A DNA stretch of 64,000 nucleotides from Sulfitobacter sp. SK011 (lineage in GTDB: Bacteria; Pseudomonadota; Alphaproteobacteria; Rhodobacterales; Rhodobacteraceae). Positions 1 to 64,000 of this stretch are shown here, one piece after another; the first letter of the stretch is position 1, and every line of letters begins with the position of its first letter. Below the pieces are notes generated by a model that saw only the letters and a program-made list of their open reading frames with translations, had not been told where the DNA came from and made no database searches. A program made the position numbers and the translations under genes. Where the stretch lies: NCBI RefSeq assembly GCF_003352065.1, contig NZ_CP025803.1, positions 1,550,001-1,614,000 on the forward strand, in the 5' to 3' direction.

Positions 1-767
1 TCAAAGAACGCAAAACCAAAGTTGCGGTCCATCAGCAGCATGGTGATCGCACCCGCCAGAACCGGCAGGCTGAGCAGGATCAGCCAGCTGGTAACAAAGA
101 TCGACCATGAAAACAGCGGCACCTTGAACAAGGTCATGCCGGGGGCACGCATATTCAGGAACGTGGTGATCATGTTGATCGCACCAAGTATCGACGAAGC
201 ACCTGAAACGTGGACCGCAAAGATCGCGAAATCCATCGACATGCCAGCCTCTTTGACCGACAGCGGTGGATACAAAACCCAACCAACGCCAGACCCCAAC
301 TGACCATTGCCGCCAGGTGAAAGCACCGAACAGATCGCCAATGTCGTCCCAAAAACGTAAAGCCAGAACGACAGGTTGTTCAACCGTGGGAACGCCATAT
401 CCGGCGCACCGATCTGCAGCGGCATGAAGTAGTTACCAAATCCGCCAAAAAGCGCAGGAATAACCACAAAGAACATCATCAGGATGCCGTGACCCGTGAT
501 CAACACGTTCCACAGGTGGCCGTTTGGCGTACAAAGCGTATTGCTGTCCGCGATGAAACGGGCACCTTCCATACACATGTACTGAACGCCCGGGTTCATC
601 AACTCAAGGCGCATGTAGATGGTGAATGCGACCGAGATAAAGCCGACAAAGGCTGAAACGACCAGGTACAGAATACCAATGTCTTTGTGGTTCGTGGACA
701 TAAACCAGCGGGTGAAAAACCCGCGTTCGTCGTGATGGTCATGGCCTTGAATGGCTGCGTCTGCCAT
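1..767 (-). CDS. ctaD: Cytochrome c oxidase subunit I (partial, N-terminal part)
   Basis: This is the catalytic heme-copper subunit of an aa3-type terminal oxidase in the inner membrane. About 255 residues are visible before the gene runs off the left edge. The start at 767 is preceded by AGGAGG (771-779, reverse strand). The translation has the family hallmarks: [12 protein letters not shown] just after the start, GHGILMMFF with the helix-II histidine that ligates low-spin heme a, [22 protein letters not shown], and at the edge LLMDRNFG, where most homologues have LLTDRN. The copper B histidines and the proton-channel residues of the C-terminal half lie outside the window. Identity is certain; only the length is unknown. 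Confidence 0.97.
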
Positions 768-1189
768 GCGGTGCCTCCTGAATAAAGATGTGATGCACCA
801 CGCTCAATTGTGCAAACGCGTGCGGAGTCCCTCACGTTTTAGTGCGGTCATGCGCCGGGGGCAATGGGCGGGTTTGCCGCAGGGCGGGTTTATTTTGCGC
901 TGGACAGAGCAATTGGCGATTGAATTGCGCTGGGTCTCCGAAAGGGATGATGCGGGCAATGTCTGGTTTGAGCCCAGAGTTACCAATGCTGCAAGACGCC
1001 TCAAGGTCTGTTGTTGGCAAGATGTGGAAAATCACCTGCAGAAATATAGAGCTCTTCTTCGGGGGTCGAGTGTCGCGAAAGAATGTCATTGCGATGAGGG
1101 TGCCTTCCGTATGTTGCAATGATCTTCTTCACCTTTTGATGTTGCGCCCGCAATCGTGGACCACTTTCGCAAAGTTGATCTGGGAGCTT
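768..1189. other. Gene-free stretch upstream of ctaD
   Basis: No convincing reading frame is found on either strand. The open frames here lack ribosome sites and recognisable motifs. The stretch should hold the ctaD promoter and may hold decayed remains of the missing 3' end of the DUF924 gene next to it, but I could not align them. Confidence 0.4.
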
Positions 1190-1660
1190 TTAAATGACCA
1201 GTTCGACTGCATCATCCAGCTTATGCATCCGCGCCAAGTGATCTGGACCCTCGCAATGTGCAATCGCAATGTAAAAGAACATTATTTCCCACGGCTGGAG
1301 GCATCCAAAGTGCCCGTTTGCCATGCCTTCCAAAGCAAGTCGTGCGGCTTTGATGTCTTGCGCATATGCTGCGGGCGTGTTGCGCCACAACGAGCGCGAG
1401 AACTGATCCAAAGCAACTATTAGGGCGAGCCGCCCGCGAGCTGTGTCAGCCCAGTGAACGAGCAAGCCGGTTGCGGCGGCATGGGTGAGGTCGGCGAATC
1501 CGGAAATGATTGCATCATCCATCCCGCCTTGCATATGCCCCGACCAGAAAGCTGCATATGTCTCGGGCGCGTTTTGATGACCCGTGTCAGGAAACCAGAA
1601 ATCGAGCACGTCAGTTGGTAAGAAACCCATGTGGGACGCATCATTTGTCATACCAAGCAT
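1190..1660 (-). pseudogene. DUF924 family protein, C-terminally truncated
   Basis: The 156-residue product has the conserved N-terminal and central blocks of DUF924, a helical family of unknown function: VLDFWFPDTG, an FADL segment, LIVALDQFSRSLWRNTP, a DIKAARLAL helix and the IAHCEGPDHLARMHKL block. Family members usually run to about 180-200 residues and end with a block containing an FGRFPHRN-like motif. That block is absent: the frame stops just after the H-E block and none of the downstream frames restores it. The ATG (1658-1660) follows the TGA of the upstream small gene directly, which suggests translational coupling; an alternative ATG lies at 1630. It is probably a recent truncation, but a short functional variant cannot be excluded. 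Confidence 0.7.
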
Positions 1661-1873
1661 TCAGAATTGCCGAGGATACTGGGACATCATTGCCATGAGG
1701 CCGACATCGCTTTGAATGGCCTCAGGATTGTGGGCCAACACTTCGCGCAGAAAAGCGCGCTCAGCATAGGCAGTTTCATGTTCTGGCGTGGCCTCGGTCG
1801 CGGGGTTGGCGAGTGCCGCGCGGAACATCGACTTCAGAGTGGGGAGTTTGAAAGCTGGGAATGTAAGTGTCAT
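1661..1873 (-). CDS. Small hypothetical protein upstream of DUF924 gene
   Basis: This is a 70-residue, mostly helical, charged protein ending in MMSQYPRQF. I do not recognise the family. It has an AGAGGACC ribosome site just upstream of ATG 1873, and its TGA directly abuts the ATG of the DUF924 gene. This arrangement favours a real two-gene unit, transcribed divergently from the LysR gene at 1962. No signal peptide or membrane segment is seen. Confidence 0.55.
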   Translation of the reverse strand: MTLTFPAFKLPTLKSMFRAALANPATEATPEHETAYAERAFLREVLAHNPEAIQSDVGLMAMMSQYPRQF

Positions 1874-1961
1874 TGGTCGGTCCTCTCATTGGCGTTGAAT
1901 TGAGCCTAAGGACGCATGAATTTTGCTGGTATCCGCGTTGACGTTGTGCTGTTCTACAAAA

Positions 1962-2864
1962 ATGAAGAGCGTTTTTCAGAACCTTTCAGATGTGCGCGTT
2001 TTCCTTGCAGTAATGCGAGCCGGTTCCACCTTGGCGGCATCCAAGACGCTCGGGATGGCACAGCCCACTGTGGCAAGACGCATTGAAGCACTGGAACACG
2101 TGCTTAAGCTGGTTCTGTTTGAACGGAACACGCAAGGTTTTACAGCTACGCAAGACGCGCTGATGCTGTTGCCGAGCGCCGAGGCAGTTGAGAAAACGGC
2201 CAAAGAATTGGATGCGACGGCGGCCCGATTGGCGTCTTCCCAATCCCGAACCATTCGGATTACTGCAGTGACGGACGCATTCAATCCTCACCTGTCCGCA
2301 ATCTTAAAAGGCTTTGTCGAGAGCTACGGGAGTATGAATTTCGAATTGATCCCAAGTGACGAGGCCATCGACATATCGGCAGGAAATGTCGACATCGCTA
2401 TTAGATGGACAAACAAGGAAATCGAGGATCCGTCGTTGATTTGCCGGAATCTGGCCACCATTACGCATTCGTTGTTTGCGTCGAAGTCCTACGCGGCCAA
2501 ATCTGATCTACCGCACTCAGAATCAGAAATGGATGGATATAAGTATCTGGTTTTTGGTGGAAATCTGGCCGTCCATCCGGTCAATAAGTGGCTGCTGAAG
2601 CGCATCAACCCGGATCAGATTGCGATGACTTGCCAAGACTTTAAGGCAATGAAAACCGCCATTCAAATGGGGGCCGGTATTGGAGTTCTCCCGACACGGT
2701 TCATGAACAGCGACGACACGCTCGTCCACTGTATTGAGTTGCCCGAAGACTTGGGATCGACCGTATGGCTGTTGGTGAATCCGTCCGCCTACCGCCGACC
2801 TGAGGTGAAGGCGTTCACAGCATATTTTGCGCCGCGATACAGTGCGCATTTGCGAAAAAACTAG
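1962..2864 (+). CDS. LysR family transcriptional regulator
   Basis: The 300-residue protein has the usual LysR layout. An N-terminal winged helix-turn-helix covers residues ~5-65 (FLAVMRAGSTLAASKTLGMAQPTVARRIEALE). The effector-binding domain is periplasmic-binding-protein-like, with the typical DIAIRW segment after the hinge and GAGIGVLPTRF near residue 240. The start at ATG 1962 is chosen because the conserved domain begins there; an upstream in-frame start at 1923 would add 13 residues with no family match. It is divergent from the small gene/DUF924 pair, the usual position of a LysR regulator relative to its target. The effector is unknown. Confidence 0.88.
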   Translation: MKSVFQNLSDVRVFLAVMRAGSTLAASKTLGMAQPTVARRIEALEHVLKLVLFERNTQGFTATQDALMLLPSAEAVEKTAKELDATAARLASSQSRTIRITAVTDAFNPHLSAILKGFVESYGSMNFELIPSDEAIDISAGNVDIAIRWTNKEIEDPSLICRNLATITHSLFASKSYAAKSDLPHSESEMDGYKYLVFGGNLAVHPVNKWLLKRINPDQIAMTCQDFKAMKTAIQMGAGIGVLPTRFMNSDDTLVHCIELPEDLGSTVWLLVNPSAYRRPEVKAFTAYFAPRYSAHLRKN

Positions 2865-2973
2865 GGGCAAATCCCCTAAAGCAGACCTACGTCCAAATAC
2901 CATCAGCGGCAGCAAGGTCCGCGCAGCTGACATTGCTTGTCAAAAGCGACTATTGAGCTTTCCAACGTTACAG

Positions 2974-3624
2974 CTATTGACCAAAGACCGTATCAAATGC
3001 CCCGCGCAACGCCACATCCACATCATCCATCGTCACAGGCAACCCCAGATCAACCAATGACGTGACCCCGTGTTCGGTAATGCCGCATGGGATAATGCCG
3101 CCAAAATGGCTGAGGTCTGGTTCAACATTGATGCTGATGCCGTGAAAGCTGATCCATTTGCGCAGGCGAATGCCGATGGCCGCGATCTTGTCCTCTGCGA
3201 CCGACCCATCGGCATTTCTCGGCTTTTCGGGCCGCTCGACCCAGACACCAACGCGACCCGAACGGATTTCACCGCGCACGTTGAATTGATCCAACGTGGC
3301 AATCACCCATTGCTCAAGCTGGCGAACAAAGCACCGCACGTCGCGTCCGCGCGCGGCAACATCAAGCATCACATAAACCACCCTCTGGCCCGGTCCGTGA
3401 TAGGTGTACTGGCCGCCGCGCTTGGTCTCAAAGACGGGAAATCGGTCCGGGTCGGTCAGGTCCACAGGTTGCGCAGAGGTGCCAGCGGTATAAAGGGCAG
3501 GGTGCTCCACCAGCCAGATGCATTCATCTGCTTCGCCCGCTGCAATGGTCGCTGCGCGCGCCTCCATCCACGCCTCGGCTTCGCGATAATCGGTCAAGCC
3601 GTCGGTGATGATCCATTCTACCAT
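2974..3624 (-). CDS. lipB: Octanoyltransferase (lipoyl(octanoyl) transferase)
   Basis: LipB moves the octanoyl group from octanoyl-ACP to lipoyl-domain lysines, the first step of endogenous lipoate assembly on the 2-oxoacid dehydrogenases and the glycine cleavage system. The 216 residues have the family signature [12 protein letters not shown] at 69-80, the lysine of the catalytic dyad (K146, in [14 protein letters not shown]) and the acyl-accepting cysteine C180 in GGIIPCGI. Length and motif order are those of the BPL_LplA_LipB family, and it should be functional. It is convergent with the LysR gene and followed upstream on the same strand by a small membrane-protein gene. Confidence 0.96.
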
Positions 3625-3663
3625 GAGAGCGTCTTAACCGTACATAGGACTGGACGAAACCCG

Positions 3664-4053
3664 CTAATCGCTGTGCAGTACGCTGACTGACGGCGCGGGC
3701 ATCAACATTGGTTTGTTCCGACAATACCCGGGAAGGACAAGGCCGTAACGCAGCCACCGACGTGCAATAAGCCGGCGCTTGGAAATGCAGACTTTGCCGC
3801 CCTTGTGGATCACGAGCAACCGATCATCGGTGCGCAGAACCCGAAACCGTTCCGGTGTTTGGATAAGGACCGCGCGGGTTGTAACGTCGAACCCTGGTAT
3901 GTCGTTCACGTCGAGCGCAATGGTCCATCTGTACTCAATATTATACACAATGCCACGTGTCATCACTGCCAAACCCAGAAACAGGGCGATCAAAGCCAAG
4001 CGGGAAGGCCAGCTTGACCGGGAATAGGCTGAGACAGGGATGTTGATTTGCAC
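3664..4053 (-). CDS. Hypothetical protein with one membrane segment
   Basis: This is a 129-residue protein with a single hydrophobic segment near residues 15-38 followed by a ~75-residue soluble part rich in beta-forming stretches (RAVLIQT, FRVLRTDD, LLVIHKGGKV). I do not recognise the family. GTG 4053 is taken as the start because GGGAGG lies about five bases upstream; a GTG at 4059 is also in frame but overlaps the ribosome site. It sits between lipB and the DsbA-like gene on the same strand, with gaps of 39 and 55 bp. Confidence 0.55.
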   Translation of the reverse strand: MQINIPVSAYSRSSWPSRLALIALFLGLAVMTRGIVYNIEYRWTIALDVNDIPGFDVTTRAVLIQTPERFRVLRTDDRLLVIHKGGKVCISKRRLIARRWLRYGLVLPGYCRNKPMLMPAPSVSVLHSD

Positions 4054-4108
4054 GGTCACCTCCCGGTTGGGGGCGACCTTTGCAAATCAATATGGCATTT
4101 CTTGGATG

Positions 4109-4783
4109 TCAGGCGGCGTCTTTCTCGGCCAACACTTTTTGCAGCATCTGGGCATAGGTTTGCGCGCCTTGCGCCCCGGTCAGCAAATAGCGCCCGTCAA
4201 ACACCATCGAGGGCACACCGGATATCCCCCGGGACGTCCAGAATTGCTGCCGCGCGCGGGTGTCTTCCGCCTGACTGCCCGAGGCCAGCACATCGCCAGC
4301 CTGCGCCGGGTCCAAGCCAACGGAAGCGGCAACCTTGACCAGCACATCCGTCTGCGACACATCTTTGCCATCGGTGAAATGCGCATCAAACAACGCCATC
4401 TTGAGCGGGTGTTGCAGCCCGTGTTCTTGCGCCCAATCCAACAGTTGATGTGCGGCAAAGGTGTTCACGATCCGGCTGTCTGGGGTGAAATTAAACTCAA
4501 AGCCCAGTTCGGCACCCAGGTCGGTCAGCATTTTACGGTTCTGCGCGGATTGTTCGCGTGTCTGGCCATATTTCTCAGCAATATGCGCGCTCAGGTTCTG
4601 ACCCTCGGGGGGCATTGCAGGGTTCAATTCAAACGGATGCCAGCGGATATAGGCACCGGCACCGACCATGCCCAAGGCCTGTTCAAGCTGTTTGTAGCCC
4701 ACAATGCACCAAGGGCACATGACATCCGATACAATGTCAATTTGAACAACCGGAGGCTCGGTTGGGGCCGGGGTATCGGACAT
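4109..4783 (-). CDS. DsbA/FrnE-like thioredoxin-fold oxidoreductase
   Basis: This 224-residue DsbA-superfamily protein has CPWC at residues 23-26, close to the N-terminus, and the long helical insertion of the FrnE/2-hydroxychromene-isomerase-like branch. The SGVPSMVFDGRYLLTGAQ block near the C-terminus holds the cis-proline. There is no signal peptide, so it should act in the cytoplasm as a dithiol-disulfide oxidoreductase; FrnE homologues are linked to redox stress. The start at 4783 (MSDTPAP) is chosen for its upstream AGGAG; the frame stays open another 20 codons upstream without support. Confidence 0.88.
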   Translation of the reverse strand: MSDTPAPTEPPVVQIDIVSDVMCPWCIVGYKQLEQALGMVGAGAYIRWHPFELNPAMPPEGQNLSAHIAEKYGQTREQSAQNRKMLTDLGAELGFEFNFTPDSRIVNTFAAHQLLDWAQEHGLQHPLKMALFDAHFTDGKDVSQTDVLVKVAASVGLDPAQAGDVLASGSQAEDTRARQQFWTSRGISGVPSMVFDGRYLLTGAQGAQTYAQMLQKVLAEKDAA

Positions 4784-4942
4784 GATGCAGGCTCCTGTTG
4801 GGTGGCAATATCTAAAAATCGGCACGATCGGGCGGTTTTTCAATCCCCAAGGCCTGTATTTAGGGCCAACAACGTTTTGGCCTGAAGCTATCTTGTGCTA
4901 GCATTTGGTCAATTAAGTGATTCATTTTTTTGGAGAGGGACT

Positions 4943-6295
4943 ATGCATTTTAAAGTATTAACTGGGGCAATTTTGACTGCATCGCTTGCGATGACGCCCG
5001 CAGATCGGGCCGAAGCTGACGCAGGCGACTTTATCGCAGGCGCGATCATTGGCGGGGTCGTGGGGCACAGCATCAAGAACCAGCGCCGCACAACGACACG
5101 CAGCCGCACGGTAACCCGGAAAAAATCCACGCGGTCCAGCATCCCATCGACCCAGGAAGGTCGGAATATTCAGGCTTCCCTGAACTATTTTGGATTCAAC
5201 GCAGGCGCTGTCGATGGTCAGTTGGGCCGTCAGACCCGCAACGCGGTGTCGCAATATCAGGCCTATTTGGGCTATCCGGTCACTGGCCAATTGTCTGCTT
5301 TTGAAAATAACCTGCTGATCTCAAGCTACAACCGCGCACAGGCGGGGGGGTATGCAGTACAACAGCAGGTCGCGTCGACACCGGATGGCACGCGCGGATT
5401 GCTGAAAACCTATCGCTCTGAAATGGCGGGTCATTCTCCTGCGGCTGCTGCACCGACAACAACCATTGTTGTCGCACCGCAAGCTGTTCCGCAGACAACG
5501 ACACCGACGTTTGCGGCCACGGCTGCGGCGGCCGCACCTTTGGCAGGCGCTGCCACGTCAGCCGCTGCATCAACGACAGGGCTGCCAAACTTCCTCGGGG
5601 CGGGCACGCAAGCCTCACTTGCATCGCACTGCAACACGGTTTCTTTGATCACCAACACCAACGGCGGGTTCACCACTTTGGCGAGCATGTCAGACCCGAA
5701 TGTGGCGCTGAACGAACAATTCTGCCTTGCGCGCACCTATGCGATTGCCAGATCCGAAGAATTGGTGGGCCAGATTCAAGGGTTCACCCCCGATCAGATC
5801 GCCACGCAATGCGCGGGCTTTGGTCCGGCGATGAAAGACAAGGTGGCGTCGCTGTCGCTGAAACCACGTGACGCAGTGGTGGCCGATGTGTCGTCCTTTG
5901 TGCTGTCCACCGGCATGTCGCCAGCACAGTTGCAAGGCACGGCCAAGATTTGTCTCGGCGTCGGATACCGCACCGATAACATGGACGTGGCCGTGGGGTC
6001 CGCATTGCTGCTTTATGCAATTGGCGAAGGGGTTTACGGCGAATTGATGGGGCACCATCTGTCGCAAGGGTTTGGTCCGGCCAAGCGCGTTGATATGGCC
6101 GCCAGCTGGTACGAGGCGGGCCTTGCCGCCGCTGATTCCGGGGCCGCCGCTGTGTTTGTCCCCGGACAGCCAGAGCGGACCGAACTGATCCGTCAGGCTT
6201 CATTGCGCAGCAGCGGTCTTCCTGCCGCTGGAACTTTGCCACAGGCGCAACCCGCCTCAAGCACAGGTTTGCCGACCTTTTCGATCAGCGAATAG
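4943..6295 (+). CDS. Exported protein with peptidoglycan-binding domain
   Basis: The 450-residue protein begins with a signal-peptide-like segment (residues 1-24). A glycine-zipper-like stretch follows (GDFIAGAIIGGVVGHSI), then a basic patch. A PG_binding_1 domain lies at about residues 67-125 (QASLNYFGFNAGAVDGQLG, TRNAVSQYQAYLG), then a low-complexity Ala/Thr linker at ~155-205 and a ~220-residue C-terminal region I do not recognise. It probably anchors to murein in the periplasm. ATG 4943 has GGAGAGG seven bases upstream. The gene is followed by a strong terminator and tRNA-Leu. Confidence 0.8.
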   Translation: MHFKVLTGAILTASLAMTPADRAEADAGDFIAGAIIGGVVGHSIKNQRRTTTRSRTVTRKKSTRSSIPSTQEGRNIQASLNYFGFNAGAVDGQLGRQTRNAVSQYQAYLGYPVTGQLSAFENNLLISSYNRAQAGGYAVQQQVASTPDGTRGLLKTYRSEMAGHSPAAAAPTTTIVVAPQAVPQTTTPTFAATAAAAAPLAGAATSAAASTTGLPNFLGAGTQASLASHCNTVSLITNTNGGFTTLASMSDPNVALNEQFCLARTYAIARSEELVGQIQGFTPDQIATQCAGFGPAMKDKVASLSLKPRDAVVADVSSFVLSTGMSPAQLQGTAKICLGVGYRTDNMDVAVGSALLLYAIGEGVYGELMGHHLSQGFGPAKRVDMAASWYEAGLAAADSGAAAVFVPGQPERTELIRQASLRSSGLPAAGTLPQAQPASSTGLPTFSISE

Positions 6296-6322
6296 GGCCG
6301 CATTCCAAGCCTTTCGCAAACG

Positions 6323-6354
6323 CCCCCGGTGCGCCATCGCACCGGGGGTTTTTT
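6323..6354 (+). terminator. Rho-independent terminator
   Basis: A perfect 11-bp GC-rich stem (6323-6333 with 6338-6348, loop CCAT) is followed by six T. It lies 28 bp after the peptidoglycan-binding gene and ends its transcript before the tRNA. Confidence 0.9.
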
Positions 6355-6419
6355 GTTGCCGATTGCCCCTTCACAACGCCCGCGACTTTGGCTAAACGGC
6401 TTCTCACCATCCATGGCGT

Positions 6420-6505
6420 GCGGTCGTGGCGGAATGGTAGACGCGCAGCGTTGAGGTCGCTGTGGGGTAACACCCGTGAGAGTTCGAGTCTCTCCGACCG
6501 CACCA
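6420..6505 (+). tRNA. tRNA-Leu (anticodon GAG)
   Basis: The acceptor stem GCGGTCG pairs with CGACCGC and an encoded ACCA end follows. The anticodon stem is CAGCG/CGCTG with loop TTGAGGT (6451-6457), giving anticodon GAG at 6453-6455, which reads CUC and CUU. A long variable arm (TGTGGGGTAACACCCGT) marks a class II tRNA, and the T-loop TTCGAGT is normal. It is the integration site of the element remnant on its 3' side. Confidence 0.96.
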
Positions 6506-7273
6506 TTTTAAAATCGCTACCCTTCAAGTAGTCTAACGCCTTGAAGGGTAAGGTAGTATTTGGAGTTCGAACACCTTGAATTCGATCATATTCCATTGGG
6601 CTGGCAAAAACGAGCCTAAGGACCACTCGCTTCAGTGTGCAACTCGCTTTCTCCCATATTTTATAAGGGCTTGATAGAAACTGCACGGCGAGTTCGAACA
6701 TTTCGTCGAATGAACGCTCTGGGAAGGTTATTCTATCAATTTCCGCCTCGGTTTTTGCCTTTTCGGACTGTAAATCGGTTACCTTGGCTTCATACGCGAT
6801 CGCGATGGAGTCGCTTTGGGTTTGAGCAGCACGGTTAAGAACGTTCGAACTCTCTTTTTCAAGTTGAGCGACGCGCTGCTTCAGTCTGTTGGCTTCCTGT
6901 TTGGCCCACGTCCCCCTCCGATCCCAAGCATCGCGAAACACCCTCTCAGCAACTTCGTACGTAGCAGCCGATGGCTCAATTGACTGCAAAAGCGCTTCAA
7001 AGTGACCTTCAAGCCGGTCACGAGGAATGGACTTCCCTTTCTCTAAACATGATCGATACTGGCAGAGGTAATACGGATAACGAACTCCGGTACCACTTCG
7101 AGACCAACAAGAGGTCAGTTTTCTTCCGCAACTCGAACATTTTACAAAGCCCCGTAAAGGGAATTCCAAGTCGATGTCTTTCCTTGCGGGAGCGACAGCG
7201 GAGGAGCTGAGACGGTCTTGGTTGATCAAATAGGTTTCGTAGGAGATGAGCGGTTCAAGCACGGCCTTGGTCA

Positions 7274-8146
7274 TTGGATGTCAATGATAATCCTCTGCTA
7301 ACTTTAAGCAATGATCGCCTCCCTGAGGCGGCCAGAGAGGAAGCAGATACATTCTTGGACGTTATAGATCCGACCGTGAGGAATGTTGAAGTTGTTCGAT
7401 CCGCTCGGACTAGTGTTGGATATTTGGCATTTACCCACAATCTGTATGAAATCAACATACTGGAGCATGAAAGGGACATCGACCAAGACGTCCGGGCTTT
7501 TGGCCGAATCACGGATATTGATGGTTTCTTGCTCTTTGTCGCTGAAGTCTTCATCAGCAAAATAGATGACAACTCAAAGTATTTTGAAATTTGCAGACTG
7601 CAGAGCGGGGGAGCTAGGGCATTCTACGCTATGTTGTTGCGATGGAAGTTAGAACACCTGCCTTTAAGCCAAATGGTTGATCGCTTTGTTGCATACTGGA
7701 ATGAAGTAGGGGGTACAATTTTCGTGGGAAGGTGGGGTGATTACACTCAAGATAATGATTTTTTTCCCAGATATGTTGTCTGGAGTGATAAGAGTGATGC
7801 TGAGAAAGCAAATCTGGCCATCGTAAGGATTAAGGACGAGCAAGATTTTATTGAAAGTGCCCTATCCAAGTATGTTGATTTAGCAGGCGACTTGGATGTA
7901 ATTGATGAAACTCTGTACCTAAATTTGAAGTATGGCACATCGGACGACTTAGAAATTGAGCTGATAAGGGCTGGCTTCAACGGAGTTCTAGCCAAGCACC
8001 TCTTGCAGAATTACTCTACGTTTGTCGAATTTTTTTCCGGCGAGCATGCTGAGTTTCTATTTCATGAAGGAATATTGGATGAAATGCGCAGCAACAGTGA
8101 AAACGAAATTTCCATATTCGAGGTGAAGTTGATGGCTGGGCTGTAA
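7274..8146 (+). pseudogene. Element cargo protein, probably N-terminally truncated
   Basis: The 290-residue open frame is acidic and AT-rich, with codon use unlike its neighbours, which points to foreign DNA. It has no ATG or ribosome site at its head; the first usable codon is TTG 7274, and the frame opens at the recombinase break. Features include a helical region, FVGRWGDYTQDNDFFPRYVVW near the middle and LKYGTSDDLEIELIRAGF towards the end. In my judgement it resembles the C-terminal end of a larger helicase-type protein from defence or mobile loci, but I cannot name a family. It is either a truncated gene or a short protein with an unusual start. Confidence 0.5.
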
Positions 8147-8239
8147 GTCCCTCACCGTTGTTGGTTTTGCAAGTCACCCTTTTCTGGCGTTGGCCAAGAT
8201 CGAAGATCGGCTTCCCAGCGTTTAAGTTCCGTGAAAAGG

Positions 8240-8271
8240 TGGTTCGAAGTTTCTCCCTTTAGGTGCACCAC
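8240..8271 (+). repeat. Degenerate tRNA-3'-end-like repeat, copy 1
   Basis: The 32-base unit starts TGGTTCGAAGTTTCTCC and ends GTGCACCAC. It matches copy 2 (8312-8343) at 25 of 32 positions. Both contain a T-loop-like TTCGA and a terminal GCACCA, as in the tRNA-Leu 3' end at 6482-6505. It is a candidate decayed attachment site on the far side of the tRNA-Leu element. Confidence 0.5.
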
Positions 8272-8311
8272 TTTCTATTGGCCTACCGCCTTCGGTCGCT
8301 TGAGGCCTGGT

Positions 8312-8343
8312 TGGTTCGAGGTTTCTCCTCTCATCCGCACCAC
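8312..8343 (+). repeat. Degenerate tRNA-3'-end-like repeat, copy 2
   Basis: This is the second copy, 72 bp after the first. It starts TGGTTCGAGGTTTCTCC and ends CATCCGCACCAC. The CATCCGCACCA end matches the acceptor 3' half of a typical leucine tRNA, but no matching 5' half is present, so it is not a functional tRNA. Confidence 0.5.
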
Positions 8344-8480
8344 AGGATGTCAGCGCCAAAGTGTCCTGCGTTTTCACAATCGTTTGAGCAATTCCCCGAC
8401 ACTTATCCGTTCAGATGGTGTCATATGACATAGATCGCCGCATTTTGTATTCACAATGCTCCGCGACAGCAAGACACTCA

Positions 8481-8510
8481 TTGCAGCAGATCGGCGCTTC
8501 AAGGTATGAT
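8481..8510 (+). promoter_or_regulatory. Candidate sigma70 promoter for tamA-tamB
   Basis: A TTGCAG (-35, 8481-8486) and TATGAT (-10, 8505-8510) are separated by 18 bp, about 80 bp upstream of the tamA start. This is a sequence match only. Confidence 0.35.
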
Positions 8511-8588
8511 CCCCGCAAAAGGCCGTCTGCTCGACAGATAAGGTCATGCCGCTATATCCGGTGTATGGTGTGAGTTGGGGGGCCTTGA

Positions 8589-10412
8589 GTGGTGCAATTG
8601 GCAGTAGGATGGCACAAGGTGCTTTGGACGGCCCGCGCGCTTGTTGTCGGTGTCGTGCTACTTGCGGCTGGCATGGCTGCTGCCGCCGATCTCAAGATCA
8701 GAGGCATTCCCGAAGACACAGACCTTTATAAGACCCTTGCGGGCGGATCATTGTTGGTTGAACAAACCGCCGAGGACGCAACACCAACCCCGCAAGAGGT
8801 CGTAGCCGCCGCACAGGCTGATTATGGGCGTCTGCTGGCGGTGCTGTATGATCAGGGATATTTCGGGCCGGTCATCAAGATTACGCTCGATGGTGTCGAC
8901 GCGGCGGCAATTCCACCGGTCAATCCGCCACGTCAGATCAGGCAGGCGGTGATCGCCATTGAGCCGGGACCCCTGTTTCGGTTCGGTGCTACCAGAATTG
9001 CACCGCTGGCACCGGGCACGGAATTGCCCGAAGGGTTTGCCACCGGCCAGACCGCTGGCCTAGGCGTGCTCAAGGCAACCGTCGCCAGCGGGATCAGCGG
9101 CTGGCGCGATCAGGGCCACGCCATGGCAGCCCTTGCTGATCAGAAGCTCACCGCGCGCCATCAGGACCGGGTGATCAGCGCCGATTTACGCCTGGCACCG
9201 GGACCAAGGCTGCGTTTTGGTCCTTTGACCGTTACGGGCAACCGCGACGTCCGCACCGAGCGGATCATTGAAATTGCAGGCTTGCCCACGGGTACTGTGT
9301 TTTCGCCCGATGAGCTTCGGCGCGCGCAGGCGCGATTGCGGCGCGCGGGGGCCTTTAATGCCGCCGCCCTGATTGAAGCGGACAAGATCGGTCCGAATGA
9401 CACCTTGCCCATCACCGCACAGATCGTCGAAAGCCCCCCCCGTCGGCTTGGTTTTGGTGCTGAGGTATCCACCACCGAGGGGCTGACGCTGAGCTCGTTC
9501 TGGCTGCACCGAAATTTGCTGGGCGGGGCTGAACGATTGCGCATTGAGGCCGAGATCAAGGGAATCGGGGGCAGCACCGGCGGCACCGACTATTCGCTTG
9601 GTGCGCGCTTTGAGCGGCCTGCGACGTTCAACGCGGATACTGATTTTTATGCACTGGCCAAGCTGGCGCAACTCGACGAGGTCAACTTCTTTTCCCGCCA
9701 GTTGGATCTGGAAGCGGGTATCGAGCGGATTGCCAATGAAAGCCGGACCTATACCTTGGGTGTCGGTCTGCGCCGTGCCGAGACGCGGGATGCCTTTGGC
9801 ACCAATAAGTACACGTTGCTGACGCTGCCGCTGAGTGTCGAATTTGATTATCGTGACAAGACGTTGGATGCCACTTCAGGGTATTACGCCAAGGTGGCGC
9901 TGACACCGTTTCTGGCACTTTCGGGTGCCGACAACGGGGTGCGCACATTTATTGACGTGCGTGGCTACAAGACATTTGGCACAGAACGCCCCGTGACCTT
10001 TGCCTTGCGCGGGCAATTGGGGTCCGTCTATGGCCCTCAGCTTTCTCAGGCACCGGCGGATTATCTGTTCTATTCCGGTGGCGGTGGCACTGTGCGCGGG
10101 CAACCCTATCAATCCCTTGGCGTCAACTTGGGTGGCGGTAACGTGGTGGGCGGGCGCAGTTTTCTGGGTCTCTCTGCCGAAGCACGGCTGAAGATGACAG
10201 ATAAGATTGGCATCGTCGGCTTTGTCGACGCAGGCTATATTGGGGCTGAACAATTCTATGACGGTTCGGGTCAGGTTCACTCCGGTGCCGGGCTTGGTTT
10301 GCGTTATGCAACCGGGATCGGACCCATTCGTCTGGATGTCGGGGTGCCGACATCCGGGCCCGCAACCGGCGAGAATTTCCAAGTCTACATTGGCATAGGG
10401 CAGTCATTCTAA
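8589..10412 (+). CDS. tamA: Autotransporter assembly factor TamA (Omp85 family)
   Basis: TamA is an outer-membrane beta-barrel of the BamA/Omp85 superfamily that works with TamB in membrane-protein insertion and lipid traffic. The 607-residue product has a signal peptide (~residues 1-34). POTRA domains follow (DLKIRGIPED, LRFGPLTVTGNRDVRTERIIEIAGLPTGTVF), and the C-terminal ~330 residues form the surface-antigen barrel, with VRGQPYQSLG near residue 505 and a terminal phenylalanine (IGIGQSF). The GTG at 8589 and one at 8592 are both possible starts, and neither has a strong ribosome site. The stop overlaps the tamB start by one base. Confidence 0.92.
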   Translation: MVQLAVGWHKVLWTARALVVGVVLLAAGMAAAADLKIRGIPEDTDLYKTLAGGSLLVEQTAEDATPTPQEVVAAAQADYGRLLAVLYDQGYFGPVIKITLDGVDAAAIPPVNPPRQIRQAVIAIEPGPLFRFGATRIAPLAPGTELPEGFATGQTAGLGVLKATVASGISGWRDQGHAMAALADQKLTARHQDRVISADLRLAPGPRLRFGPLTVTGNRDVRTERIIEIAGLPTGTVFSPDELRRAQARLRRAGAFNAAALIEADKIGPNDTLPITAQIVESPPRRLGFGAEVSTTEGLTLSSFWLHRNLLGGAERLRIEAEIKGIGGSTGGTDYSLGARFERPATFNADTDFYALAKLAQLDEVNFFSRQLDLEAGIERIANESRTYTLGVGLRRAETRDAFGTNKYTLLTLPLSVEFDYRDKTLDATSGYYAKVALTPFLALSGADNGVRTFIDVRGYKTFGTERPVTFALRGQLGSVYGPQLSQAPADYLFYSGGGGTVRGQPYQSLGVNLGGGNVVGGRSFLGLSAEARLKMTDKIGIVGFVDAGYIGAEQFYDGSGQVHSGAGLGLRYATGIGPIRLDVGVPTSGPATGENFQVYIGIGQSF

Positions 10413-13400
10413 TGCGGATCCTGCGCCATCTCATCGCGCCCCTTCTGGCCATTCTGATGTCCTTTACGCTGGCCCACGCTCAGGATGACGACAAGGGGTT
10501 TCTGACCAACGCCATTCAGGACGCGCTCAGCGGGGCAGGGCGCAGCGTCAGCATTGACGGCTTTTCCGGCGCGCTCAGTTCAAGAGCGTCCTTTGACCGC
10601 ATGACGATATCGGACAAGGACGGGACGTGGTTGACGCTTGAGGATGTGCTGCTTGACTGGAACCGCTCAGCGCTGTTGCGGGGCCGGCTTGAGGTGCAAA
10701 GCCTGACGGCCAAACGCCTCGATGTGCCACGCCTGCCAGTGCCGGAGGCCGATCCGCTGCCCGATGCGGAGGCAAAACCGTTCAGCCTGCCGGATTTGCC
10801 CGTTTCCATCGAAGTGGCTGACTTTTCGGTGGACGAAATAAACCTTGGTGCAGCTGTGTTGGGGGAAGAAGCGCAACTGGCAATCAAAGCGAACGCGCGG
10901 TTGACCGATGACGTGGGCGACCTGGATTTTGTCGCCAAGCGCACAGACGCAAAACGCGGTGAGTTCGAAATTAAGGCGAATTTCAAGCGATCCGACAACA
11001 TATTGGAATTGCTTCTGAAACTGGCCGAAGAGGAAAAAGGCATCGCCGCCCGATTGCTCAACATCCCTGATCAACCGTCAGTGGACATGACCATCGCAGG
11101 CAAGGGGCCATTGGATGACTTCGCCAGCGACGTAAAAATTGCCACAGACGGTCAGGAACGTCTGGCAGGGACAATCACTCTGGGCGCGCAAACACCGCGC
11201 CGGGCGTCCGATACCCCCGACCGGCGCATCCAGGCCGACATTGGCGGTGACATCACGGCCCTTCTTGCCCCCCGGTACCGCGAATTTTTTGGCACCAATG
11301 TGCAATTGACCCTTGATGCCCTGCGCGAAAGCAATGGTGCTATCGAGGTCAGCGCATTCACGCTGGACGCCCAAGCCGCCAATCTTGCGGGCAAGGTGAA
11401 CCTGAACGCAGAAAACTGGCCCACGTTCATTGATATCACTGGTGCCATCGCGAACCCTGATGGCACACCGATCTTGCTGCCTGTCTCGGGCGAGGGAACC
11501 AAAGTGGCGCGGGTTGATCTGCGGGTCGCATATGACGCCGCCGAGGGCGAGGTTTTTGACGCAGGATTCAACATCACCGATCTGTACACATCCGGCATTC
11601 AGATCGAAAAGACCAAGCTTGAATTGCTGGGCACCTTGCAGGGCAATCTTGGATCTGTGGGCCAGTTTCTCGGAGACATGACATTTGATGCGGCGGGCCT
11701 CAGCCTTGCCGACAAAGCCAGCGCCGAGGCGATTGGCGATGCAATCACCGGCAAGGCCAATATCAATTACATCGAAGGTCAGCCGATCCGCATCAGTGAT
11801 CTGGATCTGTCCGGGGCTGATTATGGGCTCAAGGGCAAAGCGGTGATCAATGGTCTGGAAAGCGGATTATTGACACGTCTGGACATGGCACTGAGCGCGG
11901 CAGACCTGAGCCGGTTTTCCGCACTTGCGGGGCGCGAGATTGATGGCAGCACGGAACTGGCTCTTAAAGGGACCGTGACCCCGCTTGGCGGGCAGTTTGA
12001 CCTTATGGCCACCGGCACTGCACAAGACATCCAGACTGGCATCGCGCAGGCAGATGCGGTCCTGACGGGTCTGACTGAACTGAGTGTCGAGGCGCAGCGC
12101 AATGAAAACGGTACGTTCATGCGCGATCTGGTGTTGGAGAACGCCGCCCTCAGCCTGACCGGCAATGCAGAGTTGCGCACCGACGACAGCACGGTTCAGG
12201 CGGACTTCAAGCTTAACGATCTGTCACTGGTGGTGCCGCAATATGACGGCCCCGTGACGGTCAGCGCAACCGCGACCCAAGACACCCGCGGCTGGTCCGT
12301 GGATGCGATCACGGATGGGCCATATGGTACCGCACTGACCGCCAAGGGGCTGGCGACAGGGCCGAATGCGGCGCTGACTTTCACGGCAGATGTGCCAGAC
12401 GTCAAACCCTTTGCGGAACAGATCGACGGCCCGGTAAAAGCCAAAGGTACCCTGCGGCAAAGCCCAAAAGGGTGGCTCATTGATACCGATGCTACCGGGC
12501 CATATGACGTGCGCGCCGCCGTTCAGGGGCTGGTCACGCCGATGATTGATGTCACCTTTGATGTGGCGATGCCCGACCTCAACCCACTGGTGCCACAGGT
12601 GAACGGACCACTGAATGCCACAGGTAAACTGCGCCAGACGGAAAAAGGGTTCTTTATTGATACCAACGCCACCGGGCCATACGGCGCGCGCGCCCTGGTT
12701 GAGGGGTTGGCCACCGGCCCGGACATGTCGCTGACCTTTGATGTGAATGTGCCGAACGTGAACCCGCTGGTACCGGGGGTTTCTGGCCCGCTTGCAGCAA
12801 CAGGGGTGGTGCGCCAAACGCCGGATGGCATTGCGATTGATACCAATGCGACCGGGCCTTATTCCGCGCGTGCCTCTGTTCAGGGGATTGTCACCGGCCC
12901 TGAGGCGGCTGTCGATTTTGACGTCGCACTGCCCAATATCGGAGCGTTGGTCGAAAAGGTATCAGGCCCGCTTAACGTCACCGGATCAGCGCACAAACAG
13001 GGGGATGCCTGGCGGCTGGACACGAATGCAACCGGCCCTTCCGGCACTCAGGCCACGATTGCCGGGCTGGTGAATGGCAATGGCACGCTGGATCTGGATG
13101 TGGCAGGAACAGCGCCTTTGGGGCTCAGCAAGCCGTTTATCGCACCGCGGGATCTGCAGGGGCAGGCGCGGTTCGATCTTGCGATCAATGGACCTGCCCA
13201 ACTGTCATCGGTGACCGGCACGATCCAGACCTCTGATGCCACTCTCAGCGCACCAAACCTGCGCATCGCGATGCGGAATATGGTTGCCGATGTGCGTCTG
13301 GCCAACAACCGCGCGCAATTGGATGTGACGGCAGACGCGATCAATGGCGGGCGTCTGGCGATCGGCGGTGGCATCACGCTGACACCGTCCCTGCCAGCGG

Positions 13401-14389
13401 ATATTCAGATCGGGCTGCAAAACATTGTCCTGATTGACCCCAAACTTTACCGAACCTCCATAAATGGCAACCTGCGACTTGCCGGTCCCCTGACGGGCGG
13501 TGCCCTGATCAGCGGACAGGTCGATGTGGGGGAAACCAACGTCAATGTCCCTTCCACAGGGTTGACCAGCATCGGAGATATCCCGCCAATTACACATGTG
13601 GGCGCGCGACCCGGCGTGATCGAGACCCGCAATAAGGCCGGACTAGAAGGTGCTGCCGCCGGGGATGATCCGGCCAATGGGTCGACAGGGCCGGGCTTTG
13701 GCCTGAACCTGCGGATCAGTGCGCCGAACCGCATATTTGTGCGTGGTCGTGGGCTGGATGCAGAATTGGGTGGCGCGCTGAACCTGACCGGCAGCACCAA
13801 CCGCATGATTTCAGCGGGGCGGTTTTCGCTGATCCGCGGGCGGCTCGATATTCTGGGCAAACGGTTTGATCTGGTCGAGGGATCGGTACAGTTTCAGGGC
13901 GATCTGATCCCCTATTTGCGGTTCGTTTCGTCCACCACCACCAGAACCGGCGAAGTGCGCGTTGTTGTCGAAGGTCCGGCAGACGCGCCGGAGGTCAAAT
14001 TTGAATCCACCCCCGAAGCGCCGCAGGACGAAGTGCTGGCACAGTTGCTGTTTGGCCGCAACATCAGCGATATTTCCGCGTTTCAGGCCCTGCAATTGGC
14101 AAGTGCGGTTGCAACCCTTGCCGGACGCGGCGGCAGCGGCATCATATCAAACCTGCGCGACGGATTTGGGTTGGATGACTTTGACGTCACCACCACAGAT
14201 GACGGCGCGACAGCGGTGCGGGCGGGCAAATACCTGTCTGAAAATGTCTATACCGATGTGACAGCGGCATCGGATGGAACGGGCGAAGTGTCACTTAACC
14301 TCGACATCACGCCCAACCTCAAAGGCAAGGCAACGTTGGGGTCTGACGGAAACAGCAGTCTTGGGATATTCTTTGAGAAAGATTATTGA
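10412..14389 (+). CDS. tamB: Translocation/assembly module protein TamB
   Basis: This 1325-residue protein is anchored by an N-terminal signal-anchor (residues 1-24) and spans the periplasm as a long beta-taco that carries hydrophobic cargo or lipids to TamA. The C-terminal DUF490/TamB domain is recognisable: LNLTGSTNRMISAGRFSLIRGRLDILG, FVSSTTTRTGEVRVVVEGPADAPEVKFESTPEAPQDEVLAQLLFG in pieces, and a terminal amphipathic strand ending FFEKDY. The ATG overlaps the tamA stop (TAATG at 10410-10414), so the two are translationally coupled. The middle contains five tandem ~60-residue repeats, listed separately. Confidence 0.93.
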   Translation: MRILRHLIAPLLAILMSFTLAHAQDDDKGFLTNAIQDALSGAGRSVSIDGFSGALSSRASFDRMTISDKDGTWLTLEDVLLDWNRSALLRGRLEVQSLTAKRLDVPRLPVPEADPLPDAEAKPFSLPDLPVSIEVADFSVDEINLGAAVLGEEAQLAIKANARLTDDVGDLDFVAKRTDAKRGEFEIKANFKRSDNILELLLKLAEEEKGIAARLLNIPDQPSVDMTIAGKGPLDDFASDVKIATDGQERLAGTITLGAQTPRRASDTPDRRIQADIGGDITALLAPRYREFFGTNVQLTLDALRESNGAIEVSAFTLDAQAANLAGKVNLNAENWPTFIDITGAIANPDGTPILLPVSGEGTKVARVDLRVAYDAAEGEVFDAGFNITDLYTSGIQIEKTKLELLGTLQGNLGSVGQFLGDMTFDAAGLSLADKASAEAIGDAITGKANINYIEGQPIRISDLDLSGADYGLKGKAVINGLESGLLTRLDMALSAADLSRFSALAGREIDGSTELALKGTVTPLGGQFDLMATGTAQDIQTGIAQADAVLTGLTELSVEAQRNENGTFMRDLVLENAALSLTGNAELRTDDSTVQADFKLNDLSLVVPQYDGPVTVSATATQDTRGWSVDAITDGPYGTALTAKGLATGPNAALTFTADVPDVKPFAEQIDGPVKAKGTLRQSPKGWLIDTDATGPYDVRAAVQGLVTPMIDVTFDVAMPDLNPLVPQVNGPLNATGKLRQTEKGFFIDTNATGPYGARALVEGLATGPDMSLTFDVNVPNVNPLVPGVSGPLAATGVVRQTPDGIAIDTNATGPYSARASVQGIVTGPEAAVDFDVALPNIGALVEKVSGPLNVTGSAHKQGDAWRLDTNATGPSGTQATIAGLVNGNGTLDLDVAGTAPLGLSKPFIAPRDLQGQARFDLAINGPAQLSSVTGTIQTSDATLSAPNLRIAMRNMVADVRLANNRAQLDVTADAINGGRLAIGGGITLTPSLPADIQIGLQNIVLIDPKLYRTSINGNLRLAGPLTGGALISGQVDVGETNVNVPSTGLTSIGDIPPITHVGARPGVIETRNKAGLEGAAAGDDPANGSTGPGFGLNLRISAPNRIFVRGRGLDAELGGALNLTGSTNRMISAGRFSLIRGRLDILGKRFDLVEGSVQFQGDLIPYLRFVSSTTTRTGEVRVVVEGPADAPEVKFESTPEAPQDEVLAQLLFGRNISDISAFQALQLASAVATLAGRGGSGIISNLRDGFGLDDFDVTTTDDGATAVRAGKYLSENVYTDVTAASDGTGEVSLNLDITPNLKGKATLGSDGNSSLGIFFEKDY
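12244..13135 (+). repeat. Five tandem ~180-bp repeats inside tamB
   Basis: Each unit encodes 59-60 residues of the pattern GPL-ATG-RQT--G--IDTNATGPY-ARA-VQGL-TGP---L-FDV--P--NPLVP-V. The conserved GP(Y/S) codons start at 12317, 12497, 12674, 12854 and 13034, a spacing of 177-180 bp. Units 2 to 4 are most alike; units 1 and 5 have diverged. This is repeat expansion of the beta-taco groove, not a mobile repeat. Confidence 0.85.
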
Positions 14390-14410
14390 GCGACGGCAAC
14401 CGGGTTTTGC

Positions 14411-14923
14411 TTAGCCTTCTTCGCTGAAAACGCCGTAGCGCCCTTGATCAAACATCAGTCCCGGACCTGACTTTTGCCGTTCGGCGGCTTGTCTGACGTG
14501 GCCCAGGATCAGGGAATGATCGCCGGCCGTGTGCACCGCATAGGTGTCGCAATGAAAGGTCGCAAGGCACCCGCGCAACGTCGGTGCGCCGCCAAAGCCT
14601 TCGAACCAGTCACAGTGATCGAAGCCGTGGCCTTGCGTGGCAAAGTGATCCGCAAGCGCGCGCTGCTCTGCACCCAGAACATGGATACAAAAGCACGCCG
14701 CAGTCGCAAATGCATCATGCCGTTTCGATGTGATCGCGGGCGACCAAAGCACCAGCGGCGGATCAAGCGACACGGATGAAAATGAATTGGCCGTTATGCC
14801 CAATGGCCCGGCTGCGGTTTGGGTGGTGACCACCGTGACACCTGTCCCATACCGCCCAAAGGCGCTGCGCAATTGCTGTGCGGTGTCGCCATTTGGCTGA
14901 AAGGATTTCATGTCATCGCTCAT
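14411..14923 (-). CDS. Flavin reductase family protein
   Basis: The 170-residue protein belongs to the FMN-binding split-barrel flavin reductase family (HpaC/RutF/DIM6-NTAB). These enzymes reduce FMN or FAD with NAD(P)H to supply a partner monooxygenase, or form part of one. The signature is continuous: FGRYGTGVTVVTT, GPLGITANSFSSVSLDPPLVLWSP, a CFCIHVLG strand and a GDHSLILGHV strand. I start at ATG 14923, where family similarity begins; in-frame ATGs at 15013 and 15031 would add 30-36 residues without a match. No start has a good ribosome site. No partner oxygenase gene lies nearby. Confidence 0.83.
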   Translation of the reverse strand: MSDDMKSFQPNGDTAQQLRSAFGRYGTGVTVVTTQTAAGPLGITANSFSSVSLDPPLVLWSPAITSKRHDAFATAACFCIHVLGAEQRALADHFATQGHGFDHCDWFEGFGGAPTLRGCLATFHCDTYAVHTAGDHSLILGHVRQAAERQKSGPGLMFDQGRYGVFSEEG

Positions 14924-15090
14924 GGTCGGCAGCGGTGCCACGGCAGCACGCAATTGTCCAGAACGGGCGATGCCGCTGGCCGCGTCTTTCTCAAGGAGCT
15001 CGACATGTTTCATGCGAGAACTCTGAACCATCAACAGGACCGTAAATCGGCGTGATTGTGGCCAATTTGCGAAACATTACATGTGCACCC

Positions 15091-15125
15091 CAAAAAAAGG
15101 GCACCATAAGAGGTGCCCTTTTTGC
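15091..15125 (-). terminator. Terminator between acs and flavin reductase gene
   Basis: A perfect 10-bp stem (15096-15105 with 15112-15121, loop ATAAGA) is flanked by seven A on the left and five T on the right. It ends the minus-strand acs transcript with a T-run and is nearly symmetric. Confidence 0.82.
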
Positions 15126-15168
15126 GTCAACTGGGGCCAATAGTCCTAAGCCCATGCCAAGTCTGCGC

Positions 15169-17121
15169 TTATTTGTTCATCCGGTTCTCGATCAGGTCAT
15201 CAACCACAGACGGATCCGCGAGTGTTGACGTATCCCCCAGCGCACCAAAATCGTTTTCGGCAATCTTGCGCAGAATTCGACGCATGATCTTGCCCGAGCG
15301 GGTTTTGGGCAAGCCCGGTGCCCATTGGATCAGGTCGGGCGACGCAATCGGCCCGATCTCGGTGCGGACCCAATTGCGCAGTTCCGTGCGCAACTCATCG
15401 CTGGGTTCCTGACCGCCCATCAAGGTGACATAGCAATAGATGCCCTGGCCCTTGATTTTATGTGGATATCCGACAACCGCACTTTCCGCGACCTTGGGAT
15501 GTGCGACCAAAGCACTTTCGACCTCGGCGGTGCCCATGCGGTGACCCGAGACATTGATCACATCGTCGACCCGCCCGGTGATCCAGTAATCGCCATCGGC
15601 GTCCCGTTTGCAGCCGTCACCGGTGAAGTAATAGCCTTTGTAATCCGCGAAATACGTCTTTTCAAACCGATCGTGATCGCCCCAGACGCTGCGCATCTGA
15701 CCCGGCCAGCTGTCCGCGATGCACAAAACCCCTTCGGCTGGATTGCCGGTGATCTCTTCGCCTGATGTGGGTTCCAGTATCACCGGTTTGATGCCAAAAA
15801 ACGGCTTCATCGCCGCCCCCGGTTTCATCGCATGGGCACCGGGCAGGGGGGTCATCAGGTGGCCACCGGTTTCGGTCTGCCACCAGGTGTCCACAATCGG
15901 GCACCGCCCGCCGCCGACAATTTCGTTGTACCAATTCCAGGCTTCGGGGTTGATCGGCTCGCCCACGGTGCCCAGCACCTTGATGCTGCTCAGGTCACAT
16001 CCGGTGACAAAGCTGTTGCCCTGACCCATTAGCGCGCGAATGGCGGTGGGGGCGGTGTAAAACTGGTTCACCTTGTGCTTTTCACAGACCTGCCAGAACC
16101 GCGAGGCGTCAGGGTAGGTCGGCACCCCTTCGAACATCAGCGTCGTGGCCCCGTTGGCGAGCGGCCCATAAACGATATAGCTGTGTCCAGTGACCCAGCC
16201 GACATCCGCCGTGCACCAATAGACGTCACCATCATGATAATCAAAGGTGATTTCATGGGTCATGGCCGCGTAGACCAGATAGCCGCCCGTGGTGTGCACG
16301 ACACCTTTGGGCTGCCCGGTTGAGCCTGAGGTATAGAGGATGAACAAGGGGTCTTCGGCATTCATCGCCTCGGGATCGCAGGTGTCTGCGGCATCTTTTG
16401 CCAGCGCGTTGTAATCGTGGTCGCGGCCCTCGACCCAAGTGGTCTGACCGCCTGTGCGCTTGACCACCAAGCATTTCACGCTGTCAATGCAGTGCAAGAG
16501 TGCCTGATCCGCGTTCGCCTTGAGCGGCGTCGCCTTGCCGCCGCGAGGCGCATAATCAGCGGTAATCACGACTTTGGCTTCTGATCCGTTCACACGTGCG
16601 GCCAGAGCATCGGGCGAGAAACCTGCAAACACAATCGAATGGATTGCCCCGATGCGCGCGCAGGCCAGCATCGCATAGGCGGCCTCGGGGATCATCGGCA
16701 TATAGATGATCACCCGGTCGCCTTTGCCCACGCCCATATCGCGCAGGATGTTGGCCATCTTGCAGGTTTGTGCATGCAATTCTTTGTAGGTGATGTGTTT
16801 GGCACCATCCTCAGGGCTGTCCGGTTCCCAGATGATCGCGGTCTGGTCGCCACGGGTCGCCAGATGGCGGTCGATGCAATTGGCGCTGACGTTCAACTGC
16901 CCATCCGCGTACCAGTTGATCTTGACCTGTCCGAGGGTGAAATCCACGTCCTTGACCTCGGTGAAGGGTTTCATCCAGTCCACGCGCCCGGCCTGATCAC
17001 GCCAGAACCCGTCAGGGTCTTTGATCGACGCATCATACATCTGGGCATAGCGGTCCGCATTCACATGCGCCCCCTTGGCCATGGCATCCGATGGCGGATA
17101 GGTCTTTGCTGTGTCGGACAT
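15169..17121 (-). CDS. acs: Acetyl-CoA synthetase (AMP-forming)
   Basis: Acs makes acetyl-CoA from acetate, ATP and CoA through acetyl-AMP. The 650-residue protein has normal family length and the signatures [14 protein letters not shown] (phosphate loop), WWQTETGG, the [24 protein letters not shown] hinge region and a C-terminal [11 protein letters not shown], in which the catalytic lysine is the acetylation-controlled residue in the family. The start at 17121 (MSDTAKTYP) follows GGGAGGGAA; the frame stays open 19 codons further without support. It is monocistronic, with a terminator downstream, and divergent from a cupin gene. Confidence 0.97.
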
Positions 17122-17427
17122 GAATGTTCCCTCCCTTGGTGGTGCTGTCGTGATCTGCACAAGATGGCCTTTGACCACATGCGCTTCCTCCTACGCGCGA
17201 TCATAACGCGGATTGAAAAGAAGGGAATAAGCAACTGGTTTGCAATGGTTTCGCTGTAAATCTTTTTCCGGAATTGGAGGAATTTTGTAAAGTTCTGCAG
17301 ATGAATTGCCAAAACCTCTGTTTTCCAAATGGATTGAGAGTCAATGTGGTTGCCGCAGCAACGGAAAATGCCCATTCGCAATAGGGCGCTAACGCCAGAT
17401 GCGCCAAAAAACAAAAGGACACAGACC
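17122..17427. other. Divergent promoter region acs/cupin
   Basis: A 306-bp AT-richer spacer between the two divergent starts. No gene and no clear operator palindrome are seen; both promoters should lie here. Confidence 0.5.
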
Positions 17428-17715
17428 ATGACCCGCCCCCAGGCCACCGCAACCCAGATGATCGACGATGCCCGCGTGCGCGTCACCCGCTTTGACTTTG
17501 CCCCCGGAGCAGAAACCGGATGGCATGAGCATGGCATGGACTATGTGATTACAACGCTGACCGATTGCACAATGGTGCTGGAAGAGCCGGGCGGCACCAC
17601 GCGGACGGTCGATGTTGCGGCGGGCACCAGCTATCGCCGCGAAAAGGGCGTGAACCACAATGTGGTCAATGGTGGGGATGCGGCCATGTCCTTTGTCGAA
17701 GTCGAACTTAAATAG
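17428..17715 (+). CDS. Small single-domain cupin protein
   Basis: The 95-residue single cupin barrel has the metal-binding motif GWHEHGMDYV (H33, E34, H35) and the second motif KGVNHNVVN. The function of such one-domain cupins cannot be read from sequence. ATG 17428 follows AAAGGA about ten bases upstream; the frame is open 28 codons further upstream but without family similarity. It ends 89 bp before the TRAP binding protein gene on the same strand and could be co-transcribed with it. Confidence 0.8.
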   Translation: MTRPQATATQMIDDARVRVTRFDFAPGAETGWHEHGMDYVITTLTDCTMVLEEPGGTTRTVDVAAGTSYRREKGVNHNVVNGGDAAMSFVEVELK

Positions 17716-17804
17716 CACGTCCAAGGGGTTGGCAGGGTGCATTCCCCACGCTAGCTTGATCGCAAGCGCGCCTGCCACTGGCGCGCACAAAGGGAGAAAA
17801 ATCA

Positions 17805-18824
17805 ATGACCAAGTATTTGAGCGGCGCAGCAGTCTGCGCCCTAAGCTTCGCATTTGTGACCGAAGCTGCAGCGACCGAATGGAATGTATCCGTCTGGGGC
17901 AAACGCCGCGCGTTTACCGAGCATGTCGAGAAGATTGCTGAGCTGGTGTCTGAAAAAACGGGTGGTGAATTCACCATGAACGTCAGCTATGGCGGGTTGT
18001 CGAAGAACCGCGAGAACCTTGATGGTATTTCCATCGGGGCATTCGAAATGGCGCAGTTCTGTGCTGGGTATCACGCGGATAAGAACCGGGTTGTCACCGT
18101 GCTGGAGCTGCCGTTCCTTGGGGTTGAGAACCTTGAGCAGGAGCGCGCCGTGTCCAAGGCCGTTTATGCCCATCCGGCCGCCGCAGAGGAAATGGCGCAG
18201 TGGAATGCCAAGCTGCTGATGACATCCCCGATGCCGCAGTACAATCTGGTTGGCACCGGTGCCCCCCGCAAGACACTTGAAGACTTTAAAGGTATGCGGG
18301 TGCGGGCCACAGGTGGTCTTGGCAAAGCGTTCGAGGCTGTAGGCGCTGTGCCGACATCTGTGACCGCTACTGAAGCCTATCAGGCCATGGAATCCGGTGT
18401 TGTTGACACCGTTGCCTTTGCTCAACATGCGCATCTGTCGTTTGGCACGATCAATCAGGCGACATGGTGGACGGCCAACCTGAACCCCGGCACCGTGAAT
18501 TGCCCGGTTGTGGTCAACATCGACGCCTATGAGGCGCTCAGCGATGCAGAGCGTGAGGCGCTTGATAGCTCCGTTGATGAGGCGCTGGATCACTATCTGG
18601 CCAACTATGGTGAGCTGCTTAAGAAATGGGACAGCGTGCTGGCAGAAAAGGGTGTCGAAAAAGTCGAGATCGACCCTGCCGTGATCGAAGAGTTCAAGGC
18701 CCTCGCCGCTGCACCAGCGCGTGATGCGTGGATTGCAGATATGGAAGCGCAGGGTCTGCCGGGTCAGGAACTCTATGATCTGGTCGTTTCAACGCTGGCA
18801 GATGCCAAAGCCGGCGGGAGCTAA
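17805..18824 (+). CDS. dctP: TRAP transporter solute-binding protein (DctP type)
   Basis: This 339-residue periplasmic extracytoplasmic solute receptor captures a carboxylate-type ligand for the DctQM permease encoded next. It has a signal peptide (residues 1-23, cut near EAAA) and the DctP core, with ENLDGISIGAFEMAQF, ELPFLG and the family segment FKGMRVRATGGLGKAFEAVGAVPTSVTATEAYQAMESGVVD (shown in pieces). The family arginine that salt-bridges the carboxylate lies in GMRVR. GGGAGAA precedes ATG 17805. Two strong hairpins follow the gene. The substrate is unknown. Confidence 0.92.
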   Translation: MTKYLSGAAVCALSFAFVTEAAATEWNVSVWGKRRAFTEHVEKIAELVSEKTGGEFTMNVSYGGLSKNRENLDGISIGAFEMAQFCAGYHADKNRVVTVLELPFLGVENLEQERAVSKAVYAHPAAAEEMAQWNAKLLMTSPMPQYNLVGTGAPRKTLEDFKGMRVRATGGLGKAFEAVGAVPTSVTATEAYQAMESGVVDTVAFAQHAHLSFGTINQATWWTANLNPGTVNCPVVVNIDAYEALSDAEREALDSSVDEALDHYLANYGELLKKWDSVLAEKGVEKVEIDPAVIEEFKALAAAPARDAWIADMEAQGLPGQELYDLVVSTLADAKAGGS

Positions 18825-18869
18825 ATCCGTTACCGGGGGGCATTGGCCCGCCAAACGGCAATATGATTG

Positions 18870-18944
18870 GCAAGGTGGGCCTTGCGGCCCACCTTGCGCC
18901 GTTTTTGACAAATCACGCGCGGTCGCGATTTGTCAAAAACGGCG
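18870..18944 (+). promoter_or_regulatory. Paired intercistronic hairpins dctP-dctQ
   Basis: Two perfect stems lie in tandem. The first is 12 bp (18870-18881 with 18886-18897, loop TTGC). The second is 18 bp (18897-18914 with 18927-18944, 12-base loop). They share base 18897. They probably act as an attenuator or as a 3' barrier that stabilises the dctP message. Neither is followed by a T-run, so read-through into dctQ is expected. Confidence 0.75.
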
Positions 18945-18967
18945 ATAAACGTCGGATAGGGGGACAT

Positions 18968-19597
18968 ATGGCCGGATCAGCGGCAGTGCTGGAAGACTCC
19001 AGCCTACTCAGCAAACTTGACCGCGCGCTCTTACCGCTTGAACGGTTCTGCGCGCTGTTATCGGGCCTCGCGATTTTCTCGCTTATGTTTCTGGCCGCTT
19101 ATTCTGTCACTGGGCGCAAGTTTTTTTCTTCGCCCATGGCAGGCTACGTGGATTACATCGAAGCGGCCATGCCGATCATCGCAATCATGGGCGTGTCTTA
19201 TGTGCAGCGTGACGGCAGCCATATCCGCATGGACATGTTGGTAAACGCACTCAAAGGCCGGGTGCTTTGGCTATTCGAATTGATCTCTGTCCTGCTGATG
19301 TTGCTGCTGATCGTGGCTTTGACATGGGGGGCCTGGGAACATTTTGATCGCTCCTTTGATTGCGCGCGGCCCCTATGCAGCCGTGATTCATCCATCGACA
19401 TCGGGATCCCTATCTGGCCGTCAAAGCTGGTGGTGCCTGTCGCCTTTGGCATTCTGGTGCTGCGGCTCGTGTTGCAGGCCTGGGGCTATGCCCGGGCGCT
19501 GATCCTGGGGCTGGAAAACCCTGTTGCTGTGCCCCTGTCACTAAGCATCGCCGAACAGGCGATGGCGGAAGCGGCCATACTAGAGGACGATGCGTGA
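18968..19597 (+). CDS. dctQ: TRAP transporter small permease (DctQ type)
   Basis: The 209-residue inner-membrane protein has four hydrophobic segments, the DctQ pattern with SPMAGYVDYIEAAMPIIAIMGVSYVQRDGSHIRMDML spanning helices two and three (shown as a region). It pairs with DctM to move solute with sodium ions. ATG 18968 follows GGATAGGGGG. The stop overlaps the dctM start by one base. A longer DctQ loop (SFDCARPLCSRDSSIDIGIP) carries two cysteines, which is unusual. Confidence 0.9.
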   Translation: MAGSAAVLEDSSLLSKLDRALLPLERFCALLSGLAIFSLMFLAAYSVTGRKFFSSPMAGYVDYIEAAMPIIAIMGVSYVQRDGSHIRMDMLVNALKGRVLWLFELISVLLMLLLIVALTWGAWEHFDRSFDCARPLCSRDSSIDIGIPIWPSKLVVPVAFGILVLRLVLQAWGYARALILGLENPVAVPLSLSIAEQAMAEAAILEDDA

Positions 19598-20997
19598 TGG
19601 ATCCCATTGAGATTGGCCTGTGGGTATCAGGTGGTATGCTGGTGTTTGTTCTGCTGGGCATGCGGGTTGCGTTTGCGGCGGCGATGGCGGGATTTGTCGG
19701 ACTGGTCTGGCTGCGCTGGAACGGGTTTGACTATGATCCGGCGCGGTTCTGGAAGGCGGTCGAAATCAGCGTTAAGATTGCAGGGCTTACGCCGCATTCC
19801 AAGGTGTCTGCGCAGGTTCTCAGCCTGATCCCCGTGTTCATCATGATCGGCTATCTGGCCTATTACGCCAAGCTGACGACGGCGCTTTTTGAGGCCTGCA
19901 AACGTTGGTTTGCATGGGTCCCGGGGGGGCTCGCGGTTTCAACGGTGTTTGCCACGGCGGGGTTTGCTGCTGTTTCAGGTGCGTCTGTTGCCACGGCGGC
20001 GGTGTTTGCGCGTATTGCCATCCCGGAGATGCTGAAGGTTGGGTATAACAAGCAATTTGCGGCGGGCGTTGTCGCGGCGGGCGGCACGCTGGCTTCGCTC
20101 ATTCCACCCTCGGCGATACTGGTGATTTACGCCATCATCGTTGAGCAGGACGTGGGCAAATTGTTGCTGGCCGGGTTTATCCCCGGTGCATTTTCAGCGG
20201 TTGTTTACGCCGCCCTGATCATCGGGATTGCGATGATCTGGAAGAATGTCGGCCCACCGGTCACCGGGTTCAGCTGGCGCGAGCGGTTCGAAAGCCTGCC
20301 CCCCGCATTGCCCATCGTGGCGGTGGTCGTGATCATCATCTTTTTTGTCTACAACCCTTTTGGCGATGCCTGGGGCACGCCGACCGAAGGGGGGGCCGTT
20401 GGCGCGTTTATCGTGTTCCTGATGGCACTCTACAAGGGCATGCGCTGGGGCCAGCTGAAAGAGGCGCTGCTGGAAACTGCCAAGCTGACGGTGATGATCT
20501 TTACCATCATCTGGGGCGTTCTGATCTATGTCCGGTTTTTGGGTTTCGCCGAGTTGCCAGATGCCTTTGCTGACTGGATCACCTCGTTGAACACGTCCCC
20601 CATGTTGATCCTGATCTGTATCCTGCTGGCCTATGCGGTGTTGGGTATGTTCATGGATGCGATCGGTATGCTGCTGTTGACGCTGCCTGTGGTCTACCCT
20701 GCCGTTATGGCGTTGAACGGTGGCGAAAACGTCGCAGCGGCGGATGCGGCATTTGGCATGTCGGGCCCGATGTGCGCGATCTGGTTTGGGATTTTGGTGG
20801 TCAAGATGGCCGAGTTCTGTTTGATCACCCCGCCCATCGGCCTCAACTGTTTTGTTGTGGCCGGGGTGCGCGATGACCTGACCGTACAGGACGTGTTCAA
20901 AGGGGTGGCCCCGTTCTTTGTCGCGGATGCCGTGACCATTGCGCTGTTGGTGTCGTTTCCGGGGATTGTTTTGTGGCTGCCGTCACTCGCTGGCTGA
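19597..20997 (+). CDS. dctM: TRAP transporter large permease (DctM type)
   Basis: This 466-residue polytopic protein is the ion-coupled transport subunit. It has the family motifs SGASVATAAVFARIAIPEML and GGTLASLIPPSAILVIYAI, and the second-half repeats LGMFMDAIGMLLLTLPVVYP and LITPPIGLNCFVV. ATG 19597 overlaps the dctQ TGA (TGATG); a GTG three bases earlier is less likely. The last 15 bp overlap the 3' end of the convergent AI-2E-type gene. Confidence 0.94.
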   Translation: MDPIEIGLWVSGGMLVFVLLGMRVAFAAAMAGFVGLVWLRWNGFDYDPARFWKAVEISVKIAGLTPHSKVSAQVLSLIPVFIMIGYLAYYAKLTTALFEACKRWFAWVPGGLAVSTVFATAGFAAVSGASVATAAVFARIAIPEMLKVGYNKQFAAGVVAAGGTLASLIPPSAILVIYAIIVEQDVGKLLLAGFIPGAFSAVVYAALIIGIAMIWKNVGPPVTGFSWRERFESLPPALPIVAVVVIIIFFVYNPFGDAWGTPTEGGAVGAFIVFLMALYKGMRWGQLKEALLETAKLTVMIFTIIWGVLIYVRFLGFAELPDAFADWITSLNTSPMLILICILLAYAVLGMFMDAIGMLLLTLPVVYPAVMALNGGENVAAADAAFGMSGPMCAIWFGILVVKMAEFCLITPPIGLNCFVVAGVRDDLTVQDVFKGVAPFFVADAVTIALLVSFPGIVLWLPSLAG

Positions 20998-22089
20998 GGC
21001 ACCAGCGCCTGCGCGGTTTTCCTCGACCTTTTCGGTGTAGTCGATGTTCTCGCCTGACAGGAAATTCCCGATGGTGCGCAGCGGTTCAAAGTTTTCGCAG
21101 ATGACTTTGAAGACCACCAGAAATGGCACCGCGACAAGCGCGCCCGGGATGCCCCAGAGCCACCCCCAGAACACCACTGTCAAAAAGACCGCGACCGTGT
21201 TCAGGGCCAACCGCCGACCAACCAGCCAAGGGGTGACAAACTGTCCCTCAACAGCGGTCAGGATTTGGTACCCGAGAGGGGCCAAAAGCGCATAGCCGAT
21301 GGAATCAAACGTCACGATAGAGAAGGCGGCAACCAATGCCGACCCGACAAAGCCGCCGATGTAAGGCAGAAAGTTCAGCAGAAACGCAGCGACACCCCAG
21401 ATATAGGCATTGGGCATGCCAAGTGCCGTCAGATAAAGCCCGACGCACAGACCAAGGCCCGCGTTGATCAGCGTGATCGTCAGCAGATAGTGCGACACCC
21501 GCCGTTCAATGTTGTGCACGGTGGAGAGCGCGCGTTTTTTGCCAGTCAACGTTGGCATCGCCTGCACCAGCTTGAGGTAAAACAGCTCGCCTGACCCCAA
21601 AAGCAACATCGCCAGAACCACCGTGACGGCAAATGTCGTACCGATCTGGGCCAATGTATCAAAGGCCGTGTCCAGCAAACTGGGCTGTTTGACAATCACC
21701 TCGGTTGCGGGGTTGTCATTGTTGCCCATATTTTCGACATCTTCCGTGACCTCGCGCATGCTTTCGACGGCATCTGACATGCCGCGCATCTTTTGCTGGA
21801 TTTCGGCAGTCATGCTTGGGATCTCGTCACTCCACAATGCCACGGTACCAGCCGACCCCAACACGACTGTGAGCACCGCCAAAGCGGTCATTGTCACCAA
21901 AAGGACGGCGCTGACGGCATGGGGCACACCCACTCTGGCCATCCCACGGGCCAGCGGGCTGAGCGTCAGCGCCAGCAGAAACCCGAGCAAAATGGGCAAG
22001 ATCAGATCGCGGGCGAAATAGGCTGTGACGAACAAGGCGAGCAGGACAAGGATTTGGAGCGAACGGCGGATCGAGGGAATGTCGTCCAA
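20983..22089 (-). CDS. AI-2E family transporter
   Basis: The 368-residue polytopic membrane protein belongs to the AI-2E/YdiK/TqsA permease superfamily, some members of which export autoinducer-2 while others act as sodium/proton antiporters. About eight hydrophobic segments flank a soluble helical region (residues ~85-140). The second half has ITLINAGLGLCVGLYLTALGMP, the LNFLPYIGGFVGSAL block and QILTAVEGQFVTPWLVGRRL. I prefer TTG 22089, which has GGAGA upstream; GTG 22155 is in frame but lacks a ribosome site. It overlaps dctM tail to tail by 15 bp. Confidence 0.87.
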   Translation of the reverse strand: MDDIPSIRRSLQILVLLALFVTAYFARDLILPILLGFLLALTLSPLARGMARVGVPHAVSAVLLVTMTALAVLTVVLGSAGTVALWSDEIPSMTAEIQQKMRGMSDAVESMREVTEDVENMGNNDNPATEVIVKQPSLLDTAFDTLAQIGTTFAVTVVLAMLLLGSGELFYLKLVQAMPTLTGKKRALSTVHNIERRVSHYLLTITLINAGLGLCVGLYLTALGMPNAYIWGVAAFLLNFLPYIGGFVGSALVAAFSIVTFDSIGYALLAPLGYQILTAVEGQFVTPWLVGRRLALNTVAVFLTVVFWGWLWGIPGALVAVPFLVVFKVICENFEPLRTIGNFLSGENIDYTEKVEENRAGAGASASE

Positions 22090-22252
22090 GAGGGGTCTCC
22101 GATGATGTGATGTGCGGCAGTCATGCAAGAACGCATCAGGTGCAGAAAGGTTCACGTAATCTTGACCGCGTTATGACATATTTTTTATATTTTGTACGCC
22201 ACAATCAGCCGCACGAAGCCGCGCGACCCGAACTTTTCCTACCTCTGCGTGT

Positions 22253-22774
22253 TCAATGGGGCGAATGACCCATGGCGATCATCATGTGATGCTGCTGATG
22301 GTGCGCGCCGATGGTCATCAACCCGAAAAACCCAAGCCCTGTTACCTGGGCTATCTCGTCCACAGATGAAAGCTGAAGAACCATCTTTACCCCGCCCACC
22401 TGCTTTTCCGTCATGACAGGCCAGTTGGTGGTCTGCTGCAACATGGGGCCATGCGCCAGAACCATACGCTGAATGGATGCGGCCACGCTTGCATCGCCAG
22501 AGATGTCGAAAGTGACGGTCAAGTCGGTCACGGTGGTGTCCACCGTCGCCTTCATCGTCACATTGTCCATGTCAACAAGATGCGCGCGCAGGGCGTCAAC
22601 ATCGACCCGCTGCCAATCGGTGTCAGGATTGTTGCGCAGTGATGCGACGATCTCGGCGATGGCAGCGAACTGGGACTGGCCGGTTTCCAGGATCTGATTG
22701 CCGTGGTTTGCATGTTGGGCCATGGCATTGGTTGCCATGAACACCATTGTTGCAGTGAGAAGACCAAAGTTCAT
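22253..22774 (-). CDS. Periplasmic protein with His/Met-rich tail
   Basis: The 173-residue exported protein has a signal peptide at residues 1-19 (cut after AMA). A helical/beta core follows that I do not recognise, and the C-terminus (GAHHQQHHMMIAMGHSPH) is dense in histidine and methionine, as in copper-binding tails. ATG 22774 follows AGGAG. It is divergent from a Crp/Fnr regulator with a perfect palindrome between them and neighbours a multicopper oxidase/CopCD operon, so a role in periplasmic copper handling is a reasonable inference. Confidence 0.72.
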   Translation of the reverse strand: MNFGLLTATMVFMATNAMAQHANHGNQILETGQSQFAAIAEIVASLRNNPDTDWQRVDVDALRAHLVDMDNVTMKATVDTTVTDLTVTFDISGDASVAASIQRMVLAHGPMLQQTTNWPVMTEKQVGGVKMVLQLSSVDEIAQVTGLGFFGLMTIGAHHQQHHMMIAMGHSPH

Positions 22775-22822
22775 CGAACACTCCTGATTTTTGAAAGAGG
22801 GTACCCAATTCAAAGGGCTCGA

Positions 22823-22842
22823 CATATGATCTCGATCATATG
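22823..22842. promoter_or_regulatory. FNR/Crp-type palindrome over the regulator start
   Basis: A perfect inverted repeat, CATATGAT-N4-ATCATATG, contains the TGAT-N4-ATCA core typical of Fnr/Dnr/NnrR operators. Its last three bases are the ATG of the Crp/Fnr-like gene, and it lies 49 bp upstream of the divergent periplasmic protein gene. Likely autorepression, and control of the divergent gene. Confidence 0.75.
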
Positions 22843-23406
22843 CAAGTTGATCCCTTCAGCGATCTGCCTCCTGATGCCAGCCGCGCCACCAAGATGCAGC
22901 TTGGTGACGTGCTCTTTCGGCAAGATCAGGAAACGTCCGGGCTTTACCGGGTTATTTCTGGCTGTGTCACCCTCAGAAGAACAAGTCTGGATGGGGATAC
23001 GCTGACCTTGCATCGGGCGGTGCGCGGTGGGTATTTTGCCGAAGCGTCGATATTCTCGGACAGATATCACTGTGATGCCGTCTGCACAGCAGCGGGCAGC
23101 GTTCTGAAAATTTCAAAAGATGACGTCATCGCAAAAATGCGCTCGAGCCCTGCGTTCAGTGAAGGGGTCACGCGACTGCTTGCCGTTCAGGTACAGCACT
23201 ACCGCGCCCATATCGAAATTCTGGCCATCCGCTCTGCCAATGAAAGGGTCATGGCGGCTGTTCAGGCAGGGTATCTGAAATCTACGATCGCCGAGTTTGC
23301 CAGCCGCATCAACCTCACGCATGAAGCCTGCTACCGTGCATTACGGGCTTTGTGTGACGCGGGAAGAATGGTTCAGGTTGGCCGGGGCCGGTACGCGTTG
23401 GCGTGA
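22840..23406 (+). CDS. Crp/Fnr family transcriptional regulator
   Basis: The 188-residue protein has an N-terminal cyclic-nucleotide-binding-like beta-roll (residues ~15-110) and a C-terminal winged helix whose recognition region is LTHEACYRALRALCDAGRM. It is shorter than typical Crp/Fnr proteins (220-240 residues). Cysteines occur at several places but not in the N-terminal cluster of an iron-sulfur FNR, so the signal is unknown. No ribosome site precedes ATG 22840, which lies inside the operator palindrome; the message may be leaderless. It is close to the copper operon, which it may control. Confidence 0.85.
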   Translation: MQVDPFSDLPPDASRATKMQLGDVLFRQDQETSGLYRVISGCVTLRRTSLDGDTLTLHRAVRGGYFAEASIFSDRYHCDAVCTAAGSVLKISKDDVIAKMRSSPAFSEGVTRLLAVQVQHYRAHIEILAIRSANERVMAAVQAGYLKSTIAEFASRINLTHEACYRALRALCDAGRMVQVGRGRYALA

Positions 23407-23425
23407 CAGACCGTTCAGTGACCGT

Positions 23426-23848
23426 TCAATGCGGCGGATTGCGGCTTGCCTGCGCCTGTTGCGCGTGCTCGGGCCAGGTTGACCGGATGTATGCCAGAAT
23501 ATCCCAGATGCCCTCATCGGTGATTACATCCTCGAATGGTGGCATCCCACTTTTGAAGTCGGGAATGCCACGTGTGGCAAGTACGGCTTTGCCGCCGAAC
23601 TTTGTGTATTCAAACAGCAATGCGTTGTCGTGATGCCACGTATGACCCGTTTCATCATGCGGCGGGGCGGGCAGCACGCCGTTTGCATCTGGTAACTGCC
23701 AGTTTGGTTGCCCCTCCAGCTTTGCACCGTGGCATGATGCGCAATTCTTGGCGTAAAGTGTGCCACCCTCGATAATGTTGCGACCTTCCAGCTCGTGATC
23801 GGCAAAAGCGGTCGTCGCCGAGACGATCAGAATCGCGACGATCCGCAT
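23426..23848 (-). CDS. Cytochrome c, class I
   Basis: The 140-residue periplasmic c-type cytochrome has a signal peptide at residues 1-16, a CASCH heme-binding motif and a downstream methionine candidate in FKSGMPPFEDVITDEGIWDILAYIRSTW, the usual distal-ligand and C-terminal-helix block. ATG 23848 overlaps the TGA of the multicopper oxidase gene (TGATG), so it is co-translated as the last gene of the operon. It is a candidate electron donor or acceptor for the oxidase. Confidence 0.9.
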   Translation of the reverse strand: MRIVAILIVSATTAFADHELEGRNIIEGGTLYAKNCASCHGAKLEGQPNWQLPDANGVLPAPPHDETGHTWHHDNALLFEYTKFGGKAVLATRGIPDFKSGMPPFEDVITDEGIWDILAYIRSTWPEHAQQAQASRNPPH

Positions 23849-25146
23849 CACGCGACAGTCACCCAGGTCCGCATCCCGCCAAAAGCATGGCTCAGCATAT
23901 GGCAATGCAGCAACCACCGACCGGGGTTGTCAAAGACGCAAATGATATCGCGACTTGCCCCAGCCTCTACCAATGTCGTGTCGCGCACATCACCCAACGC
24001 GCCATCCTCGCCAACCTCAAAGAAGTGGTGGCCGTGCAAATGGATGCCATGCGGAAAAGATGTGTCGTTCACCATCGTGATCCGCACGGTTTCCCCACGC
24101 TGGAAGGATCCGAACGGGTCTTCGGCAAGGTCCGAGACGTTGTTGAACGCCCAGATGTTGTCGCCACCATGGCGTCCGCCCATGGCACCTCCCATCATCG
24201 TCAGGGTCAGGTGCTGGGTGGGTTCGCCCGGACGGGGCAGATCATGACCGGCAAGGGGTGAAATCGGGGATGATTGCCTGTCGGTATTGGCACCGTCTGT
24301 TGTCAGCGCCGCCAGTTGATAGGGCCCTTGGCGCGTCGTCATATCGAAACCGACAGTGCCCATGACATCAACGATCAGGTCTACCCGTTGCGCCGGTGCC
24401 AGAACAATTTCCGACAACGGACGTGGTGCGGCAAGGGCCATGCCATCGAGCGCGACGATGTGTCCGGTGACACCGCTTATGGTCACCGGAAAGATCCGGT
24501 TCGTGGCCGCGTTGATCAACCGAAGCCTGACCCGATCACCCGATCTGACGTGTGCCTGAGACAGGAACGCACGGGCGAAATTCCCCATATACCCGCCATG
24601 CGCCAGGTTGTGCATATTCGAATAGCTTTCAACGAGGCTGCCATCTTCCTGCATATGCCAGTCTGACAGCAACACGGTGATATCATGATCCACATCCGGT
24701 GGAGTGTCGTCTTCGACAATAAGGGGCCCGATCATGCCGCGCGCGGCTTGTTCATGTGAAATGTAGTGCGAGTGATACCAAAAGGTGCCCGCATCTGGCG
24801 GAACAAAGCTGTAGGTCATGGTGTCGCCGGGATTGATCAGGTCCTGCGTCAGGACCGGCACACCGTCCATCTGATTTTCCAGCCTGATGCCATGCCAATG
24901 CACTGTTGTGCCCTCGTCCAACCCATTCTCGACGTCGATTTTGACACGCTCACCTCGGCGCATCCGCAGTGTCGGCCCCGGCATTGAACCGTTGAACCCC
25001 AGCATGGACGTGGCACCATCGCCGTCTGGCAGTATCTGCTGTGTGACGGCTTCTGCCCGCAGCCTTAAGGTGTCCGGTGCCGCCAAGCTGGGCGCGGGCA
25101 AGACCGCAATCGCGGACGCGGAAGCCAAAAATTGCCTTCTGTTCAT
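23848..25146 (-). CDS. Multicopper oxidase (CueO/SufI-like), Tat-exported
   Basis: The 432-residue three-cupredoxin-domain oxidase begins with a Tat signal, NRRQFLAS. All four copper motifs are present: HWHG at 83-86, FWYHSH, HGIHLHGHHF and HCHMLSHAFGGM, the last carrying the type-1 copper ligands Cys, His and Met. It should couple oxidation of a substrate, such as Cu(I), to reduction of dioxygen in the periplasm. The start at 25146 has GAGG seven bases upstream; ATG 25158 is in frame but overlaps the copD stop. It is the third gene of a cyt c-copC-copD-MCO-cyt c operon. Confidence 0.93.
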   Translation of the reverse strand: MNRRQFLASASAIAVLPAPSLAAPDTLRLRAEAVTQQILPDGDGATSMLGFNGSMPGPTLRMRRGERVKIDVENGLDEGTTVHWHGIRLENQMDGVPVLTQDLINPGDTMTYSFVPPDAGTFWYHSHYISHEQAARGMIGPLIVEDDTPPDVDHDITVLLSDWHMQEDGSLVESYSNMHNLAHGGYMGNFARAFLSQAHVRSGDRVRLRLINAATNRIFPVTISGVTGHIVALDGMALAAPRPLSEIVLAPAQRVDLIVDVMGTVGFDMTTRQGPYQLAALTTDGANTDRQSSPISPLAGHDLPRPGEPTQHLTLTMMGGAMGGRHGGDNIWAFNNVSDLAEDPFGSFQRGETVRITMVNDTSFPHGIHLHGHHFFEVGEDGALGDVRDTTLVEAGASRDIICVFDNPGRWLLHCHMLSHAFGGMRTWVTVA

Positions 25147-25154
25147 AGGGGGCC

Positions 25155-26003
25155 TCATGTTGGCAAAGTGAGATTGGATGTCATAACGGCGGTGATTGCA
25201 AGAATGGCCATGATCAAGAGCCACTCCACAAAGATGGATTTGGTGAGGTGACCCGCAGCATTTGGATCGTTCGCCTGTAGCGCGGGAATGAACCGCAGCT
25301 TGTTGGCCGCCGCAAGTCCGAGCAGCGCTGCGACCAACGCCACTTTCATGAGAAGGGCCTGACCATAGGCTGTGCCGAACAGCGCGGAAAAGGAGCCAAC
25401 AAGCTCATAGCCCATGTAGACCCCGGCAATGATCAGCAAGGGCACAGTAACCGACGCGACATGACCAAACCGATCGCCCAAATCCGCCGCAGCAGGCCAG
25501 GTGTCTGGTGTTGAGGCCAGCCGTCTGAGCGGTTCCAGAATGCCGATCCAGAGCGCAAGCGCGATAAGGTGCAGCGTCAATGCGATGTCCAGCAGCGTTG
25601 TCTCGCGACCGGAAACATGGCCGATATGGTCAAAGGACCAAATGGCCATGATGCCGCCGACCAGCGACACCCAAAGACCGACCCGACCTGTGAACAAGCC
25701 AAGAATGAGAAGGCCAAGCCCGGCAACGCGATACATCAAAGCGGTTCCAACAGGGGTGATCCATAAAAGCCCCAACATTTCGGGGTCCGTCATGCCACTT
25801 AGATCACCGGTCAGATTGGCACCGCGCAAAGAGAACGACAGTCCTGCAGCCAGAAGGCCGAGAATGGCGAATTTCAAGCAGAGGCCGCGATAGTGATCCA
25901 GTCGGAACAGCAGGGCAGAAATCATTGTACCTGCCGCCATAAGCACCCCAAGATACAGGGTGAACTTTGTTGCCATTGCCGCCAACACCCAGACATCGGG
26001 CAT
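25155..26003 (-). CDS. copD: CopD-family copper resistance membrane protein
   Basis: The 282-residue inner-membrane protein has about eight hydrophobic segments, with the CopD/PcoD features LHLIALALWIGILEPLRRL and a C-terminal EWLLIMAILAITAVMTS helix. With CopC it is thought to move copper across the inner membrane. ATG 26003 starts three bases after the copC stop, and the upstream open extension is not family-like. Direction of copper movement cannot be told from sequence. Confidence 0.87.
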   Translation of the reverse strand: MPDVWVLAAMATKFTLYLGVLMAAGTMISALLFRLDHYRGLCLKFAILGLLAAGLSFSLRGANLTGDLSGMTDPEMLGLLWITPVGTALMYRVAGLGLLILGLFTGRVGLWVSLVGGIMAIWSFDHIGHVSGRETTLLDIALTLHLIALALWIGILEPLRRLASTPDTWPAAADLGDRFGHVASVTVPLLIIAGVYMGYELVGSFSALFGTAYGQALLMKVALVAALLGLAAANKLRFIPALQANDPNAAGHLTKSIFVEWLLIMAILAITAVMTSNLTLPT

Positions 26004-26005
26004 GA

Positions 26006-26347
26006 TCACTCGACAGTGAAGCTGAATGTTCCGTTCAGAGCATGTCCATCTGCCGCAAGCCCACGCCATTCAATCACATAATCCCCACTGCCCATGCCCT
26101 GCATCGGTATGGCATAATCAGAAATGAACCCCGCGTGCCCGCTTAAGTCCAGATCGGAACTGGGATGAGGCCCATGCTGCATCGTCACACGGGTCAGGCG
26201 AATATCGCCTTTGAAGTCCAAAAGCACCTCGGTCGGTGCCTCAGCGATGGTGGCTTCATGGGCGGGTGTGGTGCTGTCGAGCGGCGAATGGGCGAGCGCG
26301 CCCGTTGCCCAAAACCCGATCATCCCTGTAAGAAAAATCTGCTTCAT
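26006..26347 (-). CDS. copC: CopC domain periplasmic copper-binding protein
   Basis: The 113-residue CopC/YobA-like protein has a signal peptide ending GALA, so the mature protein begins His-Ser-Pro. An N-terminal histidine is the hallmark Cu(II) ligand of CopC. A second His lies in TPAH, and the end has GDYVIEWRGLAADGHALNGTFSFTV, the conserved CopC C-terminal strands with a further copper-ligand histidine. GAGGAA precedes ATG 26347; an in-frame ATG at 26368 overlaps the previous stop (TGATG) and is also possible. Confidence 0.92.
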   Translation of the reverse strand: MKQIFLTGMIGFWATGALAHSPLDSTTPAHEATIAEAPTEVLLDFKGDIRLTRVTMQHGPHPSSDLDLSGHAGFISDYAIPMQGMGSGDYVIEWRGLAADGHALNGTFSFTVE

Positions 26348-26367
26348 GGTTGTTCCTCTTTTGGCCA

Positions 26368-26802
26368 TCAGTTGATCCCGTTTGCGCGTTGCAATTCCCG
26401 AATGTAGGCGACGATCATTGTCACGTCACCGCGCGTAATACCCTCAACCGCAGGCATGTTGCCAAAGGACCAGTGGTGCGCCCGCACGCCAGACTTTGCA
26501 GCCAGTTGAAAGCTTTCATCACCATGGTGGTTTGGTTCATAGATGATGTGGACAAGGGGTGGTCCCATCCCGTCCTTGCCTGCGGCGTTGGTGCCGTGAC
26601 ACGCCGAACATTTGGCCTCAAACGCCAGTTTGCCGAGCTTGGCATTCTCAGACAAGGCATCAGGCACAAGTACATCCGCCAGAGCGGCCTCCGCGATGCT
26701 TTCACCAGATGTCGCATCCGAACTCCGCTCAGCCGTCGGCCAAAAGGCAAAGGCAAGACTGCCAACAATTACAATGGCCGCTATGGCGATACCTGATCTC
26801 AT
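26368..26802 (-). CDS. Membrane-anchored cytochrome c
   Basis: The 144-residue c-type cytochrome has an uncleaved-looking N-terminal helix (residues 2-20), CSACH around residue 65 and a downstream Met in FGNMPAVEGITRGDVTMIVAYIREL, the family's distal-ligand region. It is the first gene of the copper operon and its stop touches copC. Two cytochromes c flank CopCD and the oxidase, which suggests electron flow between the oxidase and the respiratory chain. Confidence 0.9.
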   Translation of the reverse strand: MRSGIAIAAIVIVGSLAFAFWPTAERSSDATSGESIAEAALADVLVPDALSENAKLGKLAFEAKCSACHGTNAAGKDGMGPPLVHIIYEPNHHGDESFQLAAKSGVRAHHWSFGNMPAVEGITRGDVTMIVAYIRELQRANGIN

Positions 26803-27037
26803 TTAAATCTCTGACTCTTTGCGCATTTGGGCATACCTAAACTTTCCGGTACGTGGAAGGTCAAACGCTTTATCATCACAGCTTCGAGAGCATCCGAAAC
26901 ACCACCGAGACTGAAGTGGACCATTCGGATAACACACCTCAAGGGTCGGCCAAGTTGCCGCAACAGCCAAGCGGGCCGCGGCATGAAACGGCGCGAACAG
27001 AGGCTTCTGACGCGCGTTTGCTGCCTTAAAAATTGCG

Positions 27038-27772
27038 TCAGGGGATCAGGGTGTCAGCCTTGGCGCGGGCACCGGAGAATGTGACAATCGCACGCACGAG
27101 AACATCCAGCGTATCCAAAACCGGAACCGGCGATTGAATGTCCTTGCTGATCAGCGAAAATTCAGAGCACCCGATGATCACTTTTTGTGCACCACGCTGG
27201 GCGAGGGCCTTGGCCTCACGTTCCAAAAGAGCGATGTCCGCGTCGCTTGGTCCCGCTTTCTTGATCCTGCGAATGGATGCAAGAATGTCCGCCTCATTTT
27301 CGGGGTAGGCGGGTGTTATGCCGAACTCAGACAGAAAACGCTCAAAAAGACCGGTGCTGTTGGTCGCGGGGGAAGCGAGAATGCCGACGATGGCCCCCCG
27401 CGTCATCCCCTGCGCCACTTCTGAACAGGCGAGTTTTGGCATGTTCAAAAGCGCGATGCCGACACTTGTTTCAATTTGCGACGCGTAAAGGTGCGCGGTG
27501 TTGCACGGCATCGCCAGAACCTCAGCACCGGCCTGTTCCAATCTGATTGCCATCTCGGCAAGGACCGGACCCGGATCGGGCCCGGTCTTTTCAATCAGGT
27601 GGGCAATGCGGGATGGAACCTGTGGGTTCATATCCACAAACATTGGAATGTGATCCTGATCATCCTCGGCGGCGGTGGTCGCATGCACTCTTTTCATCAA
27701 CTCAAGAGTGGCCTCGATGCCCATGCCGCCCAGAATGCCAATTTTGCGAAACCTGCCAGAAGCCTCCCTCAT
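27038..27772 (-). CDS. Aspartate/glutamate-family racemase
   Basis: The 244-residue protein has the pseudosymmetric two-cysteine racemase layout: GILGGMG near the start, MPCNTAH with C90 and IGCSEFSL with C202 as the acid/base pair. These PLP-independent enzymes invert the alpha carbon of aspartate, glutamate or a related amino acid. It lies 12 bp downstream of the cuyA-like gene on the same strand, so the ligand may be cysteate, the sulfonate analogue of aspartate. That link is inference from context. Confidence 0.88.
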   Translation of the reverse strand: MREASGRFRKIGILGGMGIEATLELMKRVHATTAAEDDQDHIPMFVDMNPQVPSRIAHLIEKTGPDPGPVLAEMAIRLEQAGAEVLAMPCNTAHLYASQIETSVGIALLNMPKLACSEVAQGMTRGAIVGILASPATNSTGLFERFLSEFGITPAYPENEADILASIRRIKKAGPSDADIALLEREAKALAQRGAQKVIIGCSEFSLISKDIQSPVPVLDTLDVLVRAIVTFSGARAKADTLIP

Positions 27773-27784
27773 GCCCGCGACCAG

Positions 27785-28798
27785 TCAGGACCAGCGGTCT
27801 GAGAAGTCGAACGCGGCGTCATACCCAAAGAGCGCGACCGAACCGCCTGTGTGCAGGAACACGACCCGCTCGCCTTTCTTGAAGTGACCCTTGCGGATCA
27901 GGTCGATGAAACCAGCAGCGCCTTTTGCCGAATAGACCGGATCAAGCAGGATCGCCTCAAGTTCAGCAAACATCTTGATCGCCTCAAGGCCGCTCTTGGT
28001 GGGAATGCCGTAGCCTTCACCAACGTAATCTGTGTTGGCTACAACGTCTTCGCGCGCCACGACACCGGGGCAGCCCAGTTTTTCCGCCGTCTTGCAGGCC
28101 AGATTGTATACGTTTTCTTCTTGCTTGGCCTTGGGCGCGCGCACGCCGATGCCCAAAAGCGGGATCTGTGCGTTCATCGCTTTCAGACCAACGATCAGCC
28201 CTGCCTGTGTTCCGGCGCTGCCTGTGGCGGTGACGATGTGGTCAATCTTCATGCCGCTGTTGTTCACCTGGTTCAGCATCTCAAAGGCGCAGTTGACATA
28301 GCCCAGAGCGCCCGTGGGGTTTGAACCGCCGCCGGGGATGGCATAGACCTTTTTGCCGTCTGCCCGCATCTCGGCGGCCATTTCTTCGATCAGGACGTTG
28401 AAGTCCGGTCCGGTCGGGCGCTTTTCGGTTGTGGCACCATGCAGATGATCCAAAAGGACGTTGCCGTTGTTGTTGTAGTTGGCATTGTTTGATGCGGTGC
28501 GATCTTCCAGCACAATGTGGCACTGCATGCCCATCTTGGCTGCGAAAGCCGCGGTTTGGCGCGCGTGATTGGATTGGGTGGCACCTTGGGTGATGATCAT
28601 CTCAGCGCCCTGCAACTCGGCCTCGGCCATCAGGAATTCCAGTTTGCGCGTCTTGTTGCCACCGGTGGACATGCCGGTGCAATCATCGCGCTTGATCCAG
28701 ATTTCTGGTCCGCCAAGCTCTTTTGTCAAACGGTCAAGACGCTCCAGCGGTGTGGGCAGGTGGGCAAGAAAACGGCGGGGAAAGCGTGCAAGATGCAT
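27785..28798 (-). CDS. cuyA: L-cysteate sulfo-lyase / D-cysteine desulfhydrase family, PLP enzyme
   Basis: CuyA converts L-cysteate to pyruvate, ammonium and sulfite; the close relative D-cysteine desulfhydrase releases sulfide from D-cysteine. The 337-residue sequence is the fold-type II PLP family, with [10 protein letters not shown] (PLP lysine K49), [14 protein letters not shown] and [14 protein letters not shown]. Its N-terminus, [20 protein letters not shown], agrees with what I recall of the Silicibacter pomeroyi CuyA. AAGGA precedes ATG 28798. It is co-transcribed with a racemase and divergent from a LysR regulator, as in known cuy loci. The choice between cysteate and D-cysteine rests on that resemblance and context. 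Confidence 0.82.
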
Positions 28799-28853
28799 TT
28801 TTGAGATCCTTAATTTGCTCTATTCGCCTTTTAGCGTTCCAAAACGATGAAAG

Positions 28854-28900
28854 CTAATGCAAAGTAGCGCATATAAATTGCAAAAATCGCAAGTTTGCAA
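28854..28900. promoter_or_regulatory. Divergent operator region cuyA/LysR
   Basis: It contains CTAATGCAAAGTAGCGC (28854-28870), which recurs with one change upstream of the ABC importer (29926-29942, opposite strand). A LysR-type pair of TTGCAA half-sites 17 bp apart (28878-28883 and 28895-28900) also lies here. The T-N11-A geometry fits binding by the adjacent LysR regulator. Confidence 0.6.
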
Positions 28901-28917
28901 CGGTGCGGGAGAGACAG

Positions 28918-29844
28918 ATGCGTTTGGAATGGATCGAAGACATCTTGGCGGTGCTCGACAGCGGATCCCTGGCGCGGGCGGCAGAAAAACGTCTGTTGAC
29001 GCAATCGGCCTTCACCCGTCGCGTGCGGTTGATTGAGGAAAGCATCGGCGCGGAACTTTTTGACCGCCGCCGCAAACCAGTTACCCTGATGCCAGGGGTC
29101 GAGGCACTTGCCCCGGAGCTGCGTGATCTGAGCATGCGCCTGCGCAAAGTCAGGTACAGGTTAAAGACCGCGACCAGCCAGACCGGCGGCGCGCTGAATT
29201 TTGCCTGCCAGCATGCAATCACCACGACGGTTTCCCCTTTGATCGTGCGTGCCCTGACAGCGGATCGTCACGCCTCGGTAAGGGTGCGCTCAAGCAATCA
29301 GGAAGAATGCCTGATGCATTTGCTGTCCGGCGAAGTCGATTTTGTGGTGATGTACACAGTGCCAGACGCGCAGACGCCATCACTTGAGCGGGCCTTTGAG
29401 ACCCTGACACTGGGGAGTGATATCCTGATCCCGGTTTGTGCCCCCTCATTGAAAGACAGCGTTAGGGGCAGCCAGATTCCGGGCATCAGCTATCCTTCGA
29501 ACGTCTTTCTGGGTCAGGTGTTTGACCGAAATATCGCCCCGCACCTGAACGATGACCTCCAGATCGTGACCAAGGCCGAAACAGCGCTGACGCTTGCCGC
29601 CTATGAATTTGCGCTGGGCGGGATCGGGGTGGCATGGTTGCCGCGCTCTATGGTCGTCGAGGCTCTGGCGCAGGGATCGTTGGTCTCGCTTGAGGCGGAT
29701 CTGCCTGCGCAACCTCTCGACATCAAGGCGTTCCGGTTGTCAGAGGGTGGAGGGCCACAGTCGGAAACCGCGTGGCAAGACATCTTGTCCCAGATTGTCC
29801 TGCCCGATCATCTCAAGCGCATTTCGCATGGCTCTGGGAGTTAG
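28918..29844 (+). CDS. LysR family regulator (CuyR-like by position)
   Basis: The 308-residue LysR protein has its winged helix at residues ~3-62 (LEWIEDILAVLDSGSLARAAEKRLLTQSAFTRRVRLIE, in outline) and an effector domain with GGALNFACQHAITTTVSPLIV and ALGGIGVAWLPRSMV. GGGAGAG precedes ATG 28918; an upstream GTG at 28903 is less likely. It is divergent from the cuyA-like gene and upstream of the amino-acid importer. It is the natural candidate to bind the 17-bp motif found in front of both. Confidence 0.88.
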   Translation: MRLEWIEDILAVLDSGSLARAAEKRLLTQSAFTRRVRLIEESIGAELFDRRRKPVTLMPGVEALAPELRDLSMRLRKVRYRLKTATSQTGGALNFACQHAITTTVSPLIVRALTADRHASVRVRSSNQEECLMHLLSGEVDFVVMYTVPDAQTPSLERAFETLTLGSDILIPVCAPSLKDSVRGSQIPGISYPSNVFLGQVFDRNIAPHLNDDLQIVTKAETALTLAAYEFALGGIGVAWLPRSMVVEALAQGSLVSLEADLPAQPLDIKAFRLSEGGGPQSETAWQDILSQIVLPDHLKRISHGSGS

Positions 29845-29925
29845 GCACAGTATTCCGAAAAGGCTCAACACTCAGCGCGGCATCTTCAAGCGCATCGCTA
29901 AACATGCGTTTTGCGCAATTTAAAG

Positions 29926-29942
29926 GCGCTAATTTGCATTAG
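29926..29942 (-). promoter_or_regulatory. Second copy of the shared 17-bp motif
   Basis: Read on the minus strand it is CTAATGCAAATTAGCGC, identical at 16 of 17 positions to 28854-28870. Its core is a perfect dyad, CTAAT-N4-ATTAG. It lies about 150 bp before the importer's binding-protein gene. Confidence 0.6.
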
Positions 29943-30090
29943 ACGCGCCTAAGACGATTGGCTAACATCTGTTTTATGCAAATCTCGGATTTAGCATTGG
30001 CGCAGCAACGTCATGCGGCCATGATACGCGCACAATAGGAAATCGAAACCTCGGACGTATCGATAAACAAAATCAACAGGGAGTATCTGA

Positions 30091-30957
30091 ATGTCATTCA
30101 AAAAAGTATTCGCGACGGCGACCGTTGCGCTGGGCCTTTCGACCCCGGCAGTCTTCGCCGAAGGTCACGGAGGCACATTGGACAAGATTGCCGCCAGTGG
30201 TGAAATCGTAATCGGTCACCGCGAAAGCTCGGTGCCGTTTTCGTATCTTGACGCAAATCAGCAGGCGGTCGGCTATTCTATTGACCTGTGCATGAAAATT
30301 GTTGAGGCCGTCTCCGCCGAGCTCAATAAGGAACTGACGGTCAAATATGTGCCGGTCAACCCAAAGACGCGTATTGCGCTGATGGCGAACGGGACCATCG
30401 ACCTTGAGTGCGGTTCGACAACCAACAACCTGACACGTCAGCAGCAGGTTGAATATTTGCCGACAACATTTGTGACAGGCACCAAGATCATGGCCCGCAA
30501 GGATTCAGGGATCAATTCGGTTGCCGATCTGGAAGGCAAGGCGATTGCGCTTGCGCAGGGTACAACAAATGAGCGTGCCATCATGGCCGCTGTGGAAGCT
30601 GCGGGAATGGACGTTAAAATCCTGCCGGTGCGCGATCATGCCGAAGGCATGCTGTCACTGGAAACTGACCGCGTGGATGCCTATGCCACCGATCACATCC
30701 TGCTCTTTGGTCTGATTTCAAAATCCAAAACCCCAGATGATTTTGCAGTTGTCGGCGATTTCCTGTCATTTGACCCCTATGCTTTGATGGTGCGTCGCGA
30801 TGACAGCGCCTTTGAACTGGTCGGGAAGAAAGCGCTCGCGGAAGTGTTCCGGTCAGGTGAGATCGACGCGATCTATGCAAAATGGTTCGACCCACTTGGC
30901 GTTCCTGCTGATCCGCTTTTGAAAGCCGCATTCAAGCTTGGTGCATTGCCAGAATAA
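30091..30957 (+). CDS. Amino-acid ABC transporter, periplasmic binding protein (Asp/Glu type)
   Basis: The 288-residue family-3 solute-binding protein has a signal peptide at 1-23 (cut after FA). GltI/AatJ-like features follow: GHRESSVPFSYLDANQQAVGYSIDLC, MANGTIDLECGSTTNN, the WFDPLG-type C-terminal segment and GTTNERAI. It binds an acidic amino acid, and the genomic link to cuyA makes cysteate a candidate ligand. CAGGGAG precedes ATG 30091. A strong hairpin follows the gene before the permeases. Confidence 0.9.
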   Translation: MSFKKVFATATVALGLSTPAVFAEGHGGTLDKIAASGEIVIGHRESSVPFSYLDANQQAVGYSIDLCMKIVEAVSAELNKELTVKYVPVNPKTRIALMANGTIDLECGSTTNNLTRQQQVEYLPTTFVTGTKIMARKDSGINSVADLEGKAIALAQGTTNERAIMAAVEAAGMDVKILPVRDHAEGMLSLETDRVDAYATDHILLFGLISKSKTPDDFAVVGDFLSFDPYALMVRRDDSAFELVGKKALAEVFRSGEIDAIYAKWFDPLGVPADPLLKAAFKLGALPE

Positions 30958-30966
30958 GCGAAAATC

Positions 30967-30993
30967 GGACCGGCAGGGTTTTCCTGCCGGTCC
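30967..30993 (+). promoter_or_regulatory. Intercistronic hairpin after the binding-protein gene
   Basis: A perfect 11-bp GC-rich stem (30967-30977 with 30983-30993, five-base loop) begins nine bases after the stop. There is no real T-run, so it more likely slows 3' decay or partly attenuates transcription than ends it. Confidence 0.75.
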
Positions 30994-31015
30994 TTTCACA
31001 AGCGGGGCGTGAGCG

Positions 31016-31735
31016 ATGAATTATAACTGGAATTGGGCCGTCCTGTTTGAGGAACAATACCTCAGCTGGTTGATCAGTGGCTTTGGCTGGACGGTCTCGG
31101 TCGCGCTAAGTGCATGGTGCATCGCCATCGTGATCGGCGCGCTTGTCGGTGTCGGAAAGACGGTACCAAACCGGGTGATCCGCGCCATATGCGCCACATA
31201 TGTAGAGATATTCCGAAACGTGCCGCTGCTGGTACAGATGTTCATCTGGTATTTCGCAGTGCCCGAATTGCTGCCCGACGACTGGGGCAGATGGATGAAG
31301 CGCGACATGCCAAACCCCGAATTTGTCACCGCTGTCGTGGCGCTTGGGCTTTATACCGCCTCGCGTATCGCCGAACAGGTGCGTGCGGGCATCGAAACCG
31401 TGCCACCGGGCCTTACGGCCGCTGCGACTGCGCATGGTCTCAGCGTTGGCCAAACCTACCGCTATGTTCTGCTGCCGATTTCATTTCGGATGATCGTGCC
31501 ACCCCTGACCTCGGAATTCCTGACCGTGTTCAAGAACTCCTCGCTGGCCCTGACCATCGGTCTGCTTGAGCTGACCGCGCAAAGCCAGCAGATCGCCGAA
31601 TACACCTTCCAGGGGTTCGAGGCCTTTACCGCCGCGACCGTCATTTACGTCTGTATCGCGCTGATCGCCACGGTCCTGATGCAGGTGCTGGAAAAATACA
31701 CCCGCATCCCCGGCTATGTCGGAAAAGAGGGCTGA
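31016..31735 (+). CDS. Amino-acid ABC transporter permease (GltJ type)
   Basis: The 239-residue inner-membrane permease of the HisM/GltJ family has five to six hydrophobic segments. The conserved cytoplasmic EAA-like loop is AEQVRAGIETVPPGLTAAATAHGLSVGQTYRYVLLP (region ~118-155), and the EIFRNVPLLVQMFIWYF block lies before it. It pairs with the next permease. ATG 31016. Confidence 0.92.
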   Translation: MNYNWNWAVLFEEQYLSWLISGFGWTVSVALSAWCIAIVIGALVGVGKTVPNRVIRAICATYVEIFRNVPLLVQMFIWYFAVPELLPDDWGRWMKRDMPNPEFVTAVVALGLYTASRIAEQVRAGIETVPPGLTAAATAHGLSVGQTYRYVLLPISFRMIVPPLTSEFLTVFKNSSLALTIGLLELTAQSQQIAEYTFQGFEAFTAATVIYVCIALIATVLMQVLEKYTRIPGYVGKEG

Positions 31736-31738
31736 TCC

Positions 31739-32395
31739 ATGGGAGATTTTGATTTCAGCGTCATCTGGGCCAACTTGCCGTTCCTCTGGCAGGGCCTGCA
31801 ACTTAGCCTGTGGCTGACCTTCCTGTCGATCATCGGCGGCATCGTTCTGGGCACACTTCTGGCACTGGCGCGACTGTCCGGGATCGCGCCGCTGTCGCTG
31901 GTTGCCGCGACATACGTCAACCTGATCCGGTCGGTGCCGCTGATCCTTGTGATCTTCTGGTTCTTCTTTCTGGTGCCGCTGGCCATCGGGCGGCCCATCG
32001 GCAGCTTCTACTCGGCGCTGATCGCCTTTGTCCTCTTCGAGGCCGCGTATTATTCCGAAATCATGCGCGCGGGCATCCAAAGCGTCAAAAGCGGACAGGT
32101 GCATGCCGGGCAGTCTACTGGGCTGAACTACTGGCAAATCCAGCGCTACGTCGTTTTGCCGCAGGCCTTTCGCAACATGATCCCGATCCTCGTGACGCAG
32201 GGCATCATTCTGTTTCAGGATACATCGCTGGTCTTTGTGGTCTCCTTGCGCGACTTCATGACCGCCTCTTCGATAGTCGCGCGCACCGAAGGAAGGCTGG
32301 TTGAAATGTATCTTTTTGCCGCCGTCGTCTATTTCGTAATCTGCTTCTCCGGCTCAATGCTGGTGAGAAGCCTCAAATCCCGGATGAGCACATGA
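31739..32395 (+). CDS. Amino-acid ABC transporter permease (GltK type)
   Basis: This 218-residue second permease of the importer starts three bases after the first. The N-terminal transmembrane block is followed by [17 protein letters not shown] and the EAA loop ([28 protein letters not shown]), which contacts the ATPase. Its last four bases overlap the ATP-binding gene (ATGA). Confidence 0.92.
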
Positions 32396-33120
32396 TCAGC
32401 ATCGAAAACATCAGCAAATGGTATGGCGATTTTCGCGTGCTGACCGAATGCACCACCGGCGTCAAAAAAGGCGAAGTTGTCGTGGTCTGTGGCCCCTCCG
32501 GGTCGGGCAAATCGACACTGATCAAGTGCGTCAACGGGTTGGAGCCTGTGCAAAAAGGCAAGATCACCGTGGACGGCGATGAGGTGACCGCCAAGCGCGC
32601 AAATCTGACAGCGCTTCGATCCCGCATTGGCATGGTCTTTCAGCATTTCGAACTTTACCCGCATATGTCGGTGCTGGAAAACCTGTGCCTCGCACAGGAA
32701 AAGGTTCTCAAACGCGGCCGGGACGAAGCCGTTGCGCGCGCAGAGAAGTTACTGACACGGGTCGGCATGGCCGATCATGCCAAGAAATTCCCCAGCCAAT
32801 TGTCCGGCGGTCAGCAGCAACGCATCGCGATTGCGCGCTCTTTGGCAATGGACCCGATTGCAATGCTCTTTGACGAGCCGACCTCGGCGCTTGATCCCGA
32901 AATGATCAAAGAGGTGCTCGATGTCATGGTTGAACTGGCACAGGAAGGGATGACGATGATGGTTGTCACCCACGAAATGGGCTTTGCCCGCAAAGTCGCC
33001 GACAGGGTCATCTTTATGGACGAGGGGGCGATCATCGAGGACAGGCCGACGGCTGAGTTCTTTGACAACCCTGAAAGCGACCGCGCCAAGGATTTCCTCT
33101 CAAAGATACTCAATCACTGA
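32392..33120 (+). CDS. Amino-acid ABC transporter ATP-binding protein (GltL type)
   Basis: This 242-residue ATPase has Walker [13 protein letters not shown], the Q-loop in [18 protein letters not shown], the signature [15 protein letters not shown], Walker [14 protein letters not shown] and the switch histidine in THEMGFA. It energises the two permeases. The ATGA overlap with the preceding gene shows operon organisation. It closes the importer operon. Confidence 0.95.
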
Positions 33121-33260
33121 GTGCATGTATGTTCGTTTGGGTGCGGTCACTTAGGTGTATCAATTTAACCGGCGGATGAACCCGGCGGTGTGGCAGTGCT
33201 GATTTGGACGTTTGATTGCCGACGCGGGGCAGTTGGCATCGCCAATGGCCACCCATGATC

Positions 33261-34244
33261 CTAACCATCATAAAGCCCGGCGCTGCGCGCGCGCAGCTTG
33301 GTCAAAGCAAGGACTGTGTCAATTGTCGGCGTTGGCGTGTCGGTGATCCGGCCCAGTTCCTGAACCGAGCCGACCAATGCGTCGATTTCCATCGGACGAC
33401 CCTGATCAAGGTCCTGCAGCATTGATGTGCGATGTGCCCCGACGGCCGCGCCGCCGTTGATGCGACGATCCACGTCGATCGGAAACTTGACGCCCATCTT
33501 CTCGGCAATCTGCTGTGCCTCGATCATCATATTGCGCGCAACTTCGCGGGTGCCCACATCTGTGCACAGGACATCAAGCGTTGCGTGGGTCAGCGCAGAG
33601 ATCGGATTGAACGACAGGTTCCCCCATAGTTTTACCCAAATCTCATCGCGCAGATGTGGGCGCACCGGGGCCTTGAGCCCCGCAGCGCTCAGCGCCTTGG
33701 ACAGGGCCATTGCGCGGTCCGATTTGCTGCCGTCAGGTTCGCCCAGACTAAATCGGTTCCCTTCAATATGCTTGATCACGCCTGGCTGGATGACTTCGGC
33801 CGCCGGATAAACCACGCAGCCCAGCACCCGGTCCGGACCAAAACCGTCCCATTGCGCATTGCCCGGATCAACCGTTTCCAGCCGCGTGCCTTCGAGATCG
33901 GTGCCGATCTTGTGGAAATACCACCAGGGAACACCGTTGACGCCGCTGACAATCGTGGTGTTTTTCCCGATCAGGGGCTGAACTTTGGGCACGATAGGGG
34001 GCACTGAATGCGCCTTAAGCGTGATGATGACATAATCCTGCGGGCCCAGATCGGCTGGGTTGTCGCTGGCCGTCACCTTGACGGTTTGGAGCGCGCCGTC
34101 CTCTTCGATCAGTGTCAGCCCCTTGTCTTGCATGGCAGCAAGGTGGGGGCCGCGCGCGACAAGGCTGACGTCGGCACCCGCCTGCGCCAGTTTCACACCC
34201 AGATAACCGCCAATGGCACCGGCACCAAAAACACAAATCTTCAT
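33261..34244 (-). CDS. 2-dehydropantoate 2-reductase family protein
   Basis: The 327-residue ApbA/PanE-family NADP oxidoreductase has an N-terminal Rossmann motif, FGAGAIGGYLGVKLAQAG, and the family segment LWGNLSFNPISALTHATLDVLC with the substrate-binding asparagine and serine. The catalytic lysine is in VKLWGN. It is the last gene of a 12-gene catabolic operon, three bases after the acyl-CoA ligase gene. It is therefore more likely a 2-hydroxyacid or pathway-specific ketoreductase than the pantothenate enzyme. That is inference from context. Confidence 0.86.
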   Translation of the reverse strand: MKICVFGAGAIGGYLGVKLAQAGADVSLVARGPHLAAMQDKGLTLIEEDGALQTVKVTASDNPADLGPQDYVIITLKAHSVPPIVPKVQPLIGKNTTIVSGVNGVPWWYFHKIGTDLEGTRLETVDPGNAQWDGFGPDRVLGCVVYPAAEVIQPGVIKHIEGNRFSLGEPDGSKSDRAMALSKALSAAGLKAPVRPHLRDEIWVKLWGNLSFNPISALTHATLDVLCTDVGTREVARNMMIEAQQIAEKMGVKFPIDVDRRINGGAAVGAHRTSMLQDLDQGRPMEIDALVGSVQELGRITDTPTPTIDTVLALTKLRARSAGLYDG

Positions 34245-34247
34245 GGA

Positions 34248-35777
34248 TCAGGCCCCCTCTGCCAGACCGAGCTTTTCGGCCAGTCCAATGCGCTGCATCT
34301 TGCCGGTCGCCCCTTTGGGAATTTCGTCCATGATAATGATTTTGCGCGGCACTTTGAAATCCGCAATATGCGCGGCTGCAAAGCTGCGGATATCCTGTTC
34401 CGTTGCGCTTGAGCCTTCTTTGAGAACGACCGCTGCGGCCACGTCTTCGCCCAGCTTGGGATGTGGCAGCGCAAAGGTGACGACCTGTGCGACATCAGGG
34501 TGATCCAATAAAACGCCGTCAACCTCAAGGGGGCTGATTTTTTCGCCGCCGCGGTTGATGATCTCTTTCAGGCGGCCCGTCAGGTGCAGATAGCCGTCCT
34601 TGTCAAAGGCCCCCTGGTCGCCCGTACGGAACCAGCGCGCGCCATCGGCTTCAAAGAAGTTCTTGGCATTGGCGTCAGGGTTGCTCTCATACCCCGGTGT
34701 GACATTGGGGCCAGAGATGACCACTTCGCCCGTGCCCTCAATCAGGTGATTTTCAGTCTCATGTGCGATGCGCATCTTGGGTCCGGCCGCAATACCAACT
34801 GCACCCGGCTTTTGCGCGCCGGCACCAAGCGGATTACAGGCCATTTGGTGCGCCGCTTCGGTCATCCCGTATGCTTCGACAACAGGCGCGCCAAAGGTCT
34901 GGTTCAGGGCGACCATCACCTGCGCGGGCAAGGACGCAGAGGACGAGCGTAAAAAGCGCAGCTTGGTGTCAGCGATGACATCCGCATTGCGCCCTGCGCG
35001 TGTCAGGATGGCCTGATGCATGGTGGGCACAGCAGTATACCATGTCGGCTGCGCCTCTTTCATCCAGCCAAAGAATTTCAGCGCGTCAAAGCCCGGCGCG
35101 CACCAGATCGACGCACCCGATGACAGCGACGCCGCAACAGCGGCAATAAGCCCGTGGATATGAAAGAGTGGCATGACGTTCATGCAGCGGTCTGCCTGCG
35201 TCAGCTTCAGCGACTCGCGGATGTGTTGTGCAGAGGCTGCGACATTGGACTGCAAAAGCGGCACGATCTTGGGTCGGGACGTGGTGCCGGAGGTGTGCAG
35301 GATCAGGGCGACATCATCGGCAGCTGGTTCCCTGTCTGAGGGCGCGGCGGCCTTGTCGGCTGACAGTGTGAAAGCGCCAGCGGCGGCCCCCTTGGGTACT
35401 GAAAGGCGAATGATGTTCATGCCGAGCTTGCTGGCAGCGGCATGTGCAGGGCCGTCATCGCCCTCAGGAAGGATCACCGCTTTGGCGTTCAGGTCTTCCA
35501 GATAAAACGCAAATTCCTCTTCTTTGTATGCCGGGTTCAGCGGCGCGGTCGTCGCCGCTTGGGCAACTGTCATAAAGGCGGCGGCCATTTCCGGGCCATT
35601 GGGCAGCACAATTGCCACGCGGTCGCGGGCATCAATACCCATCCCGTTCAACGTCTTCGCAACCTCTTGGGTCAGATCCCGCAGTCCATCATAGCTAAGC
35701 CAGTCACGCCCCGGCGCGCCGATTGCAGGAAGGTCGCCGGAATGATTGGCAATAAGCGCCTTGAGCGTGGTTTCCAT
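34248..35777 (-). CDS. AMP-dependent acyl-CoA synthetase/ligase
   Basis: The 509-residue ANL-superfamily ligase has the phosphate loop LILHTSGTTSRPKIVPL, the A5 motif VEAYGMTEAAHQMACNPL, the TGDQGAFDKDGYLHLTGRLKEIINRGGEKISP hinge block and a C-terminal catalytic lysine in PKGATGKMQRIG. The sequence is of the Pcs60/oxalyl-CoA synthetase-like type, so a small or di-acid substrate is plausible. ATG 35777 has AAAGGAA upstream. It belongs to the 12-gene operon and should activate a pathway acid to its CoA thioester. Confidence 0.9.
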   Translation of the reverse strand: METTLKALIANHSGDLPAIGAPGRDWLSYDGLRDLTQEVAKTLNGMGIDARDRVAIVLPNGPEMAAAFMTVAQAATTAPLNPAYKEEEFAFYLEDLNAKAVILPEGDDGPAHAAASKLGMNIIRLSVPKGAAAGAFTLSADKAAAPSDREPAADDVALILHTSGTTSRPKIVPLLQSNVAASAQHIRESLKLTQADRCMNVMPLFHIHGLIAAVAASLSSGASIWCAPGFDALKFFGWMKEAQPTWYTAVPTMHQAILTRAGRNADVIADTKLRFLRSSSASLPAQVMVALNQTFGAPVVEAYGMTEAAHQMACNPLGAGAQKPGAVGIAAGPKMRIAHETENHLIEGTGEVVISGPNVTPGYESNPDANAKNFFEADGARWFRTGDQGAFDKDGYLHLTGRLKEIINRGGEKISPLEVDGVLLDHPDVAQVVTFALPHPKLGEDVAAAVVLKEGSSATEQDIRSFAAAHIADFKVPRKIIIMDEIPKGATGKMQRIGLAEKLGLAEGA

Positions 35778-35837
35778 TGAAAAGTTCCTTTTACCTGTTG
35801 CAGTTCGACGGGTGGTTTGCGCTGAGCGGGCAGGCAA

Positions 35838-37952
35838 TCATCCGGTGGCCGCCCTTTGCATAATGGCCTCTGGTGTAAATGGCATGCGTCTCATGCGAAG
35901 TCCTGTGGCGTCAAAAACCGCATTTGCGATTGCTGCGATTGTCGGTCCGGGCGAGGCTTCTCCGGCACCCACAGACGCCGCATCCGGTTGATCCAATAAT
36001 GTTACCCCAATATTTGGCACGTTGTCGAAACGGATGACCGGATAACTCTCCCAATCACGGGATTGGATACCATCACGGTCCCATTTGACCTGCTCATAAA
36101 GCGCCCAGCTTGCGGCCTGAAGAAACCCGCCCTCAAGCTGCGCCGTCAACCCGTCTGCGTCAATGATCCGGCCCGCGTCGGCGACGATAGTCGCATCCAG
36201 CAAAGAGATTTCGGCGCGGTCATTCACGGCGAGTTCGACAAAGACCCCGACGCGGGTCATCTGGTTTTTGTACTGCGCGTAGGCGACGCCACGTCCGCAC
36301 CCATCAGCCAAGCTGGGGCGTATCTCGATCTGCCGCTCCAGTTCCGCCAGCACAGCCAAAGCGCGCGGGTCGTCCAGTTGGGACTGGCGAAAGGCAAGGG
36401 GTGGGACCGAGTGCTTGCGCGCAATTTCATCCATGAAGCTTTCAAGCGCAAAGATATTGGCGGCCGCACCAAGGCACCGCATCGCCGATGTACGGTGTGG
36501 CAGATCAGAAACCAGATTTTTAACCAGACGGGTTTCGGGAAATGCATAGACCGGGTCGAGATTGCGATGCATGCCCGCGTGCCGCCCAAGGTTCGGCATT
36601 GCCGCGTTTGGACCGATGGGGTCTGCCCGAAAGTGATTGGCCAGCAGCCGCGACGGTCCTGTTCTGTCGGGGCCGGGACGGGGGCGACCGCGATGGGTGT
36701 CACTATAAACCTCCGCCGAATATGCCGTGATCTTACCGTCCGCCACAGTTGCAGCAAGATCCACGGCCATTGCCGGGGCGCACGGTTCCCAGCCGTGTTC
36801 ATCTTCACGGGTCCATTTGAGCAATATCGGCGTCTCCGCCAGGGCCATTGCAATCAAACACGCTTCAAAAGCCGCGTCATCCGCACCGGTGTGGCCATAA
36901 CAGCCAGAGCCGGGGACATGTGTAATCTCCACTTGCTCCAGAGACAGATCAAGGCTGTCGGCGATGCTCTCGCGCAGCGGATAGATGCCCTGACTGTGGC
37001 TGTGCAGGATCAGCTTTTGTCCGCTCCATTGCGCAAGTGCGGCAGAGGGGGCCAGTGACCCGTGCAGTTGGTAGGGCCGCTCAAATCGCGCGGCGTGGTC
37101 GGGATCCGGATCTGGCTTCGGGATGCCCTCAGAGGTCGGCGTGGCGTCAATAACCAGAAACCTCTGCGCATTTGTGGCACAGAGTTCATCAAACACATCG
37201 ATCTCTGGCAATCCGCCCCGCAGGTCCCAGTCACATGCCGCGAAAAGCTTGGTCGCGGCCTTGATGACCGGCCACTCTTGAGGTCCTGCAAGGGCAAGGA
37301 AACCGCCGTCGCGAATGATTGAGAAACCCGAACCTTTAAGGGTCTTGAGTGTCTTGGCATCAACATCACGCAGAACCGCGCGCGCATGTGGGGGCCGGAT
37401 TACGCGGGCGTGCAACATGCCGGGCCGGTCGAGATCATGAACATATACAAAACTGCCCTGCACCATATCTTTGAGACCGCGCATTTCGGGCCGGGGCAGG
37501 GTGCTTTGGGTTCTGGGCGCTGGCAGACGATCCTGATCCACGGTTGTGTCTGAGGGGACATCGGGGATCAGGTCAATGATATCGATCCGGTGGTTGGTCC
37601 CGATAAGGTGCAGGACGCCGTCTTTTAACTGCCAATCAGCAACCTCTCCGCCGTTTCGTGCTGCCGCCAGCAAGATCACCTGATCGCGCAAGGTTATGGC
37701 AGCACAGCGCAGCGCATGCCCCGATTGTTCGATCGAATTACTGCCCGATGTGATCCCTTCGTCTGGGGCATGGCCCGTGCGCACAGGTGCGACGTCGATC
37801 CGCTCGTACGGCACCGTCAATTCTTCATGTGCGATCTGGATCAGCGCGGTCGAGATGCGCTGACCGATATCGACCTTGCCAGTGTGGATCAAAAGACGCC
37901 CGTCCCGCGCCGTGACCCAGTCCGCAATCAGTGGATGGGATTGAAGGCTCAT
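35838..37952 (-). CDS. Molybdenum hydroxylase, large (molybdopterin) subunit
   Basis: The 704-residue aldehyde/xanthine-oxidase-superfamily subunit is of the isoquinoline 1-oxidoreductase/nicotinate-dehydrogenase B branch. The order of domains is reversed relative to xanthine dehydrogenase (LIHTGKVDIGQRISTALIQIAHEEL at the front), as usual in that branch. The end carries VGAGEASPGPTIAAIANAV, whose Glu is the catalytic base. GQR replaces the more usual GQG. It hydroxylates an aromatic or heterocyclic carbon next to nitrogen, or an aldehyde, with water. The ATG overlaps the iron-sulfur subunit gene (ATGA). No FAD subunit or cytochrome subunit lies nearby. Confidence 0.88.
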   Translation of the reverse strand: MSLQSHPLIADWVTARDGRLLIHTGKVDIGQRISTALIQIAHEELTVPYERIDVAPVRTGHAPDEGITSGSNSIEQSGHALRCAAITLRDQVILLAAARNGGEVADWQLKDGVLHLIGTNHRIDIIDLIPDVPSDTTVDQDRLPAPRTQSTLPRPEMRGLKDMVQGSFVYVHDLDRPGMLHARVIRPPHARAVLRDVDAKTLKTLKGSGFSIIRDGGFLALAGPQEWPVIKAATKLFAACDWDLRGGLPEIDVFDELCATNAQRFLVIDATPTSEGIPKPDPDPDHAARFERPYQLHGSLAPSAALAQWSGQKLILHSHSQGIYPLRESIADSLDLSLEQVEITHVPGSGCYGHTGADDAAFEACLIAMALAETPILLKWTREDEHGWEPCAPAMAVDLAATVADGKITAYSAEVYSDTHRGRPRPGPDRTGPSRLLANHFRADPIGPNAAMPNLGRHAGMHRNLDPVYAFPETRLVKNLVSDLPHRTSAMRCLGAAANIFALESFMDEIARKHSVPPLAFRQSQLDDPRALAVLAELERQIEIRPSLADGCGRGVAYAQYKNQMTRVGVFVELAVNDRAEISLLDATIVADAGRIIDADGLTAQLEGGFLQAASWALYEQVKWDRDGIQSRDWESYPVIRFDNVPNIGVTLLDQPDAASVGAGEASPGPTIAAIANAVFDATGLRMRRMPFTPEAIMQRAATG

Positions 37953-38404
37953 CGCTCGGATGCCCGCTTAACCGCGCGCAGAACCCTTGGATGGGAACCG
38001 CAGCGGCACAGATGCGGGGTTAGGGCCTCGGTGATGTCATCCTTGTCAGGCTTGGAGTTATGGGAAAGCAGGGCGGTTGTCGCAACAACAAGGCCTGCCG
38101 TGCAATACCCGCATTGCGCCGCTGAGGTTTCCACAAACGCGTCCTGGACACAACGACCAAGTTCACTGTCTGCAATGCCTTCTATGGTGGTAATCTCTTT
38201 GCGATCAAAGGCTTCAACGGCACTCACGCAAGACAGCACCGCCTTGCCATCAACAAGAACCGCGCAAGCGCCGCATTGCTCAAGCCCGCAACCCAGCTTG
38301 GTGCCCTTGAGCCCCAACTCATCCCGCAGCACATAGATCAACGGCGTATCGGGTTCCGACGTGACCTGATGTGTTTTGCCATTGACGGTCAGCGACAAGG
38401 TCAC
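37949..38404 (-). CDS. Molybdenum hydroxylase, [2Fe-2S] subunit
   Basis: The 151-residue CoxS-type small subunit carries two [2Fe-2S] clusters. The N-terminal plant-ferredoxin cluster lies in LGCGLEQCGACAVLVDGKAVLSC and the C-terminal helical cluster in QCGYCTAGLV ... HLCRCGSHPRVLRA. It passes electrons from the molybdenum centre. The start GTG 38404 overlaps the osmC stop (GTGA); ATG 38422 in frame is less likely. It is cotranslated with the large subunit. Confidence 0.92.
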   Translation of the reverse strand: MTLSLTVNGKTHQVTSEPDTPLIYVLRDELGLKGTKLGCGLEQCGACAVLVDGKAVLSCVSAVEAFDRKEITTIEGIADSELGRCVQDAFVETSAAQCGYCTAGLVVATTALLSHNSKPDKDDITEALTPHLCRCGSHPRVLRAVKRASER

Positions 38405-38880
38405 GGCGTGACACGCTCCCATAGAATTTTCACATCGACGTCTGCGGATTTGAACAGGTTCATCACCGGACAGCGATATTCGACGTTTTTCGTCAAGCGT
38501 TCAAAGCGCTCTTGCGTTTCATCGGTGTGCACGCGGATTTTCAGTTTGACCCAATTGAAGTAGGGCCGCACGCCCTGAACACCGCGGCTGCCGCGCTGGT
38601 CCACTTCCCCGTCGGCCTCCATATCCACAGCTGTATAGGAAAACTTCATCGCCTCAGCGCAACGGTTGATGATCACACCTTCGCAGCCCAGCAAGGACGA
38701 TAGTGTCATTTCCAACGGTGTCGGCCCGGTGTTGGAGTCTTTCTCATCCGTGATCACCACATGGTCGCGGACCATCATCACAGAGCGCGTCGATGCCTCA
38801 TTGCGCGCGCTCACCCGGCGGATGCCAAGCGCTTGTTTGTTCGGGTCAACACTCGGGGCCAGAAGATCGGGATCGCTCAT
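38401..38880 (-). CDS. OsmC family protein
   Basis: The 159-residue OsmC/Ohr-superfamily protein has both redox cysteines, SSLLGCEGVIINRCAEA on the central helix and EYRCPVMNLFKSADV near the C-terminus. OsmC/Ohr proteins reduce organic peroxides or act on thiol-bound substrates. It is embedded by four-base overlaps between the LVIVD and iron-sulfur genes, so it is probably a dedicated part of the molybdenum hydroxylase pathway, perhaps detoxifying peroxide formed by the enzyme. That role is inference. Confidence 0.87.
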   Translation of the reverse strand: MSDPDLLAPSVDPNKQALGIRRVSARNEASTRSVMMVRDHVVITDEKDSNTGPTPLEMTLSSLLGCEGVIINRCAEAMKFSYTAVDMEADGEVDQRGSRGVQGVRPYFNWVKLKIRVHTDETQERFERLTKNVEYRCPVMNLFKSADVDVKILWERVTP

Positions 38881-40136
38881 AAGGTCATCTCCAAAATGTC
38901 CAGTCCGTGATTGCGGTCGAGCAGATAGATCAACCCTGCATCATCCACATCGACATCGTTGGACTGAGGCGGCGAGCCATCCGCACCGGGGACCATGTAA
39001 TGCGCAACCTCTTTCGGCAAATAGGGGTCGGCCACATCCAGCACGCGCAAACCGCCCGCGAACCACGTGGCGTAGATCAGCGTGCTGTCCAGTTTTTCGC
39101 GAAACTGATGCCCGCCAAAACGCGCGCCCGGATCGCCGATCCAGGGGCAAGCGCGCTCAGACAGGTCCCATGCAGCAATGGGCTCCATATTGTTCAGATC
39201 GGTCACGTCCATCACCCAGATAAAGCCATGCAGGCGGCCGGGCAGGTGGCTATGTTCCTCATCAATGGCGATAGCAAAGCGTTTGCCGTCGATGGTGTGC
39301 TCCAGTGGCATGACCGTGTGGGTCGGCTCAGGGATTGCTTCGGGGAAACGGTAGCTGCCCTTGACCGTTGGATTGGTGATGTCGCTTACGTCCAGAACCC
39401 GAAAACCCGCGTTCCAGACGGCTGCCCAAAGCTCGTCCCCAGAGCGCATGGCGTGGTGAAGCCGTGTGCCATAGCCTGTCCATGTCGGGGTCTCGCCACC
39501 TGCCAGATGTTGCCCCGGCATGTGCCAGCGGGACACTTCTGTCGGGTTTTTCGGGTCTGACAGGTCATAGATCACTAGGATATTTCCAACATATCCCTCT
39601 ATCTCGGTTGAGATATAGGCGAAATTCTTGTCCATATCGAACCTATGCACCCCAAATCCATGCGTTTTGACATAAGAGAGAAGCTTGGGCGTGGTTTTGT
39701 CGGAAATATCCCAGACCCTGAAGCCGCCGTCGCTGTATCCACGCACCGGTGCCGCTTCCAGTTCGGGGATATCGGCCAGCTTGACGCTCAGTTGCTCGGC
39801 GACCTCAGTGTCCGACAGGCCTGCGTTTCGTAAACCGGCAATCTTGTCACCTTTGCGCAGAAAGTGTCGTTTTGCCTGCTCGACATTGGTGATCATGATG
39901 TCGCCCACGACACGTACCTTGTGGGTGTGGGACCACGCATCCGGAGGGGCGATATGGGACACAACCGTCGGATTTTGCGGATCGCGCACATCAATGATCG
40001 ACGTCCCCATCGGCGGATCCATGTGACCGATATAGGCGTAGCCATCCTGTACCACCACCTGTCCGCCGCCTGCGATATCCAGATGCCCCAGACGGCGGAT
40101 ATTGCGCTCCAGTTCCCATTCCAGTTCACGTTTCAT
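38877..40136 (-). CDS. LVIVD-repeat beta-propeller protein
   Basis: The 419-residue protein is built of repeated blades of the LVIVD type: TSIIDVRDPQNPTVVSH, FRVWDISDKTTPKLLSYV, ILVIYDLSDPKNPTEVSRW, FRVLDVSDITNPTVKGSY and LRVLDVADPYLPKEVAHY. It has no signal peptide, so it is cytoplasmic, unlike many LVIVD proteins. Function is unknown; it could be a scaffold or an enzyme. It overlaps tctA (ATGA) on one side and osmC on the other. Confidence 0.85.
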   Translation of the reverse strand: MKRELEWELERNIRRLGHLDIAGGGQVVVQDGYAYIGHMDPPMGTSIIDVRDPQNPTVVSHIAPPDAWSHTHKVRVVGDIMITNVEQAKRHFLRKGDKIAGLRNAGLSDTEVAEQLSVKLADIPELEAAPVRGYSDGGFRVWDISDKTTPKLLSYVKTHGFGVHRFDMDKNFAYISTEIEGYVGNILVIYDLSDPKNPTEVSRWHMPGQHLAGGETPTWTGYGTRLHHAMRSGDELWAAVWNAGFRVLDVSDITNPTVKGSYRFPEAIPEPTHTVMPLEHTIDGKRFAIAIDEEHSHLPGRLHGFIWVMDVTDLNNMEPIAAWDLSERACPWIGDPGARFGGHQFREKLDSTLIYATWFAGGLRVLDVADPYLPKEVAHYMVPGADGSPPQSNDVDVDDAGLIYLLDRNHGLDILEMTL

Positions 40137-41647
40137 TGGATCGGTACCTCGATTTTACGTTTGCGCCGAATGCCAAAGACAATGGGCAGGATGATCGACG
40201 CGGCAAAGGCCACCCAAAGGATGTTGCCCAGCGTCGACGAGAAAAGCACCATGATGTCGCCATCGGATTTTTTGAGAGACCACAAAAAGTACTTTTCAAG
40301 CAGTGGGCCAAGGATCACCCCGATCAGGATCGCCGCGACATGATAGCCGGTGCGTCGCGCGATATAGCCCAGCACCCCAAAGGCCAGCGCCAGATACATG
40401 TCGAACATGTATTCACGCGGCACAAAGCCACCCACAAGCGTGAAACTGATGATCATTGGTGCGAGATAGATTGTCGGGATCGTGGTCACATGGCTCATGT
40501 AGCGGCTCAGCGGCAGGATCGTGAAGATCATCACGACATAGCTGACGGCCATGGCCATGAACATGCCATAGCCGACCTTTGGCTGATCCTCGAACAGCGA
40601 TGGGCCAAAGCTGACCCCGTGGAATTGCATCACCACCAGCATGATCGCCGCTGTGGCACCGCCGGGGATGCCCAGGACCAGCAGCGGCACCAACGTGCCG
40701 GAGGTCACGCCGTTATTGGCCGATTCCGGTGCGATCAACCCCTCGGGATGGCCTGTTCCATACAATTCGGGCGTCTTTGAAAAGCTGCGCGACTGCTGAT
40801 AGGCGACAAAACTGGCGATTGAGGCACCGGCACCGGGGATCACCCCGATAACAAGGCCGATAACCGACGTCCAGACGATGTGCCACCAGCGGGTCACAGC
40901 GATTGAAACGCCTTCGAATGTGGCGTGCCAACTGGCCTTTTTCACCTCGGCCTCATGGCTGATGATCACCCGTTTTTCGATGATGACAAAAGCCTCTGAC
41001 ACCGCAAACAGCCCAACCAGCGCGGGGATAAGCGGGACACCGTCATAAAGCTCAAGAAACCCGAAGGTGCCGCGGGGGGTTGCATAGACCACATCTGTGC
41101 CAATGGACCCGATCATCAGGCCCAGAAAACCAGCGATCAGCCCCTTGACCATGTCTTGCGCTGCAATCGAGGCGATCAGGGAAATGCCGAACAGCATGAC
41201 AACAATCATCTCGACCGAGTGCATGTAGAATCCCACCCGCGCAAGGATCGGCATCGTGGCCAAAGCAATCAGTGTGGTGAGCAGGCCACCGATACAGGAA
41301 GCAACAAAGGAAATCGCCAGCGCCTGCTGGCCTTTGCCCTGCTTGGCCATCGGGTAGCCATCCAACGGCGTTGCGGCCGCACCTGCGGTGCCGGGGATGT
41401 TGACCAGAATGGCCGGAATACCCGCCCCCATCCGCGCCGAACAATAGAGCGCAATCATGAAAATCAGGCCAGTCTGAAGGTCCATCGCCAGCGTGAGAGG
41501 CATCAGAATAATAATTGTGTTGGCCGCCGAGAAACCCGGAATGGCACCCACGGTCAGACCCAGAAAGATCGTCGGGATAATGACGTACCAATAGCCGATC
41601 GTCTCAACAAAGACCTCAGATAGTATTGATGCTGTGCTGCTATCCAT
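40133..41647 (-). CDS. tctA: Tripartite tricarboxylate transporter, large permease (TctA)
   Basis: The 504-residue polytopic membrane protein of the TctA family has about 12 hydrophobic segments. It shows the duplicated signature GAIPGFSAANTIIILMPLT near residue 40 and GVIPGAGASIASFVAYQ near 270, with GVTSGTLVPLLVLGIPG between the halves. ATG 41647 overlaps the tctB end by eight bases; a TTG six bases upstream is also in frame. It imports a carboxylate captured by the TctC protein encoded upstream. Confidence 0.94.
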   Translation of the reverse strand: MDSSTASILSEVFVETIGYWYVIIPTIFLGLTVGAIPGFSAANTIIILMPLTLAMDLQTGLIFMIALYCSARMGAGIPAILVNIPGTAGAAATPLDGYPMAKQGKGQQALAISFVASCIGGLLTTLIALATMPILARVGFYMHSVEMIVVMLFGISLIASIAAQDMVKGLIAGFLGLMIGSIGTDVVYATPRGTFGFLELYDGVPLIPALVGLFAVSEAFVIIEKRVIISHEAEVKKASWHATFEGVSIAVTRWWHIVWTSVIGLVIGVIPGAGASIASFVAYQQSRSFSKTPELYGTGHPEGLIAPESANNGVTSGTLVPLLVLGIPGGATAAIMLVVMQFHGVSFGPSLFEDQPKVGYGMFMAMAVSYVVMIFTILPLSRYMSHVTTIPTIYLAPMIISFTLVGGFVPREYMFDMYLALAFGVLGYIARRTGYHVAAILIGVILGPLLEKYFLWSLKKSDGDIMVLFSSTLGNILWVAFAASIILPIVFGIRRKRKIEVPIQ

Positions 41648-42152
41648 TTGCAAGCACCGCCTTCATGACCGTCTCGAACCAGCCGCGTGGAAAGCGCGTA
41701 TCGAAGGCCCAGATGAACACGGCCCATCCTGTTAGCGCCATGAGCGCGGAAACCATTGTGATGAACACCGGGGTGCGACCCTTTCCCAAAATCAACATGC
41801 TGCTGGTCAGAAACAGAAAAGTTGTCAGCGTGAACCCCAGACGGTCGATAAAAACGACATAGGCAATCGTTGTGGCAAACAGCCCGATGCGGCCGGAGTG
41901 GATGTCGTTCATTGTCACCAGATTGCGGAACCCCAGGGTGCCCTCACCGCGCCGCAGCCAGACCACGCAGCGCACGAAGAAGATCCCGCAGACAAACAAT
42001 AGTATGCCGCCCACCAGAAAGGCGCTGACCTGCGCCGTCCATGGCGAATTCCAGATGGTTGAGAAGAAATAAAAGGTGAATCCCACGGCGAAGAGGGGGA
42101 TGACTAGCTCACCCCCGATCTGGCGAGATGAATTTGGTTTGTCCGAAGGCAT
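41640..42152 (-). CDS. tctB: Tripartite tricarboxylate transporter, small permease (TctB)
   Basis: The 170-residue protein has four hydrophobic segments, the weakly conserved TctB layout, including a conserved-looking RIGLFATTIAYVVFIDRLGFTLTTFLFLTS stretch. It partners TctA, and their frames overlap. It is separated from tctC by 73 bp containing a hairpin. Confidence 0.87.
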   Translation of the reverse strand: MPSDKPNSSRQIGGELVIPLFAVGFTFYFFSTIWNSPWTAQVSAFLVGGILLFVCGIFFVRCVVWLRRGEGTLGFRNLVTMNDIHSGRIGLFATTIAYVVFIDRLGFTLTTFLFLTSSMLILGKGRTPVFITMVSALMALTGWAVFIWAFDTRFPRGWFETVMKAVLANG

Positions 42153-42180
42153 TTCACAGGTGTCCCGATGTGCAGGTTAG

Positions 42181-42219
42181 ATGGGTCCTGAACCGGCGGC
42201 CGGTTGGCCGCCGATCCAT
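42181..42219 (-). promoter_or_regulatory. Intercistronic hairpin tctC-tctB
   Basis: An inner 8-bp GC stem (42194-42201 with 42206-42213, loop of four) is capped by an outer ATGGGTC/GATCCAT pairing (42181-42187 with 42213-42219, one G-U pair, sharing one base). No T-run follows. It is placed exactly between the binding-protein and permease genes. Confidence 0.6.
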
Positions 42220-42225
42220 TTTGGC

Positions 42226-43227
42226 TTACGCGCCGCTCAAGAGCGACTTGTAGCGTTCGCCAAGCTCCAGCATGGACTGCTTGAAAGCTTCGCATTCCTC
42301 GACACCGGCATAGATCAGATATTCGGGCTGACCTTTGCTGGCGATATAAGCCTCCATCAACGCGGGATCATCGAACGTGGCCTTGAAGGTTGAGGTCAGT
42401 TTCTCGAACCGGTCGGGAAAATCATCTGCCGCCTTTTTGTGGATGCCAAAGGCCCGCGCAGAAAGCATTTCCGGCAGATCCATGCCATAGGCATCATTGA
42501 TGCTGGGCGCGTTGTCCAATGCCTCGCCGACGATGTTGTTGCCGAAGACAAGCAAGGTCTTGACGCTGTCACCCGCTGCGATCACCGAGCCTGAAGTCAG
42601 GACCGAGAAATCAACCTCGCCCGTGACCGCACCGGCGACCGTGCCTTTGCCGCCCTGAAGGGGGATCAGATTGAAATCAATACCCAGCTTGTCGCCAAGT
42701 GCCAGCAGACCGATGGACGCCGGATGTGCCATGCGGCTTGTGCCGACATTCAATCTGCGGGTCTTGGCAGCAGCAATGATGTCGTCCATCGTCTTCAGAG
42801 GGCTTTCTGCACCCACAAACAGGCAGCAGGGGTCTTTGTCGACCTGACCGAAATAGAAATAGTCATTAACGTCAAAGCTGGGCTCTTGCATCGCCCAGTT
42901 CAGCACCTCTGGCCCCATGTTGCCGAAGATCAGATTGTAGCAATCAGGCGCAGCCTTGCCCATGTAGATCTCGTATCCGACGCGGCCTGAGGCACCCGGA
43001 TAAAAGCCGGGTTCAAAATCTGTGCCCAGCTTGGTCTTCCACACGCTGGAAAAGGCGCGGAAGTTGCGGTCGGCCCCGCCACCCTCGGCGGTAGGCACAT
43101 AGACGTTGATGTTGCCCTCAGGAAAGTCCGCAGCCCGCGCGATATGCGGGGCGGCAAGCACCATCCCGGTTGCAGCAACGCCGGTTCCGAGAAACCTGCG
43201 ACGGTTCAGATTTGAAAACTTTTTCAT
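42226..43227 (-). CDS. tctC: Tripartite tricarboxylate transporter, binding protein (TctC)
   Basis: The 333-residue periplasmic Bug/TctC-family receptor has a Tat-type signal (NRRRFLGTG, cut near ARAA). GNINVYVPTAEGGGADRNFRAF follows at the mature N-terminus, where the family binds the carboxylate, and later GKGTVAGAVTGEVDFSVL. GGGAGGATAC precedes ATG 43227. Tat export is unusual for a TctC but not unknown. The ligand is unknown; the operon suggests an aromatic or heterocyclic acid. Confidence 0.9.
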   Translation of the reverse strand: MKKFSNLNRRRFLGTGVAATGMVLAAPHIARAADFPEGNINVYVPTAEGGGADRNFRAFSSVWKTKLGTDFEPGFYPGASGRVGYEIYMGKAAPDCYNLIFGNMGPEVLNWAMQEPSFDVNDYFYFGQVDKDPCCLFVGAESPLKTMDDIIAAAKTRRLNVGTSRMAHPASIGLLALGDKLGIDFNLIPLQGGKGTVAGAVTGEVDFSVLTSGSVIAAGDSVKTLLVFGNNIVGEALDNAPSINDAYGMDLPEMLSARAFGIHKKAADDFPDRFEKLTSTFKATFDDPALMEAYIASKGQPEYLIYAGVEECEAFKQSMLELGERYKSLLSGA

Positions 43228-43308
43228 TGTATCCTCCCAGATCATTTTGAGCGCAATTCATTGTCTTTTCCACGTGCGGTGCACTCGTTCGCGCGCGACA
43301 TGTCGTAT

Positions 43309-44079
43309 TTATCCAGAGGCTGTCGGTCCTCCGAAAATCAATTCGCTTGCTCCTGAATAGATGAGGCGAATGGCGAGAACGGCCAAAATGGTATTCAACG
43401 CCAATTTGAATCGCCGTTCGTCTATCCGGGCCAGCAAAAGCCGCCCCGCCAGCGTTCCCAGCACGCCGAAACCGATCAGCAGCACGATCAGTCCGGCCCA
43501 GGTCGAAAACGCAAACCCGAGAAACCCAAAGGCAAGCGTCTTGAGCAGATGTTGCACTGTCATCAGCATGGCATGGCTGGCAACATGGGCGTGACGCTCC
43601 AGCTTTTGCGCTTTGACGTAGGTGGCGACAAAGGGCCCTGTGCCGCCAAAGAACATGGTCAGAAAGCTGGAAAATACGCCCGTCACCAACCCTGAGCGAC
43701 GCAAGAAAGCCGGGGGCGTTGCCAGTATTGACCATAGGATGAACAGGCCCACACCGATCTGAATCCATTCCGCTTGCAGTTGCACCACAAAGGTGCCGCC
43801 GAAAAAAATTCCGACCAATGCGCCTGCGGTGAAGCCGCCAAGCAAATCCAGCCGCATGTATTTCACCATGATCGCAGCGCGCCCGACGTTGCTGCCCAGT
43901 TGCACCAGTCCGTGAACCGGAATGATCGCGGCCGCCGGTAGCAGCGTCGCAAGCACTGCAAGCATCACAGCACCACCGCCAATCCCAAAGGCGACGGTGA
44001 TGAATGAGCCTGCGAAACTAAACGCCAGAAGCGTTCCTGCGACTGGCCAGCCAAGCCCTGCATGTAATGCGTCCATCAT
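43309..44079 (-). CDS. TauE/SafE (TSUP) family membrane exporter
   Basis: The 256-residue membrane protein has about eight hydrophobic segments and the glycine-rich TSUP signature FGIGGGAVMLAVLATLLP, repeated as FFGGTGPFVATYVKA in the second half. Family members export sulfite, sulfoacetate or other organic anions. The true start is the MMDAL pair at 44079/44076, four bases after the preceding gene. A long open extension upstream is only the antisense-frame run-on of its neighbour. In this operon it may remove sulfite or a pathway anion. Confidence 0.85.
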   Translation of the reverse strand: MMDALHAGLGWPVAGTLLAFSFAGSFITVAFGIGGGAVMLAVLATLLPAAAIIPVHGLVQLGSNVGRAAIMVKYMRLDLLGGFTAGALVGIFFGGTFVVQLQAEWIQIGVGLFILWSILATPPAFLRRSGLVTGVFSSFLTMFFGGTGPFVATYVKAQKLERHAHVASHAMLMTVQHLLKTLAFGFLGFAFSTWAGLIVLLIGFGVLGTLAGRLLLARIDERRFKLALNTILAVLAIRLIYSGASELIFGGPTASG

Positions 44080-44083
44080 GGCG

Positions 44084-45070
44084 TTAGGTGTCCAACACTG
44101 AAGGATGAAACAGCGCTTCGGGCTGCACCCGGCGCGTCGCCAGATGCTGGTCAACCGAATAGCGGCAAATTGCGTCGATCTCGGCGCGGTTGGCGTCAAA
44201 ACCGTAAGTCCAATAATCCGGCCCCAGCGTGGCAATTGTTCTTTCCATGGACGCCCCAAGCCAGGGCAGGGACAGCCGATTGGCATTGCCCAGCCAGACA
44301 GATCGCAATCGGTCCATCGCAATGTCACGCGCGGCGACGAAGCCGTCATATAGGTCGCGCACATGGGCAGGGTGCGCATCGGCCACGGATTTGCGGATGC
44401 CAATCAAATGCATAATCGGAAAGAAACCGGTCTTTTGGTGATAGGCTTGCTCGGCGCTCTCGAAATCAGGAATGAGGCGGATCAGATCAGGATGGCCATC
44501 AAGAAACGCCTGCGGCGGTTTTGGGGCGAGCAGCCCGTCAATCTCTCCGCGCAGGAGCATGTCCTGCAAGGTGTCGCCTTCGGTGATGGGGTCGACGCGC
44601 ATCCCCTCGGGCAGGCGAAGTTCCAGCCGTTCGCGGCGCACGCCCGCGTCCAGCGCGCCCGTGTGCCAATGAATGCCGTCGCAATCTACACCGTATTCGT
44701 CCGCCAGAATGCCGCGCATCCAAACTGCGGCTGTCATCTGGTATTCCGGCACGCCGATCTTGCGTCCTGCGAAATCGGCAGGACTTTCTATCCCTGATCC
44801 CGCGCGGGCAAAAAAGCCGTTGTGGCGAAAGGCGCGGCTGACAAAGGCGGGGATCGCCGTATAGTCAGATCCGCCGCGCGATAGCTGCAGGATGTAGCTG
44901 GAAACCGACATTTCCGTGATGTCAAAGCGTGCTTCCTGCACAGCCCACGGAAACAGCTTGGAGGTGGGGTGAATTTCGCTCGCGAACTGGACGCCCGGAA
45001 CTTTGACGCGGCCATCATGCAGCGCCATCACGCGATCATGATCCCAAGTTCCAAGCGATAATTCCAGCAT
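44084..45070 (-). CDS. 4,5-dihydroxyphthalate decarboxylase-like protein
   Basis: The 328-residue protein is related to Pht5/4,5-dihydroxyphthalate decarboxylase, which has a periplasmic-binding-protein (NMT1-like) fold. It has LSLGTWDHDRVMALHDGRVKVPGVQF at the start, IGVPEYQMTAAVWMRGIL, and TGFFPIMHLIGIRKSV towards the end, which match the family pattern. There is no signal peptide. The family decarboxylates aromatic diacids, but many members are uncharacterised. GGGAGGAAGGG lies directly upstream of ATG 45070. Confidence 0.8.
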   Translation of the reverse strand: MLELSLGTWDHDRVMALHDGRVKVPGVQFASEIHPTSKLFPWAVQEARFDITEMSVSSYILQLSRGGSDYTAIPAFVSRAFRHNGFFARAGSGIESPADFAGRKIGVPEYQMTAAVWMRGILADEYGVDCDGIHWHTGALDAGVRRERLELRLPEGMRVDPITEGDTLQDMLLRGEIDGLLAPKPPQAFLDGHPDLIRLIPDFESAEQAYHQKTGFFPIMHLIGIRKSVADAHPAHVRDLYDGFVAARDIAMDRLRSVWLGNANRLSLPWLGASMERTIATLGPDYWTYGFDANRAEIDAICRYSVDQHLATRRVQPEALFHPSVLDT

Positions 45071-45099
45071 CCCTTCCTCCCATCAGAAAGCCCGCGGTG

Positions 45100-45786
45100 T
45101 TAAACGACTTTCACTTCCAGGCTTCCGAGCCCCTCAATGGTCAAGACCATCACATCACCCTTTTCGACGGCGGCCACACCAGAGGGCGTTCCCGACATGA
45201 TGACGTCGCCTGCCGCAAGCTCAAAGTATTCGGACAGATACGAGATCATCTCGGGCACCTTCCAGATCATCTGGTTCAGGTCGGCCTCCTGACGCAATTC
45301 GCCATTTACCTTCAGCTCAAGACGTCCCTGATCCAGATGTCCGGTTTCCGAGACGGGGTGCAGAGGGCCGCAGGGGGCGGACCGCTCGAAGGCTTTGCCA
45401 ATTTCCCATGGCCGCCCCATCTTTTTCTGGATGCCTTGCAGGTCGCGACGCGTCATGTCCAAAGACAGCCCATATCCAAACACATGGTCGAGCGCGTTGT
45501 CCAAAGAAATGTCTGTGCCGCCGGATTTCAAAGCGACAAGCAGCTCGGCCTCGTGGTGGACATCGCTGGATTGGGATGGGTAAGGGAATTCTCCTGACAG
45601 GTCCAGATTGTCAGGGTTTTTTTGAAAGAAAAACGGATCTTCGCGGTCCGGGTCGTGACCCATTTCGACCGCGTGGGCCGCATAGTTGCGACCAATGCAA
45701 TAAATCCGGCGTACCGGAAATTTCGCATCAGTTCCGGTCACCGGCAGGGCGACAATCGGCGGCGTTTCGATCACGTATTCAGTCAT
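45100..45786 (-). CDS. Fumarylacetoacetate hydrolase (FAH) family protein
   Basis: The 228-residue single FAH domain has IYCIGRNYAAHAVEMG, the metal ligand glutamates in SSDVHHEAELLVAL, the GYGLSLDMTRRDLQ block and GDVIMSGTPSGVAAVEKGD near the C-terminus. Such enzymes hydrolyse carbon-carbon bonds of acylpyruvates, decarboxylate or isomerise late ring-cleavage products. It is the first gene of the 12-gene operon and is divergent from the GntR regulator. Confidence 0.92.
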   Translation of the reverse strand: MTEYVIETPPIVALPVTGTDAKFPVRRIYCIGRNYAAHAVEMGHDPDREDPFFFQKNPDNLDLSGEFPYPSQSSDVHHEAELLVALKSGGTDISLDNALDHVFGYGLSLDMTRRDLQGIQKKMGRPWEIGKAFERSAPCGPLHPVSETGHLDQGRLELKVNGELRQEADLNQMIWKVPEMISYLSEYFELAAGDVIMSGTPSGVAAVEKGDVMVLTIEGLGSLEVKVV

Positions 45787-45895
45787 GTGAGGATTCCCTT
45801 GGATGGATGTTTTCAGGCCAAGCTTAGGGGGAAGTCATGCCAAGATCAATCGCAACCAATATCATCGTGAGGTAATAATTATATTGAAGAAGGCG

Positions 45896-45942
45896 ATTGA
45901 TCGGTGTTAACTGAACCAATATGGATAATTTGGTTGATCAAT
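45896..45942. promoter_or_regulatory. Candidate GntR/FCD operator over the regulator start
   Basis: A nested inverted repeat has an outer ATTGATC/GATCAAT pair (45896-45902 and 45936-45942) and an inner AACCAA/TTGGTT pair (45914-45919 and 45930-45935). The FadR-type ATG start at 45921 lies between the arms. Autorepression and control of the divergent operon are likely. Confidence 0.5.
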
Positions 45943-46649
45943 CTGCAGATGGTTTGGTTCCGCTCGCGCGGCGTGAACCCTCTGAAAGAGTGAATGACAT
46001 CGCTGCCTTACGCGCCTTTATTGTCGATGGGAATTATGCTTCAGGGGATCGGCTGCCCTCAGAGCGGGAGTTGATCGTCGAGTTGGGGATGAGCCGCAAT
46101 GCGCTGCGCAAGGCGCTGGATGCGCTGGACCATGATGGCACCATCTGGCGGCATGTCGGCAAGGGAACCTTTGTGGCCGCACAAGATGGTCAGCCAAGCG
46201 TTGGGGCGATTGAGCAGTTGAGCCGGCAAATGACACCCGTGAGAATGATTCAGGCGCGACTTTGCATTGAACCCTCATTGGCCCGTGAGGCGGCAATCCA
46301 TGCGTCTCGCAGCGCCATCGTCCAGATGAATCAAGCCAAAGATGCGGCACGGGCTGCGAACACCTGGGCCGAATACGAAACCCATGACGATCTGTTTCAC
46401 AGAAGGGTAGCACAGGCATCGGACAACATTTTGCTGCTGACGCTCTTTGATCACCTGAATGCCGTGCGGCGCGCCGTGTCAGGTGGCACCGTCGTGCGGG
46501 CCACGGCGCGCCCGACTGCGGAACATACCAGTTTTGATGAACATGACCGGATCGCCGCCGCAATCGAAGCGCGTGATCCGCACGCGGCGCATCTGGCGAT
46601 GCGAGGTCACATTGGATCGGTCTCGCACAGACTTTTTGGAGAGGTGTGA
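45921..46649 (+). CDS. GntR family regulator, FadR/FCD subfamily
   Basis: The 242-residue regulator has an N-terminal winged helix (ASGDRLPSERELIVELGMSRNALRKALDALDHDGTI in outline, residues ~38-75) and a C-terminal helical FCD ligand domain with metal-binding-type residues ARLCIEPSLAREAA, HDDLFHRRVA and HDRIAAAIEARDPHAA. These regulators usually repress catabolic operons and release on binding an organic acid. The operator overlaps its start, so a later start (for example GTG 45990) cannot be ruled out. Confidence 0.9.
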   Translation: MDNLVDQSADGLVPLARREPSERVNDIAALRAFIVDGNYASGDRLPSERELIVELGMSRNALRKALDALDHDGTIWRHVGKGTFVAAQDGQPSVGAIEQLSRQMTPVRMIQARLCIEPSLAREAAIHASRSAIVQMNQAKDAARAANTWAEYETHDDLFHRRVAQASDNILLLTLFDHLNAVRRAVSGGTVVRATARPTAEHTSFDEHDRIAAAIEARDPHAAHLAMRGHIGSVSHRLFGEV

Positions 46650-46737
46650 CAGCAGGACACGACGTGGGGGTAACAAGGCGAAACGTCGGACCCTCAGAAA
46701 AGATAAATCTGTATTATTCTCAGGGAGGAGAATTACG

Positions 46738-47712
46738 ATGACATTTCTCGGTAAACTGGCGGCGTTTGCGACCGCCGTGCCGGTCGCGATCTCGATGATG
46801 GTCTCGACGGTGCAGGCGGAACCCATTCGGATCGCTTTGGCGGAAACGCCTTCGGACGAATTGGCCGCATTCTTTGTCGCATTGGATCGGGCCAAGGCAA
46901 ACGGCCTTGACTACGAGTGGACCGCGTTTTCGGACGAGGAATTGGCCATTCAGGCGGTTCTGAGCGGCCAGATGGATATTGGCTTTGGCACGCCATATGC
47001 AGCAATGCAGCGCTCAAAAGCGCCGCTTCGCATCGTGTTCCAGCTGTCAAAGCTCAAGTTTTTTCCTGTGACCACCAAGAAATACAGCAGCCTGAATGAC
47101 CTGAACGGTGAACCGATCCTGCTGCATTCGCGCGGCGGTGGCACGGATTCGATTGCAAACGTGATCGAAGAACGGGTTGGTATCAAATTTGGTGACCGCT
47201 CTTATGTGCCGGGTTCGTCCAATCGCGTGGCCGCACTTCTTGGCGGACGAGCGGATGCCACAATCATCGACTTGTCCAACAAAAACAAACTGATGCGCAG
47301 CGAAGCTGCAGCGGGCTTCAACGTGCTGGAAATGTTCGAAGTAGAGGCCAGCGACGAGGCGCTTTTTGGCAATCTGACCTGGATTCAGGAAAACGAAGAG
47401 CAGGTGGACATCTTTGTCAAAGCGCTGGTCAGCGTCTGGCAGGACATGCACGAAGACCCCACCATCATTCGCCGCGAAACCAACCCTGATGGGCCAATCG
47501 GTCAACTGCCAAAAGAGATCCTGGACGAGCTTGACGGCTTTTATGCTGATGCGGTCGAGGGCGGTCTTTATGATCCAAACGGCGGTGGCCGCAAGGCAGC
47601 CATGGCTGACATGGAATGGTATTCCGCGGCCGGGCAGCTTGATGGTGACGCAAGCACACTGAACATCGAGGATTTCTGGTATCTGGCACCGCTCGATGCG
47701 GCGATGAAGTGA
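46738..47712 (+). CDS. ABC transporter solute-binding protein (NitT/TauA, NMT1 family)
   Basis: The 324-residue periplasmic receptor has a signal peptide at residues 1-27 (cut after VQA). EPIRIALAETPSDELAAFF follows, then the family's GQMDIGFG hinge and GGTDSIANVIEERVGIKF. NMT1-like receptors bind sulfonates, nitrate, pyrimidines, riboflavin or aromatic acids. GGGAGGAG precedes ATG 46738. It follows the GntR gene by 88 bp and is probably part of the same regulon. Confidence 0.9.
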   Translation: MTFLGKLAAFATAVPVAISMMVSTVQAEPIRIALAETPSDELAAFFVALDRAKANGLDYEWTAFSDEELAIQAVLSGQMDIGFGTPYAAMQRSKAPLRIVFQLSKLKFFPVTTKKYSSLNDLNGEPILLHSRGGGTDSIANVIEERVGIKFGDRSYVPGSSNRVAALLGGRADATIIDLSNKNKLMRSEAAAGFNVLEMFEVEASDEALFGNLTWIQENEEQVDIFVKALVSVWQDMHEDPTIIRRETNPDGPIGQLPKEILDELDGFYADAVEGGLYDPNGGGRKAAMADMEWYSAAGQLDGDASTLNIEDFWYLAPLDAAMK

Positions 47713-47726
47713 TCGAGTAATATCCT

Positions 47727-47756
47727 GACGCTGCGCCCTCGATTGGGCGCAGCGTC
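47727..47756 (+). promoter_or_regulatory. Intercistronic hairpin after the NitT-type binding-protein gene
   Basis: A perfect 12-bp GC-rich stem (47727-47738 with 47745-47756, loop TCGATT) lies 14 bp after the stop and 33 bp before the permease. A pyrimidine tract follows rather than a pure T-run, so partial termination is possible. Confidence 0.78.
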
Positions 47757-47789
47757 CCTTTCCCCGTCAACCCTCGGGACAAATATTCA

Positions 47790-48551
47790 ATGCTCAACCG
47801 TTCCCTCGTGCTAAAGCTGTTGTCCGCCCTGATCCTTTTTGGTGGCTGGGAGATCGCTGGCCGGATACCCGTTAGCTTCGCATTCCCGACATTTCTTGAA
47901 TCGATGTCCGCGCTGTGGCGCATGATCGGTGATGGCACCATGCTGGAAGCCTACGCAGAGACATTGCAGCCGCTAGTGGTTGGTGTCGCCATATCTGCGG
48001 TTCTTGGCATCGCCATCGGCCTTTGGGTCGGGTTGAACAATTTCTTCGACTGGCTTTTTTCGCCAATTTTCATCGTGATGCAGGCCGCCCCTCTCGCGGC
48101 GCTTATTCCACTTTTGGTGCTGGCCTACGGAATCGGGCTGACCTCCAAGGTCATGGTTGTCTGCATTATGGCCATGCCTGTTATCGTGCTGAACACCAGC
48201 AGTGCCGTGCGCAACACACCTGAATCAATCAAGGAAATGGGCCGCTCATTTTTGGCGAGCGATATGTCGATCATGCTCAAGATCATCATCCCCGCCGCAT
48301 CACCGGTGATTTTCGCCGGTCTGCGTCTGGGTGTCTCGGCGGGGTTCATCGGGGCCATTCTGGCCGAACTCAAGATCACACCAACCGGCGTTGGCGATAT
48401 CATTACCTACAGCCGGTCAATCGCCGATTATCCCAGCATGTATGCTGCTATCTTTTCGATCATCCTGCTTGCGGTTTTGTTTTTGAACCTGCTGGAACGC
48501 ATCGAATCCATTCTCTTCAAAGGAAATCAACGTGGTTATGTCTCCGACTGA
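47790..48551 (+). CDS. ABC transporter permease (SsuC/TauC type), first copy
   Basis: The 253-residue permease has six hydrophobic segments and the EAA loop ESIKEMGRSFLASDMSIMLKIIIPAASPVI in outline near residues 150-180. The N-terminal FPTFLESMSALWRMIGDG is typical. It is one of two different permeases of this importer, which likely form a heterodimer. Its 3' end overlaps the ATPase gene by 20 bp. Confidence 0.92.
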   Translation: MLNRSLVLKLLSALILFGGWEIAGRIPVSFAFPTFLESMSALWRMIGDGTMLEAYAETLQPLVVGVAISAVLGIAIGLWVGLNNFFDWLFSPIFIVMQAAPLAALIPLLVLAYGIGLTSKVMVVCIMAMPVIVLNTSSAVRNTPESIKEMGRSFLASDMSIMLKIIIPAASPVIFAGLRLGVSAGFIGAILAELKITPTGVGDIITYSRSIADYPSMYAAIFSIILLAVLFLNLLERIESILFKGNQRGYVSD

Positions 48552-49338
48552 AATGGCCGCCGCACCGGCAATCACGCCCGCATTCGAAAGCGCGGTGTCG
48601 ACGCGCAACATCTCCAAGAACTACGGGGATGTTGAGGCACTGCGCGACTTGTCCCTCGAATTTCCGCGCGGCCAGCTGACCTCGCTGCTTGGGCCATCCG
48701 GCTGCGGCAAGACAACCTTGCTCAAGATCATCGCCGGGTTGTTGGAACCAACGTCCGGTGTGGTCGAGGTTAACGGCGAAAAGGTGACGGGCCCCGGACC
48801 GGACCGCGCGTTTGTGTTTCAGGATTTTGCTTTGCTGCCCTGGGCCACGGTGATGCGCAACGTCGCCTTTGGCCTTGAGATGCGCGGGGTCGCAAAATCG
48901 GAGCGGGAAGATATTGCCGCCAAGTACATCAAAGAGGTCGGGCTTGCCGGTTTCGAGCAGAGCTATCCACACGAGCTGTCCGGCGGCATGCGTCAACGTG
49001 TTGGTCTTGCGCGCGCTTTGTCGGTTGATGCACAGGTGCTGTTGATGGACGAGCCGTTCTCGGCGGTCGATGAGCAGACCCGTCGCAAGTTTCAGGAGGA
49101 CTTGCTGTCGCTGGTGCAGAATGAGAACAAGACCTTTATCTTCGTGACCCACTCCATCGAAGAGGCGGTCTATGTCTCTGACCAGATTGCCATTCTGCTG
49201 CCCCGCCCAAGCCGCGTGCATGAAATCATCCGGCCCAGCAGTTTTCGCAACAAGGGTGTCGACAACATTCGCCGCGATTCAGAATACCTCGATATTGTTG
49301 ATGATATCTGGGCGTCGTTGCGGACCTATGTGGAGTAG
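48532..49338 (+). CDS. ABC transporter ATP-binding protein (SsuB/TauB type)
   Basis: The 268-residue ATPase has Walker A GPSGCGKTTLLK, the Q-loop in FVFQDFALLPWATV, signature LSGGMRQRVGLARAL, Walker B VLLMDEPFSAVDE and switch His in THSIEEA. GTG 48532 is chosen because AAGGA lies seven bases upstream; ATGs at 48538 and 48553 are alternatives. It energises both flanking permeases. Confidence 0.95.
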   Translation: MVMSPTEMAAAPAITPAFESAVSTRNISKNYGDVEALRDLSLEFPRGQLTSLLGPSGCGKTTLLKIIAGLLEPTSGVVEVNGEKVTGPGPDRAFVFQDFALLPWATVMRNVAFGLEMRGVAKSEREDIAAKYIKEVGLAGFEQSYPHELSGGMRQRVGLARALSVDAQVLLMDEPFSAVDEQTRRKFQEDLLSLVQNENKTFIFVTHSIEEAVYVSDQIAILLPRPSRVHEIIRPSSFRNKGVDNIRRDSEYLDIVDDIWASLRTYVE

Positions 49339-49347
49339 GGGCGTGCC

Positions 49348-50100
49348 ATGAAAGTTTTTGGATATCACTTGCCGGGCATGTCGTCTTTGCTGGTCTGGGG
49401 GCTCCTGTGGGAGATCGTCGGCCAGTTGAAACTTACCTTTTTTGTGCCACCGCTCTCCAAGGTAATGCTGACGCTTTTTGAGGTCATCGGCACCCCGGCA
49501 TTCCAGAAGGCGCTGGCCGAAACAGCATATGCGTTCAGCGCGGGGGTCTTTTTTGCAATCATCATTGGTATTCCGGTGGGTATTCTGATGGGCAAAAGCC
49601 GCCTGTTGGATGAACTGCTGCTGCCTTGGGTCAATGTATTTCTCAGCGCCCCGCTGACTGCGCTGGTGCCGGTGCTGATGGTGCTGTTTGGGTTTGGCAT
49701 GAAGTCAATCATCATCACCACGACGCTTTTCGCGATCTGGATCATCATTCTGAACTCACGTGCCGGCGTGAAGCAGATCAACAGATCGCTGGTGGAAATG
49801 GCGCACAGCTTTGGTGCCTCGCCTTTCAATGCATTCTTCAAAATATACTTCTGGGCGGCGCTGCCGGAAATTCTGGGCGGTGTGCGCATCGGCATCATCC
49901 GCGCCGTGAAGGGTGTGATCATTGGTCAGCTTTTGATTTCGATCGTGGGTTTTGGCGCGTTGTTCGAGCTTTATTCTGCGAACTTTCTGATGTCGCATTT
50001 CTGGGCGGTGCTTTTGGTGCTCTTTGCCCTGGCCTTCACCATATCAGAATTCCTCGCCTATCTGGAACGCCGGGTCGCCTATTACGCCGCAAAACGGTAA
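49348..50100 (+). CDS. ABC transporter permease (SsuC/TauC type), second copy
   Basis: This 250-residue second permease is clearly diverged from the first. It has an N-terminal LWEIVGQLKLTFFVPPLSKV and the EAA loop INRSLVEMAHSFGASPFNAFFKIYFWAALPEI in outline. It closes the four-gene importer, 9 bp after the ATPase gene. The pair of unlike permeases suggests a heterodimeric channel. Confidence 0.92.
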   Translation: MKVFGYHLPGMSSLLVWGLLWEIVGQLKLTFFVPPLSKVMLTLFEVIGTPAFQKALAETAYAFSAGVFFAIIIGIPVGILMGKSRLLDELLLPWVNVFLSAPLTALVPVLMVLFGFGMKSIIITTTLFAIWIIILNSRAGVKQINRSLVEMAHSFGASPFNAFFKIYFWAALPEILGGVRIGIIRAVKGVIIGQLLISIVGFGALFELYSANFLMSHFWAVLLVLFALAFTISEFLAYLERRVAYYAAKR

Positions 50101-50210
50101 GAGGGCTTTAGACATATCCATCCAGTTTTGCGCGCAGATAGTGCGATTGCAAAGTGGACTCTTTGGCCGCGAAAGGATACGGGGCAGGGAGGTAAGCAAA
50201 GGTAAATCAA

Positions 50211-52439
50211 ATGGCTAACAGCACGTCTCCCGACATCATATACACCAAAGTTGACGAGGCACCGCAACTTGCGTCTGCGTCCTTGTTGCCGATCATCCGC
50301 GTCTTCGCGACAGCGGCGGGTATTTCCATCGGGACAAAGGACATTTCGCTGGCTGGGCGCATCATTGCCGCCTTTCCTGAGCGCCTGACAGATGCGCAGC
50401 GGCAGCCTGACGACCTCGCGGAGCTTGGCGAACTGGTGAAAAACCCAGAAGCAAATGTCATCAAACTCCCAAACATTTCGGCCTCTGGCCCGCAGCTTCT
50501 TGCGGCCATAAAGGAATTGCAGTCGCAAGGGTATGACCTGCCTGACTATCCCGAAGAGCCAGGCTCGGACGCAGAGAAAAAAGCCCGCGCAAAGTATGAC
50601 GCGATCAAAGGCTCGGCAGTCAACCCGGTACTGCGCGAAGGGAATTCGGATCGGCGTGCGGCCGTTGCCGTCAAGAAATACGCAATGGCAAACCCGCATT
50701 CGATGGGCACCTGGGCATCAGACAGCAAGACCCGCGTCTCAACCATGTCCAAGGGCGATTTTCGCTCCAATGAAACATCCGTCACCTTGACAGAGGCACA
50801 GGCCGGGCCGGCGCGTATCGAACATACAGCCCCCGATGGCACGGTCACCGTTCTCAAAGACGGCGTGACATTCCCCGCAGGCACAATCGTGGACGCGACG
50901 TTCATGTCCGCAAAGGCACTTGATGCCTTCCTGACCGAACAGATCGACGCAACAAAGGCTGAAGGGACGCTGTTTTCGATACACCTGAAAGCAACGATGA
51001 TGAAGGTGTCTGACCCCATTCTGTTCGGTCATGCAGTCCATGCGTTTCTGAAACCTGTTTTTGACAAATATGCATCGGAATTGGCTGCGGCAGGTGTCGA
51101 TGCGAATTCCGGGCTTGGCACGATGTTCGCCACGCTTGAGGGGATGACCGACGGCGACGTGATCAAGGGCGAGATTGATGCCCTAATGGCCGAGCGTCCG
51201 CCGCTCTACATGGTGAATTCGGACAAAGGCATTACCAACCTGCATGTGCCATCTGACGTCATCATTGACGCCTCAATCCCTGCGCTGATCCGTGCAGGTG
51301 GCAAAGGCTGGGGACCGGATGGCAAGGAAGCCGACACCAATTGTGTGATCCCTGACAGCTCATACGCGCCCGTTTATGACGAGGCGATAGCCTATTTCAA
51401 AGAGACCGGTGCGCTTGATCCGACAACGGCAGGCACAGTGCAGAACGTGGGGCTTATGGCCCAAAAAGCCGAAGAATACGGCTCGCATCCAACAACTTTC
51501 GAAATCCCTGCCGACGGCACCGTGTCGATGATTGCGGCGAACGGCGACGTTATCCATGAACACCGTGTTGAAAAGGGCGACATCTGGCGCTCGGCCTCTA
51601 CCAGAAAAGCACCGATCGAAAACTGGGTGCAACTGGCCATCGAGCGGCAGAAAGCGGAAGGCTGTGACGCCATATTCTGGCTGGACGAAACCCGTGCCCA
51701 TGACGCGGAACTGATCAAACTGGTCAAGCCTTTGCTGGCTGCGGCAGGGGTTGCAGAAAATTTCAAGATCATGGCACCACGCGCGGCCACACGCGTTTCG
51801 TTTGAGATGATCAGACGGGGTGAAACCACAATTGCGATTACCGGCAACGTGTTGCGCGACTACCTGACAGACCTGTTTCCCATTCTCGAACTTGGGACCT
51901 CCGCAAAGATGCTGTCGATCGTCAAACTGATGAATGGCGGCGGCCTGTTTGAAACCGGGGCAGGTGGGTCAGCCCCCAAACATGTGCAACAGCTGATGGA
52001 AGAAAACCATCTGCGCTGGGATTCGCTAGGTGAATTTTGCGCATTGGGCGAGAGCCTGAAGTATTTCGGCACGGTCACTGGCAATGCGCGCGCCTCGATT
52101 TTGGGGGCCGCGGTCGATGCGGCCACGCAAGGCATTCTGGATAACAACAAGTCGCCGGGCCGAAAGCTCGGTCAGCCGGATAACCGCGACAGCCATTTCT
52201 ATTTTGCGCTCTATTGGGCGCAGGCGCTTGCCGCGCAAACAAAAGACAGTGGGCTGGCCGATCACTTTGCCCCCATTGCCGAGGCGCTGTCAGGCAATGA
52301 AGATCTGATTGTCCGTGAGCTGCACGAAGGGCGCGGCAAGGAGGTGGATATTGGGGGTTACTACCATACCGATCCCGAAAAGACGGACGCGGTTATGGCA
52401 CCATCGGCCACTTTGAACCGAATTCTCGGCAAAGGTTGA
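50211..52439 (+). CDS. icd: Isocitrate dehydrogenase, NADP-dependent, monomeric
   Basis: The 742-residue protein is of the monomeric IDH type (usually ~740 residues), unrelated in length to the common ~400-residue dimeric enzyme. It makes 2-oxoglutarate, CO2 and NADPH in the TCA cycle. Typical segments: [20 protein letters not shown] at the start, [34 protein letters not shown] in outline, [19 protein letters not shown] and the substrate/NADP region [15 protein letters not shown] terminator-like hairpin follows. It stands alone. Confidence 0.96.
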
Positions 52440-52460
52440 TCCACACGTAACAGGGCTTTG

Positions 52461-52500
52461 GGTCGTTTTCATTCCTGACCGGGGTGGAAACGACCTTTCC
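52461..52500 (+). terminator. Terminator-like hairpin after icd
   Basis: A 10-bp stem (52461-52470 with 52486-52495, one G-U pair, 15-base loop) is followed by TTTCCTT. It also ends close to the convergent LysR gene. Confidence 0.55.
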
Positions 52501-52516
52501 TTGCTTTCGACAGGCG

Positions 52517-53401
52517 TCACAAGGCATCCCACACCTGCCGCCCGATTTTGTCGAGCCGATCATGCGAGCAGAAAAGCGACAACGTGAGCGTCGCCTGCCA
52601 GGCCTCGCCCCCGACCGGGGTCACCAGCCCTGCGGCCAATTCCTCGGCCACCACGCTTTCTGGCAGCCACGCAACGCCACTGCCCGATAACATCCTGCGT
52701 TTGATCGCTTCGGTCAGCGCATCCATGTACCGCAGTGCAAGGGGGGGCGTGCGCGCGCCGATCGTCTGCTCGACCACGGCACCAAGGAAACTGCTGGGAT
52801 CATAGCCCAGGTAGGGAATTGCATCGCGCCCGGAATCGTCAAGGTCCCAACCATTCGAACGCGCCGCATTCATTTGCGCGACAGGGATCATTTGTTCGGT
52901 GCCGATGTCCTTGCGGGCGAATTGCTTTTCTTCGAATACGGGCTGTACGTCCTTGTGTCGATAATACAGCAAAAAATCGCAGGTCCCCTCGGACAGCAGC
53001 TGGCAACAGGTCCGAAGGTTGTCTGAATAGACCCGCACCCGCAGGTTCGGGATGAGATCTTCGAATTCCTTAATCCGCCCGGTCAGATAATTGACAGAAA
53101 TGGTGTGCAGCACGGCAAACCGCTGAAAGGCTGTGACACCACGTTCCTGGGCACGCAGGGTTTGCCGTATGTCGGACAGATTCGAAAGCGATTCCAGTGC
53201 AACAGGCAAAAATTGCTGGCCCGCCTCTGACAGTTGAACAGGATAGCTCGACCGCTGGATCAGCGGCACCCCCAGCCAGTTTTCCAACGACTTGATGCGC
53301 CGGCTGAAAGCAGACTGCGTGATGTTCCGCTCTTCGGCGGCACGGGTGAAATTCAGCGTGCGCGCCAAACACGCGAAGTCGCCCAACCAGTTTATGTCCA
53401 T
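52517..53401 (-). CDS. LysR family regulator next to TRAP operon
   Basis: The 294-residue LysR protein starts MDINWLGDFACLARTLNFTRAAEERNITQSAFSRRIKSLE (winged helix, residues ~2-60, in outline), and its effector domain has FLLYYRHKD and LSGSGVAWLPESVV. GGGAGGC precedes ATG 53401; the open frame upstream adds 20 unsupported residues. It is divergent from the second TRAP transporter, its likely target. Confidence 0.89.
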   Translation of the reverse strand: MDINWLGDFACLARTLNFTRAAEERNITQSAFSRRIKSLENWLGVPLIQRSSYPVQLSEAGQQFLPVALESLSNLSDIRQTLRAQERGVTAFQRFAVLHTISVNYLTGRIKEFEDLIPNLRVRVYSDNLRTCCQLLSEGTCDFLLYYRHKDVQPVFEEKQFARKDIGTEQMIPVAQMNAARSNGWDLDDSGRDAIPYLGYDPSSFLGAVVEQTIGARTPPLALRYMDALTEAIKRRMLSGSGVAWLPESVVAEELAAGLVTPVGGEAWQATLTLSLFCSHDRLDKIGRQVWDAL

Positions 53402-53619
53402 TTCTGCGCCTCCCAGAACAGCAGTAGTCCATGATTTATAACAACTATGCAATATCCGCATGATTTGATGTGGTATTTGAGTTGGCTTTTTTCCGGGTCC
53501 GCCGCGTAGCGTTGAAGTTAGGCATTCTGGGTTCGGCTGTGCGCGGCCGGTCAGACAGCTGAAGGTCGGGCCGGGGAGGAAACCGTAAGGCGCGCCTGAA
53601 ATCTTTTTGGGAGGAAACC

Positions 53620-54615
53620 ATGACTATATCTTTGAAATCAACGACGGCCATTGCTGCTGTATTGGCTGTCGGCATGACGGCAGGCACAGCAACCGCCGAA
53701 ACAACCCTGCGTCTCAGCACCTACGTCAACGAGTCCGACATCCGTTACGAAGGCTTTACACATTTTGCCGACCTTGTTGCCGAAAAAACCGGCGGCTCTG
53801 TGAAGGTCGAAATCTTTCCGTCTGCTACGCTGCATGGCTGGTCTGAAGGTGTAGATTCCGTTCAAGGGGGCGTTTCCGACATCAGCTGGATCAATGCGGA
53901 CAACCGGCTGCCCTGCTATGCTGTCACCTCGCTTTATCCGGCTGAAGTCAGCCTCGAAAACCAAACCGGTCTCGATGCGGCCTATGCTGAACTGATCCGT
54001 GACGAAGCCGCGAACGCAGGCCTTACACCGCTCTTCAACTCCAACTACTCTTACGATCAGGAATGGTGGTTCGAAGAAGGCATTGATGACATTGGCAACC
54101 TTGACGGCAAGCTTGTCCGCTCAATCGGGCCGTTGGTCAGCATGATGATCGAAACATGGGGCGGTGAGCCGGTGTTTGTGGCACCCAAAGAGGTGTTTCA
54201 GTCAGCCGAACGTGGTGTTGTTGACGGCATCAACATGGGTGTTGCGACCTACAGCTCCTGGAAGCTGTGGACAGTGATGCCTTATATGGTCAATGCGAAC
54301 CTGTTTTATGGCAACATTCAGTACATGATCAACAAGGACAAGTTCGATGCGCTGACCGCAGAAGAGCAAACAGCGCTGACAACCGCTGCGTCCGAAACCG
54401 AAAGCTGGTTGCAGCCACGTTACGAGGCATGGGTTGATCAGCAGGTTGGCAACGCGGTCATGCAGGGCGGTGGTGCCGCTGTGTCGATCCCGGATGACAA
54501 GCGCGCAGAGCTGATTGCGAGTGTTAAGCCGAAATGGGACGAGACCGTGAACGAAGCTTGCGGTGCCGAAATGGCGGACAGCATCCGGTCTCTTCTGGCA
54601 AGTCACGCGCCCTAA
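53620..54615 (+). CDS. dctP: TRAP transporter solute-binding protein (DctP type), second system
   Basis: The 331-residue extracytoplasmic receptor has a signal peptide at residues 1-26 (cut after ATA). The DctP core follows: LRLSTYVNESDIRYEGFTHFADLVAEKTGGSVKVEIFPSATL in outline, DGKLVRSIGPLVSMMIETWGGEPVFVAPKEVFQSAERGVVDGI in outline. GGGAGGAAACC precedes ATG 53620. It is only distantly related to the first DctP of this window, so it has a different ligand. Confidence 0.92.
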   Translation: MTISLKSTTAIAAVLAVGMTAGTATAETTLRLSTYVNESDIRYEGFTHFADLVAEKTGGSVKVEIFPSATLHGWSEGVDSVQGGVSDISWINADNRLPCYAVTSLYPAEVSLENQTGLDAAYAELIRDEAANAGLTPLFNSNYSYDQEWWFEEGIDDIGNLDGKLVRSIGPLVSMMIETWGGEPVFVAPKEVFQSAERGVVDGINMGVATYSSWKLWTVMPYMVNANLFYGNIQYMINKDKFDALTAEEQTALTTAASETESWLQPRYEAWVDQQVGNAVMQGGGAAVSIPDDKRAELIASVKPKWDETVNEACGAEMADSIRSLLASHAP

Positions 54616-54629
54616 ACACATCTCCCGGT

Positions 54630-54657
54630 GGTGGTCCCTCTGGTTTGAGGGGCCGCC
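54630..54657 (+). promoter_or_regulatory. Intercistronic hairpin dctP-dctQ, second TRAP system
   Basis: An 11-bp stem with two G-U pairs (54630-54640 with 54647-54657, loop TGGTTT) begins 14 bp after the stop and is followed by AACTTTTCATTTTT. It may be a partial terminator. Confidence 0.68.
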
Positions 54658-54687
54658 AACTTTTCATTTTTCAAAGTGAGGTATGTC

Positions 54688-55197
54688 ATGGGTGATGGGT
54701 TTGATCGTCTGATTGGTTCCGTTGAGCGTGCTGTTGTTTGGCTTGCTGGTCTTGGTGCCGTCATCGTGCTGGTGCAGATGTTATGGATTTCTTACGGCGT
54801 CTTTGTCCGCTACGGGCTTGGTAAACCTGATCGCATGGTGACCGAAGCAACCGCGTTGCTGCTTTTTCCTGTCGCATTTACCGGGCTTGCCTTTGCGATG
54901 CGCGAAGATGCCTTTCCCAAAGTCACCATGTTGACCGACCGATTGCGACCCGGCCTGAGGCGTGCCTTTGACATCATAAACCACATCCTGATGCTCGGCG
55001 TCGGCAGCTTTTTTGCCTACGCTGGTGTAAGTGCCACTATCCGCGCGTTCAACTCGGGCGTCGCCTCAGAGATTTTGCATTGGCCGCGCTATTGGTTTTG
55101 GGCACCGGGTGCCTTTTCGCTGGTCATATTTTCCCTTTACACCGCGTTGCGTCTGATCCGTCTGATCCGCACGCCGGCCCCCTCAGGAGATCTCTAA
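54688..55197 (+). CDS. dctQ: TRAP transporter small permease (DctQ type), second system
   Basis: The 169-residue membrane protein has four hydrophobic segments and the DctQ pattern (IVLVQMLWISYGVFVRYGLGKP, FAMREDAFPKVTMLTDRL). ATG 54688 has GTGAGG upstream; a GTG four codons earlier is in frame. Its TAA overlaps the dctM ATG by one base. Confidence 0.9.
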   Translation: MGDGFDRLIGSVERAVVWLAGLGAVIVLVQMLWISYGVFVRYGLGKPDRMVTEATALLLFPVAFTGLAFAMREDAFPKVTMLTDRLRPGLRRAFDIINHILMLGVGSFFAYAGVSATIRAFNSGVASEILHWPRYWFWAPGAFSLVIFSLYTALRLIRLIRTPAPSGDL

Positions 55198-56498
55198 TGG
55201 AATGGTATACTGTTGGTCTTGGCCTTCTTGGTCTCTTGATGCTTTTCATCACAATCGGCCTGCCGATCCCCTTTGCCCTTGCCGCTGCATCGCTTCCTTT
55301 TCTGTGGCAAATTCAGGGATGGAGCACCTCAATCGTCTCGTCCGAACTCAAACTTTGGGGGGTATGGATTGATTATATTCTGCTGGCGGTGCCGCTGTTT
55401 GTCTTTCTGGGCGAACTCATAGGCAAATCGAATATCGGTCCGAACCTTTATCAATTCCTGCACCAAGGTGTGCGGATCAAGGGATCGGCCGCCTACGGCT
55501 CAATCGGTGCCAGCGCAGGGTTTGGCGCGGTCTGCGGATCGTCCATGGTCGGCGCTTTGACCATCGGCGGTGTGGCCCTGCCTGAAATGCTCAGGCTCGG
55601 GTATGGCAAACGTCTGTCGAGCGGTGTGCTGGCGGCGGGTGGTACGCTGTCGGTGCTAATTCCACCCAGCCTGATCTTGCTCTTTTACGGGATCGTCACA
55701 GACCAGAGCATCGGGGATTTGTTCATCGCGGGTGTCATTCCCGGCCTCATTCTGGTCTCAAGCTTTGTTGTCGTTGTTCTGATCTGGGGCATTCTGAAAC
55801 CCGAGGATATTCCCGGCAGCGAAGACGCAACAAAGATGCCCCTAAGGATGATCATCAGCACCGTTGGTCCTGTTGTGCTGATCGGTCTTGTGATCACCGT
55901 TGCGATCTATGCAGGCATCGCCACACCAACAGAGGCAGCGGCTGTTGCCGCCTTGCTGACCGTTGTGCTGGCCTTTTGGGTCGGCGGGCTGACGTGGCAA
56001 GGGTTCATGGATTCCATTTTCGCCACCATGCGGACGATGGGGTATCTGGGTTTGCTGTTGTCAGCGGGTGTGTTGTTTGGATTTGTCCTGACCTACTACC
56101 GTGTGCCCCAGCAGTTCACCGAATTGTTCCTGTCCTATGAGCTGTCGGCGTTCACGGTTCTGGCCATCGTGTTGGTATTCTACATCATCCTTGGCATGTT
56201 CCTCGAACCAGTTTCGATGACGTTTATCACGCTTCCGACGATCTATCCTTTGATGGATGCCGCCGGATTTGATCTGATCTGGTTCGGTGTAGTTTATACC
56301 ATCACGATGGAGATCGCGGTGCTGACGCCACCGGTCGGGCTCAACCTCTATGTGATCCAAGCCATCAGTCGGGACGAGGTCACAATCGGTGACGTTATCA
56401 TGGGCTGCCTGCCGTTCATTGGTGCTATGATCCTGCTGATCGCGATCCTGATCGTCTCTCCACAAGTGGCGTTGTGGCTGCCCGAGCAGATGCGCTGA
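55197..56498 (+). CDS. dctM: TRAP transporter large permease (DctM type), second system
   Basis: The 433-residue polytopic ion-coupled permease has SAGFGAVCGSSMVGALTIGGVALPEMLRLGYG in outline, GGTLSVLIPPSLILLFYGI and the C-terminal LTPPVGLNLYVIQAIS. ATG 55197 has AGGAGA upstream and overlaps the dctQ stop (TAATG). Its TGA in turn overlaps the hydrolase ATG (TGATG), so all are one operon. Confidence 0.94.
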   Translation: MEWYTVGLGLLGLLMLFITIGLPIPFALAAASLPFLWQIQGWSTSIVSSELKLWGVWIDYILLAVPLFVFLGELIGKSNIGPNLYQFLHQGVRIKGSAAYGSIGASAGFGAVCGSSMVGALTIGGVALPEMLRLGYGKRLSSGVLAAGGTLSVLIPPSLILLFYGIVTDQSIGDLFIAGVIPGLILVSSFVVVVLIWGILKPEDIPGSEDATKMPLRMIISTVGPVVLIGLVITVAIYAGIATPTEAAAVAALLTVVLAFWVGGLTWQGFMDSIFATMRTMGYLGLLLSAGVLFGFVLTYYRVPQQFTELFLSYELSAFTVLAIVLVFYIILGMFLEPVSMTFITLPTIYPLMDAAGFDLIWFGVVYTITMEIAVLTPPVGLNLYVIQAISRDEVTIGDVIMGCLPFIGAMILLIAILIVSPQVALWLPEQMR

Positions 56499-57250
56499 TG
56501 GCAAGCTTACCTTATCAGCGCGCAGGGTCCGGCCCCGTCCTTGTGCTGGTCCACGGTTATCTTGGTGGATCGGCGCAATGGCGGCGAGAGATCGCGCATT
56601 TCAGCGGCCAATTTGACGTGATTGCACCTGATCTGCCGGGCTTTGGCGCTGCTGCCGATTTGCCGGGCTGTGACACAATCGCGGGGATGGCCGGGGCGGT
56701 GTGTGGATTACTGGACGATCTCGGCGTCAAGGAATTTGTCCTGCTGGGTCACTCGATGGGCGGGATGATCGCCCAGCAGATTGCCGCAGATCGCCCCGAC
56801 GCTGTGCTGAAGTTGGTGCTTTATGGTACCGGCCCCCTTGGTCTGATGCCTGACCGGTTTGAACCTATCGAAGTCTCGCGCGAACGGCTGCGTGACGACG
56901 GCGTCACAACCACGATCAAACGCATTGGGGCGACATGGCTCAAGGCTGGCAGCGATGCAGCGGGCTTCCCGCTTTTGGTCGAAATTGGCGCGCGGGCAAG
57001 TGAGCAGGCTGCGATGTCGGCACTTGAGGCCATGGCGAATTGGGACGGGCGCGCCGCGTTGTCCGGCCTGCCGATGCCCACTTTGGTGATATGGGGCGAC
57101 TCTGATAAATCCTATCGCTGGCCTCAGGTACAATCGCTTTGGACAAGCATCCCTGACGTGCAGCTTTCTGTCGTGCCCGGAACCGCCCATGCGCTTCATC
57201 TTGAAAAACCGGACCTCTTCAATTCTCTGATCCAGGATTTTCTGGGGTAG
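56498..57250 (+). CDS. Alpha/beta hydrolase
   Basis: The 250-residue protein has the alpha/beta-hydrolase core: VLVHGYLGGSAQW with the oxyanion-hole region, the nucleophile elbow GHSMGGM (Ser), the acid in WGDSDKSYRW (Asp) and GTAHALHLEKP (His). It resembles ring-cleavage or enol-lactone hydrolases (MhpC/PcaD type), but the substrate cannot be told. It is translationally coupled to dctM, so it probably acts on the imported compound or an ester of it. Confidence 0.88.
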   Translation: MASLPYQRAGSGPVLVLVHGYLGGSAQWRREIAHFSGQFDVIAPDLPGFGAAADLPGCDTIAGMAGAVCGLLDDLGVKEFVLLGHSMGGMIAQQIAADRPDAVLKLVLYGTGPLGLMPDRFEPIEVSRERLRDDGVTTTIKRIGATWLKAGSDAAGFPLLVEIGARASEQAAMSALEAMANWDGRAALSGLPMPTLVIWGDSDKSYRWPQVQSLWTSIPDVQLSVVPGTAHALHLEKPDLFNSLIQDFLG

Positions 57251-57574
57251 CCATGGCCATTTGTCTGTTCATTCGCCTGGTGTTATCTCGACAACGCATC
57301 AGCTTTTCCACAGCGTTTAAGCGGGTCAAAAACCCGCGATTCACGGGCTTTTCCAGCCAGGCATGACCTGATTGCAGCAGATATCCTCGGCATTGAACAG
57401 CTCGTCCGAATGGCCCGGACACATGCACACAGATCACCGGCATGTTGGCGGGTCGATCTGGCAACGCCGGTAGAGCCGCATCGAACCAGCGGCCTAGGGT
57501 ATCGTTGATTTGCCCCATGACGAGCGCCGTGATGGTCAACTGCCCGATGGTGAAAGCTGTTGGGGGCAACATGC
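57251..57574. other. Intergenic stretch with possible decayed coding remains
   Basis: No intact gene is found. On the minus strand (roughly 57290-57500) the translation MPVICVHVSGPFGRAV ... AWLEKPV faintly recalls the end of a response-regulator receiver domain, including the lysine-proline pair, but the match is too weak to call. Confidence 0.3.
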
Positions 57575-58391
57575 TCACTTGCCTGCCGGGTCTCGGTACT
57601 TGCGCACATAGGCTTCCCGGCTCTTTACAAACCAGACCGGCTGTTCCGGCTGCCAACACAATTCTGCCAACGCCTCTGCCTGATAGGCGCGGGCGATAAA
57701 TTTTAGCATGTTTTGCGGCATGTGGCCAATTGCGCCCAATGCGCAAGGGTTAACGCCCAAAGCGTCCGCGTAAAGGGCGCTGCCTGTCGGGGCGTTCACC
57801 CAGCCAAACCAGTCCTGCGCCGGGCCGGGGTCGGCGTGGGCTGACATAACGAAGTTCTGAAGAGAGCAATTTGCGCCTTCAACCGGGGCGATTGTAGGAA
57901 TGGTCAAAGGGGTAGGGCAACTGATCGAGAGCTTCCAATGCGCGACCAGCTGCGACAAATGCAGTGTCCTCGCGCATGGCCAAGCGACCTGCATAGGCTG
58001 GATCGAAAAGGTCCATCAGGCTGACGCGGTTTGGGTCAAGCGGAGCAAGATCAGGATGGTGCCCGATACCCGCGCCGCCCCAAATGTTCGGCGATCCCAT
58101 TCGTTTGCCGTCAATGATGGTTTGCGCATCGGCGTAGAAAGCCGGATCTATGCGATTGTAGCCGATCCGAACCTCATCAAGTGCGCCGATCAATCCGCTG
58201 TTGACCCAACTGGCCAATCTGTTGGTGGTGGGGCAGGCCACGTCAAAGGCGCGTGTTTGGGCAACCGCGTGCATCTCATCCTGATTGGGCACGCCATGGT
58301 CGGATACCACATTTCCGGTCTCATTTTGAAACCGATCAAATGCGATACTCAATCCGGCTTCATAATCCGCCCATCCCAGAATTTTGAGCAT
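57575..58391 (-). pseudogene. Spermidine/putrescine-type ABC binding protein, broken
   Basis: Two pieces in different frames match one PotD-like periplasmic receptor. The first (58391 to ~57890) begins LKILGWADYEAGLSIAFDRF and runs through SPNIWGGAGIGHHPD to LDQLPYPFDHSY. The second (~57889 to 57575) runs from APVEGANCSLQNFVM through WFGWVN to QPEQPVWFVKSREAYVRKYRD. The ~50 residues normally between them are missing and the frame shifts at the joint. The signal peptide is also absent. It is an inactivated gene with no neighbouring permease genes. Confidence 0.8.
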
Positions 58392-58777
58392 GTCTCAGGT
58401 CTTTTCCAGTAACCAAAACTCAAGCCAGTATGCTTTCTTTCTTCCAGGTTTGCTGCTGAATTCCGACTTTTGGGGATCGTTTCCCTGACGATTGGGTGAC
58501 ATATGTCGCGATCGAATTTCCCCGCTGCGGATGCACCAAAAATACCCGAACCAATGCCATCAAGATCGGTTGGGGGGGGCTCAGTCTTCTTGGGTTGAAC
58601 AGCGGGAACCGCTCACCGCAGCCTATCGCAACCCTATGCTCCTGCGGGAGGTGCCCAAAGACCCGTCGAGGAAACGTGACTTCCATCACACGGTCTGAAA
58701 GAAGATATCTCAGCGCTGAATTGAGGCTTGCGAATGATCCGTTTGCAGCAACGGAATTTGGGGCGTGTTACCTTTGC
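58392..58777. other. Gene-free stretch between pseudogene and RTX gene
   Basis: No recognisable coding sequence is found on either strand, and no clear terminator. Short open frames lack ribosome sites and family motifs. Confidence 0.4.
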
Positions 58778-61700
58778 CTACGCCTGACTGGCGTGCGCCT
58801 GTCCATAATTCGGCTGGCAGGGTTTTGGTTTGGCCTCCATCGCGCGCGGCCTGACCAGAAGGCTTTCCGCGATCAACTGGCGTACTTCGCGCCGTTTCAG
58901 GACAGGCAATGCACGCGCGCCATAGGCATTTTCGACTGGCTTGGCGGCGAGGTCGGGCAGGAGGGCGAACAGGGTCATTCGGTTGAGTGCTGACATCGTT
59001 TTCAAAGCCATGGGGCCGGGGTAAAAGCTTTCGCTTGGGATGTCGTTGGAAATCAGGGTTGCATGCTGATCCAAAAGAACATGTGCATAGGTCACGCACC
59101 GACGCCCCCGTGCAAAAGAGGCCAGATGGGATTCCTCTGCGAGGTGCTTTGCACGCACATAGTATGGCGTCGAAGTATCTTCAGTGCGCAATAGGATGCA
59201 ATGTTGTGGCGACACCACAAGCGCCCGCCGGTTTCCCATGACGCCCGGTTTGATCCTGACCGGAAGCACGTCATCAGGCAAAGGGGCCTTTTCAACAGCC
59301 ACTTCTGAGCAGGCGGTCCAGCGCACGGGCTCGTCCCCGTGTTCCAGTGTTGTAACCATGTCGCCCGGGCGCAGATCCTCAACTGGGGTTTCGCCTGTTG
59401 GTGTCCTTATCATCGTCCCCGCAGTGAAACAGCTGATGCCCATCGCGAAAAACTGTTGTTGGCTGTCGACCTGCGAAGGCTGAATGCCAACCAGTGTGAT
59501 GGTTTCCCCATTCGGGAAACTGAGAATCGCATCACCCGTACCATCACCGATGGTGTCGGTGATCACCGCATCATAATAGTTGACCGGATTGCCACCGGCA
59601 TCTGTCAGCCCGGACAGATCAAACTGATCCACGGTCGTGCCGTCACCACTGTCGGTCAGGTCAAAGCCAGAGATCGTGTCGTTGCCATCGCCGTCGCTGA
59701 ACACCACCAGATCGCGGTCCGTGTCGCCCTGCAATTCGGTATAGTCATCGCCTGCGCCGCCTTCGACAGTGTCGGCACCTGAACCGGCGGAAAACCAGTC
59801 ATCGCCGCCGCCGCCTGACAGGCTGTCATCGCCCGTACCGCCGTAAATGTCTTCATTGCCGCTTCCGCCGGTGACTGTATCGTTGCCAGCGCCGCCCTCC
59901 AGATTGCCGCCGCCCGCGCCGCCTTCGATTGAATCGTTGCCGTCGCCGCCGCGCAGGTCGTCCTGGCCCGAGCCGCCGATGATCGTATCGTCGCCGCCGC
60001 TGGAAGAGACATAAGAGTTGTCATCCGTGCGCCCGGACAGATCAAAAAGGTCGCCCTGATTGGTGCCGGTAACTTCTTCGATCTCACTAAAGGAAATCGT
60101 ATCGGTGCCATCCGTGATGGTCCCCGATTCTTCGCCCGTGAAGGTAACCGTGACTGGCCCTGTCAGGTTGTCCAGCCTGATGATATCATAGTCAGTACCA
60201 CCTTCGCCGCCGACGATGGTGTCGTTGCCGAACCCGTCTTCGACAATGAACCTGTCCTGATCATCGCCGCCGTCCAGGTGGTCGTCACCCGTCCCGCCAT
60301 CGATGGTATCTCTGCCAGCCCCGCCATAGATCTGATCATTGCCCGCGCCGCCGTCAATAACGTCAGCAGAGGTATCGCTGTCACCGGGCAACGCATAGTC
60401 TGCATCCAGTCGCGCTGCGGTGACGTTAGAAAAGCTGGTATTGACCGTATCAAGAGATATGCCTTGAATGGGTTTGCTGGTCAGCAGCGTGTTGTCGGCG
60501 TTGTTCGTCAACTCCGGCATCACGTACACTTCGCCGTCCGTGGTCTGGATCACAACAGCGGTAAAGGTGCCGGTGGTCGCATCGGTAAAAGTGACGGTCG
60601 CATTATAGACCACCGCTGAGTCGATCAGCTTGTCCTGACCCCCGATGTTGATCGTTTCGGGCGCTGGATCGTGATCGAAATCTATCCGCGTGTTGGCGTT
60701 GTCGTCCGAGACAATTGCATTCTGGAGTGTCTTATAAAGCTCATCGCCCGCACCCCCATAGGACCCCAAAAGCGCGCCCGCGTTTTCGTTGCCAAAGTTG
60801 CCTTCGTTGTCATCAATTGCGCTGCCGGACCCAAGGTGGATGACGGTATAGCTGGTGCCGACGGTGTTTGACCCGCCCACGGATGTCGCGGGGTCCTCGC
60901 CGCCATAGATCGTGTCATCACCGTCGTGGCCGTCGATGGTGTCAGACCCGGTGCCACCGTAGATCAGGTCATTGCCGCCACCTGCGTAAATGCTGTCGTT
61001 GCCCGCACCGCCATCAATCGTGTCTTGCGAAGATGCGCCGTTGTCGGTGATTGAATCGTTGCCGTCGCCGCCAAAAATCAGATCGTCTCCACCTCCGCCT
61101 CCGATCGTGTCATCGCCTGTGCCACCGTCGATCGTGTCATCGCCACCTCCACCGGAAATGCTGTCCGCTCCGCTCCCGCCCGAAATCAGATCATTCCCGC
61201 CGCCTGAATCGATGGTGTCATTGCCTGCACCCGCATCAACAGTATCATCGCCACCATAGGCGTTCATCTGGGTGCCATCCGCGTCGGAATAGCTGGTCCC
61301 CATATTGTCATTGCCAGCGGTGCCATCGACCGTGCCGTCGATAAAGGCGTCCTGCTCGGTATTGGCAACCACGCCGCCGAAATTGTCGCCAGCGACTGAA
61401 TCGAGCGTTATTGATTCAATCGGCTTGGCTCCCAAGGCCGTGTTGGATCCACTGCCCGCAATATACGGGGCCAGAAAGACCCGGCCGGAAGCGTCCTGCA
61501 GCAGCACAATTTTCGTCGTCGCCGTGGTGCCATCGACATAGGTGAGTGTCACGTTGTACTCGATGACACTGTCGAGCGTGGAAGCAACACCACCAAATAT
61601 CAGGTTTTCGCCAGCCTGCCCGTTGTCGTTTTCGCGGATGGCACCATCGTTGTTGGCGTCATCGGTCGTCAGGCTATCGATGCTGTCATAAAGCGGTGCA

Positions 61701-61822
61701 TCTGACCCGCCGAAGGTCAGGCCAAGCAGAGAACTGGAGTTTTCTGCCTGCCAATTGCTCTCATTCGGGTCGAGATCGGAAAAGATACCAAGGTAGAATG
61801 CTTCAAATGTGTTTGTCGCCAT
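58778..61822 (-). CDS. RTX calcium-binding repeat protein with C-terminal Hint domain
   Basis: The 1014-residue acidic protein lacks a signal peptide, as expected for type I secretion. RTX nonapeptide blocks (GGxGxDxIx) occupy about residues 185-310, 490-540 and 600-700. A Hint_2 domain begins at C798 (ISCFTAGTMIRTPTGETPVEDL) and includes VSPQHCILL near residue 873, the conserved histidine block; such Hint domains can self-cleave. Two copies of an unrecognised ~136-residue domain lie at ~8-143 and ~325-460. No TolC, ABC or HlyD exporter genes are adjacent. Confidence 0.9.
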   Translation of the reverse strand: MATNTFEAFYLGIFSDLDPNESNWQAENSSSLLGLTFGGSDAPLYDSIDSLTTDDANNDGAIRENDNGQAGENLIFGGVASTLDSVIEYNVTLTYVDGTTATTKIVLLQDASGRVFLAPYIAGSGSNTALGAKPIESITLDSVAGDNFGGVVANTEQDAFIDGTVDGTAGNDNMGTSYSDADGTQMNAYGGDDTVDAGAGNDTIDSGGGNDLISGGSGADSISGGGGDDTIDGGTGDDTIGGGGGDDLIFGGDGNDSITDNGASSQDTIDGGAGNDSIYAGGGNDLIYGGTGSDTIDGHDGDDTIYGGEDPATSVGGSNTVGTSYTVIHLGSGSAIDDNEGNFGNENAGALLGSYGGAGDELYKTLQNAIVSDDNANTRIDFDHDPAPETINIGGQDKLIDSAVVYNATVTFTDATTGTFTAVVIQTTDGEVYVMPELTNNADNTLLTSKPIQGISLDTVNTSFSNVTAARLDADYALPGDSDTSADVIDGGAGNDQIYGGAGRDTIDGGTGDDHLDGGDDQDRFIVEDGFGNDTIVGGEGGTDYDIIRLDNLTGPVTVTFTGEESGTITDGTDTISFSEIEEVTGTNQGDLFDLSGRTDDNSYVSSSGGDDTIIGGSGQDDLRGGDGNDSIEGGAGGGNLEGGAGNDTVTGGSGNEDIYGGTGDDSLSGGGGDDWFSAGSGADTVEGGAGDDYTELQGDTDRDLVVFSDGDGNDTISGFDLTDSGDGTTVDQFDLSGLTDAGGNPVNYYDAVITDTIGDGTGDAILSFPNGETITLVGIQPSQVDSQQQFFAMGISCFTAGTMIRTPTGETPVEDLRPGDMVTTLEHGDEPVRWTACSEVAVEKAPLPDDVLPVRIKPGVMGNRRALVVSPQHCILLRTEDTSTPYYVRAKHLAEESHLASFARGRRCVTYAHVLLDQHATLISNDIPSESFYPGPMALKTMSALNRMTLFALLPDLAAKPVENAYGARALPVLKRREVRQLIAESLLVRPRAMEAKPKPCQPNYGQAHASQA

Positions 61823-62182
61823 TGGACTGTAATCTCACCGCTAAAATCTTGGCCGACCCATGGACCAGCAGCCGCAGCCGTTTTTTTTGAAAGGCGGCCT
61901 AAGTCTGGCATCAACGTGTTACTGGTGAGGATTTAGGCGCTGTCAGGTGAATGACTCGTTAAGGATAAGATTGTCTATAAACCGGCAGTTGCTGCAATTT
62001 CCGCCGCGATGCTCCCGCACGTGAACCTTTCAATAGGGGGAGGCCATCGGGCCTTTGAGCGACCCGATCAGGCAGTGCTTCAGTGAAGATCAAAATGAAG
62101 AAGCTGTAAGTGCAGCATGTCAGATCAGCCAGGAGGTTGATCTTCAATTCGCCTGAGGAACTTCCTCAGAGGCTGACGCTGA
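61823..62182. other. Intergenic stretch upstream of the RTX gene
   Basis: No gene is seen. It should hold the RTX promoter (minus strand). A perfect 17-base inverted repeat, CTGAGGAA-C-TTCCTCAG, lies at 62153-62169, just before the aldehyde dehydrogenase scrap. Confidence 0.45.
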
Positions 62183-62353
62183 AAGGCGATCCTACCCAAT
62201 GCGCCTTTTGACGGCGTCAAATCTGCTGGCATCGGGGTTGAGTTCGGCGATAAAGGACCTGCCGAATACACCGACATTCAAGAGGTGTTCTCCTATATCA
62301 GACTGTGTGGCCGCGGGTCTTGCCCCGGCCTCACCTATGAAGCCGCATCATAA
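62183..62353 (+). pseudogene. Aldehyde dehydrogenase, C-terminal fragment
   Basis: The open frame reads LPNAPFDGVKSAGIGVEFGD and then KGPAEYTDIQEVFSYI. This is the conserved C-terminal block of NAD(P)-dependent aldehyde dehydrogenases (family pattern PFGGVKxSGxGxExGxxGLxEYTxxQ). A stop lies directly upstream at 62180-62182, so the other ~450 residues are gone. The glycine of PFGG has become Asp. The fragment's end overlaps the 3' end of the HxlR gene. It is a clear deletion scar. Confidence 0.75.
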
Positions 62354-62709
62354 ACGCTGCGCGCCTTCACAATTTCGGGCTGCTTTTCGACGGCCCATTG
62401 TGCCATCGCCCCGATGGGCGCAAACAGCGACTGACCCAGTTCGGTGATCGCATAATCCACACGCGGTGGAATGCTGGGCGTGACCGTCCGGCGCACCAGC
62501 CCATCCCGCTCCAGCTTGCGCAGGGTCTGGGTCAGCATGCGTTGCGAGATATCAGGGATCGCACGCTGGATCGCAGAGAATCGGTATTCCCCGTCCCGCA
62601 GCATCAAAATCACCAGAAGGCTCCATTTATCGCCGATCTGGGCCAGCACAGTGCGGATCGGACACAGGTCAAGCCCCAGTTCTTGCTCAATTTCTTCGCG
62701 TCGTTTCAT
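62335..62709 (-). CDS. HxlR family transcriptional regulator
   Basis: The 124-residue winged-helix protein of the HxlR/MarR-like family shows [22 protein letters not shown] (the typical N-terminal cysteine and IGDKW block), [29 protein letters not shown] (recognition helix, in outline) and [14 protein letters not shown] (wing). Cys16 could sense electrophiles or oxidants, as in HypR/QorR-type members. It is divergent from the SnoaL-domain gene, its likely target. Confidence 0.93.
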
Positions 62710-62718
62710 CTTTAATCC

Positions 62719-62751
62719 AGTTACTAAAAAGTGCCTACTTACTAAAAGTAA
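62719..62751. promoter_or_regulatory. Candidate HxlR operator
   Basis: TTACTAAAA occurs twice (62721-62729 and 62739-62747). The second is part of the dyad TTACT-AAA-AGTAA (62739-62751). Its place between the divergent HxlR and SnoaL genes suits autoregulation and control of the neighbour. Confidence 0.6.
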
Positions 62752-62814
62752 TTAGCTTGAATAGACCTACAGCACGCCCGGCAATCGGGCAAGCATTCAT
62801 TCAAGGAGAATCAG

Positions 62815-63648
62815 ATGAACACGATCTTTCGCACCGCAACCGCTGTCGCAGCGGTTGCCCTGACCGGTCTTTCTGCAGCCGCCGATCCCGCCGCAAACAA
62901 GGACATCGCGCTGGGCTTGCTGGAGCAGGGCCTTGCCAAGGGCGACCGCGATTACATCATGACCCATGTGGCCGAAGGTTACATCCAGCACAACCCGCAG
63001 GCCGCTGATGGCCGCGAAGGTCTGCTGGGATTTGTCGGCTTTCTGGAAGCCCTCGACCCGCCGGTTTCTGTCAACCCGGTGCATGTCATCGCGGATGACG
63101 ATTTTGTTGTCATCCATCAGGAGGCTGAATTCTTTGGCCCCAAGGTGATCATTGATGTGTTCCGCTTTGAAGACGGCAAGATCGCCGAACATTGGGACAG
63201 CATTCAGGAAACCGTCACTGAAACCGCAAGTGGTCGGTCAATGACCGATGGCGCAACCGAAATCACGGATCTGGATAAGACCGACGCCAACAAGGCGCTG
63301 GTCACTGCGCTGGTGACGGATGTGCTGATGAAGGGCGAAATCGACAAGATCGACAGCTACATCGCGCCTGAGTACATGCAGCACAATCCGTTCGTTTCAG
63401 ACACCCGTGACGGGCTGAAAGGCTTTATCGCCTATCTGGGCGAAAACGACATTTCGTTCTGGTATTCAGAGCTGCACAATGTTGTCGCCGAAGGCAACTT
63501 TGTCTTTACCCAGGCCGAGGGTGTCTATGACGGCACGCCCACCGCCTTTTATGACATATGGCGTGTTGAAGACGGCATGATCGTGGAGCACTGGGACGCC
63601 GTGCAGGCCATCCCGACCGAATTCGCGCATGAAAACGGTATGTTCTGA
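62815..63648 (+). CDS. Exported protein with two SnoaL-like (NTF2-fold) domains
   Basis: The 277-residue protein has a signal peptide at residues 1-23 (cut after AAA). Two SnoaL/NTF2-like domains follow: residues ~28-135 (IQHNPQAADGREGLLGFV ... FRFEDGKIAEHWDSIQ) and ~150-270 (MQHNPFVSDTRDGLKGFI ... WRVEDGMIVEHWDAVQ). The two halves align throughout, so the gene arose by internal duplication. The reaction or ligand is unknown. GGAGAA precedes ATG 62815. HxlR control suggests induction by a reactive compound. Confidence 0.88.
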   Translation: MNTIFRTATAVAAVALTGLSAAADPAANKDIALGLLEQGLAKGDRDYIMTHVAEGYIQHNPQAADGREGLLGFVGFLEALDPPVSVNPVHVIADDDFVVIHQEAEFFGPKVIIDVFRFEDGKIAEHWDSIQETVTETASGRSMTDGATEITDLDKTDANKALVTALVTDVLMKGEIDKIDSYIAPEYMQHNPFVSDTRDGLKGFIAYLGENDISFWYSELHNVVAEGNFVFTQAEGVYDGTPTAFYDIWRVEDGMIVEHWDAVQAIPTEFAHENGMF

Positions 63649-63672
63649 GGGCGCTACCTTTGAAATCAAAGA

Positions 63673-63700
63673 TTCACCCGGCGCGATTGTACCGGGTGGA
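63673..63700. terminator. Weak terminator-like hairpin
   Basis: A 7-bp GC stem (63675-63681 with 63692-63698), extendable by a G-U and a T-A pair, lies between the convergent SnoaL and LysR genes. There is no T-run directly after it. Confidence 0.35.
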
Positions 63701-63719
63701 TCACGGGTTTTGCGCTGAG

Positions 63720-64000
63720 TTAATCTGCAAAAATCCCACGCAGCCAGCTCTTAAAGACCTCGACCTCAGGCCGGTGCGCCTTTTGCGTTTTGCCCTGCAT
63801 AAAGTAGTGCGATTGCGGGAAGGGAACCGGCGGACCGGAGATCGCGATAGTCACACCGGCGGCAATGGCCTGACGTGCAAATCGTTCCTGAACGACAGAG
63901 TGCCCCCCGCCCGATGCGACAAGCGAAACGGCGGCAACGGTGGTGTCCACAGTGATTTGTGTAAGCGCGCCAATCGGGTCCCGGGGCTGCGCGGCAACGT
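63720..64000 (-). CDS. LysR family regulator, C-terminal end (partial)
   Basis: About 93 residues of a protein run off the right edge. They match the end of the LysR effector domain in the GcvA-like style: TVAAVSLVASGGGHSVVQERFARQAI, then a strand leading to PVPFPQSHYFMQ and the terminal helix HRPEVEVFKSWLRGIF. The frame stays open to the window end. The DNA-binding domain lies outside. Confidence 0.78.
   Translation of the reverse strand, partial: VAAQPRDPIGALTQITVDTTVAAVSLVASGGGHSVVQERFARQAIAAGVTIAISGPPVPFPQSHYFMQGKTQKAHRPEVEVFKSWLRGIFAD

What the first reader, a model, noticed from the sequence alone, without database searches (positions are those of the whole stretch)
28854..29942. A 17-bp motif shared by the cuyA/LysR promoter and the amino-acid importer promoter
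Seen: CTAATGCAAAGTAGCGC at 28854-28870 (+) and CTAATGCAAATTAGCGC at 29926-29942 (-) are identical at 16 of 17 positions. The second has a perfect CTAAT-N4-ATTAG core dyad. Both lie in regulatory gaps on either side of the LysR gene. This is strong internal evidence that the LysR protein controls both the CuyA/racemase unit and the ABC importer as one regulon.
Basis: seen in the sequence. Interest (0 to 1): 0.75.

Follow-up and report, generated by a model that had tools for sequence, protein, structure and literature searches.

The report
Duplicated CuyR operator controlling cysteate genes
A bacterium carries the same two-part regulator landing site in front of its cysteate-breakdown genes and in front of the neighbouring importer, which suggests that one switch protein turns on uptake and breakdown of this sulfur-containing nutrient together.

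Summary
The two 17-mers are unique in the 4.19-Mb genome and are the left part of a ~44-bp composite site (36/44 identical) at 28854-28897 (+), between cuyA and lysR, and at 29899-29942 (-), before the importer. The site has the layout of a LysR-type operator: a T-N11-A dyad (TGC-N7-GCA) plus a half-site 21 bp away. Relative to each target gene, order, spacing and position of a -10-like hexamer are the same. A model trained only on cuyA-lysR promoters of other genomes reports just these two sites in the genome. Both are conserved in Yoonia sediminilitoris and in Jannaschia helgolandensis, where five genes separate the importer from lysR. The LysR is an ortholog of R. pomeroyi CuyR. The importer is orthologous (82-83%) to an R. 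pomeroyi transporter in a cuyA operon, inferred to be SPO2658-2661, listed in print under cysteate. Its CTAAT-N4-ATTAG dyad is not the conserved core (2 of 36 sites). Binding, inducer and direction of control are untested. An ordinary kind of regulon, with a newly defined operator and an unusual rewiring of the importer.

The parts
27038..27772 (-). cuyB, cysteate racemase, second gene of the cuyA unit
   Evidence: NCBIfam NF052483 racemase_CuyB 270.2 bits, cut-off 190
27785..28798 (-). cuyA, D-cysteate sulfo-lyase (target 1)
   Evidence: NCBIfam NF052482 547.8 bits, cut-off 450
28828..28833 (-). -10-like hexamer TAAAAG of the cuyA promoter, beginning 29 nt downstream of the first base of TTGCAT (inferred)
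   Evidence: same offset in both window promoters and in Yoonia/Jannaschia
28854..28897 (+). composite operator 1 (cuyA/lysR)
   Evidence: 36/44 identical to operator 2; best genome hit of model R1, E 7.1e-5
28879..28891 (+). T-N11-A dyad TGCAAAAATCGCA (RBS-like site), centre about -64 of cuyA
28918..29844 (+). lysR = cuyR ortholog (ATG 28918; a GTG at 28903 is possible)
   Evidence: Pfam HTH_1 + LysR_substrate; 54.4% to R. pomeroyi CuyR; tree
29899..29942 (-). composite operator 2 (importer)
   Evidence: second of two genome hits of R1, E 2.0e-3; conserved in Yoonia and Jannaschia
29905..29917 (-). T-N11-A dyad TGCGCAAAACGCA of operator 2, centre about -64 of the importer
29963..29968 (+). 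-10-like hexamer TAACAT of the importer promoter, same offset from TTGCAT as at cuyA (inferred)
30091..30957 (+). substrate-binding protein of the importer (target 2)
   Evidence: SBP_bac_3; best NCBIfam model glutamate/aspartate binding protein, 235.3 bits, below its cut-off 375; nearest solved chains 2ia4/2vha; 83% ortholog in G454 = R. pomeroyi
31016..31735 (+). importer permease 1
   Evidence: BPD_transp_1
31739..32395 (+). importer permease 2
   Evidence: BPD_transp_1
32392..33120 (+). importer ATPase
   Evidence: ABC_tran

Best explanation
The shared motif is part of a duplicated composite operator for the LysR-type regulator encoded between the two copies, an ortholog of R. pomeroyi CuyR. 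Inferred mechanism: a CuyR tetramer sits on the TGC-N7-GCA dyad (centre about -64) and on the half-site two helical turns away that abuts the -35 region (about -40). An inducer, probably cysteate or a product of it, changes its grip so that RNA polymerase is recruited. Operator 1 serves cuyA-cuyB and, by lying in the lysR leader, autoregulation. Operator 2 serves the four-gene importer. Uptake and desulfonation of cysteate are thus switched together as a two-operator regulon. Shown here: operator structure, uniqueness, conservation, orientation and spacing, orthology. Inferred: binding, activation, inducer, substrate.
For: Model R1, built from 19 other genomes' cuyA-lysR gaps, reports 2 sites at E<=10 in the own genome: these two. 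In Yoonia and Jannaschia the best two sites are again the importer and cuyA/lysR gaps. Both window copies face their target the same way, with the dyad centre 52 bp upstream of a -10-like hexamer. PWM, leave-one-out for the 25 training loci: 23 of 27 cuyA promoters beside a CuyR-type LysR score >=27.7; 19 of 22 beside another LysR score <=3.7. CuyR loci not used in training score 33-43: R. pomeroyi 33.3; G413 34.5, G421 40.5, G443 33.6, G429 42.5. The LysR is in a clade with R. pomeroyi CuyR (97/82). Importer substrate: the R. pomeroyi ortholog (82-83%) lies in a cuyA-importer operon, inferred to be SPO2657-2661; SPO2658-2661 is listed under cysteate in PMC9038784 and SPO2657 as cuyA2 in PMC9870897 (passages). 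In 20 of the 80 loci a cuyA hit of at least 975 bases lies directly upstream of the importer on the same strand.
Against: No binding, footprint or expression data. 4 of the 27 CuyR-type promoters score only 10.5-17.7. The 6 training loci left out of R1 as shifted or weak were found at E<=0.1 in only 2 cases, one as a partial match and one by the dyad alone. Sites of this type are not exclusive to CuyR: three Bradyrhizobium importer promoters whose LysR is in a distant clade score 13.6-23.7 and three Granulosicoccus cuyA promoters 20.9-23.5. In R. pomeroyi only one R1 site is reported at E<=0.05, at cuyA/cuyR, so there neither the importer ortholog nor cuyTUVW is seen in the regulon. The transporter verified by mutants for cysteate is cuyTUVW SPO3040-3043 (PMC10130141), apparently a different one. 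The genome scan scored 150 of 918 first-look candidates, so weak sites may be missed.
Confidence: 0.86

Rival explanations
1. The operators bind a different or additional LysR-family protein, for instance the paralog LysR2 (52517-53461), whose own promoter carries a weakly similar site; CuyR would then not be the sole regulator.
For: Third-best PWM site in the window, 15.4, at 53441-53486 (-), lies in the LysR2/TRAP promoter; LysR2 cassettes are often next to cuy loci; similar sites occur beside LysR genes outside the CuyR clade (Bradyrhizobium).
Against: R1 does not report the LysR2 site at E<=10 in the own genome, though in Jannaschia it is third at E 0.09. The strong composite site accompanies CuyR-type LysR genes also where no LysR2 hit lies in the stretch fetched (L076, L037, L042) and is absent at 19 of 22 cuyA promoters with another LysR.
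Confidence: 0.07
2. Operator 2 acts mainly on lysR or on an antisense transcript of it and not on the importer; the importer has its own control.
For: The site lies only 54 bases beyond the lysR stop codon, and 148 bases separate it from the importer start codon.
Against: In Jannaschia five genes separate lysR from the importer, and the site stays with the importer. Orientation and -10 spacing match the importer, as at cuyA. In Rhizobium sp. Root482 a similar site (33.3) lies directly before the importer, though there lysR is the divergent neighbour.
Confidence: 0.04
3. The similarity is a passive duplicate of the lysR 5' region or chance resemblance without function.
For: Both copies are rich in A and T and close together.
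Against: 0 of 1000 shuffles. Both sites are kept in three genomes, and the two copies within a genome (36, 28 and 34 of 46 identical) are no more alike than copies across genomes (27-37 of 46), which speaks for an old, maintained duplication. Both copies fit a model made from other genomes.
Confidence: 0.02
4. The regulon is real, but the importer carries another acidic amino acid (aspartate, glutamate) or a related sulfonate and CuyR senses that compound.
For: The best NCBIfam model of the binding protein is a glutamate/aspartate one (below cut-off); cuyTUVW, not this importer's ortholog, is the system named in the R. pomeroyi mutant screen for cysteate (PMC10130141).
Against: Repeated linkage to cuyA and listing of SPO2658-2661 under cysteate (PMC9038784).
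Confidence: 0.2

Closest known systems
CuyR of Ruegeria pomeroyi DSS-3 (SPOA0159) with cuyA-cuyZ
   Same: LysR family, divergent from cuyA, 54.4% identical, same composite site (33.3) in the same gap
   Different: There cuyA is followed by a putative sulfate exporter family gene (cuyZ), no racemase and no such importer is adjacent, and only one genomic site is reported
Importer downstream of cuyA2 in R. pomeroyi (inferred SPO2657-2661) and the same layout in Roseovarius and others
   Same: Importer proteins 78-86% identical; linked to a cuyA that passes the CuyA cut-off in the three relatives tested
   Different: There the importer follows cuyA on the same strand beside a different LysR (27-34%); 19 of the 22 such cuyA promoters scored lack the CuyR composite operator, the 3 exceptions being Granulosicoccus
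LysR-type regulator promoters in general (RBS near -65, ABS near -35, T-N11-A box; recalled; papers on these terms seen only as a listing)
   Same: T-N11-A box, two-part site, spacing of two helical turns, divergent target gene
   Different: Ordinary; only the detail of a second complete operator before a separate transporter operon
cuyTUVW (SPO3040-3043), verified cysteate transporter of R. pomeroyi (PMC10130141, passages)
   Same: Assigned to cysteate uptake
   Different: Apparently not the close ortholog: that lies at 2.813 Mb of G454 beside a second cuyA; the SPO3040 sequence itself could not be fetched by name

Membership tests
LysR-type transcriptional regulator (CuyR) | N-terminal LysR HTH and C-terminal LysR substrate domain | tested here: met
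   PF00126 and PF03466 above cut-offs
LysR-type transcriptional regulator (CuyR) | Orthology to R. pomeroyi CuyR: identity, tree, divergent cuyA neighbour | tested here: met
   54.4%, clade 97/82 of 12 rows, same neighbour
LysR-type operator | T-N11-A dyad | tested here: met
   T-N11-A in 35 of 36 sites, TGC-N7-GCA in 32 of 36; 25 of the 36 are the matrix's own training sites
LysR-type operator | Second (activation) half-site near -35, fixed spacing from the dyad | tested here: met
   TGC 21 bp from the dyad's TGC position in 26 of 36 sites; -10-like hexamer at the same offset in both window promoters
LysR-type operator | Binding by the regulator and inducer-dependent activation | not testable with these tools
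   needs gel shift, footprint, reporter
CuyA / CuyB | NCBIfam equivalog cut-offs | tested here: met
   547.8 against 450 and 270.2 against 190 bits
Cysteate importer (SPO2658-2661 type) | Orthology and cuyA linkage | tested here: met
   82-83% in G454, taken as R. pomeroyi by coordinates; locus tags inferred; cuyA next to the importer in 20 of 80 loci
Cysteate importer (SPO2658-2661 type) | Transport of cysteate | not testable with these tools
   needs binding or uptake assay
HypT (best NCBIfam name of the LysR) | NCBIfam equivalog cut-off 301 bits | tested here: not met
   85.1 bits

The most novel reading that the evidence does not exclude
A regulatory rewiring caught in comparison: a cysteate importer that elsewhere is the tail of a cuyA2 operon beside a different LysR has, in one lineage (this genome, Yoonia sediminilitoris, Jannaschia helgolandensis), become a separate unit captured into the CuyR regulon by a complete second copy of the two-part CuyR operator, kept even where the genes were pulled apart.
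Probability: 0.6. Interest if true: 0.5.

Novelty: new member of a known kind. Interest (0 to 1): 0.42.

Why it matters
Cysteate is among the organosulfur compounds thought to pass from marine algae to bacteria such as R. pomeroyi (PMC8027193, passages). The regulator gene cuyR has a name, but in the held library only one paper uses it for this gene, in an annotation list, and I found no description of its binding site or regulon there. The report gives a testable operator, a predicted genome-wide regulon of two sites and a candidate importer, and an example of how a transporter can change regulons, which helps to annotate cysteate uptake in related bacteria.

Tried and rejected
Chance and passive duplication: rejected by shuffles, genome-wide uniqueness and conservation. 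CTAAT-N4-ATTAG as recognition core: rejected, 2 of 36 sites. Many genome copies: rejected. HypT identity of the LysR: below cut-off. Importer = cuyTUVW: not supported; the close ortholog lies elsewhere, beside a second cuyA. I fetched 3.20-3.26 Mb of G454 to look for SPO3040-3043; a four-gene amino-acid-type transporter at 3.252-3.255 Mb is only 30% alike in part of its binding protein, and I could not prove that it is SPO3040-3043. Secondary R1 sites in G038 (C4:135889) and G239 (C1:99023) lie by genes that I did not identify with a family search. One search served only to pick a genome near R. pomeroyi. Rows dropped: R1 used 19 of 25 sites; L047, L048, L049, L051, L056, L057 were left out as shifted or weak. 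One search left out loci whose cuyA hit did not start near residue 1, and one further row there (L109, no adjacent divergent LysR) scored 6.5. One search left out importer loci with under 100 bases upstream, and some genomes stand in its 86 rows twice. The tally leaves out 62 genomes that the tool did not score.

Full report
1. OBSERVATION. In the whole genome (one contig, 4,190,786 bases) they are the only two places with 0 mismatches; the remaining 7 of 9 matches have 3 mismatches, and the reversed pattern as control gives 15 matches. Aligning the two gaps shows that the likeness runs on: 28854-28897 (+) against 29899-29942 (-), 36 of 44 identical. In 1000 pairs of dinucleotide-shuffled gaps the best values were 15/17 and 30/44, so 0 of 1000 reached the observed 16/17 or 36/44.

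2. GENES. cuyB cysteate racemase and cuyA D-cysteate sulfo-lyase on the minus strand pass the NCBIfam equivalog cut-offs. The LysR carries the two LysR Pfam domains. The importer is a four-gene ABC system; the best NCBIfam model for its binding protein is glutamate/aspartate binding (235.3 bits, below the cut-off of 375), and the nearest solved chains are 2ia4/2vha.

3. OPERATOR ANATOMY. LysR relatives (E<=1e-50) were found in 26 of 295 genomes of the family, one being the own. All 25 others have lysR divergent from cuyA. Their gaps carry a shared element: half-site CWAATGCGAAAT, then, 21 bp on, a dyad TGC-N7-GCA, which is a T-N11-A box. A position matrix trained on these 25 gaps, without any window sequence, ranks the two sites first and second in the 64-kb window (35.0 and 30.4); the third scores 15.4. 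Some of the 25 gaps fit poorly (L047, L049 most).

4. GENOME-WIDE TEST. Model R1 (sequence only, 19 of the 25 sites; six shifted or weak ones dropped) reports two sites at E<=10 in the own genome: operator 1 (E 7.1e-5) and operator 2 (E 2.0e-3). The tool scored 150 of 918 first-look candidates, so weak sites could be missed. In the 25 family genomes, 21 have a site at E<=0.1, and the best site of each of the 21 lies in the lysR-cuyA gap; but 19 of these genomes trained the model, and of the six left out only 2 were found, one over model positions 2-37 and one by the dyad alone.

5. CONSERVATION AT THE IMPORTER. A scan of one genome per species with an alignment of the binding protein gave 80 loci (the best 80 of 516 are kept). 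Yoonia sediminilitoris (L076) has the same order cuyB-cuyA-lysR-importer, with lysR 75% and binding protein 91% identical. Jannaschia helgolandensis (L077) has the orthologs with five other genes between lysR and importer. In both, composite operators stand before cuyA/lysR and before the importer, and R1 ranks those two first in each genome. Of 86 importer upstream regions scored (the window's own not counted; some genomes twice), 9 score 13 or more: Yoonia 37.0, Rhizobium sp. Root482 33.3, Jannaschia 26.9, three Bradyrhizobium (23.7, 19.2, 13.6) and L110, L074, L102 (13.8-14.5). The Bradyrhizobium LysR genes are far from CuyR in the tree, so sites of this general type are not exclusive to CuyR. 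Within the Yoonia-containing genus, 6 of 56 genomes have CuyR. R1 was run on five of these: G405, which is Yoonia by its identical site positions and sequences, shows both sites (E 9.4e-6, 7.5e-4); G413, G421, G443 and G429 show one strong site each, the rest being E>=0.1. No importer hit lies within the 17-20 kb fetched around cuyR of those four or of the sixth, G294, and G294 has one site at E<=0.1.

6. GEOMETRY. Read toward the target gene, both window operators have the same order: dyad, half-site, -35 region, then a -10-like hexamer (TAAAAG for cuyA, TAACAT for the importer) beginning 29 nt after the first base of TTGCAT. In Yoonia the hexamers at that offset are TAAACC and TAACGT, in Jannaschia TAAACA and TTAGAC. 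In the 25 family gaps the hexamer at that offset begins with TA in 10 (L036-L041, L047, L048, L049, L052), among them the five loci whose LysR is closest to the window's; in the other 15 it does not. This puts the dyad centre near -64 and the half-site near -40 in the window, the usual LysR activator layout (layout recalled).

7. THE SITE MOSTLY FOLLOWS THE REGULATOR. Scored leave-one-out for the 25 training loci, 23 of 27 cuyA promoters beside CuyR-type LysR genes reach 27.7 or more; the four weak ones are 10.5, 13.6, 16.8, 17.7. Of 22 cuyA promoters beside another LysR (27-34% identical), 19 score 3.7 or less. The three exceptions (20.9-23.5) are Granulosicoccus, whose LysR falls beside the CuyR clade in the tree (94/90, not fully supported). 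The window LysR groups with Yoonia and Jannaschia (100/100) inside a clade with R. pomeroyi CuyR (97/82, 12 rows). R. pomeroyi CuyR is 54.4% identical and divergent from cuyA; its gap scores 33.3. That this gene is the named CuyR rests on PMC4334477 (passages seen), which lists SPOA0157-0159 as cuyZ, cuyA, cuyR, the order seen.

8. WHAT THE IMPORTER CARRIES. In one search, 20 of the 80 loci have a cuyA hit of at least 975 bases directly upstream of, and on the strand of, the importer (19 with a divergent LysR hit beyond); three more show a partial cuyA. The same holds in three of the seven relatives, with a fourth, G158, showing the end of a cuyA at its contig edge; these overlap in part with the 80. 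The cuyA of the three passes the CuyA cut-off. In G454, taken to be R. pomeroyi because its R1 site (C2:175039-175081) fits NC_006569 and its other contig is 4,109,437 bases, the ortholog (82-83%) is at 2.813 Mb behind a second cuyA (59%). PMC9870897 names SPO2657 cuyA2 and lists SPO2658, SPO2660 and SPO2661 as possible sulfonate transporter; PMC9038784 lists SPO2658-2661 under cysteate, citing Landa et al. 2019, which is not held (passages seen). Equating these tags with the 2.813-Mb operon is my inference from gene order and position. Against a simple reading, the transporter verified by mutants for cysteate is cuyTUVW, SPO3040-3043 (PMC10130141, passages seen), and R. pomeroyi has only one R1 site at E<=0.05.

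9. MECHANISM. Most likely CuyR, bound at the dyad and half-site, activates both units when cysteate is present and limits its own expression through the dyad that lies in the lysR leader. Shown: anatomy, uniqueness, conservation. Inferred: binding, activation, inducer. PMC11382572 (passages seen) states that CuyB interconverts L- and D-cysteate and that CuyA prefers D-cysteate, which fits the cuyA-cuyB unit.

10. VERDICT. The kind of thing is known (LysR regulon). The operator and two-unit regulon were not found in print in the held library. The most interesting part is that the same importer has two wirings: tail of a cuyA operon beside another LysR, or a separate unit with its own copy of the CuyR operator.

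Noticed in passing
window 52517-57250: A second LysR (LysR2) divergent from a TRAP transporter and an alpha/beta hydrolase (names from sequence look, no family search). Orthologous cassettes lie beside the cuy locus in L077, L215, L219, L039, L049; LysR2-like genes (54-60%) lie near it in L036, L038, L040, L216, L218, in the last two with the hydrolase. It may be a second sulfonate uptake module. Its promoter (53441-53486, -) carries the third-best operator-like site in the window.
   Followed up: partly
window 29976-29997: Imperfect palindrome ATGCAAATCTCGGATTTAGCAT just downstream of the predicted importer start; by eye not obvious in the Yoonia or Jannaschia leader. Could be a leader hairpin or an extra site.
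   Followed up: no
L109 (Rhizobium sp. Root482) 3101-8975: cuyA-cuyB and the importer on either side of a LysR, with an operator-like site (33.3) before the importer and only 6.5 before cuyA: the reverse arrangement of control.
   Followed up: partly
L103, L106, L107 (uncultured Granulosicoccus): CuyR-like operator (20.9-23.5) in front of a cuyA-importer operon with a LysR from the clade beside CuyR.
   Followed up: partly
L074, L102, L110: Importer relatives (56-57%) with a divergent LysR and a weaker site of the same orientation (13.8-14.5) but no cuyA hit above 54% beside them.
   Followed up: no
L147, L151, L152 (Bradyrhizobium): Distant importer relatives (45-46%) with upstream sites scoring 13.6-23.7 although their LysR lies far from CuyR in the tree: the TGC-N7-GCA box may be common to a wider LysR group.
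   Followed up: no
L231 9169-9214: The inferred R. pomeroyi cuyA2 promoter holds a lone TGC-N7-GCA box without the second half-site (score 4.2), perhaps the box of its own LysR.
   Followed up: no
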